Below are positions 1-21,621 of a stretch of DNA of 21,621 bases, in pieces. The stretch comes from a virus. The notes beneath the pieces are model-generated. The model was not told where the DNA came from and did no database searches. It saw only the letters and a list, made by a program, of their open reading frames with translations. How positions within the stretch are numbered: the stretch's first letter is position 1; each line of letters opens with the position of its first letter. Made by a program: the position numbers and the translations under genes. The stretch spans positions 1-21,621 of IMG/VR virus record IMGVR_UViG_3300010354_019171; one strand, 5' to 3'.

Positions 1-8
1 GTTAAACG

Positions 9-41
9 AACAGGGAGATCGAAAGATCTCCCTGTTTTTTT
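9..41 (+). terminator. Intrinsic (rho-independent) terminator
   Basis: A perfect inverted repeat (arms at 10-20 and 25-35, extendable by one A-T pair) encloses a GAAA tetraloop at 21-24 and runs into a T-tract at 35-41. This is a textbook intrinsic terminator with a stable GNRA loop. It probably ends the transcript of the structural gene before the window, whose stop may be the TAA at 3-5, and insulates the next late promoter. Confidence 0.93.
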
Positions 42-44
42 ATT

Positions 45-52
45 GATAAATA
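45..52 (+). promoter_or_regulatory. Candidate T4-type late promoter (GATAAATA)
   Basis: The octamer GATAAATA differs from the T4 late consensus TATAAATA only at its first base. It lies between a strong terminator and the ribosome-binding site of a tail gene, where a late promoter is expected. No -35 element is needed for gp55-directed promoters. The start would fall just before the Shine-Dalgarno sequence, giving a very short leader. This is inferred from motif and position. Confidence 0.5.
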
Positions 53-66
53 AACTAGAGGTAAAT

Positions 67-594
67 ATGACAGATCAAAACGGATACGGTCGTTTACAGC
101 TGCAGCCCGACAATAAAAACGGCATTCTAGCAACACACTTTCAATTTGAGTTGCGAAAAATAAGCAACGTTACATTCTTTTGTCAAAGTGTGTCGCTTCC
201 TGGTTTGAAACTGCGAGCAACCGAACAACTTACTCCGTTCAACAACATACCAAGACCCGGTGGTGCGCTGATGCCGGAAAATTTAAGTTTAACTTTCATG
301 GTGGATGAAAAGTTAAAAAACTGGTTGGAAATATACAACTGGATGCGCGAATGCACCAATCAAGAAAATTTTGACACCTACGAAGAACCCGACAAGCATT
401 TAAACAGTGAAGGTGTGTTGTTTATTCACGACAGCAACAACAATCCAAAATTTAGAATCAATTTTGATGGTCTTTTTCCAACAAGTTTGGGTGGATTGAA
501 TTTTCAAACTGGTTCGATGGGATCAGCATTTCAGTACAGCACAGTAACGTTCGAATACACATTGTTTAAAATAACTTCGTTGTACGAAAACTAA
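67..594 (+). CDS. 19: Tail tube protein, gp19 family
   Basis: Predicted 175-residue virion protein of the T4 gp19/gp54 tube fold, which stacks as hexamers inside the contractile sheath. Alignment by eye with T4 gp19 covers the whole length: an N-terminal FQFELRKISNVTFFCQ strand pair followed by SLPG (T4: FQVEISYLGQNFTFQC, then ALPAG), a central LSLTFMVDE strand, and a C-terminal DGLFPTSLGGL that matches T4 KGLWPTNVGEL. The start at 67 is chosen because AGAGGTAA lies just upstream; an ATT start at 43 would sit on the late promoter. A tube initiator or cap paralogue of the same fold is the main alternative. Confidence 0.75.
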   Translation: MTDQNGYGRLQLQPDNKNGILATHFQFELRKISNVTFFCQSVSLPGLKLRATEQLTPFNNIPRPGGALMPENLSLTFMVDEKLKNWLEIYNWMRECTNQENFDTYEEPDKHLNSEGVLFIHDSNNNPKFRINFDGLFPTSLGGLNFQTGSMGSAFQYSTVTFEYTLFKITSLYEN

Positions 595-611
595 GATAGG
601 AAAATTATATT

Positions 612-1049
612 ATGAAAATCGAAGAAATACGCGCTCATGCCGAGCAAGATTTGGTTTTGGACAGCACCGAACTGGATCGTGAATCGCTAAGAATTCCGCA
701 ACTGCACAACAAATATTTGAATTTTTTGACCGATGAACGCTTGGTTCTTCGAGCCATTCAGATTGATTTTGACAAAATGAGACGTTTGAAGTGGGAATAT
801 TATACCGGCAAACTCGATCAAGAGCAGTTGAATCAACAAGGATGGCAACCGTTTGCTTTGAGAATTTTAAAGCAAGATGTTGATTTGTATATGGACAGCG
901 ACACGGATCTGCAGAACTTGCGCTTGAAGATCGAACGTCAACGCGAAAAAATCGAATACGTCGAATCGATCATAAAAGGAATAATGAATCGTCACTGGCA
1001 GATTCGATCGGCTATCGAATGGCGTAAATTCGTAAATGGTGTGAATTAA
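612..1049 (+). CDS. uvsY: UvsY recombination mediator
   Basis: A 145-residue protein close to the size of T4 UvsY (137 residues). In T4, UvsY binds the single-stranded DNA-gp32 complex and loads UvsX, driving recombination-dependent replication. The protein is highly charged and mostly helical, with the N-terminal MKIEEIRAHAEQDL and a later MRRLKWEYYTGKLD segment that I recognise from marine T4-like UvsY proteins. An AGGA-type ribosome-binding site lies near 597-600. It sits directly upstream of uvsW, with its partner uvsX about 5.7 kb downstream, as expected for a recombination operon. Confidence 0.88.
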   Translation: MKIEEIRAHAEQDLVLDSTELDRESLRIPQLHNKYLNFLTDERLVLRAIQIDFDKMRRLKWEYYTGKLDQEQLNQQGWQPFALRILKQDVDLYMDSDTDLQNLRLKIERQREKIEYVESIIKGIMNRHWQIRSAIEWRKFVNGVN

Positions 1050-1066
1050 TTGTACTAAATATTTTT

Positions 1067-2575
1067 ATGAGTATTTCGAGCGACATCGTTATTCGTTACT
1101 TTAATGATGTACACGCAAAAGTTTCTTGCAAAGAAGCAGGCGTAGGTATGGAAATGGTGGATTATTTCACCTTTGTTGTGCCTAATGCTCGCTATACTCC
1201 TGCATATCGACACAAAATATGGGATGGTAAAATACGTCTGTACAACCAATACAGCGAATTGTTGTATTATGGTCTTATACCATATGCGATAAAATTTGCA
1301 AACGAACGAGGATATACCGTAAAATTGGAAGGTAATTTTCCTCGTCCAAAACAAACGCTCGATCGCCAGCAAACTGTAAATTTTTTAAATTCACTCGACA
1401 TACGAGGTCCAAAAAAAGAACAATTGACACCGCTACCACACCAAATAGAAGGTGTCGAGTATGCCATAAACAATTCAAGATGTTTGTTGTTGTCGCCAAC
1501 CGCAAGCGGTAAAAGTTACATAATATATTCGTTGGTTCGTTATTACGCTCAACAAACCAACAAAAAGATACTGATAGTGGTGCCAACCGTTGCTCTTGTT
1601 TATCAGATGCTTAGCGATTTTGATTGTTATTCAAACGCAAACGGATGGGATGTGTCAAAAGAGTGTCATGGCGTTATCGGTGGAAAACAAAAAATAACCG
1701 ATTCGAAAGTGATTGTGAGCACATGGCAATCGATATACAAAGAAAGCAAAAAGTATTTTGAAAATTTTGATTGTGTGATTGTAGACGAATCGCATCACAT
1801 GCGAAGCGACAGTATCAAAGGTATTATGGAGAAGTTGATAGAATGTCCGTATCGCATAGGGTTGACTGGTACTCTAGACGGTATGCAAACAAACAAATTG
1901 GTTGTTGAGGGTCTAACAGGAAAAATACACCGAATCGCTCGCACACGTGATTTGATCGATGCAAATATTTTAAGTAAATTAAAAATAGAGTGCATAACTT
2001 TAAAGTACACCGACGACGAATGCAAACACGTTAAAGATTTGAAATACGATCAAGAAATCGATTATCTAGTTCGTCACAGCCGAAGAAACGATTTTATAGC
2101 GGATCTTGCTCTCAACACACGAGGCAACACTCTGGTATTGTATCAGTTTGTGGAAAAGCACGGAAAAGTGCTGCACGATTTGATTGTGAAGAAAAACAAA
2201 GACGTAAATCGACAAATATATTTTGTGAGTGGTGAGGTGAGTGCAGAACTTCGCGAGCAAATGAGAAAAACGGTAGAAACACAAAACAATGCCATAATCG
2301 TAGCCAGTTACGGTACTTTTAGTACAGGTATAAATATACGCAAGCTACACAACATTGTTTTTGCCAGCCCCAGTAAAGGAAGAGTACGAGTTTTACAAAG
2401 CATCGGTAGACAGTTAAGAAAAAGTGATTCCAAAGAGCACGCACAATTGTATGATATTAGCGACGATTTGAGTTGGAAGTCTCGTCAAAATTACGGTTTA
2501 AAGCATTTTATAGAGCGTTTAAAAATATACAACGAAGAAAAATTTGATTATAAAATTGTAAGCTTAAAGGTATAA
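1067..2575 (+). CDS. uvsW: UvsW DNA/RNA helicase
   Basis: A 502-residue SF2 helicase, nearly the same length as T4 UvsW (503). UvsW unwinds R-loops and branched recombination intermediates and shifts replication from origin-dependent to recombination-dependent late in infection. Visible motifs are Walker A SPTASGKS (143-150), DESH box (240-243), motif III LTGT (266-269) and motif VI QSIGRQLRK (444-452). The N-terminal substrate-recognition domain has the conserved KIWDGKIRLY segment. The ATG at 1067 lacks a clear Shine-Dalgarno sequence; a CTAAATA motif lies at 1055-1061. The next gene begins one base after its stop codon. Confidence 0.96.
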   Translation: MSISSDIVIRYFNDVHAKVSCKEAGVGMEMVDYFTFVVPNARYTPAYRHKIWDGKIRLYNQYSELLYYGLIPYAIKFANERGYTVKLEGNFPRPKQTLDRQQTVNFLNSLDIRGPKKEQLTPLPHQIEGVEYAINNSRCLLLSPTASGKSYIIYSLVRYYAQQTNKKILIVVPTVALVYQMLSDFDCYSNANGWDVSKECHGVIGGKQKITDSKVIVSTWQSIYKESKKYFENFDCVIVDESHHMRSDSIKGIMEKLIECPYRIGLTGTLDGMQTNKLVVEGLTGKIHRIARTRDLIDANILSKLKIECITLKYTDDECKHVKDLKYDQEIDYLVRHSRRNDFIADLALNTRGNTLVLYQFVEKHGKVLHDLIVKKNKDVNRQIYFVSGEVSAELREQMRKTVETQNNAIIVASYGTFSTGINIRKLHNIVFASPSKGRVRVLQSIGRQLRKSDSKEHAQLYDISDDLSWKSRQNYGLKHFIERLKIYNEEKFDYKIVSLKV

Positions 2576-2576
2576 C

Positions 2577-3080
2577 ATGACCAAAAAACCAAACAATTCC
2601 GACTTTCCGATTCGTTTGATAAAGATGCGTCACGGTGAAACTTTGATAGCCCGTATCAAGCGAATTGATGATTTTTATGTGCTCAAAGATCCAATGACCA
2701 TAATATACGTACCGTACATCAATAAAGATGGAAACATGGAAAGCACCGACATCGCTTTTCGAGACTGGATCGAAGGATCGACTAGCAAAGAATACCACAT
2801 ACCAGCCGATTCAGTATTGATAGAAGTTGATTGTGATTTTACGATTCGGTCAACTTACGAAAAAATACTTTTGGAATCCGAGAATCAATATTTCTTCGAA
2901 ACCGACTACATGAACGAAACCATACAGTTCTATAACGATGAAAGCAAGCCTCCCAAGAAAAAGAAAAAACCATCCAAAGAAGATGGTCTGAGTGGTCCTT
3001 CTCAAGAGCGTTTGGAAGATGGGGAGGACGATCTTGATTCAAACGGATGGGATGACTTCCCTCCTCGCTTCAAGATATGA
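2577..3080 (+). CDS. Conserved phage protein with LSm-like N-terminal domain
   Basis: A 167-residue protein of unknown function. Residues about 11-80 read like a small beta-barrel of the LSm/Hfq kind: MRHGETLIARIKRIDDFYVLKDPMTI gives alternating strands around a G-E turn, and IPADSVLIEVD gives a closing strand. Similar proteins are found beside uvsW in marine T4-like phages. The C-terminal third is a charged low-complexity tail with a lysine run (about 124-131) and an acidic stretch (about 147-160), probably disordered. An AAAGG ribosome-binding site lies in the end of uvsW, so translation is likely coupled. RNA binding is inference from the fold-like pattern only. Confidence 0.6.
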   Translation: MTKKPNNSDFPIRLIKMRHGETLIARIKRIDDFYVLKDPMTIIYVPYINKDGNMESTDIAFRDWIEGSTSKEYHIPADSVLIEVDCDFTIRSTYEKILLESENQYFFETDYMNETIQFYNDESKPPKKKKKPSKEDGLSGPSQERLEDGEDDLDSNGWDDFPPRFKI

Positions 3081-3255
3081 TTAAGGTACTTTAATAACCT
3101 TATAGATATAGAACTTGTTGTTCATCCCAGACATGCATATGTATAAGACATCCTGTTCGCTCAGCCACGCAAATCCTGCAAATTTGCAAAAATTTTTTTA
3201 CATGGTAAACAACCATAATTTTGGTTGTGGTGGCATATAATTAGGGAGATATACG
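3081..3255. other. 175-nt intergenic region before gene 55, with palindromes
   Basis: The longest gene-free stretch in an otherwise gapless window. It holds a perfect 12-nt palindrome TGCAAATTTGCA (3177-3188), an A5/T7 run after it, and a 7-bp inverted repeat just before the gene 55 ribosome-binding site. I see no convincing promoter or terminator. A 35-codon ORF (3133-3240) lacks a ribosome-binding site. Confidence 0.6.
3209..3228. repeat. Inverted repeat (7-bp arms, 6-nt loop) upstream of gene 55
   Basis: ACAACCA (3209-3215) and TGGTTGT (3222-3228) are exact reverse complements around the loop TAATTT. No T-run follows, so it is not a terminator. It ends 14 nt before the Shine-Dalgarno sequence of the sigma-factor gene, so it could be an operator or an mRNA hairpin affecting gp55 translation. 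The structure is seen; the role is inferred. Confidence 0.5.
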
Positions 3256-3894
3256 GTGGCAAAAAGAAAGAAGAAAAATAAAATGAGCGCAACTGCTAAA
3301 CCAAAATCTAAAAAAAGCAAAGATAATTATATAGACAACCAAAAGATGTATCAAGAAATGGTTGACTATACCGAAAGAACCTCGGAATACAACAAAAAAA
3401 TTAAGAAATTGGCTGACAACGAACCAACTCCACCCAAACCAAGGGTTTCCGAGTATATTGGTTCTTGTATCATTATGATAGCACAAAGACTTGCAACCAA
3501 GCCCAATTTTGCCAATTATGTGCACCGAGAAGAGATGATTGGCGACGGTATCGAAAATTGCTTGATGTATATCGACAATTTTGATCCTAAAAAGTCAAAG
3601 AATCCATTTGCTTATTTTACCCAAATAATATATTTTGCATTTGTGAGAAGAATACAAAAAGAAAAGAAGCAAATGTATGTCAAGATGAAAATGATGGAAC
3701 ATCTTGACGATAAGGGTGTTATTAGAAAAATAATTAAAGAGCAGAACTTGTTGTCCGAAAAGAACAGTAACGATAATTTGTATGCGAGTCTGTTCAATCT
3801 TAAAGACTCGGATATCAAAACATTCGAAAAAACCTCGGCTGGTAAAAACAAAAAGAAGAGCAAGAAATCAAATTTAGATGATTATTTTATATAA
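3256..3894 (+). CDS. 55: Late sigma factor gp55
   Basis: A 212-residue homologue of T4 gp55 (185 residues), the minimal sigma factor that, with gp33 and the gp45 clamp, directs host RNA polymerase to TATAAATA late promoters. The core at about 90-140 is the sigma region-2-like segment (MIGDGIENCLMYIDNFD followed by NPFAYFTQIIYFAF), which matches T4 gp55 closely. The GTG at 3256 is chosen because AGGGAG (3243-3248) is ideally spaced; an ATG at 3283 has no comparable site. This start adds a lysine-rich N-terminal tail of about 25 residues. Gene 47 begins two bases after the stop codon. Confidence 0.93.
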   Translation: MAKRKKKNKMSATAKPKSKKSKDNYIDNQKMYQEMVDYTERTSEYNKKIKKLADNEPTPPKPRVSEYIGSCIIMIAQRLATKPNFANYVHREEMIGDGIENCLMYIDNFDPKKSKNPFAYFTQIIYFAFVRRIQKEKKQMYVKMKMMEHLDDKGVIRKIIKEQNLLSEKNSNDNLYASLFNLKDSDIKTFEKTSAGKNKKKSKKSNLDDYFI

Positions 3895-3896
3895 TT

Positions 3897-4946
3897 ATGT
3901 TGATTCCATTCATAAACGATACACATTTTGGGTTCAAGAACGATTCTCAAATATTTCGAGAGTATTTTAATCGTTTTTTTAAAGATATATTTTTTCCGTA
4001 CGTGGATGCCAACAACATAAAAGAATTGATTCATCTTGGTGATCTGATGGATCGAAGAAAATATGTTAATTTTGAAACTCTTAAATTCATAAGAGAAAAC
4101 TTCATCGAAGAATTGCACAAGCGTCAGATAACCATGCACATCATACTGGGCAACCATGATGTGTATTACAAGAACACCAATTCTGTAAATAGTGTACGAG
4201 AACTTTTCAACGATCATCCGTCGATAAAACTTTATGAGAAATTTCAAGATGCGGATGTTGCTGGATTCAAATTTGCTATGATACCGTGGATATGCCCGGA
4301 AAACCAAAACGAATTTGATAGTTTTGTGCACAACAGCTCGTCGACCGTTGCTGTTGGACATCTCGAACTTCAAGGTTTTGAAGTGCTTCGCGGCATCAGA
4401 TCCGAAGAGGGTATGAATAAAAATATCCTAGAGAAATTCCAAAATGTATACTCAGGCCATTTTCATCAAAAGAATGACGATGGCCATGTTTTTTATCTTG
4501 GTACTCAATACGATATGACTTTTGCTGACGTAGACGAGCGAAAAGGTTTTCATGTGTTTGACACAGAAACACGAAGCGTTCGTTTTATAGAAAACCCACA
4601 AAAAATGTTTTATCGATTGATTTATGATGATATCAATAAAACAGACATACCAGATTTTTCTAGATACGAAAAAAGTTATGTCAAACTTGTGGTAAAAAAC
4701 AAAAAATACCCAAAATTATTCGATAAGTACATCGGTAAATTATATGACGTTAGTCCTCACGAAGTCAACATAATCGAGGAATATGAACTGGCAGATCCTT
4801 CTACCGATGATATAGATATTACACAAGATACGCTCAGTATCATCTACGGCGATATCGACGATAACAAAAACTATGAACCGGCAGCTGTAAATTCTCTCAA
4901 GAAAATCATGACCGATTTGTATCTTGAGAGTTTCGAGGTTGATTAA
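3897..4946 (+). CDS. 47: Recombination nuclease subunit gp47 (Mre11/SbcD-like)
   Basis: A 349-residue calcineurin-like phosphoesterase, close to T4 gp47 (339). It forms the gp46/47 complex that resects double-strand ends to give single-stranded DNA for UvsX. All Mre11 metal-binding motifs are visible: D8-x-H10 (NDTH), GDLMDRR (48-54), GNHD (85-88), VGHLE with H155, and GHFH (187-190). The start has no obvious Shine-Dalgarno sequence and lies two bases after gene 55, so re-initiation by terminating ribosomes is likely. Its stop overlaps the gene 46 start by one base. Confidence 0.96.
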   Translation: MLIPFINDTHFGFKNDSQIFREYFNRFFKDIFFPYVDANNIKELIHLGDLMDRRKYVNFETLKFIRENFIEELHKRQITMHIILGNHDVYYKNTNSVNSVRELFNDHPSIKLYEKFQDADVAGFKFAMIPWICPENQNEFDSFVHNSSSTVAVGHLELQGFEVLRGIRSEEGMNKNILEKFQNVYSGHFHQKNDDGHVFYLGTQYDMTFADVDERKGFHVFDTETRSVRFIENPQKMFYRLIYDDINKTDIPDFSRYEKSYVKLVVKNKKYPKLFDKYIGKLYDVSPHEVNIIEEYELADPSTDDIDITQDTLSIIYGDIDDNKNYEPAAVNSLKKIMTDLYLESFEVD

Positions 4947-6658
4947 TGATAGAATTTCAAAAACTCAGATGGAAAAACCTGCTATCGTACGGTAATTTTT
5001 TTACTGAAATAGACTTTCAGAAAAACAATATGACGCTTATTTCCGGTAAAAATGGAAGCGGCAAGAGTACCATCGGAGAAGCCTTAACTTTTGCTCTTTT
5101 TGGTACTCCATTCCGAAATATAAACAAACCAAATTTGTTGAACAGCATCAACGAAAAAGAATGTTTGGTTGAAGTTGAATTTAATATCGGTAAAAAGCAG
5201 TACAAAGTAAAACGCGGAATCAAGCCGACTGTCTTTGAAATATACGTTGATGGTAAAATTATCGATCAAGAAAGCAAATCCAAAGACTATCAAAAGTTTT
5301 TGGAGCAAAATATATTAAAATTGAATTACAAGTCTTTTACGCAGTTGGTGTTTCTCGGAAGCAGCAACTTTGTTCCATTCATGCAATTATCGGCACAAGA
5401 TCGCCGTGAAGTGATCGAAGAGCTTTTGGACATTCGCGTGTTCAGCCGAATGAATATTGTGTTGAAGGAGAAGTCTTCGGTTTTAAAAGAAAATTTGAAG
5501 GATCTGGATCGAGACATTGCGATCGCAAAAGAAAAGCTCGACATGCAACGCGATCACATAAAAAAGATTCAAAATAAAAATACCGAAGCCATAAATACAA
5601 ATAATGAAGAAATCGCTGTCAACGACAAAGCTATATCTAAGCTTGTTTTGGATATGGATCGTATTAAAAGCGATATCAATCAAAGAAGCAATAGCATCAG
5701 TGACTTGCAAACAGTCAAAGGAAAGTTGCAAAAATATGAAGAACTCGAACGAAAACTCTCCTCACAACTATCAAAACTGGCAAAAACAGTCCAATTTTAT
5801 AGTGAAACCCATGACTGTCCAACGTGCAATCAAGAAATTACTTCTGAATTTAAGCAGAAAGTAATCGAAGCCAAGCAACAAAAGATCGAAGAATTCGAAA
5901 AAGCTCACACCGATCTCAACAATAAAAAGAGAGAAATATCGGATCGTTTTGATGTTATTCTCAAAGTTCAACAAGAAATAACTGCCCTAAATTTGGAATA
6001 CCAGAACAAAAATGCCAGTATAACCGGCATCAATGCGTATATTCAAAAGCTTCAACAAGAAAACGAAAGATTGTTGAAGACCGACTTGGGCGATCAAGAG
6101 GAGAGCAACAAACTTTCCGAATACGAGCAAAAGTACTCGGAGTTGCTGTGCCAGCGCGATGAATATATTGATACTCGCCACATGTACGAAATTGCTTCCG
6201 AGTTGCTAAAAGATAGCGGCATCAAAACTAGAATTATTCGTCAATATTTGCCAGTGATGAACAAGCTTATCAACAAATATTTGAGTGCCATGGACTTTTT
6301 TGTTAACTTTAACTTGGATGAAAATTTCAAAGAAGTTATCAAGAGTCGATATCGAGACGAGTTTGAATACAACAGTTTTTCCCAAGGTCAAAAATTTAGA
6401 ATCGATATGGCGTTGCTTCTTACTTGGCGAGAAATCAGTCGCAAAAAGAACAGCACCAACACCAACATACTAATACTCGATGAAGTTTTTGACAGTAGTT
6501 TGGACGCTTCGGGTACCGAAGATTTTATGAAACTTTTGAGAGTTTTGAGCAAGAAAACTCATATTTTTGTTATAAGTCACAAACCAGATGTTATCAGCGA
6601 TAGATTTGATAATCACTTGAAAGTCGAAATAAAGAATAACTTTTCGATCATATCTTGA
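4946..6658 (+). CDS. 46: Recombination nuclease subunit gp46 (Rad50/SbcC-like ATPase)
   Basis: A 570-residue SMC-type ATPase, close to T4 gp46 (560). Domains in order: N-terminal ATPase half with Walker A GKNGSGKST (34-42); a long coiled coil (about 175-400) with a CPTC zinc hook (C291, C294) at its apex; and a C-terminal half with the signature SFSQGQK (477-483), Walker B ILILDEVFD (508-516), a D-loop, and the switch histidine H545. Two zinc hooks dimerise to join complexes across DNA ends. Translation is coupled to gene 47 through a TAATG junction. Confidence 0.97.
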   Translation: MIEFQKLRWKNLLSYGNFFTEIDFQKNNMTLISGKNGSGKSTIGEALTFALFGTPFRNINKPNLLNSINEKECLVEVEFNIGKKQYKVKRGIKPTVFEIYVDGKIIDQESKSKDYQKFLEQNILKLNYKSFTQLVFLGSSNFVPFMQLSAQDRREVIEELLDIRVFSRMNIVLKEKSSVLKENLKDLDRDIAIAKEKLDMQRDHIKKIQNKNTEAINTNNEEIAVNDKAISKLVLDMDRIKSDINQRSNSISDLQTVKGKLQKYEELERKLSSQLSKLAKTVQFYSETHDCPTCNQEITSEFKQKVIEAKQQKIEEFEKAHTDLNNKKREISDRFDVILKVQQEITALNLEYQNKNASITGINAYIQKLQQENERLLKTDLGDQEESNKLSEYEQKYSELLCQRDEYIDTRHMYEIASELLKDSGIKTRIIRQYLPVMNKLINKYLSAMDFFVNFNLDENFKEVIKSRYRDEFEYNSFSQGQKFRIDMALLLTWREISRKKNSTNTNILILDEVFDSSLDASGTEDFMKLLRVLSKKTHIFVISHKPDVISDRFDNHLKVEIKNNFSIIS

Positions 6659-6667
6659 TGCTATCCA

Positions 6668-6675
6668 GATAAATA
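6668..6675 (+). promoter_or_regulatory. Candidate late promoter (GATAAATA) before the small basic gene and uvsX
   Basis: The same octamer as at 45-52, again in a short intergenic space and about 20 nt before a start codon with a good ribosome-binding site. By analogy with the T4 late consensus it may give late transcription of the 31-residue basic protein, uvsX and perhaps the sugar cassette. The motif is short and AT-rich, and related octamers occur within genes, so this remains a candidate. Confidence 0.4.
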
Positions 6676-6694
6676 GCTTTGAAAGAGGTATATT

Positions 6695-6790
6695 ATGCCA
6701 AACAGCAAACAAATAAATGTGAAGCGAAAGCACCGCAAGCGTCAGAATCGACTCAAGCAAATTCGTCGCGAGCAAAGCAAAACACGATAA
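6695..6790 (+). CDS. Small, very basic protein (31 residues), function unknown
   Basis: A short ORF between gene 46 and uvsX. ATG at 6695 is preceded by AAGAGG (6683-6688) at ideal spacing, and the stop at 6788-6790 is 14 nt before uvsX. Thirteen of 31 residues are Lys or Arg, densest at residues 10-16 (KRKHRKR), and there are almost no acidic residues. The composition suggests nucleic-acid binding, such as a ribosome- or DNA-associated peptide. The start contexts of this gene and uvsX are nearly alike (GG, then TATATT, then ATG). I recall small basic ORFs of this type near uvsX in marine T4-like phages but cannot name a family. Confidence 0.65.
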   Translation: MPNSKQINVKRKHRKRQNRLKQIRREQSKTR

Positions 6791-6793
6791 AAC

Positions 6794-6798
6794 AAGGA
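6794..6798 (+). promoter_or_regulatory. Ribosome-binding site that fixes the uvsX start
   Basis: AAGGA with a 6-nt spacer to ATG 6805. The reading frame stays open to a TTG at 6679, but that start would overlap the small basic gene and has no homologous N-terminus. Confidence 0.8.
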
Positions 6799-6804
6799 TA
6801 TATT

Positions 6805-7845
6805 ATGAGTAACTTTTTGAAGGACATGGTTAAAACCACCGGCAACGAGTTTGCCAGTATTGTCGAAGACGGTATTGATGGTGGTGATGTGACTGGGTTT
6901 GTTGACACGGGTGTATATGCTCTAAATGCTCTTCTTAGCGGCTCGCTTTACGGCGGTATGCCAGCCAACAAGATCATGGCTCTTGCAGGCGAGAGTGCAA
7001 CCGGTAAAACTTTCTTTGCTCTTAGTATCGTCAAGACCTTTTTGGAAGCCAATCCAGATGGTGTTTGTATGTACTTTGACAGCGAAGCCGCTGTCACCAG
7101 CGACATGTTCCGCACACGCAATATCGATACTCGCCGCGTTGCGGTGATTGGTGTTGCTACGGTCGAAGAATTCCGCAATCAGGCGGTCAAAGTAGTCGAT
7201 AACTATCTTAAGATGCCTGCGGGCGAACGCAAGCCGATGATCATGATTCTCGACAGCCTTGGAATGTTGAGCAGCAGCAAAGAAATGAACGACACTGCCG
7301 AAGGTAAAGATACGCGAGACATGACTCGTGCGCAAGTTACCAAGGCTACGTTCCGAGTGTTGACTCTCAAGCTTGGCAAGGCTGGTATTCCGCTCATTAT
7401 GACCAACCATACATACGAGACTATGAGTATGTTCCCGCAAAAGGTCATGGGTGGTGGTACGGGTCTTCGTTATGCCGCTTCGACTGTTCTGTTCCTCAGC
7501 AAGCGCAAAGAAAAGATCGACAACGAAGTGGTTGGTAATGTGATTCACTGCAAGCTCGACAAGGGTCGATTCACCAAAGAAAACATGATGGTTGATGTTT
7601 TGCTTCGTTACGATACGGGTCTCAACAAGTACTATGGTTTGCTTCCGATCGCCGAAAAGCACGGTATATTCAAGAAGGTTAGCACACGCTACGAAATGCC
7701 AGACGGTAGCAAAGCGTTCGAAAAGAACATCAACGAAAATCCAGAAAAATACTATACAGACGATGTCATGCGACAATTAGAAGATGCTGTTGCCAAAGAA
7801 TTCAAATACGGCAACGAGGTGAGCAACGATGAGCAGCAATCATAA
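6805..7845 (+). CDS. uvsX: UvsX RecA-like recombinase
   Basis: A 346-residue strand-exchange recombinase. It forms filaments on single-stranded DNA, with UvsY as loader, and drives homologous pairing in recombination-dependent replication and repair. Visible: Walker A GESATGKT (62-69), Walker B PMIMILDSLG with D150, NHTYET (201-206), and the GGGTG L2-type loop (216-220). The N-terminus MSNFLKDMVK followed by GSLYGGMPANKIMALAGES is typical of marine T4-like UvsX and shorter than in T4 (391 residues). In the parts I read, arginine is written with CGN codons, unlike the AT-rich genes that follow. The last 17 nt overlap the first gene of the sugar cassette. Confidence 0.97.
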   Translation: MSNFLKDMVKTTGNEFASIVEDGIDGGDVTGFVDTGVYALNALLSGSLYGGMPANKIMALAGESATGKTFFALSIVKTFLEANPDGVCMYFDSEAAVTSDMFRTRNIDTRRVAVIGVATVEEFRNQAVKVVDNYLKMPAGERKPMIMILDSLGMLSSSKEMNDTAEGKDTRDMTRAQVTKATFRVLTLKLGKAGIPLIMTNHTYETMSMFPQKVMGGGTGLRYAASTVLFLSKRKEKIDNEVVGNVIHCKLDKGRFTKENMMVDVLLRYDTGLNKYYGLLPIAEKHGIFKKVSTRYEMPDGSKAFEKNINENPEKYYTDDVMRQLEDAVAKEFKYGNEVSNDEQQS

Positions 7846-8488
7846 ACTTGGTGTTGTTATTCCATATCGTGATCGATTTCAGCATTTGATGAGCTTTTTG
7901 CCATCAACCAATACTTATTTAAATAATTCTAGAATCGATCATGAATTCTTTATTGTAGAACAAGAAAGCGGAAAGCCATTCAACCGTGGTAAACTTTTAA
8001 ATATAGGATTTTTGCTTGCCGAGCCTACGTGTGATTATGTTGTGTTTCATGATGTTGATATGATTCCGATTGAAGCCGATTACAGTTGGACGCCCAATCC
8101 AATTCACATGGCTACCGAATGCAGTCAATTTGATTACAAATTGCCATACGATAGTTATTTTGGTGGTGTTACTATGTTCAATCGCGATGACTTTAGAAAA
8201 ACCAATGGATACAACAACGAATACTGGGGATGGGGTGCTGAAGATGATGACCTACGAGCAAGATGTGGTGTTGCAGGTTTGGAGTGTACCAGAAGACGCG
8301 GTAGATACATGTCACTGCAGCACGGTAGAGTAATCAAGCAAGAAGAATATTCTAAAAATATTGAAGAACTGAAAAGTTTTACACCCGAAAAAATGCAATC
8401 AAACGGATTAAGTTCGATCGGATATTCTTTAATTGAACGAAGTCAACTTAAAAATCAAAATGGTTTTAAATACAAAGTGAGTATATAA
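7829..8488 (+). CDS. GT7-family beta-1,4-galactosyltransferase-like enzyme
   Basis: A 219-residue GT-A glycosyltransferase with all signatures of the animal beta-4-galactosyltransferase family (GT7): IPYRDRFQHL (11-20), FNRGKLLNIG (51-60), the metal-binding DVD (75-77), YFGGVTMF (110-117), the acceptor/catalytic block WGWGAEDDDL (133-142), and the downstream histidine in LQHGRV (H165). The family transfers Gal, GalNAc or a related sugar from a UDP donor to a terminal sugar. No signal peptide or membrane segment is seen, so it should act in the cytoplasm. The start is fixed by GAGGTG (7816-7821). It overlaps uvsX by 17 nt. Donor and acceptor are unknown. Confidence 0.88.
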   Translation: MSSNHKLGVVIPYRDRFQHLMSFLPSTNTYLNNSRIDHEFFIVEQESGKPFNRGKLLNIGFLLAEPTCDYVVFHDVDMIPIEADYSWTPNPIHMATECSQFDYKLPYDSYFGGVTMFNRDDFRKTNGYNNEYWGWGAEDDDLRARCGVAGLECTRRRGRYMSLQHGRVIKQEEYSKNIEELKSFTPEKMQSNGLSSIGYSLIERSQLKNQNGFKYKVSI

Positions 8489-9258
8489 TGGGCGTAATTT
8501 TAGGCGCATCTAAAAATTTTGATTTTAATACTCTTTATCCTTGGGTAAGCACTGCTTTGGCAACCAAAAACAAAGTAGTGATGATATTGATGGAAAACAA
8601 TCGAACCTTAGAGACGCAGCTAAGAGGTCTTGGTGTTGAAGTAATCACAAACGCAATACCAGGTAATGTTGTACCACATCACGAACGATTTCGCATACAA
8701 TACGAATATTTGATGAATTGCAGCGAAGAATATGTTGTTGTTACCGATAGTCGCGATGTTATTTTTCAAACGGATCCGGTCGATTGGATGAAAAATAATT
8801 TAGGATCGCATAGTGTTGTTTGCTCTAGTGAGGGTTTGGCATACAAAAACGAATTCTGGGGCAACCAAAATCTTCAAGAAGGTTTTCCGTATCTTTACGA
8901 AACTTACAAAAACAATACCATCATGAATGTCGGCGTTCTTGGTGGTAAAACTCGAGCTATTGCAGAGCTATCTTTGATGATATACAGTATGTGCAAGCAC
9001 AATCCAGCCAGAGTTTCTGATCAATCTTCGTTCAATGTTCTCTGTGGTATGAATTCGTTAGATTCATTTATACTAAAAGCCAGATCCGATGCTGGGTGGG
9101 CATTGCATGCTGGAACATGGTGTAAAACCAACAATTTTCACTTGTTTGAACCGAATCTCTTGGAACCTCAACCAACATTTGAAGGTAAAGTCGCCAAGAC
9201 GCATGATGGCAAAACATACGCTATTTTACATCAATACGATAGAATAGCGGGATATTGA
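8488..9258 (+). CDS. Putative GT-A glycosyltransferase, unassigned family
   Basis: A 256-residue soluble protein. The N-terminus MGVILGASKNFDFNTLYPWV and the later VVVTDSRDVIFQTDP (about 83-97) look like the first strand and the metal-binding DxxD region (D87, D90) of a GT-A fold. NVGVLGGKTR and the DQSSFN region fit the acceptor-side blocks of such enzymes. I cannot assign a CAZy family. It starts in a TAATG overlap with the GT7 gene and shares its core-like composition, suggesting the two entered or evolved together. Sugar transfer is inferred from motif pattern and context. Confidence 0.6.
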   Translation: MGVILGASKNFDFNTLYPWVSTALATKNKVVMILMENNRTLETQLRGLGVEVITNAIPGNVVPHHERFRIQYEYLMNCSEEYVVVTDSRDVIFQTDPVDWMKNNLGSHSVVCSSEGLAYKNEFWGNQNLQEGFPYLYETYKNNTIMNVGVLGGKTRAIAELSLMIYSMCKHNPARVSDQSSFNVLCGMNSLDSFILKARSDAGWALHAGTWCKTNNFHLFEPNLLEPQPTFEGKVAKTHDGKTYAILHQYDRIAGY

Positions 9259-9259
9259 T

Positions 9260-9946
9260 ATGAAAATAGCTTTATGTTTGTCGGGACAACCAAGAGGGCT
9301 GGTAAAAGCATACGAATACGTACAAAGAAACGTTTTATGTTGTAACGATGTTGATGTTTTTTGTCATGTATGGAACGAAGAAGAAAAAGTAAAATCATTA
9401 TACAAACCCAAAAAAATTTTAGCAGAATCTCAAAATAAGATAAAATTAAACAAAGAATATAAAACAAGAGATAATATAAATCATCCAGCTATCAATACTT
9501 TTTGCTTTTTTTATTCTCTATACATGGCCAATAATCTAAGAGAAGAATATGAAAAAGAAAATAACATCAAATACGATATTGTAATAAGATCTAGATATGA
9601 TTTTGCTATAGCTAGATGCCTGAATTTTTGTGAATATGATCCAGACAAAATCTGGACTCCTTTGATAAAAATACCAATGCCTTCTACATTTGTTTGTACA
9701 GACCAGTTTGCTTTTTCTTCTTCGCAAAATATGTCGGTATATTCTAAAATTTATGAAAAAATACAATATTATTATGATACTGGTGTTTTGATAAACGGAG
9801 AGGACTTACTGGCGGCACACGTCAAAAATTTTAATTTAATCCATAAAATTTCTTACGTTGATATGTGGGATCCTTTTTTTGGGGGTAAGTATAACTACGG
9901 TCCGCACTCTTTGGTGCGAGATGATATGGAGCAATGGATTAAATGA
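9260..9946 (+). CDS. Putative glycosyltransferase-like protein (CLSGQPR family)
   Basis: A 228-residue protein opening with MKIALCLSGQPRG and carrying NIKYDIVIRSRYDF (about 102-115). These two blocks mark a family I know from phages, large DNA viruses and bacterial polysaccharide loci, usually annotated only as hypothetical or glycosyltransferase-like. The N-terminal strand plus a central R-x-R-x-D motif suggests a GT-A-like nucleotide-sugar fold. No membrane segment is visible. It begins one base after its neighbour and is the first gene of the very AT-rich block. Substrate unknown. Confidence 0.55.
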   Translation: MKIALCLSGQPRGLVKAYEYVQRNVLCCNDVDVFCHVWNEEEKVKSLYKPKKILAESQNKIKLNKEYKTRDNINHPAINTFCFFYSLYMANNLREEYEKENNIKYDIVIRSRYDFAIARCLNFCEYDPDKIWTPLIKIPMPSTFVCTDQFAFSSSQNMSVYSKIYEKIQYYYDTGVLINGEDLLAAHVKNFNLIHKISYVDMWDPFFGGKYNYGPHSLVRDDMEQWIK

Positions 9947-10755
9947 AAGTTGTATGTAGACGCCAACCTAATTGGATAAACTTCGATTTAGATTTTGCAT
10001 GTGAAGTGCATCTTCAATATCCAGAGTTTCCTTTTAATAAAAATGATGGTATTTTTAGAGTTTATTGCGATTCATTTGAGCCGTCTTCATCTTGCGCAAA
10101 TCATCTTCATGTAGAGAAGATACTTCCACTTTGTAATTTAATTTTAACGAAAAATCCATTTATATTGTCTAAATATAAAAACTCTAGATTATTTTATTTT
10201 GGATCATCTTTCATATATCCTCATTTGCCTTGCAAAAAAACTTATGGTGTTTCTTTTGTGACCACAAAACCGAGCTGGCATTTACCTGGTTATGACTTGA
10301 GGTATGAGTTGTGGAGTAGGCAGAACGAAATAAAAATACCAAAGGTTTTTTATAGTTCCAACAGAATGCCAATAGATACAAACAGACTTCTTCCTGGAGA
10401 TGGATCTAATTTAGATAAAATGATAATGTTTGATAGTATGTTTCATGTTGCAATAGAGAATACGAAAGAAATTAATTATTTTAGTGAAAAAATCAATGAT
10501 TGCTTTTGGACAAAAACCATTCCTTTATATTGGGGTCATAAAGAAACAGTTAATTCTATTTTTGATGAAAAAGGAATAATACATTTTGATTCTGTAGATG
10601 AATTGATAAAAATATGTAATTCTTTAACAGAGAACGATTATTATAATCGAAACTCTTTTATGGAAAAAAATAAAGTTATATCTGAAATTTATGCTAAAGA
10701 TATGAATGAAAGAATTAAATTTGAAATATTAAAATTTAAAGAAGGAAAAATATGA
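9943..10755 (+). CDS. GT10 (alpha-1,3-fucosyltransferase)-like enzyme
   Basis: A 270-residue protein whose C-terminal half carries the GT10 donor-binding signature: FHVAIENT (167-174) followed by FSEKINDCF (180-188) and IPLYWG (193-198). This matches the FxxAxENS, then TEK, then VPVxxG pattern that binds GDP-fucose in bacterial and animal alpha-1,3/4-fucosyltransferases. The N-terminal half is divergent. GT10 enzymes add fucose or a related GDP-6-deoxy sugar to GlcNAc or Glc units. Both ends form 4-nt ATGA overlaps with neighbours. The family call is fairly firm; donor specificity is inferred. Confidence 0.72.
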   Translation: MKVVCRRQPNWINFDLDFACEVHLQYPEFPFNKNDGIFRVYCDSFEPSSSCANHLHVEKILPLCNLILTKNPFILSKYKNSRLFYFGSSFIYPHLPCKKTYGVSFVTTKPSWHLPGYDLRYELWSRQNEIKIPKVFYSSNRMPIDTNRLLPGDGSNLDKMIMFDSMFHVAIENTKEINYFSEKINDCFWTKTIPLYWGHKETVNSIFDEKGIIHFDSVDELIKICNSLTENDYYNRNSFMEKNKVISEIYAKDMNERIKFEILKFKEGKI

Positions 10756-11447
10756 AACTTTTGGTATGTGGACATCTTAGAAATTTTTCAAATAATTATT
10801 ATATTTTTGTAGAAAAATATTTTTCCAAATTAAATGCTGAGAGTAAACATCTTGTTACTTATAAAAATCTCGGTTGGTGGAGTGCAAAAAATTCTGTTAC
10901 TGACGGAGACATAATTGATGCAAATAAAATTATTAATTTTAATTTTTTTGATACTATTAATATTTTACAAAAAGAAATAGTGCAAAATATAGCGAAAGAG
11001 TATATCAAGCCTGTATCGATTGTGCGTCCTTATTTAAGAACAGAAAATATGTCTAGTCAGTTTGCAATGAGGTACCTTTCTTGCAAAATTTTAAATTCTT
11101 TTGTTGATTCAAACGAAACAATAGTTTTAACTCGCCCCGACATTTTACCTTCTCCTAATATGGTAAATGCTATAGTTGACATGATCAAAGATGTAGATAA
11201 CGATAAATCTTTAGTGTGTTATGTTGGCGGTACTTCTGTTGAGCAAGGAGATCCTTTCTTTGTTGGTACTGTTTCTAATTTAAAACATATAATGTCATCA
11301 TCAGCTGTTAATAATAATGAATATATGGATGCACACGCGTTTTTAGATGGAGCAATAATAGGAACCGATATCAAGTTGAAAAGATATCCAGAACTTGGAT
11401 GGGTATTGTGTAATTCGCCAAACATGACAACTTATAGGGAAATCTAA
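10752..11447 (+). CDS. Putative glycosyltransferase-like protein, unassigned
   Basis: A 231-residue protein of unknown function. MKLLVCGHLRNF at the N-terminus and IVLTRPDILPSP (about 124-135) occupy the same relative places as LCLSGQPRG and IRSRYDF in the gene two upstream, suggesting a distant relative of the same superfamily. ELGWVLCNSPN near the C-terminus could be an acceptor loop. It is soluble and strongly AT-rich at DNA level, with an ATGA overlap at its start. A glycosyltransferase role rests on context and this weak similarity. Confidence 0.45.
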   Translation: MKLLVCGHLRNFSNNYYIFVEKYFSKLNAESKHLVTYKNLGWWSAKNSVTDGDIIDANKIINFNFFDTINILQKEIVQNIAKEYIKPVSIVRPYLRTENMSSQFAMRYLSCKILNSFVDSNETIVLTRPDILPSPNMVNAIVDMIKDVDNDKSLVCYVGGTSVEQGDPFFVGTVSNLKHIMSSSAVNNNEYMDAHAFLDGAIIGTDIKLKRYPELGWVLCNSPNMTTYREI

Positions 11448-11451
11448 TAAA

Positions 11452-12123
11452 ATGAATGTATTATTTTTTCAAACATCGATTATAAATGTTTCTAAAGATC
11501 CATTAAATTATAATCCTATCAGGTCTGTGTATGATCCAGAAACTCGCCTACAACAAACAATTGAAGGTGTAAATAGCGTTAGAGCAAAATATCCTTCGGC
11601 TAAAATTTTTGTATGCGAGGCAAGCAATCTTGATGATTATCAAGAAAAAAAATTAAAAGAATGTTCGGACAATCTTATTTTACTGCATGATGTGAGTGAA
11701 GTTAAAGATACACGAAATCATTCAAATAAAAGCTTAGCCGAAGCAACTCAAGTTAAGCACATACTTAGCAATCCAGAAATACAAAATTATGATTTTGTAT
11801 TTAAAATGTCGGGAAGATACTGGCTTTCCGATAGTTTTAATCCATCATATATTCAGAATAAGAACAAAGCTAAGGTTATAGTCAAAAAAAGATTCTCAAA
11901 TCCGTATCGGCACTGGTTCAGCACTTCTTTGTATTGTGTAGGTAAATATGCTATTCCTATGATGATTAATCAGCTTGATAAAGCTATAGAGATATTAAAA
12001 TACAACAATACTGATATCGAAAGCACTTTATTTCGAGGTATCGAGAATACATACTTGATAGAAGTAGATTCTATAGGTTGTAGTGGTAGAGTTGCTGTAA
12101 ACGGAGAAATTATTAATCATTAA
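11452..12123 (+). CDS. Putative glycosyltransferase-like protein, unassigned
   Basis: A 223-residue protein, not assigned to a named family. It has a GT-A-like opening (MNVLFFQTSI, then a helix and the strand AKIFVCEAS), and DFVFKMSGRYWL (114-125) in the place where related polysaccharide-locus proteins carry a nucleotide-sugar or metal site. GIENTYLIEVDSIGCSGRV near the end may be an acceptor or base loop. It starts four bases after the preceding stop codon with little Shine-Dalgarno complementarity. Confidence 0.42.
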   Translation: MNVLFFQTSIINVSKDPLNYNPIRSVYDPETRLQQTIEGVNSVRAKYPSAKIFVCEASNLDDYQEKKLKECSDNLILLHDVSEVKDTRNHSNKSLAEATQVKHILSNPEIQNYDFVFKMSGRYWLSDSFNPSYIQNKNKAKVIVKKRFSNPYRHWFSTSLYCVGKYAIPMMINQLDKAIEILKYNNTDIESTLFRGIENTYLIEVDSIGCSGRVAVNGEIINH

Positions 12124-12136
12124 ATGAGAAGTTAAT

Positions 12137-12739
12137 ATGAACGAAAGAATACAAATATTAAATACTATTTTGCAAAAGCGCATAAATCCATCTTATCTTG
12201 AAATTGGATACGGAGACGGTACCTGCTTTGAAAGTATAGCATGCGTAGATAAAACATGTGTAGACCCAAGTCCCTTTTGTGATAAAAATTTTGGAAAATC
12301 TGGAACTTGCATAAAAAAATATAGCGATTCTTTTTTTGAATCTAATCAAAAAATGTTTGATGTGATCTTTATAGATGGAGATCATTCTTATGATCAAGTG
12401 TGTAGAGATTTTTCAAATTCTTTAAAATTTATTAAAAAAGATGGCTGTATAGTTTTACATGACTGCAATCCTCCAGATAAAAACCACACAAATCAAAATT
12501 TATGTGGAGACGGTGGATATAGAATGTTCACCGAGTTTTATCAAAAAAATACAACTTTTACATGGATGACTTCTTTTGAAGATTATGGTGTTTGTGTTGT
12601 CACACCAAATAACTTCAGACAAGCAGAGATTTTGAATAAAAATGGTGAAGATTTATATGATACATTTGTTAATTCTAAAATTAATATTTTAAATTTAAAA
12701 CAAGCTTCAGAAATTATTAAAATAATAAATTTAATTTAA
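12137..12739 (+). CDS. Class I SAM-dependent methyltransferase (Methyltransf_24-like)
   Basis: A 200-residue Rossmann-fold methyltransferase. Motif I is LEIGYGDG (21-28); IFIDGDHSYD (about 78-86) and CIVLHDCNPP (104-113) are the post-I and catalytic blocks of the Methyltransf_24 type, in which the aspartate/histidine cluster binds a metal. Family members often O-methylate sugars in polysaccharide and antibiotic pathways. In this cassette it probably caps or decorates a sugar. It has GAGAAG as ribosome-binding site and a 13-nt gap upstream. Substrate inferred from context. Confidence 0.78.
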   Translation: MNERIQILNTILQKRINPSYLEIGYGDGTCFESIACVDKTCVDPSPFCDKNFGKSGTCIKKYSDSFFESNQKMFDVIFIDGDHSYDQVCRDFSNSLKFIKKDGCIVLHDCNPPDKNHTNQNLCGDGGYRMFTEFYQKNTTFTWMTSFEDYGVCVVTPNNFRQAEILNKNGEDLYDTFVNSKINILNLKQASEIIKIINLI

Positions 12740-12766
12740 AACAAGTTTTTGACTCTCGGATAGATT

Positions 12767-13696
12767 ATGAAAAATGAAAAAATTTTTATTACAGGTGGAG
12801 CTGGTTATCTAGGTCAGAATCTCTGTAAATATTTGTCTCAAGATAACGAAATAATAGTTTACTCCAGAGATGAATCAAAACATTATTACATGCAAAAGCA
12901 GTTTCCGAATGTAAGGTTTATAATCGGAGACATAAGAAATAAAGATTACTTAATAAGAAAATCTAAAGGCTGTACAGTCGGAATATTTGCAGCATCTTTG
13001 AAACAGATAGATGCATGCACCAACAACTACGAAGAAGCTTCTAAAACAATTATAGACGGTGCTATAAATTCAAGACTTGCAGCCGAAGAAAATGGATTTA
13101 AGTCAGCAAGTTTTATATCATCAGATAAAAGCCGAGCGGCAACCACAATATATGGCGCCATGAAATATGTTGCAGGCGAATCTTTTATAGTTGGAGATTC
13201 TAATTGCAATTTAACTACTTTAATTTATGGAAATGTTGCAAATTCAACCGGTTCAATTATTCCTTTGATATGGAACTGTATCAAAAATAACAGATGTTTG
13301 ACTCTTTATGAGCCTTCTATGACTCGTTTTTGGATAGATATCAAAGATGCAGTAGATTTAATAGTCAAAGCTCAAAAGTATAAAGGATGTAATATCATAC
13401 CAAAAATAAAATCTTTTTGCATAGAAGACTTGTGTAAAATTTATAGCGAAAAATTTGGTTTAAAATATACGGTTGGTACTCCTCGCGTTGGAGAAAAAAT
13501 TCATGAAATAATGGCCTCTAATGAAGAAATCAGAAGATTACAATATGTTTCGTCTGACAATCTGTATGTTTTGTATCCAGACAGACAAATTAATAATTTA
13601 ACGTTTCCAAATAATGAATATTCTTCAAAAGATTTTTGTATGAACACAGATGAATTGCTCCATGTACTCGAAGATAAGGATTTTTATAAATTATGA
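12767..13696 (+). CDS. NAD(P)-dependent UDP-sugar 4,6-dehydratase (PseB/CapD-like SDR)
   Basis: A 309-residue extended SDR. The nucleotide-binding loop is GGAGYLG (10-16). The active-site segment SSDKSR (118-123) and Y129-x3-K133 match the inverting UDP-GlcNAc 4,6-dehydratases (PseB/FlaA1/CapE), whose D-K pair replaces the usual threonine region. The typical reaction converts UDP-GlcNAc to a UDP-4-keto-6-deoxy-HexNAc. The next gene, an RmlD-like reductase overlapping by ATGA, is the usual partner, as in the CapE/CapF and WbjB/WbjC pairs that lead to 6-deoxy-HexNAc sugars. Family call firm; exact product inferred. Confidence 0.82.
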   Translation: MKNEKIFITGGAGYLGQNLCKYLSQDNEIIVYSRDESKHYYMQKQFPNVRFIIGDIRNKDYLIRKSKGCTVGIFAASLKQIDACTNNYEEASKTIIDGAINSRLAAEENGFKSASFISSDKSRAATTIYGAMKYVAGESFIVGDSNCNLTTLIYGNVANSTGSIIPLIWNCIKNNRCLTLYEPSMTRFWIDIKDAVDLIVKAQKYKGCNIIPKIKSFCIEDLCKIYSEKFGLKYTVGTPRVGEKIHEIMASNEEIRRLQYVSSDNLYVLYPDRQINNLTFPNNEYSSKDFCMNTDELLHVLEDKDFYKL

Positions 13697-14496
13697 AATG
13701 TGCGATATTCGGAAATAATGGAATGCTTGGTTCATATGCTCGATCGTATTTGCAAGAGTTCTATGATATATTGTCTTTTGGAAGAAAAGACATAGATATC
13801 TTTTCTTGTACCAAAAAAGAATTTTTTAATTTTTCACAAGAAAAATTAAAAAATGTTGATGTTATTATAAATTGTGCAGGCGCAATAAAGCAAAGAAGCG
13901 TTTCTGACGAAGAAATGATAACGGTAAATTCCATATTTCCGCAATGGCTCGCTGAAATTAAAAAAAATACTAATTGTAATGTAATACATTTTACCACTGA
14001 TTGTGTTTACAGTGGCTTAAAAGGTAATTATTCAGAACATGACAAACACGATTGTGGTGATGTTTATGGAAAATCTAAATCACTAGGTGAAAATGAAAAT
14101 TTGACTATTATTAGAACTTCTATTATAGGAGAAGAACTAAGAAATAAGTTGAGTTTGTTAGAATGGGTTAAGTCTAATCAAAATAAAACTGTAAATGGTT
14201 TCACTAACCATTTTTGGAATGGTGTTACGTGTTTAGAGTTAATGAAGTATGTGCAGGGTGTTATAAATTACAATCATTTTTGGAATGGTGTTCGTAACGT
14301 GTTTAGCCCAAATGTTGTATCTAAATATGATTTAGTTAATATGATATCCGAAGTTTATGAATTAAATGTGATTGTCAACAAGAACAGTCATAGCGATTTT
14401 TGTGACAGATCTTTAACTTCAATTCACATCAAAAAGCCTATAACAAAATCATTAGTTAATCAATTAATTGAAATCAAAAATTTTAAATTAACTTAA
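13693..14496 (+). CDS. RmlD-like sugar-nucleotide 4-keto reductase
   Basis: A 267-residue SDR of the RmlD (dTDP-4-dehydrorhamnose reductase) superfamily. The cofactor loop is GNNGMLG (7-13), and TTDCVYSG (101-108) plus Y125-x3-K129 form the catalytic region. It probably reduces the 4-keto sugar made by the preceding gene. The protein contains the heptad NHFWNGV twice, 22 residues apart. The DNA holds a perfect 15-bp inverted repeat (13821-13854) and a direct repeat (14209-14306). It is AT-rich throughout. Confidence 0.8.
   Translation: MKCAIFGNNGMLGSYARSYLQEFYDILSFGRKDIDIFSCTKKEFFNFSQEKLKNVDVIINCAGAIKQRSVSDEEMITVNSIFPQWLAEIKKNTNCNVIHFTTDCVYSGLKGNYSEHDKHDCGDVYGKSKSLGENENLTIIRTSIIGEELRNKLSLLEWVKSNQNKTVNGFTNHFWNGVTCLELMKYVQGVINYNHFWNGVRNVFSPNVVSKYDLVNMISEVYELNVIVNKNSHSDFCDRSLTSIHIKKPITKSLVNQLIEIKNFKLT
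13821..13854. repeat. Perfect 15-bp inverted repeat with 4-nt loop inside a coding region
   Basis: ATTTTTTAATTTTTC (13821-13835) and GAAAAATTAAAAAAT (13840-13854) are exact reverse complements around ACAA. Only one pair is G-C. It lies within the RmlD-like gene and does not break the frame. Confidence 0.75.
14209..14306 (+). repeat. Intragenic direct repeat (18 nt + 10 nt), 66 nt apart
   Basis: CATTTTTGGAATGGTGTT occurs at 14209-14226 and 14275-14292. Each copy is followed by ACGTGTTTAG (14227-14236; 14297-14306), separated by four extra bases in the second copy. The repeat encodes NHFWNGV twice in the same frame. An 8-bp hairpin (AAATGGTT 14193-14200 with AACCATTT 14206-14213) abuts the first copy. 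Confidence 0.75.
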
Positions 14497-14506
14497 TACA
14501 TTTATT

Positions 14507-15463
14507 ATGAAAAACACAAAATTGGTAATGTTTGACCTTGACGGTGTTTTGGTGGATGCTTGCGAACTTCACTATGAAGCTCTAAACAAAGCTTTAAGTG
14601 CAAACGGCAAACCATCGATAAGTCGAGAAGACCATGAAAGCAAATACAATGGCCTTCCCACCAAAGTAAAGCTGAATCTTCTTGGATACGAAGATACTTT
14701 GATAAAAAAGATCGATTCCGACAAGCAAAATTATACTTTAGAATTGATTGAAAAGTGCTGCGCTAAAAGACAAGAAAAAATCGACTTGATTGATTATTTA
14801 AAAAATAGAGGCATAGTTGTCGGCTGTGTGACCAATTCAATAAGAAAAACTACGCAAAAAATGCTAATTCAGACTGGCATTTACGATAAGATAGATTTTT
14901 GCATAACAAACGAAGATGTGTGTCAGGCTAAACCGGATCCAGAGGGGTATCTGAAAGGTATATCTTTCCACAAAGATATTATCGATTCGATTGCTGATCA
15001 AGTAGTAATAGTTGAAGATAGTCCTAAAGGATTGCAAGCGGCTCGAGCAACCGGTGCTTGCGTTGTTCAAGTAAAGGATCCAAACGACGTTCATGTTGGA
15101 TTGTTCAACTCGATTGTTGCAAAAGATGTTGAAAAATCTCAAGTAAGTATGATGCGTGGTGGATGGTTTGTTGGCGCATTTGAGCCGACGTTGGAAAACA
15201 CCAAAGATTTTGAAGTTGGTTACAGAAGCTACAAAAAGGGTGAAGAGCATGATATGCATTATCATGTTGTAGCCAAAGAAATAAATTGTGTTGCTAGAGG
15301 AGTTGTAGAAGTTGAAGGGCAACTTTACAAAGAAGGCGACATTTTTATTGTTCATCCTTTCAAAGCAATCAAGCCAATATTTCACGAAGATAGTTCTATA
15401 GTTTGTGTCAAAATTCCATCATGCTCCAATGATAAATATGTCTTAAAGGACATTACACTATGA
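14507..15463 (+). CDS. HAD-family phosphatase fused to a cupin domain
   Basis: A 318-residue two-domain protein. Residues 1 to about 205 are a HAD hydrolase of the beta-phosphoglucomutase/phosphatase type: nucleophile DLDGV (D10, D12), CVTNS (107-111), lysine in AKPDP (K142), and acidic pair ED (170-171) in the VVIVEDSPKG block. Residues about 215-318 form a cupin with a complete metal-binding motif 1: G245, H251-x-H253, E258, G265. The HAD part may act on a sugar phosphate; the cupin may be a sugar isomerase-like or binding module. It resembles the core genes in base composition, unlike the gene before it, and its stop overlaps the nucleotidyltransferase start (ATGA). Confidence 0.82.
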   Translation: MKNTKLVMFDLDGVLVDACELHYEALNKALSANGKPSISREDHESKYNGLPTKVKLNLLGYEDTLIKKIDSDKQNYTLELIEKCCAKRQEKIDLIDYLKNRGIVVGCVTNSIRKTTQKMLIQTGIYDKIDFCITNEDVCQAKPDPEGYLKGISFHKDIIDSIADQVVIVEDSPKGLQAARATGACVVQVKDPNDVHVGLFNSIVAKDVEKSQVSMMRGGWFVGAFEPTLENTKDFEVGYRSYKKGEEHDMHYHVVAKEINCVARGVVEVEGQLYKEGDIFIVHPFKAIKPIFHEDSSIVCVKIPSCSNDKYVLKDITL

Positions 15464-16173
15464 AGATATTGATACCGATGGCTGGAGAAGGATCCAGGTT
15501 TGCCAAAGAGGGATACACGTTTCCCAAACCATTAATTGATGTCAATGGCAAACCAATGATACAAAATGTCGTTGAAAATATAAGCTTTGAAGCTGATTAT
15601 ATTTTCTTGGTAAGAAAAAGTCACCTTGAAAAATATCCTGGTCTTGAATCAACTTTACATAGAATCACCAACGGAAAAACAACCATAGTAACAGTTGACA
15701 GTTTGACCGAAGGTGCAGCATGCACAGCTTTGCTTGCTAAAGATTACATAAACAACGACGATGATCTGCTTATCGCCAATTCAGACCAAATAATTGAATA
15801 CAGCAAAGAAAACTTTGTAATAATCAAAGATAAAATAAACGTTGATGGTATAGTTTTTGCTTTTCGATCAACTCATCCCAAGTGGTCGTTTGTGAAACTA
15901 AATAACGAAAATTACATAACTGAAGTTGCCGAGAAAAAACCAATTTCAGATGTTGCCACATGCGGAATATATTGGTACAAGCGCGGCAAAGACTTTGTAT
16001 CCGCTGCCGAGCAAATGATCTCCAAAAACATACGCGTAAACAATGAGTTTTACGTGGCACCCGTCTACAACGAAATGATATCCAATGGCAAATCGATATT
16101 GCCATTTTTTGTTGATAAGATGTATGGTATCGGAACACCAGAAGATCTAAATTATTATTTGGAGAATTTATGA
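15460..16173 (+). CDS. Sugar-1-phosphate nucleotidyltransferase
   Basis: A 237-residue NTP_transferase-fold enzyme that joins a sugar 1-phosphate to NTP, giving the activated sugar nucleotide. It shows the pyrophosphorylase signature MAGEGSRF (7-14), a variant of GxGxRxxP, with KPLIDVNGKPM after it, then the metal-binding region LIANSDQI and YGIGTPEDLNYY near the end, typical of RmlA/GlmU/CugP-like proteins. AAAGGA at 15445-15450 serves as ribosome-binding site, and a GATAAATA octamer lies at 15431-15438. The NTP and sugar specificity cannot be told. It would supply donors for the transferases in the cassette. Confidence 0.85.
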   Translation: MKILIPMAGEGSRFAKEGYTFPKPLIDVNGKPMIQNVVENISFEADYIFLVRKSHLEKYPGLESTLHRITNGKTTIVTVDSLTEGAACTALLAKDYINNDDDLLIANSDQIIEYSKENFVIIKDKINVDGIVFAFRSTHPKWSFVKLNNENYITEVAEKKPISDVATCGIYWYKRGKDFVSAAEQMISKNIRVNNEFYVAPVYNEMISNGKSILPFFVDKMYGIGTPEDLNYYLENL

Positions 16174-16226
16174 TCGTACCAAATTTTGAATCATCATATA
16201 AAGATGGATGGCAAAATTATGAATAA
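16170..16226 (+). CDS. 18-codon ORF, possible remnant of a truncated gene or leader peptide
   Basis: Starts in an ATGA overlap with the nucleotidyltransferase stop and has a strong Shine-Dalgarno sequence (GGAG, 16161-16164), yet ends after MIVPNFESSYKDGWQNYE. Its stop overlaps the next gene's start (ATG 16219). It sits exactly where core-like base composition changes to very AT-rich. This suggests the 5' end of a gene replaced by recombination, or a leader that feeds ribosomes to the next gene. Confidence 0.4.
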   Translation: MIVPNFESSYKDGWQNYE

Positions 16227-17097
16227 AATTAATAAAATTGTATTTTTTAATAATTGCAACAACGGAGATCTGCATTATAGCAGAGAATTTTTAAAGTATC
16301 TTAAAAAAAGTTTACCCAATAAAGAACTTTATGTTTCGCATTTTAAATGTCCAGATATTTTAAAAGACGTAGGTATTACTTACAATCTAATAGACACCAG
16401 AAGTATATTACAAACTCCTTTTCATACAAACAAAGACGTTTTATTTGTCAATACTTGGATTGGAGTAGAAAATGGAAAGTGGATAAGTCAAGGATCTTGT
16501 ACTTTAAAAAATAATTACAAATTGTTTGAAAACATAGCTTCCAATTTGGGAGTCACACTTCTTTCGGAAGAAAATTACATTCCGTCTATCGACTACGATA
16601 AATTTAATATTCGCAATTTAAATTTTAATGGAAACAATATTTTTATTTCAAATGGACCTGTTCTGTCGGGACAATCTAAAAATTTTGATTTTGCTCCAAT
16701 AATTAATAAATTGGCTGAAAAATATTTTTATTGTAATTTTTTTGTGACTCAACCGTTTGAAACCAATTTTTCTAATGTTATAGATGCCAATAAGTTTTTT
16801 TATGCTAACGGTAAATCAAATTTAAATCAATTATCATACTTGTCTACATTTTGTTCTATAATAGTGGGTAGAGCAAGTGGTCCGTATTGTTTTAGTCAGA
16901 CAAAACAAAATATGTACGACAAAAATAAAATTTATATTGTGTGCGGAGAAAGAGAAGGCGAATGTCACTGGGCAACTCTTTCGGATTACAATATACAAGG
17001 CTGCAAACAAATTTGGTGCAAGTCGGATGATAATTGCGAGCAAAATGTATCAAATATTATGGAAGAATGCATAAATGAAAAATTTGGTAATAGGTAA
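16219..17097 (+). CDS. Putative glycosyltransferase-like protein (possibly GT-B fold)
   Basis: A 292-residue protein not assigned to a CAZy family. The opening KIVFFNNCNNGDLHYSREF resembles the N-terminal nucleotide-fold strand and glycine turn of heptosyltransferase-like GT-B enzymes. CSIIVGRASGPYCF (about 215-228 from this start) resembles the C-terminal donor-side loop where such enzymes carry a G-x-S-G type turn. The ATG at 16219 is chosen over a TTG at 16186 because it overlaps the end of the short upstream ORF. It opens the second AT-rich block and overlaps the next gene by 23 nt. Function is inferred. Confidence 0.5.
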   Translation: MNKINKIVFFNNCNNGDLHYSREFLKYLKKSLPNKELYVSHFKCPDILKDVGITYNLIDTRSILQTPFHTNKDVLFVNTWIGVENGKWISQGSCTLKNNYKLFENIASNLGVTLLSEENYIPSIDYDKFNIRNLNFNGNNIFISNGPVLSGQSKNFDFAPIINKLAEKYFYCNFFVTQPFETNFSNVIDANKFFYANGKSNLNQLSYLSTFCSIIVGRASGPYCFSQTKQNMYDKNKIYIVCGEREGECHWATLSDYNIQGCKQIWCKSDDNCEQNVSNIMEECINEKFGNR

Positions 17098-17878
17098 CAC
17101 TTCACAATTATCTTATTATTTTGATGACACGCACGTAAAAATTTCTTCAAGAAATATTAATATAAGTGATATTGTTTCTACAAAATGGAATAAAGTTTTC
17201 ATATGCCATGCCGAACAAAGAACTTTTATAGCAGAAAATAAAGAATCTGAAAAATTGTTTTATCAAGTAAATTGTCAAGAAACAATAAATTTAGTTGATA
17301 AAATAAAAAATTTCTGCAATCATATTGTTTATTACTCTACTGCCGAACTTTGGAACAAATGCAACGGTCCAATCGATTTAGATTTGCCGATGTCTTTTCA
17401 TGAAAATTCTTATACTTTATCCAAGTACTATACAACAAAACATTTTCAAGATAAATTTAAATATCCAAACGTTTCTATAATATATCCCTTTAATTTTAAC
17501 AGTGTACATAGAAGATCAGAATATCTGTTTGGAAAGATATTTCAATCCGTTTTGAACAAACAAAAAATAAAAATAGGTGATATCAACTATTACAGAGATA
17601 TACTACATCCTTCAGATGTTGTTAATAAAAGTATTTCTGTTTCTGTTGGAGAAGATGCGCTTGTTGGTAGCGGAAGATTAATACATATAGGAGACTTCAT
17701 TAAGAGCATTTACGAAGACAATCAATTAGATTTTGAAAGTTACGTAGAATCTGACGAAAGCAAAAAGTCTATTTACAGAAATTTTATATTTTATAATAAA
17801 CAGTATTGTCCACAGATTAATGAAAAATATCTTTTAAGATTGATATCCTCTGAAATAAAGGGAATAAAAAATGGATGA
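17075..17878 (+). CDS. Divergent NAD-dependent epimerase/dehydratase-like SDR
   Basis: A 267-residue protein resembling extended SDRs of the GDP-mannose dehydratase kind: a serine region YYSTAELWN (86-94), Y113-x3-K117 (YTLSK), VSIIYPFNFNSVHRRSEYL, and YRDILHPSDVV (173-183), which matches the RDF-x-H-x-x-DVV block. The N-terminal dinucleotide loop, however, is GNTSQLS, with only one of three expected glycines. It may bind cofactor weakly, or have become a non-catalytic or epimerase-like protein. It overlaps the gene before by 23 nt and the next by 8 nt. It lies two genes before the DegT-type enzyme that could use its 4-keto product. Confidence 0.62.
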   Translation: MKNLVIGNTSQLSYYFDDTHVKISSRNINISDIVSTKWNKVFICHAEQRTFIAENKESEKLFYQVNCQETINLVDKIKNFCNHIVYYSTAELWNKCNGPIDLDLPMSFHENSYTLSKYYTTKHFQDKFKYPNVSIIYPFNFNSVHRRSEYLFGKIFQSVLNKQKIKIGDINYYRDILHPSDVVNKSISVSVGEDALVGSGRLIHIGDFIKSIYEDNQLDFESYVESDESKKSIYRNFIFYNKQYCPQINEKYLLRLISSEIKGIKNG

Positions 17879-18218
17879 TGTGTCTATCGAAATAGAAAAT
17901 GTTATAAAAAACAGAGTTACAAATATTTTAAAAAATAGATCTATTCCCGAGTTACCGCTGGATATTGTCGCAACCGACAACATATCTGAAGTCATAGAAA
18001 AATTGTGTATTCTTCATATAAGAACATGGTTTTTAGAAGATATGGCTGGTTTGGCAAAAAGCGACGAAGAATTGGCAGCAATCAAAAGAAAAATAGATAC
18101 ATGTTTTAAACAAAAAAGACCTCAGTATGTCCAAGCAATCAATAGAATGATTGATGATTGTATATTAAAAAATAAAAGTTTAGTTGAAGATTCGGTTAAA
18201 ATCTATAAAGGTGTATAA
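17871..18218 (+). CDS. DUF4254-like small helical protein
   Basis: A 115-residue, probably all-helical protein. HIRTWFLEDMAG (49-60) followed by SDEELAAIKRKID resembles the central WHxED-type block of DUF4254, a family of unknown function. The protein is shorter than typical members. GGGA at 17861-17864 is the likely ribosome-binding site. It overlaps both neighbours (8 nt upstream, TAATG downstream), indicating tight coupling to the SDR and the DegT-family enzyme. No membrane segment is seen. A helper role in glycan assembly is guesswork. Confidence 0.5.
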   Translation: MDDVSIEIENVIKNRVTNILKNRSIPELPLDIVATDNISEVIEKLCILHIRTWFLEDMAGLAKSDEELAAIKRKIDTCFKQKRPQYVQAINRMIDDCILKNKSLVEDSVKIYKGV

Positions 18219-19378
18219 TGAAACCAATAACTTTGGTGCGCGACACAATCGATGAAACTGATATTTCTTGTTTGATAGATTGGTTGAAAACAAATCCAAG
18301 ATTAACTAAAGGTGTTAAGACTATAGAATTTGAAAACTCTTGGAGTAATTGGTTAGGATGTAAATATTCTGTTTTTGTTAATTCCGGATCTTCTGCAAAT
18401 CTAGCGGCACTCTACGCACTTGTCCAGTCAAACAGATTAAAAAACAAAAAAATAGTATTTTCTTGTCTTTCTTGGGTTACTACCGTGTCACCTGCTATGC
18501 AGCTAGGATTGGAGCCGATTCTTTGTGATGTTGATCCAGATACTCTAGGAATAGACATAGAGAAATTTGAGAATATATGTAAAAATGAAAATCCTGCAGT
18601 ATTGATGATAGTTCATGCTTTAGGGTTTCCAAATAAAATTATAAAATTAAAAGAAATATGTGAAAAATACAATGTATTGCTGATAGAAGACTCTTGCGAA
18701 TGCGTAGGGTCTACGGTAAACAATAAAAAAATGGGAACATACGGTTGTATGTCGACATTCAGTACGTATTTTGGACATCACTTCTCCACTATAGAGGGTG
18801 GTTTTGTTTGCACCGATGATTTTGAGTTGTACAATATATTAAAAAGTATTAGATCACATGGATGGTCTAGAGATCTAGATGAAGTCACTCGCAAAAGATT
18901 GCAACTCGAACATGGAATAAATGATTTTCACGACCTTTATACTTTCTATTATCCAGGATTTAATTTAAGGTCCACCGATTTGCAAGCAACTATCGGTATA
19001 CAGCAGCTAAAAAAATTAAATTTTATTTGTAAAAAAAGATTTGAAAATTTAAAAATTTATGATAAGAATATCAAAAATTCTTATTGGAAAATCGATTTAA
19101 ATAATTTTGAGTATGTTCCAAACTTTGCTTATCCGATAATTCATCCGAATTGCGCAAAAATATCTGAAGCTTTGGCTGACGGAAAAGTCGAATGTAGACC
19201 TCTTATAGCTGGAAGTATTTCTAGGCAACCGTTTTATTATAAGAAATATGGAATGCAAAAATTTGATTTTGCTGATATTATTCACTCTTATGGGATGTAT
19301 CTTCCAAACAATCCAGATATAACTGAAGAAGAAATCAAATATATTTGCTCGATAGTAAATAAATTTACTGATTTATGA
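18218..19378 (+). CDS. DegT/DnrJ/EryC1-family PLP enzyme with histidine for the catalytic lysine (ColD-like 3-dehydratase candidate)
   Basis: A 386-residue fold-type I PLP enzyme of the sugar aminotransferase family, full length. Conserved parts: NSGSSANLAAL (55-65, cofactor phosphate loop), the D158 that contacts the pyridine nitrogen (LLIEDSC), and FSTYFGHHFSTIEGG (181-195). In ordinary members the residue six before the E of EGG is the lysine that forms the internal aldimine; here it is H187. The same replacement defines GDP-4-keto-6-deoxymannose 3-dehydratase (ColD) and the E1 3-dehydrase, which remove the 3-hydroxyl rather than transaminate. Apart from C160-x-C162, no clustered cysteines for an E1-type iron-sulfur centre are seen, favouring ColD-like chemistry. 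The product would be a 3,6-dideoxy sugar. It ends in an ATGA overlap. Confidence 0.83.
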   Translation: MKPITLVRDTIDETDISCLIDWLKTNPRLTKGVKTIEFENSWSNWLGCKYSVFVNSGSSANLAALYALVQSNRLKNKKIVFSCLSWVTTVSPAMQLGLEPILCDVDPDTLGIDIEKFENICKNENPAVLMIVHALGFPNKIIKLKEICEKYNVLLIEDSCECVGSTVNNKKMGTYGCMSTFSTYFGHHFSTIEGGFVCTDDFELYNILKSIRSHGWSRDLDEVTRKRLQLEHGINDFHDLYTFYYPGFNLRSTDLQATIGIQQLKKLNFICKKRFENLKIYDKNIKNSYWKIDLNNFEYVPNFAYPIIHPNCAKISEALADGKVECRPLIAGSISRQPFYYKKYGMQKFDFADIIHSYGMYLPNNPDITEEEIKYICSIVNKFTDL

Positions 19379-19842
19379 AATTTTTAATATCACATCGTGG
19401 TAATATTGAAGGACCCGACGCACAATTTGAGAACATGCCTCAATACATAGATTTTGCTCGATCCAAAGGATATCAAGTAGAAATTGATGTTTGGTACGAT
19501 TCCGAATATCATCTTGGCCACGATCGTCCCGATTATAAAATTTCTAAAGATTGGTTGTTGGAAAGAAAAGATTGGTTGTGGTGTCATGCAAAAAATCTTG
19601 AAGCTTTACAGCACCTAATTCAAGACGGAATGCATTGTTTTTGGCATCAAGAAGATCAAGCTACACTAACCAGCAAAAATATAATTTGGTGTTACCCTGG
19701 AAATTTTATAAAAAATGGAATAGCGGTTATGCCAGAAAATGTAATGTCGGAATCAGAAATAAAAAAAATGATAGGTAAAGTTTTGGGAGTTTGTACCGAT
19801 TACCCTAGTAAATTCGCACTAGAAGATTATAATACAACATGA
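19375..19842 (+). CDS. Small GDPD/PI-PLC-like phosphodiesterase
   Basis: A 155-residue protein with the glycerophosphodiester phosphodiesterase pattern: HRG (7-9) near the N-terminus, E20-N21, the metal ligands E36 and D38 (EIDVW), H49-D50 (GHD), H71 (HAKN), and a C-terminal VCTDYP block. It is well under the usual size (about 240 residues), so it is a minimal barrel. Related short proteins occur in phages and large DNA viruses. Likely chemistry is cleavage of a phosphodiester, perhaps glycerophosphate or a phosphosugar linkage in a glycan. It is the last cassette gene; its stop overlaps the gene 41 start (ATGA). Confidence 0.72.
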   Translation: MKFLISHRGNIEGPDAQFENMPQYIDFARSKGYQVEIDVWYDSEYHLGHDRPDYKISKDWLLERKDWLWCHAKNLEALQHLIQDGMHCFWHQEDQATLTSKNIIWCYPGNFIKNGIAVMPENVMSESEIKKMIGKVLGVCTDYPSKFALEDYNTT

Positions 19843-21272
19843 AAATAGAACAACTGATCCTCGCTTCTTTGATCAAGCGAGAAGATTATGCTCGTAAAGT
19901 TTTAGCCTTTATCACTCCAGAATATTTCAGCGAATCATCCGAACGAACGTTGTTCGAGATGATGACCAAGTATTTTCAAAACTATAACACATGTCCAAGC
20001 AAAGCCGCTCTGGTGATAGAGAGCGATTCGCTGTCGCTCAATCAAAAAGACCACGAGCAGATTCGCGAGCTTATCGACAATGTCGATTCGATGGAAAGTT
20101 CCAACGATCTTGATTGGACTGTAGATGCAACTGAAAAGTGGTGCAAAGATCGAGCGGTCTATAACGCCATTTTCGAGTGCATCAAAATTATCGACGACAA
20201 AGAAGGCAAACAAAAGATCAGCAAAAATGCTATTCCCGAGTTGTTGCGCCATGCTTTGAGTGTGAGTTTCGACACCAATATTGGTCACGACTATACCGAG
20301 TGTTTGAAAGAACGCTACGACTACTATCACAGCGGCGAAGAAAAGATTCCGTTTGATCTTTCGATGTTAAACACCATCACCGATGGTGGTGTGCCCAGAA
20401 AGACTCTTAGTGTTGTTGCGGCTCCAACTGGCGGTGGAAAAAGTATCTTTTTGTGCCACCATGCGGCTGCTTGTTTGCGGCAAAACAAGAATGTTTTGTA
20501 CATCACTCTCGAAATGAGCGAGCAACGAATCGCCGAGCGCATCGATGCAAACCTAACCAACACGCGTCTCAACGAGTTGCGCGAGTTGCCGTATCCGATG
20601 TACGAAAAGAAGTTCAAGCGAGCAACACAAGATGTTCAAGGCAAATTGATCATCAAAGAGTATCCTACGGGTACCGCAAGCGCGCTCAATTTTCGTCACT
20701 TGATCGACGAGCTTCGCATCAAAAAGAACTTTGCTCCGGATGTGGTGATTGTCGACTACTTGAACATCTGCAGCAGTTCGCGCTACAAAACCAACGCAAA
20801 CGTAAACAGCTATACTCTTGTGAAAGCTATCGCCGAAGAATTGCGTGGTTTGGCTGTGGAGACAAACGTACAGATGTTTACCGCCACGCAAATCAATCGT
20901 CAGGGCTTCAACAACAGCGATGTGGATCTTACCAACACTGCCGAAAGTATGGGTTTGCCAGCAACCGCAGACTTCTTTATTGCAATCATTGGAACCGAAG
21001 AACTCGAAGAGCTGAATCAGGTGATGATCAAACAGCTCAAGAATCGTCTTGGCGATGTTGGTAGCAACCGTAAATTTGTTGTAGGGTTGGACAAGAGCAA
21101 AATGAAGTTTTATGATGTGAGCCAAACCGCACAGCAATCGTTGGTGCACGTAAACAGCGAAAGCGGAAAGGTTGTGGCTGCTGGCAACGATGAAGACGAT
21201 GATCCTTATGCAAAATCTTTGTTTAGAAAGAGCGAACAAAAATTCAATCAAAAGTTTAATGATTGGGGTTGA
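19839..21272 (+). CDS. 41: Replicative DNA helicase gp41 (DnaB-like)
   Basis: A 477-residue hexameric 5'-to-3' helicase, the size of T4 gp41 (475). It moves on the lagging strand and recruits the gp61 primase. The N-terminal domain (1 to about 150) is followed by the RecA-like motor: Walker A APTGGGKS (195-202), TLEMSEQRIAERI (223-235), Walker B DVVIVDYLNI (301-310), and TQINRQ (350-355) with the sensor glutamine. The acidic C-terminal tail (NDEDDDPY) is typical. Core-like composition and CGN arginine codons return here after the AT-rich cassette genes. Confidence 0.96.
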   Translation: MKIEQLILASLIKREDYARKVLAFITPEYFSESSERTLFEMMTKYFQNYNTCPSKAALVIESDSLSLNQKDHEQIRELIDNVDSMESSNDLDWTVDATEKWCKDRAVYNAIFECIKIIDDKEGKQKISKNAIPELLRHALSVSFDTNIGHDYTECLKERYDYYHSGEEKIPFDLSMLNTITDGGVPRKTLSVVAAPTGGGKSIFLCHHAAACLRQNKNVLYITLEMSEQRIAERIDANLTNTRLNELRELPYPMYEKKFKRATQDVQGKLIIKEYPTGTASALNFRHLIDELRIKKNFAPDVVIVDYLNICSSSRYKTNANVNSYTLVKAIAEELRGLAVETNVQMFTATQINRQGFNNSDVDLTNTAESMGLPATADFFIAIIGTEELEELNQVMIKQLKNRLGDVGSNRKFVVGLDKSKMKFYDVSQTAQQSLVHVNSESGKVVAAGNDEDDDPYAKSLFRKSEQKFNQKFNDWG

Positions 21273-21307
21273 AAAAGATCGGTTGCTGTGTAAAATCTTT
21301 TGAAGAT

Positions 21308-21378
21308 TGCGGGATAGATTAAGGGTAGATCATCGGTCTCATAATCCGATCGTGGTGGTTCAACTCCACCTCCCGCTA
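21308..21378 (+). tRNA. tRNA with CAT anticodon (Met, initiator-like, or Ile2)
   Basis: A complete cloverleaf by hand: acceptor 21308-21314 with 21371-21377 (six pairs; the terminal pair is T-T), TA at positions 8-9, D-stem GATT/GATC, anticodon stem TCGGT/TCCGA around CTCATAA with anticodon CAT at 21340-21342, T-stem GGTGG/CCACC around TTCAACT, discriminator A21378. There is a T-T mismatch next to the anticodon loop. No CCA is encoded. CAT can be Met or, with lysidine at C34, Ile(AUA). The unpaired 1-72 position and A11-T24 pair are initiator features, but the three G-C pairs of the initiator anticodon stem are incomplete. Confidence 0.85.
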
Positions 21379-21380
21379 TT

Positions 21381-21560
21381 ATGAACAATCAAGATAGTTG
21401 TTGGTACTGCAAAAAATATGATGGTGAAATGAAATTCTGCTGGGAATTCGATACATTTGTTCATGTTGCTTGCGTACAACAAGCAGCCAAAAACAAAGAC
21501 GATCGCGAGGCGCAAATTATTGCCGATGAAATTTTGGGTCCTCGTAGCTCAGTTGGATAG
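21381..21560 (+). CDS. Small zinc-finger-like protein (59 residues)
   Basis: Starts two bases after the CAT tRNA and ends inside tRNA-Arg. The sequence has C7-x2-C10, C20, H28 and C31 (CWYC, FCW, HVAC), a spacing suited to one zinc ion, followed by a charged helix (QAAKNKDDREAQIIADEIL). The last residues (about GPRSSVG) and the stop are encoded by the first 23 nt of tRNA-Arg. There is no Shine-Dalgarno sequence, because the upstream bases are the tRNA 3' end. Function unknown. I judge it real because of the cysteine pattern and a sensible helix running up to the tRNA. Confidence 0.6.
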   Translation: MNNQDSCWYCKKYDGEMKFCWEFDTFVHVACVQQAAKNKDDREAQIIADEILGPRSSVG

Positions 21561-21611
21561 AGCGTCAGCCTTCTAAGCTGAAAGTCGCAGGTTCGAGTCT
21601 TGCCGAGGACG
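21538..21611 (+). tRNA. tRNA-Arg(TCT)
   Basis: A canonical cloverleaf: acceptor GTCCTCG (21538-21544) with CGAGGAC (21604-21610), D-arm GCTC/GAGC, anticodon stem TCAGC/GCTGA around CTTCTAA with anticodon TCT at 21572-21574, T-arm GCAGG/CTTGC around TTCGAGT, discriminator G. No CCA is encoded. It reads AGA and AGG, the arginine codons favoured in the AT-rich cassette genes. Its 5' third overlaps the end of the small zinc-finger-like gene. Confidence 0.95.
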
Positions 21612-21621
21612 TTTGGAGAAA

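Follow-up and report, generated by a model that had tools for sequence, protein, structure and literature searches.

Clusters of genes for making and transferring sugars occur in cyanophages and pelagimyophages, where they have been suggested to modify lipopolysaccharide (LPS) (PMC3037559, PMC7029224, PMC9602691). Such sugar islands in T4-like phages have so far been labeled LPS modifiers or stuffer without test. The sugar/LPS clusters of T4-like Synechococcus and Prochlorococcus phages (S-SM2, S-SSM7, and P-SSM2, as well as S-CAM9, Bellamy, and DSL-LC03) have a common core of genes like c03, c10, c11, and c16 of Table 1 together with glycosyltransferases and epimerases, and they lie near hli, phoH, or tRNA genes (PMC3037559) or, in S-CAM9 and DSL-LC03, near hli, plastocyanin, or psbA. 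In the related pelagimyophages, variable islands also carry glycosyltransferases and deoxy-sugar genes, and the glycosyltransferase-rich host recognition cluster adjoins the tail fiber genes (PMC7029224).

The cluster described here lies instead between uvsX and gene 41 of a T4-like phage represented by a 21,621-nt stretch of DNA (the window; IMG/VR record IMGVR_UViG_3300010354_019171). All four core genes, encoding the HAD phosphatase, nucleotidyltransferase, phosphodiesterase, and c03-like protein, are present in the window; the c03 family is also found inside the corresponding clusters of Synechococcus phages, and each of 16 phage records bearing c16 also has a c11 and a c03 relative. By contrast with this position, uvsX and 41 are adjacent in DSL-LC03 and just 230 nt apart in the pelagimyophage isolate HTVC008M. 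UvsX is 61% identical to that of Methylophilales phage Melnitz and 59% to that of HTVC008M. Megablast with the full window as query returned no match among 50,697 phage records, and c01 and c14 had none in the phage records searched. On balance, we interpret the uvsX–41 interval as a glycan-cassette site of uncultured T4-like phages related to the Kyanoviridae (phages of Pelagibacter, Methylophilales, and cyanobacteria), a site of which we found no description in the openly accessible literature. The cassette is real, phage glycan clusters of this kind are already known, and its function is putative. It differs from the cyanophage clusters in its uvsX–41 placement and in carrying c08/c09 and the c12–c15 module.

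Sixteen consecutive plus-strand ORFs span positions 7829 to 19842, the first overlapping the 3′ end of uvsX (7845) by 17 nt and the last overlapping the start of gene 41 (19839) by 4 nt (ATGA), just as the first-pass annotation had described. Spacing within the cassette ranges from −23 to +45 nt, the coding fraction is 0.992, and 14 ORFs reach at least 200 aa versus a mean of 0 in 50 single-base shuffles. These overlaps make it plausible that the cassette is transcribed together with uvsX and 41. The promoter scan gave 69 predictions versus 67.8 in shuffles, and we therefore claim no promoter; terminator-like matches numbered 18 versus 9.0 in shuffles. No exact T4-type late promoter was found at the cassette, which, together with its location among replication genes, fits early or middle expression and not virion building. 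For the cassette genes comparable with one close relative, dN/dS is 0.03–0.18, indicating that they are maintained by purifying selection. The G+C content per cassette gene is 27–39%, versus 45–47% for uvsX and 41 and 33–36% for gp55, gp47, and gp46; because the latter three are also low, low G+C alone is not a mark of foreign origin, and we dropped it as proof of one.

The annotation had further assigned the 16 genes to the activation, remodeling, and transfer of sugars. Most do match sugar-enzyme families, but the matches are weak for c02 and c03, and c05, c06, and c14 have none. The label lies above the curated Pfam cut-off for c01, c04, c07–c10, c13, and c15 (c07 as a methyltransferase only), comes from a PDB sequence match or PHROG for c11, and derives from the predicted fold for c12 and c16. 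Alignment favors ATG 16219 over TTG 16186 as the start of c12. A c01-type gene is first or near-first after uvsX in many relatives too.

Table 1. Features of the uvsX–41 interval and its flanks, in window coordinates.
Feature	Position	Strand	Evidence or remark
uvsX	6805..7845	+	Left flank, conserved; Pfam RecA, PHROG 97 UvsX-like
c01 GT7-type glycosyltransferase	7829..8488	+	Pfam Glyco_transf_7C/7N 2.5e-26, 3.3e-20
c02 probable GT-A glycosyltransferase	8488..9258	+	Weak PLOD GT; PHROG glycosyltransferase 3e-5; conserved in relatives
c03 putative glycosyltransferase, phage family adjoining glycan genes	9260..9946	+	PHROG 13607 (unknown function)
c04 GT10 (fucosyltransferase-like)	9943..10755	+	Pfam PF00852 2e-6, above cut-off
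c05 putative glycosyltransferase by context only	10752..11447	+	No Pfam/PHROG match
c06 putative glycosyltransferase by context only	11452..12123	+	No Pfam/PHROG match; relatives in other cassettes
c07 methyltransferase	12137..12739	+	Pfam Methyltransf_24 6e-13
Junction, ~1.5 kb extra in L082/L165 (deacetylase + formyltransferase)	12746	.	blastn blocks stop at 12745, restart at 12746
c08 UDP-GlcNAc 4,6-dehydratase-like (PseB/CapE/FnlA type)	12767..13696	+	Pfam Polysacc_synt_2 2.7e-43; PDB 2gn4 1e-33
c09 RmlD-like 4-keto sugar reductase	13693..14496	+	Pfam RmlD 2.6e-14; PDB 2ggs
c10 HAD phosphatase + ~100-aa C-terminal phage domain	14507..15463	+	Pfam HAD_2 1e-26; PHROGs 8468, 24762
c11 sugar-1-phosphate nucleotidyltransferase	15460..16173	+	PDB 4evw 4e-21; PHROG 3980 1e-67
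3.2-kb block with c12–c15, absent from L082/L165	16157..19373	+	In the relative, blastn blocks 12746-16156 and 19374-21621 lie end to end
c12 GT-B fold, nearest GT9 heptosyltransferases (TibC, WaaC)	16219..17097	+	AF2 pLDDT 74.7; VIA Z 12.6, tied with several GT9 rows
c13 short-chain NAD-dependent epimerase/dehydratase	17075..17878	+	Pfam Epimerase 1e-7
c14 115-aa protein	17871..18218	+	DUF4254 only below cut-off; 63–73% conserved within c12–c15 module
c15 ColD-type PLP-dependent sugar 3-dehydratase (predicted)	18218..19378	+	PDB ColD 2gms 5e-59 with alignment
c16 compact glycerophosphodiester phosphodiesterase-like, directly before 41 here	19375..19842	+	AF2 pLDDT 92.5; GDPD rows top, Z 10.5
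Gene 41 helicase	19839..21272	+	Right flank, conserved; Pfam DnaB_C, PHROG 19

Comparison of the interval across relatives, a check proposed with the first-pass annotation, covered 72 related contigs (metagenomic fragments) in which the uvsX–41 distance could be judged. The two genes are at most 1.4 kb apart in 52 of these, and at least 1.9 kb separates them in the other 20, where the long intervals differ in content and are filled mainly by glycosyltransferase, nucleotide-sugar, and methyltransferase genes. The cassette is wedged between uvsX and 41, as first claimed, but the arrangement is a recurrent, exchangeable locus and not unique to this phage. A sister phage, with uvsX 97% and gp41 81% identical, carries a different 16.7-kb (16,670-bp), 21-gene set between them that has only family-level matches to the window cassette; the window aligns with L002 up to ≈7820 and again, with L083, from 19828. 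The sister set replaces the window cassette precisely between uvsX and 41. Another relative (L082/L165; gp41 93% identical) keeps most of the window gene set but is without c12–c15 and instead carries a deacetylase and a formyltransferase, as identified by Pfam. The c12–c15 module also lies between uvsX and 41 in L204, L206, L207/L038, L209, and L210, in which c15 is 66–68% identical even though identity is just 51–69% for uvsX and 50–55% for gp41. As judged from these alignments, phages whose flanks are nearly identical can carry entirely different sets, modules of 1.5–3.2 kb are gained or lost at gene boundaries, and predicted soluble sugar-nucleotide enzymes, glycosyltransferases, and methyltransferases are gathered at the single uvsX–41 site. 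Recombination through the conserved replication genes may exchange the sets.

The proposed deoxy-sugar chemistry is upheld by three of the enzymes. The S-D-K and Y-x-x-x-K catalytic residues are kept in c08 (alignment to PDB 2gn4), c09 resembles RmlD, and the best solved relative of c15 is ColD, the GDP-4-keto-6-deoxymannose 3-dehydratase (PDB 2gms, 3gr9). Like ColD, c15 combines a DegT fold with a catalytic histidine (His187) at the aminotransferase lysine position; the flanking residues are shared, and the histidine is present in all close module copies. The first description of the route as near self-sufficient holds only in part: the deoxy-sugar enzymes are there, but neither a sugar kinase nor a GDP-mannose dehydratase is encoded in the window, so that c15 would depend for its substrate on the host, on another part of the phage genome, or on c08. 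A two-sequence alignment query recovered seven c15 loci from the viral collection, whereas a single-sequence query gave nothing usable; in the genome collection, c15 matched at just 26–34% (Brachyspira, Aquificota, and Gastranaerophilales), and therefore no host or donor is suggested. The c16 protein pairs a predicted GDPD fold with HRG, E-x-D, and HD residues (HRG, E-x-D, and G-H-D invariant in 22 sequences); the Pfam GDPD profile matched none of the 22 convincingly, a single member reaching E 0.027. During infection, deoxy-sugar nucleotides would be the products of c08/c09 and c13/c15, a second activated sugar or polyol would be made or trimmed by c10/c11/c16, and c01–c06 with c12 would assemble an oligosaccharide that c07 would methylate.

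A scan for TM-like segments found none in the cassette proteins and no multi-TM protein in any uvsX–41 interval of the relatives; the same scan gave 10 and 17 segments for a bacterial LPS locus. A search of 17 related contigs detected no Wzx-type flippase (PF01943), its control being positive in 13/14, and every uvsX–41 interval lacked export, polymerase, and ligase genes. Assembly is therefore expected on a cytosolic acceptor, with the cytosol as the probable place where the cassette sugars are linked. Our tentative first choice of acceptor is a virion protein, given the soluble gene set and the argument that LPS molecules present on the host surface before infection would be beyond the reach of a lytic phage to replace; the host envelope ranks next, and phage DNA well behind both.

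It is also possible, though we lean away from it, that the enzymes alter host LPS or capsule by acting on a lipid-linked envelope glycan at the cytosolic face, with the host flippase and ligase exporting the product, so as to block superinfection by competing phages or change grazing. Similar pelagimyophage and cyanophage genes are usually read in this way (PMC7029224, PMC9602691), surface glycans typically involve enzymes of the ColD, heptose, Galf, and fucose type, and quick cassette change fits competition over receptors. The lack of export, polymerase, and ligase genes argues against an envelope product, and surface receptors already present would be expected to persist through the lytic cycle; the missing membrane genes are nonetheless compatible with one because a glycan built on a lipid carrier could leave the cytosol through the host's own export apparatus.

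In T4, beta-gt adjoins uvsX and alpha-gt adjoins 47. These positions speak for DNA hypermodification, in which the glycosyltransferases would decorate hydroxymethylated bases as the two T4 enzymes do and diversify DNA against restriction, but we consider it improbable. Sugar-modified DNA is reported for RB69 (PMC6024577); however, the recognized families in the intervals are glycan or protein glycosyltransferases, and no ThyA/hydroxymethylase (thymidylate-synthase family, including dCMP hydroxymethylase) was found in 14 related contigs of up to 123 kb, all possibly incomplete. A search for Tet/JBP gave no match, but its positive control was silent too. That the acquired genes make no defined product and serve mainly to fill the head during headful packaging, as left open by Sullivan et al. 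2010 for cyanophage LPS clusters (PMC3037559), is very improbable given the dN/dS range, intact frames, retained catalytic residues, and presence of the c12–c15 module in several lineages.

If the acceptor is a virion protein, as we tentatively favor, these phages would display antigen-like variation of their own coat. A more doubtful extension is a serotype-like locus within the replication operon, in which recombination through uvsX/41 would swap complete glycan programs and near-identical phages would bear different self-made virion oligosaccharides, including 3,6-dideoxy sugars. The fixed site, the selected and intact genes, the near-identical flanks with different contents, and the 3-dehydratase module together provide natural paired comparisons that make the acceptor question directly testable.

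Bacterial O-antigen and capsule loci exchange their contents between fixed flanks, such as galF-gnd and dexB-aliA. The phage locus is similar in its conserved flanks and swapped sugar and glycosyltransferase genes, and this resemblance to capsule-type swaps points to a changing sugar coat on virus or host. Unlike those loci, it lacks Wzx, Wzy, a ligase, and a priming transferase, and its carrier is a lytic-type phage. Lysogenic gtr serotype-conversion clusters encode the membrane proteins GtrA, GtrB, and Gtr(type), whereas the window cassette has no TM-like proteins. Virus-encoded virion glycosylation is established in chloroviruses and mimivirus (PMC4691112) and is described for mycobacteriophages (Freeman 2023, as cited in PMC12619734). 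In those viruses the virion glycan has been measured, whereas for the window system it is putative; what they have in common is virus-encoded sugar-nucleotide enzymes, in the giant viruses, or glycosyltransferases.

The 21,621-bp window, a fragmentary virus record, has a T4-like gene order: uvsW, an unknown gene, gp55, gp47, gp46, uvsX, sixteen genes (c01–c16), gene 41 and two tRNA genes. The sugar cassette that the first-pass annotation had placed between uvsX and gene 41 is confirmed in its coordinates, overlaps and strand, and most of its genes fall into sugar-enzyme families. It runs exactly from 7829, overlapping the end of uvsX (7845) by 17 nt, to 19842, where its last gene shares ATGA with gene 41. 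All 16 genes lie on the + strand; neighbouring genes are spaced by -23 to +45 nt, and coding sequence makes up 99.2% of the cassette. G+C is 36–39% in c01, c02, c10 and c11, which occur in many cassettes, versus 27–32% in most exchanged genes, as if a core were longer adapted to the phage.

Features of the cassette and of cassettes in related loci (L numbers)
Feature	Coordinates	Assignment	Basis or remark
c01		GT7-type glycosyltransferase	family match
c04		GT10-type glycosyltransferase	family match
c07		methyltransferase	family match
c08		Polysacc_synt_2 dehydratase	family match
c09		RmlD-like	family match
c10		HAD phosphatase	family match
c12	16219 (ATG)		better start placement
c13		epimerase/dehydratase	family match
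c14	17871-18218		115 aa, directly upstream of c15
c15		DegT-family enzyme	family match
L009	9653-10846 (+)	RuBisCO-large/RuBisCO-like protein, 397 aa	PF00016; PDB 8dht, 1e-39; under NCBIfam RuBisCO III cut-off
L010	7947-9347	phosphoribulokinase/uridine-kinase-type kinase fused to class II aldolase
L026	9160-10560	same fusion
L071	12332-13756	same fusion

Family matches were weak or uninformative for c02 and c03, and c05, c06 and c14 had no useful one. c08 aligns with the UDP-GlcNAc 4,6-dehydratase 2gn4, retaining its catalytic S-D-K and Y-x-x-x-K residues, and c11 with nucleoside-diphosphate-sugar pyrophosphorylase. The closest relative of c15 is ColD, in which a histidine takes the place of the lysine found in aminotransferases; His187 of c15 aligns with this histidine and is retained in all close module copies. 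We therefore read c15 as a putative 3-dehydratase and reject an aminotransferase. The c12 model, of moderate confidence, predicts a GT-B fold nearest to GT9 heptosyltransferases. Pfam recognises no family in c16, which is predicted to be a compact GDPD-like protein: GDPD structures head the match list of its confident model, and its HRG, E-x-D and G-H-D residues are invariant in 22 sequences.

The uvsX–41 interval is a recurrent insertion point. Spacing could be judged in 72 of 80 related viral loci retrieved with uvsX; gene 41 lies within 5–1389 nt of uvsX (median about 270) in 52, and at least 1.9 kb separates uvsX from gene 41 or the contig end in the other 20. Among cultured phages, the spacing is 230 nt in HTVC008M and about 0.8 kb in Melnitz, and in DSL-LC03 and DLP_6 the two genes are direct neighbours. 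In a Pfam scan of filled intervals (116 proteins, ten intervals), the commonest families were nucleotidyltransferases, methyltransferases, GT7, epimerases, HAD and GT10.

Whole cassettes are swapped at this site. In a sister phage (contig 3300042691_045055; uvsX 97% and gp41 81% identical), DNA similarity is lost at about 7820 and returns at 19828. Its 21 genes in 16,670 bp resemble the window set only at family level (GT10 domain, SDR fold). Their products include a UDP-galactopyranose mutase exceeding its curated cut-off, as well as enzymes resembling phosphoheptose isomerase, heptose kinase and heptose nucleotidyltransferase.

Exchange is also modular. A close relative (contig 3300033571_029303, gp41 93% identical) is collinear with the window at 8048-12745, 12746-16156 and 19374-21621, with dN/dS of 0.03–0.18 in common genes; it carries about 1.5 kb extra at 12745/12746 (polysaccharide deacetylase and formyltransferase) and lacks 16157-19373, which is c12–c15. 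This module occupies the same site in L038/L207, L204, L206, L209 and L210, where c15 is 66–68% identical to the window's although uvsX is 51–69% and gp41 50–55%. The L038 cassette also holds a GDP-mannose dehydratase (exceeding its curated cut-off) and a GDP-fucose-synthase-like gene, so its gene content would fit a GDP-colitose-like route; the window has no GDP-mannose dehydratase. Conservation of c14 across phages (63–73%) about equals that of c15, and c14 had no match in phage records.

Elsewhere, the RuBisCO-like gene of L009 sits inside a uvsX–41 glycan cassette, flanked by c11-like and c16-like genes, and its product matched none of 50,697 phage records. The kinase–aldolase fusions adjoin c11-like genes, and c16-like ones in L010 and L026, hinting at an unusual short sugar or polyol as the substrate of c11 and c16.

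The first-pass interpretation is supported in part, for its deoxy-sugar chemistry; remodelling of the host envelope and decoration of virions are candidate roles. Cassette proteins have no TM-like segments, no protein with more than one was found in roughly 30 relatives' intervals (in a bacterial locus, the same scan picked out proteins of 10 and 17 segments), and a search of 17 related contigs for flippase family PF01943, backed by a good control, gave no hit; the chemistry is thus probably cytosolic. We tentatively favour a virion protein as acceptor, since every virion is newly made and full decoration is possible; against this count the cassette's position among replication genes and the lack of an exact TATAAATA late promoter for it. 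Somewhat less probable as acceptors are intermediates of the host envelope, which the host's own machinery would export. DNA is a most improbable acceptor: the thymidylate-synthase-type hydroxymethylase of T4-type glucosylation was absent from 14 related, though incomplete, contigs.

This kind of gene cluster is already known. LPS clusters near hli03/phoH were described by Sullivan et al. 2010, who left open whether they are working or stuffer (PMC3037559), and O-chain modification against coinfection was proposed for pelagimyophages (PMC7029224). We found no earlier description of the uvsX–41 site in the literature covered; what is new is this fixed site, at which gene sets are exchanged both whole and by module, along with the ColD-type module. 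In the cultured Synechococcus phages L200 and L201, HAD phosphatase and nucleotidyltransferase are fused in one 461-aa protein, unlike c10, whose HAD is fused to a separate phage domain. Relatives of c16 occur in 16 phage records, all from Synechococcus phages and all with c11, and their clusters also contain relatives of c03. In those phages the c16/c11/c03 set is accompanied by epimerases and glycosyltransferases and has hli, psbA or plastocyanin genes nearby, whereas the window's set lies between uvsX and gene 41.

Follow-up and report, generated by a model that had tools for sequence, protein, structure and literature searches.

The stretch of DNA analyzed here, hereafter the window, comprises 21,621 nt (positions 1-21,621 of the viral record IMGVR_UViG_3300010354_019171). 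The virus is T4-like and carries a DnaB-like helicase (phrog_19) and a UvsX-like recombinase (phrog_97); further genes, by reading of their ORF translations, we take to be gp46, gp47 and UvsW. From uvsX to the helicase (7829-19842) a long run of genes looks, by eye, like glycosyltransferases, nucleotidyltransferases, epimerases and aminotransferases, which suggests production or modification of surface sugars by the phage. Downstream of the helicase two tRNA genes directly flank a small gene on the same strand, separated from it by 2 nt on one side and overlapping it on the other (Table 1). The coding region runs into the 5' part of tRNA-Arg and terminates there.

Table 1. Features of the tRNA - gene - tRNA region and its upstream neighbor (positions within the window).
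Feature	Position	Strand	Remarks
DnaB-like replicative helicase gene (T4 gp41 type)	19839..21272	+	phrog_19, E 1.7e-122; upstream neighbor
Sigma-70-like promoter TTGAAA-16-TAAAAT (candidate)	21269..21296	+	~11 nt before first tRNA; weak
tRNA(CAU), CCA not encoded	21308..21378	+	ARAGORN, Rfam, canonical numbering
Spacer TT, 2 nt, from discriminator base to start codon	21379..21380	+	identical in L001 and L002
Gene for a 59-aa small zinc-finger-like protein; putative ligands C7, C10, H28, C31	21381..21560	+	
tRNA-Arg(UCU), CCA not encoded	21538..21611	+	ARAGORN and Rfam

The first tRNA was called as tRNA-Met(CAU) by ARAGORN (21307-21379) and Rfam (21308-21378, 56.6 bits), and both programs called tRNA-Arg(UCU) at 21538-21611 (69.8 bits). 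Numbered canonically, the first tRNA has its discriminator base at A21378, followed by TT and the ATG at 21381, so the start 2 nt after a tRNA, as described in an earlier note on this DNA, is right. An in-frame alternative start inside the first tRNA was looked for and none was found (only an ATT at 21378). The stop codon TAG (21558-21560) corresponds to nt 21-23 of tRNA-Arg, that is, two bases at the end of the D-loop together with G22 in the D-stem; its earlier placement in the D-loop is thus correct to within one base. Read in frame, the first 20 nt of tRNA-Arg complete codon 53 and supply the tail PRSSVG. Bacterial initiator tRNAs have no Watson-Crick pair at 1-72, an A11-U24 pair and three G-C pairs at 29-31/39-41. 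In tRNA(CAU) U1/U72 is unpaired and A11-U24 is present, as are G29-C41 and G30-C40; position 31-39 is a U-U. It looks like a phage-encoded initiator tRNA, although this U-U makes the assignment tentative. The candidate promoter upstream shows 10/12 matches (one found vs 0.8 expected by chance). The viral contig L002 has TTGAAA-16-TATAAT at the same place, and no such promoter was found in the viral contig L001.

Comparison with other phages indicates that the 59-codon ORF is a real gene and not a chance product, in agreement with its first description as a small zinc-finger-like gene. Two further viral contigs, L001 and L002, keep the tRNA-ORF-tRNA layout intact, with proteins 98% and 76% identical to that of the window. 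Between window and L002, dN/dS is 0.20 across the 52 codons preceding tRNA-Arg, with 12/7/21 differences at codon positions 1/2/3 (binomial p = 0.0096). As window and L001 are 98% identical here, only two independent versions of the ORF in this layout are known. Among 80 fetched loci with relatives of the upstream helicase the zinc-finger ORF was found only in the two close ones, and a DNA pattern for the tRNA-spacer-ATG junction matched only the two contigs already known.

A search of 2.3 Gb also turned up more diverged relatives from other phages (E 3e-5). They include the Lysinibacillus phages LysYB1/2, Bacillus phage P59 (Herelleviridae) and the viral contigs L088-L092, one of them of 341 kb. 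A scan of genome contigs gave one homologue in a Flavobacteriaceae MAG (L119), which lies at 3965-4165 directly after a 944-aa leucine-rich-repeat protein; a search of plasmids for relatives of the ORF returned no significant match. Distant relatives share the motif GGCW[YF]C...D..LVF..EFDTFVH..C......REA with its C-x2-C...H-x2-C domain. In the alignment of relatives C7, C10 and H28 are invariant and C31 is nearly so (Y in L091), while C20 is not conserved (D or S in relatives). A fold model built from an eight-row alignment is fairly confident (pLDDT 85.6), and the predicted fold, two short strands followed by helices, looks like a short PHD/RING-type zinc finger. PHD and RING/U-box chains head the fold search, although no match to a solved structure is significant (Foldseek best PDB match E 0.38; VIA-align Z <= 4.3); the best viral structure match is a 106-aa protein with 42% identity. 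The 59-aa protein shares the C-x2-C...H-x2-C spacing with PHD/RING-like zinc-binding folds (PF00628, PF13832) and matches their profiles weakly. It differs in that all these matches stay under the curated cut-offs (PHD finger PF00628: 15.9 bits, cut-off 24) and that the second zinc site of the two-zinc C4-H-C3 ligand set of PHD is absent, only C7, C10, H28 and C31 being common to most relatives. PHROGs and NCBIfam hold no family for the protein, and a sequence search of solved structures gave weak, unrelated matches only. We call the protein zinc-finger-like and not a PHD finger; a function as a single-zinc adaptor with a protein or nucleic-acid partner is guesswork.

The relatives also suggest what the tRNA contributes to the protein. 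L088, the closest relative without a tRNA, ends with ...REAQIICRELFG and stops at the very point at which tRNA-Arg starts in the window, where ...REAQIIADEILG is followed by PRSSVG from tRNA-Arg. The tRNA boundary is therefore the natural end of the family, and since the relatives lack the tRNA, PRSSVG is to be read as translated tRNA sequence rather than as a conserved part of the protein. Conservation of the C-terminus GPRSSVG together with the tRNA had been proposed as a check. The tail is indeed kept, identical in window, L001 and L002, but this identity is what tRNA conservation alone would give, and the relatives that lack the tRNA all have either no such tail or a dissimilar one.

Stop codons inside tRNA genes are found in other T4-like phages as well. 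The contig of L002 contains a 58-aa BFD-like [2Fe-2S] ferredoxin gene (Fer2_BFD, 29.5 bits, cut-off 26; L123 2114-2290, minus strand) whose stop TAG is nt 8-10 of tRNA-Val, and a nearby thioredoxin gene ends 6 nt before tRNA-Tyr. In Vibrio phage phi-pp2 (KVP40 group) the PDDEXK_5 nuclease gene pp2_314 runs into tRNA-Met and stops in the anticodon loop. As in the zinc-finger gene, the downstream tRNA holds the stop (together with the last 11-12 codons), and the protein family ends before the tRNA part, the profile matches ending at residue 121 (Pfam) or 138 (PHROGs) of 149. It differs in the protein encoded, in the position of the stop and in having no tRNA directly 5' in the stretch seen. The cyanophages S-RIM8, S-RIM44 and ACG-2014a carry small genes directly upstream of the same tRNA species, tRNA-Arg(UCU), which supplies their stop. 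These genes are unrelated to the zinc-finger gene, they stop at tRNA nt 8-10 or 38 and not at 21, and no tRNA lies on their 5' side in the stretches seen; those of S-RIM8 and ACG-2014a are alike in sequence and yet stop in different frames. A tRNA-Ile - ORF (58-62 aa) - tRNA-Glu arrangement with the stop inside tRNA-Glu was seen in L096 (2541-2855) and L097 (4259-4590); the gene next to tRNA-Arg on its 3' side in L002 has a homologue upstream of this arrangement.

The tRNA sequences themselves account for some of this. Of the 74 distinct tRNAs that the loci contain, 54% carry a TAG at about nt 8-10. In one of the three frames a stop falls within the first third in 0.74 of these tRNAs, compared to ~0.41 in random DNA, whereas the other two frames (0.30 and 0.32) are below background. 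This allows a gene that abuts a tRNA, provided the frame is right, to do without a stop of its own. The zinc-finger gene and the tRNA also occur apart: its domain is found without tRNAs (L088, LysYB1, P59, L090, L119), and in Mosig and Melnitz similar tRNA-Arg genes stand without the zinc-finger gene. The layout thus appears to be a recurrent space-saving habit of T4-like phages that is not specific to this gene, and the new small zinc-finger-like family is a passenger of it. A literature search returned no description of a phage gene borrowing the stop codon of a tRNA, which is no proof of absence; a paper on tRNA-dependent lysogeny (PMC10865867) was set aside as it concerns attachment sites and not stop codons. 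Annotation pipelines tend to avoid overlaps with tRNAs, and small genes of this kind have therefore probably gone under-reported where phages are rich in tRNAs. Beyond this one, related phages yielded at least five genes that overlap tRNAs and are unrelated to each other.

We regard the predicted interference between the gene and its tRNAs as a tolerated cost of genome compaction rather than as a switch or expression device (probability about 0.75). The small gene is packed between two tRNA genes, presumably on one transcript shared by tRNA(CAU), the ORF and tRNA-Arg; the weak promoter candidate upstream hints at such co-transcription. It has probably lost its own stop and uses a TAG that lies in the 5' half of tRNA-Arg, in-frame stops being common in this half of tRNAs and six extra residues tolerated. 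From the geometry, a ribosome on the last six codons must keep the 5' strand of tRNA-Arg unfolded. On any one molecule these codons would thus be translated before RNase P cleavage and folding of tRNA-Arg, and normally translation would follow the polymerase closely enough to finish before tRNA-Arg folds and is cut. As the stop lies within tRNA-Arg, a message cut by RNase P before G21538 would have no stop, and the claim that tRNA excision would cut off the stop is borne out by this geometry. The same note had named relatives with the same tRNA but no cysteine ORF as the observation that would count against a competition between tRNA maturation and translation. Such relatives exist (Mosig and Melnitz); together with the tRNA-less domain in L088, LysYB1, P59 and L119 and the unrelated genes running into similar tRNA-Arg genes in S-RIM8, S-RIM44 and ACG-2014a they tell against a gene-specific link with the tRNA, but leave the physical conflict untouched. 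Coupling as a selected regulatory device is not supported by these comparisons, although the conserved overlap could also reflect selection for coupling.

The alternative that survives best, although we think it unlikely, is a tRNA punctuation of the phage transcript. According to it, 3' processing of the CAU tRNA (a cut after A21378) would yield a near-leaderless message starting 5'-UU-AUG, with a 2-nt leader, on which no Shine-Dalgarno sequence is needed. Its second half, to which we give equally little credence, holds that the RNase P cut at tRNA-Arg produces a non-stop message and that translation and tRNA maturation limit each other. Absence of a Shine-Dalgarno sequence, noticed before, was confirmed: upstream of the ATG the anti-SD duplex reaches only +1.9 kcal/mol, compared to ~-3 to -7 for most window genes. 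The other window genes without such a sequence (1067, 3897, 14507, 19375, 19839) either overlap an upstream gene's end or lie no more than ~20 nt from it, which would permit translational coupling. Unlike these, the zinc-finger ORF is preceded by a tRNA only and has no upstream stop codon to couple to.

Starts next to tRNAs are not confined to this gene. An ATG opening an ORF of >= 40 codons within 12 nt follows 16/68 distinct tRNAs (those with enough sequence downstream), compared to 6.9% of random positions; the 16 tRNAs (18 rows) include the window's own cassette and some homologous pairs. Given this, a background that takes no account of strand and the dense packing of phage genes in general, the real excess is lower and the enrichment modest, which weakens its value for the punctuation account. 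The gaps fall into two classes. In the first, 10-12 nt leave room for a Shine-Dalgarno sequence, as in the gene after tRNA-Arg in L002 (TTTGGAGAAACCATG); the GGAG of the gene after tRNA-Arg lies within a few nt of the tRNA end, which also fits punctuation. In the second, of ~2-7 nt, there is no room for one, and several unrelated genes belong here: the 2OG oxygenase gene of S-PM2 (tRNA-Leu...CTATTATG) and genes in L114 after tRNA-Leu (TTATG), in L123 after tRNA-Val and in L096/L097 after tRNA-Ile, the latter repeating the whole tRNA-ORF-tRNA layout with a different gene. Near-leaderless messages may be somewhat more plausible given these starts. On the other hand, the 3' end of tRNA-Asn in L096 (906-985) itself reads AGGAG, 4-5 nt before an ATG, and this acceptor strand could serve as the Shine-Dalgarno sequence of the next gene. 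Non-stop products, moreover, would be tagged and degraded, so that making them would be wasteful unless they had a use. Folding of the whole 21300-21611 transcript gave an uninformative z of -0.79 and a predicted minimum without cloverleaf.

A mitochondrial model for such an arrangement exists. In mitochondrial transcripts tRNAs flank genes nearly without spacers, and their excision defines the mRNA ends (PMC5203842, citing Ojala 1981). The likeness to the phage cassette is one of layout only, i.e. flanking tRNAs and almost no leader after excision. Mitochondrial stops are kept or completed by polyadenylation, whereas in the phage the whole stop would be lost: the message cut before G21538 would end in ...TTG G, and in that frame addition of A cannot complete a stop. 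In E. coli, mixed tRNA/mRNA precursors such as secG-leuU are cut by RNase P (Mohanty and Kushner 2008, as cited in PMC3985628). The phage cassette would resemble them in carrying mRNA and tRNA on one precursor, if it is co-transcribed as we suppose. To our knowledge, the coding region in precursors of the secG-leuU type does not overlap the tRNA. Should tRNA removal also create the phage message, this mode of expression, best known from mitochondria, would be common to phages as well.

Still more doubtful is the wider proposal that T4-like phages use host tRNA processing as an expression device, in which near-leaderless messages combined with RNase P as an off-switch would set the amount of zinc-finger protein. 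That the ORF is spurious, an untranslated open stretch between two tRNAs, is very improbable: it is short, without a Shine-Dalgarno sequence and with a start codon adjoining a folded tRNA, but the low dN/dS, the third-position bias, the confident fold model and the homologues in several phage families, which have diverged but keep the motif, speak clearly for a protein. Least probable of all is a functional PRSSVG tail that co-evolved with the tRNA, since its identity in the three viruses is countered by the constraint acting on the tRNA anyway, by the tRNA-less relatives, by a pLDDT < 50 at residues 57-59 and by the differing tail frames of the related S-RIM8 and ACG-2014a genes.

The cassette is mosaic. 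Site by site, the ORF of the window is L001-like at 38/39 two-way sites, while both flanks, the helicase and the sequence from 21564 in tRNA-Arg onward, are L002-like (Fisher p 4e-18 and 6e-12). The breakpoints lie between 21364-21387 and between 21527-21564, in or next to the two tRNA genes; the L001-like sites 21332 and 21350, which pair with each other in the anticodon stem, make the left edge slightly less sharp. This pattern indicates an exchange between L001- and L002-related viruses that began at the first tRNA, took in the ORF as a cassette and ended in the 5' part of tRNA-Arg. One of the three viruses is recombinant here, and it may be the window, L001 or L002. In the simplest reading the conserved tRNA genes were the crossover points for swapping the gene between them, and the mosaic suggests that such tRNA genes act as joints for swaps of small genes between phages.
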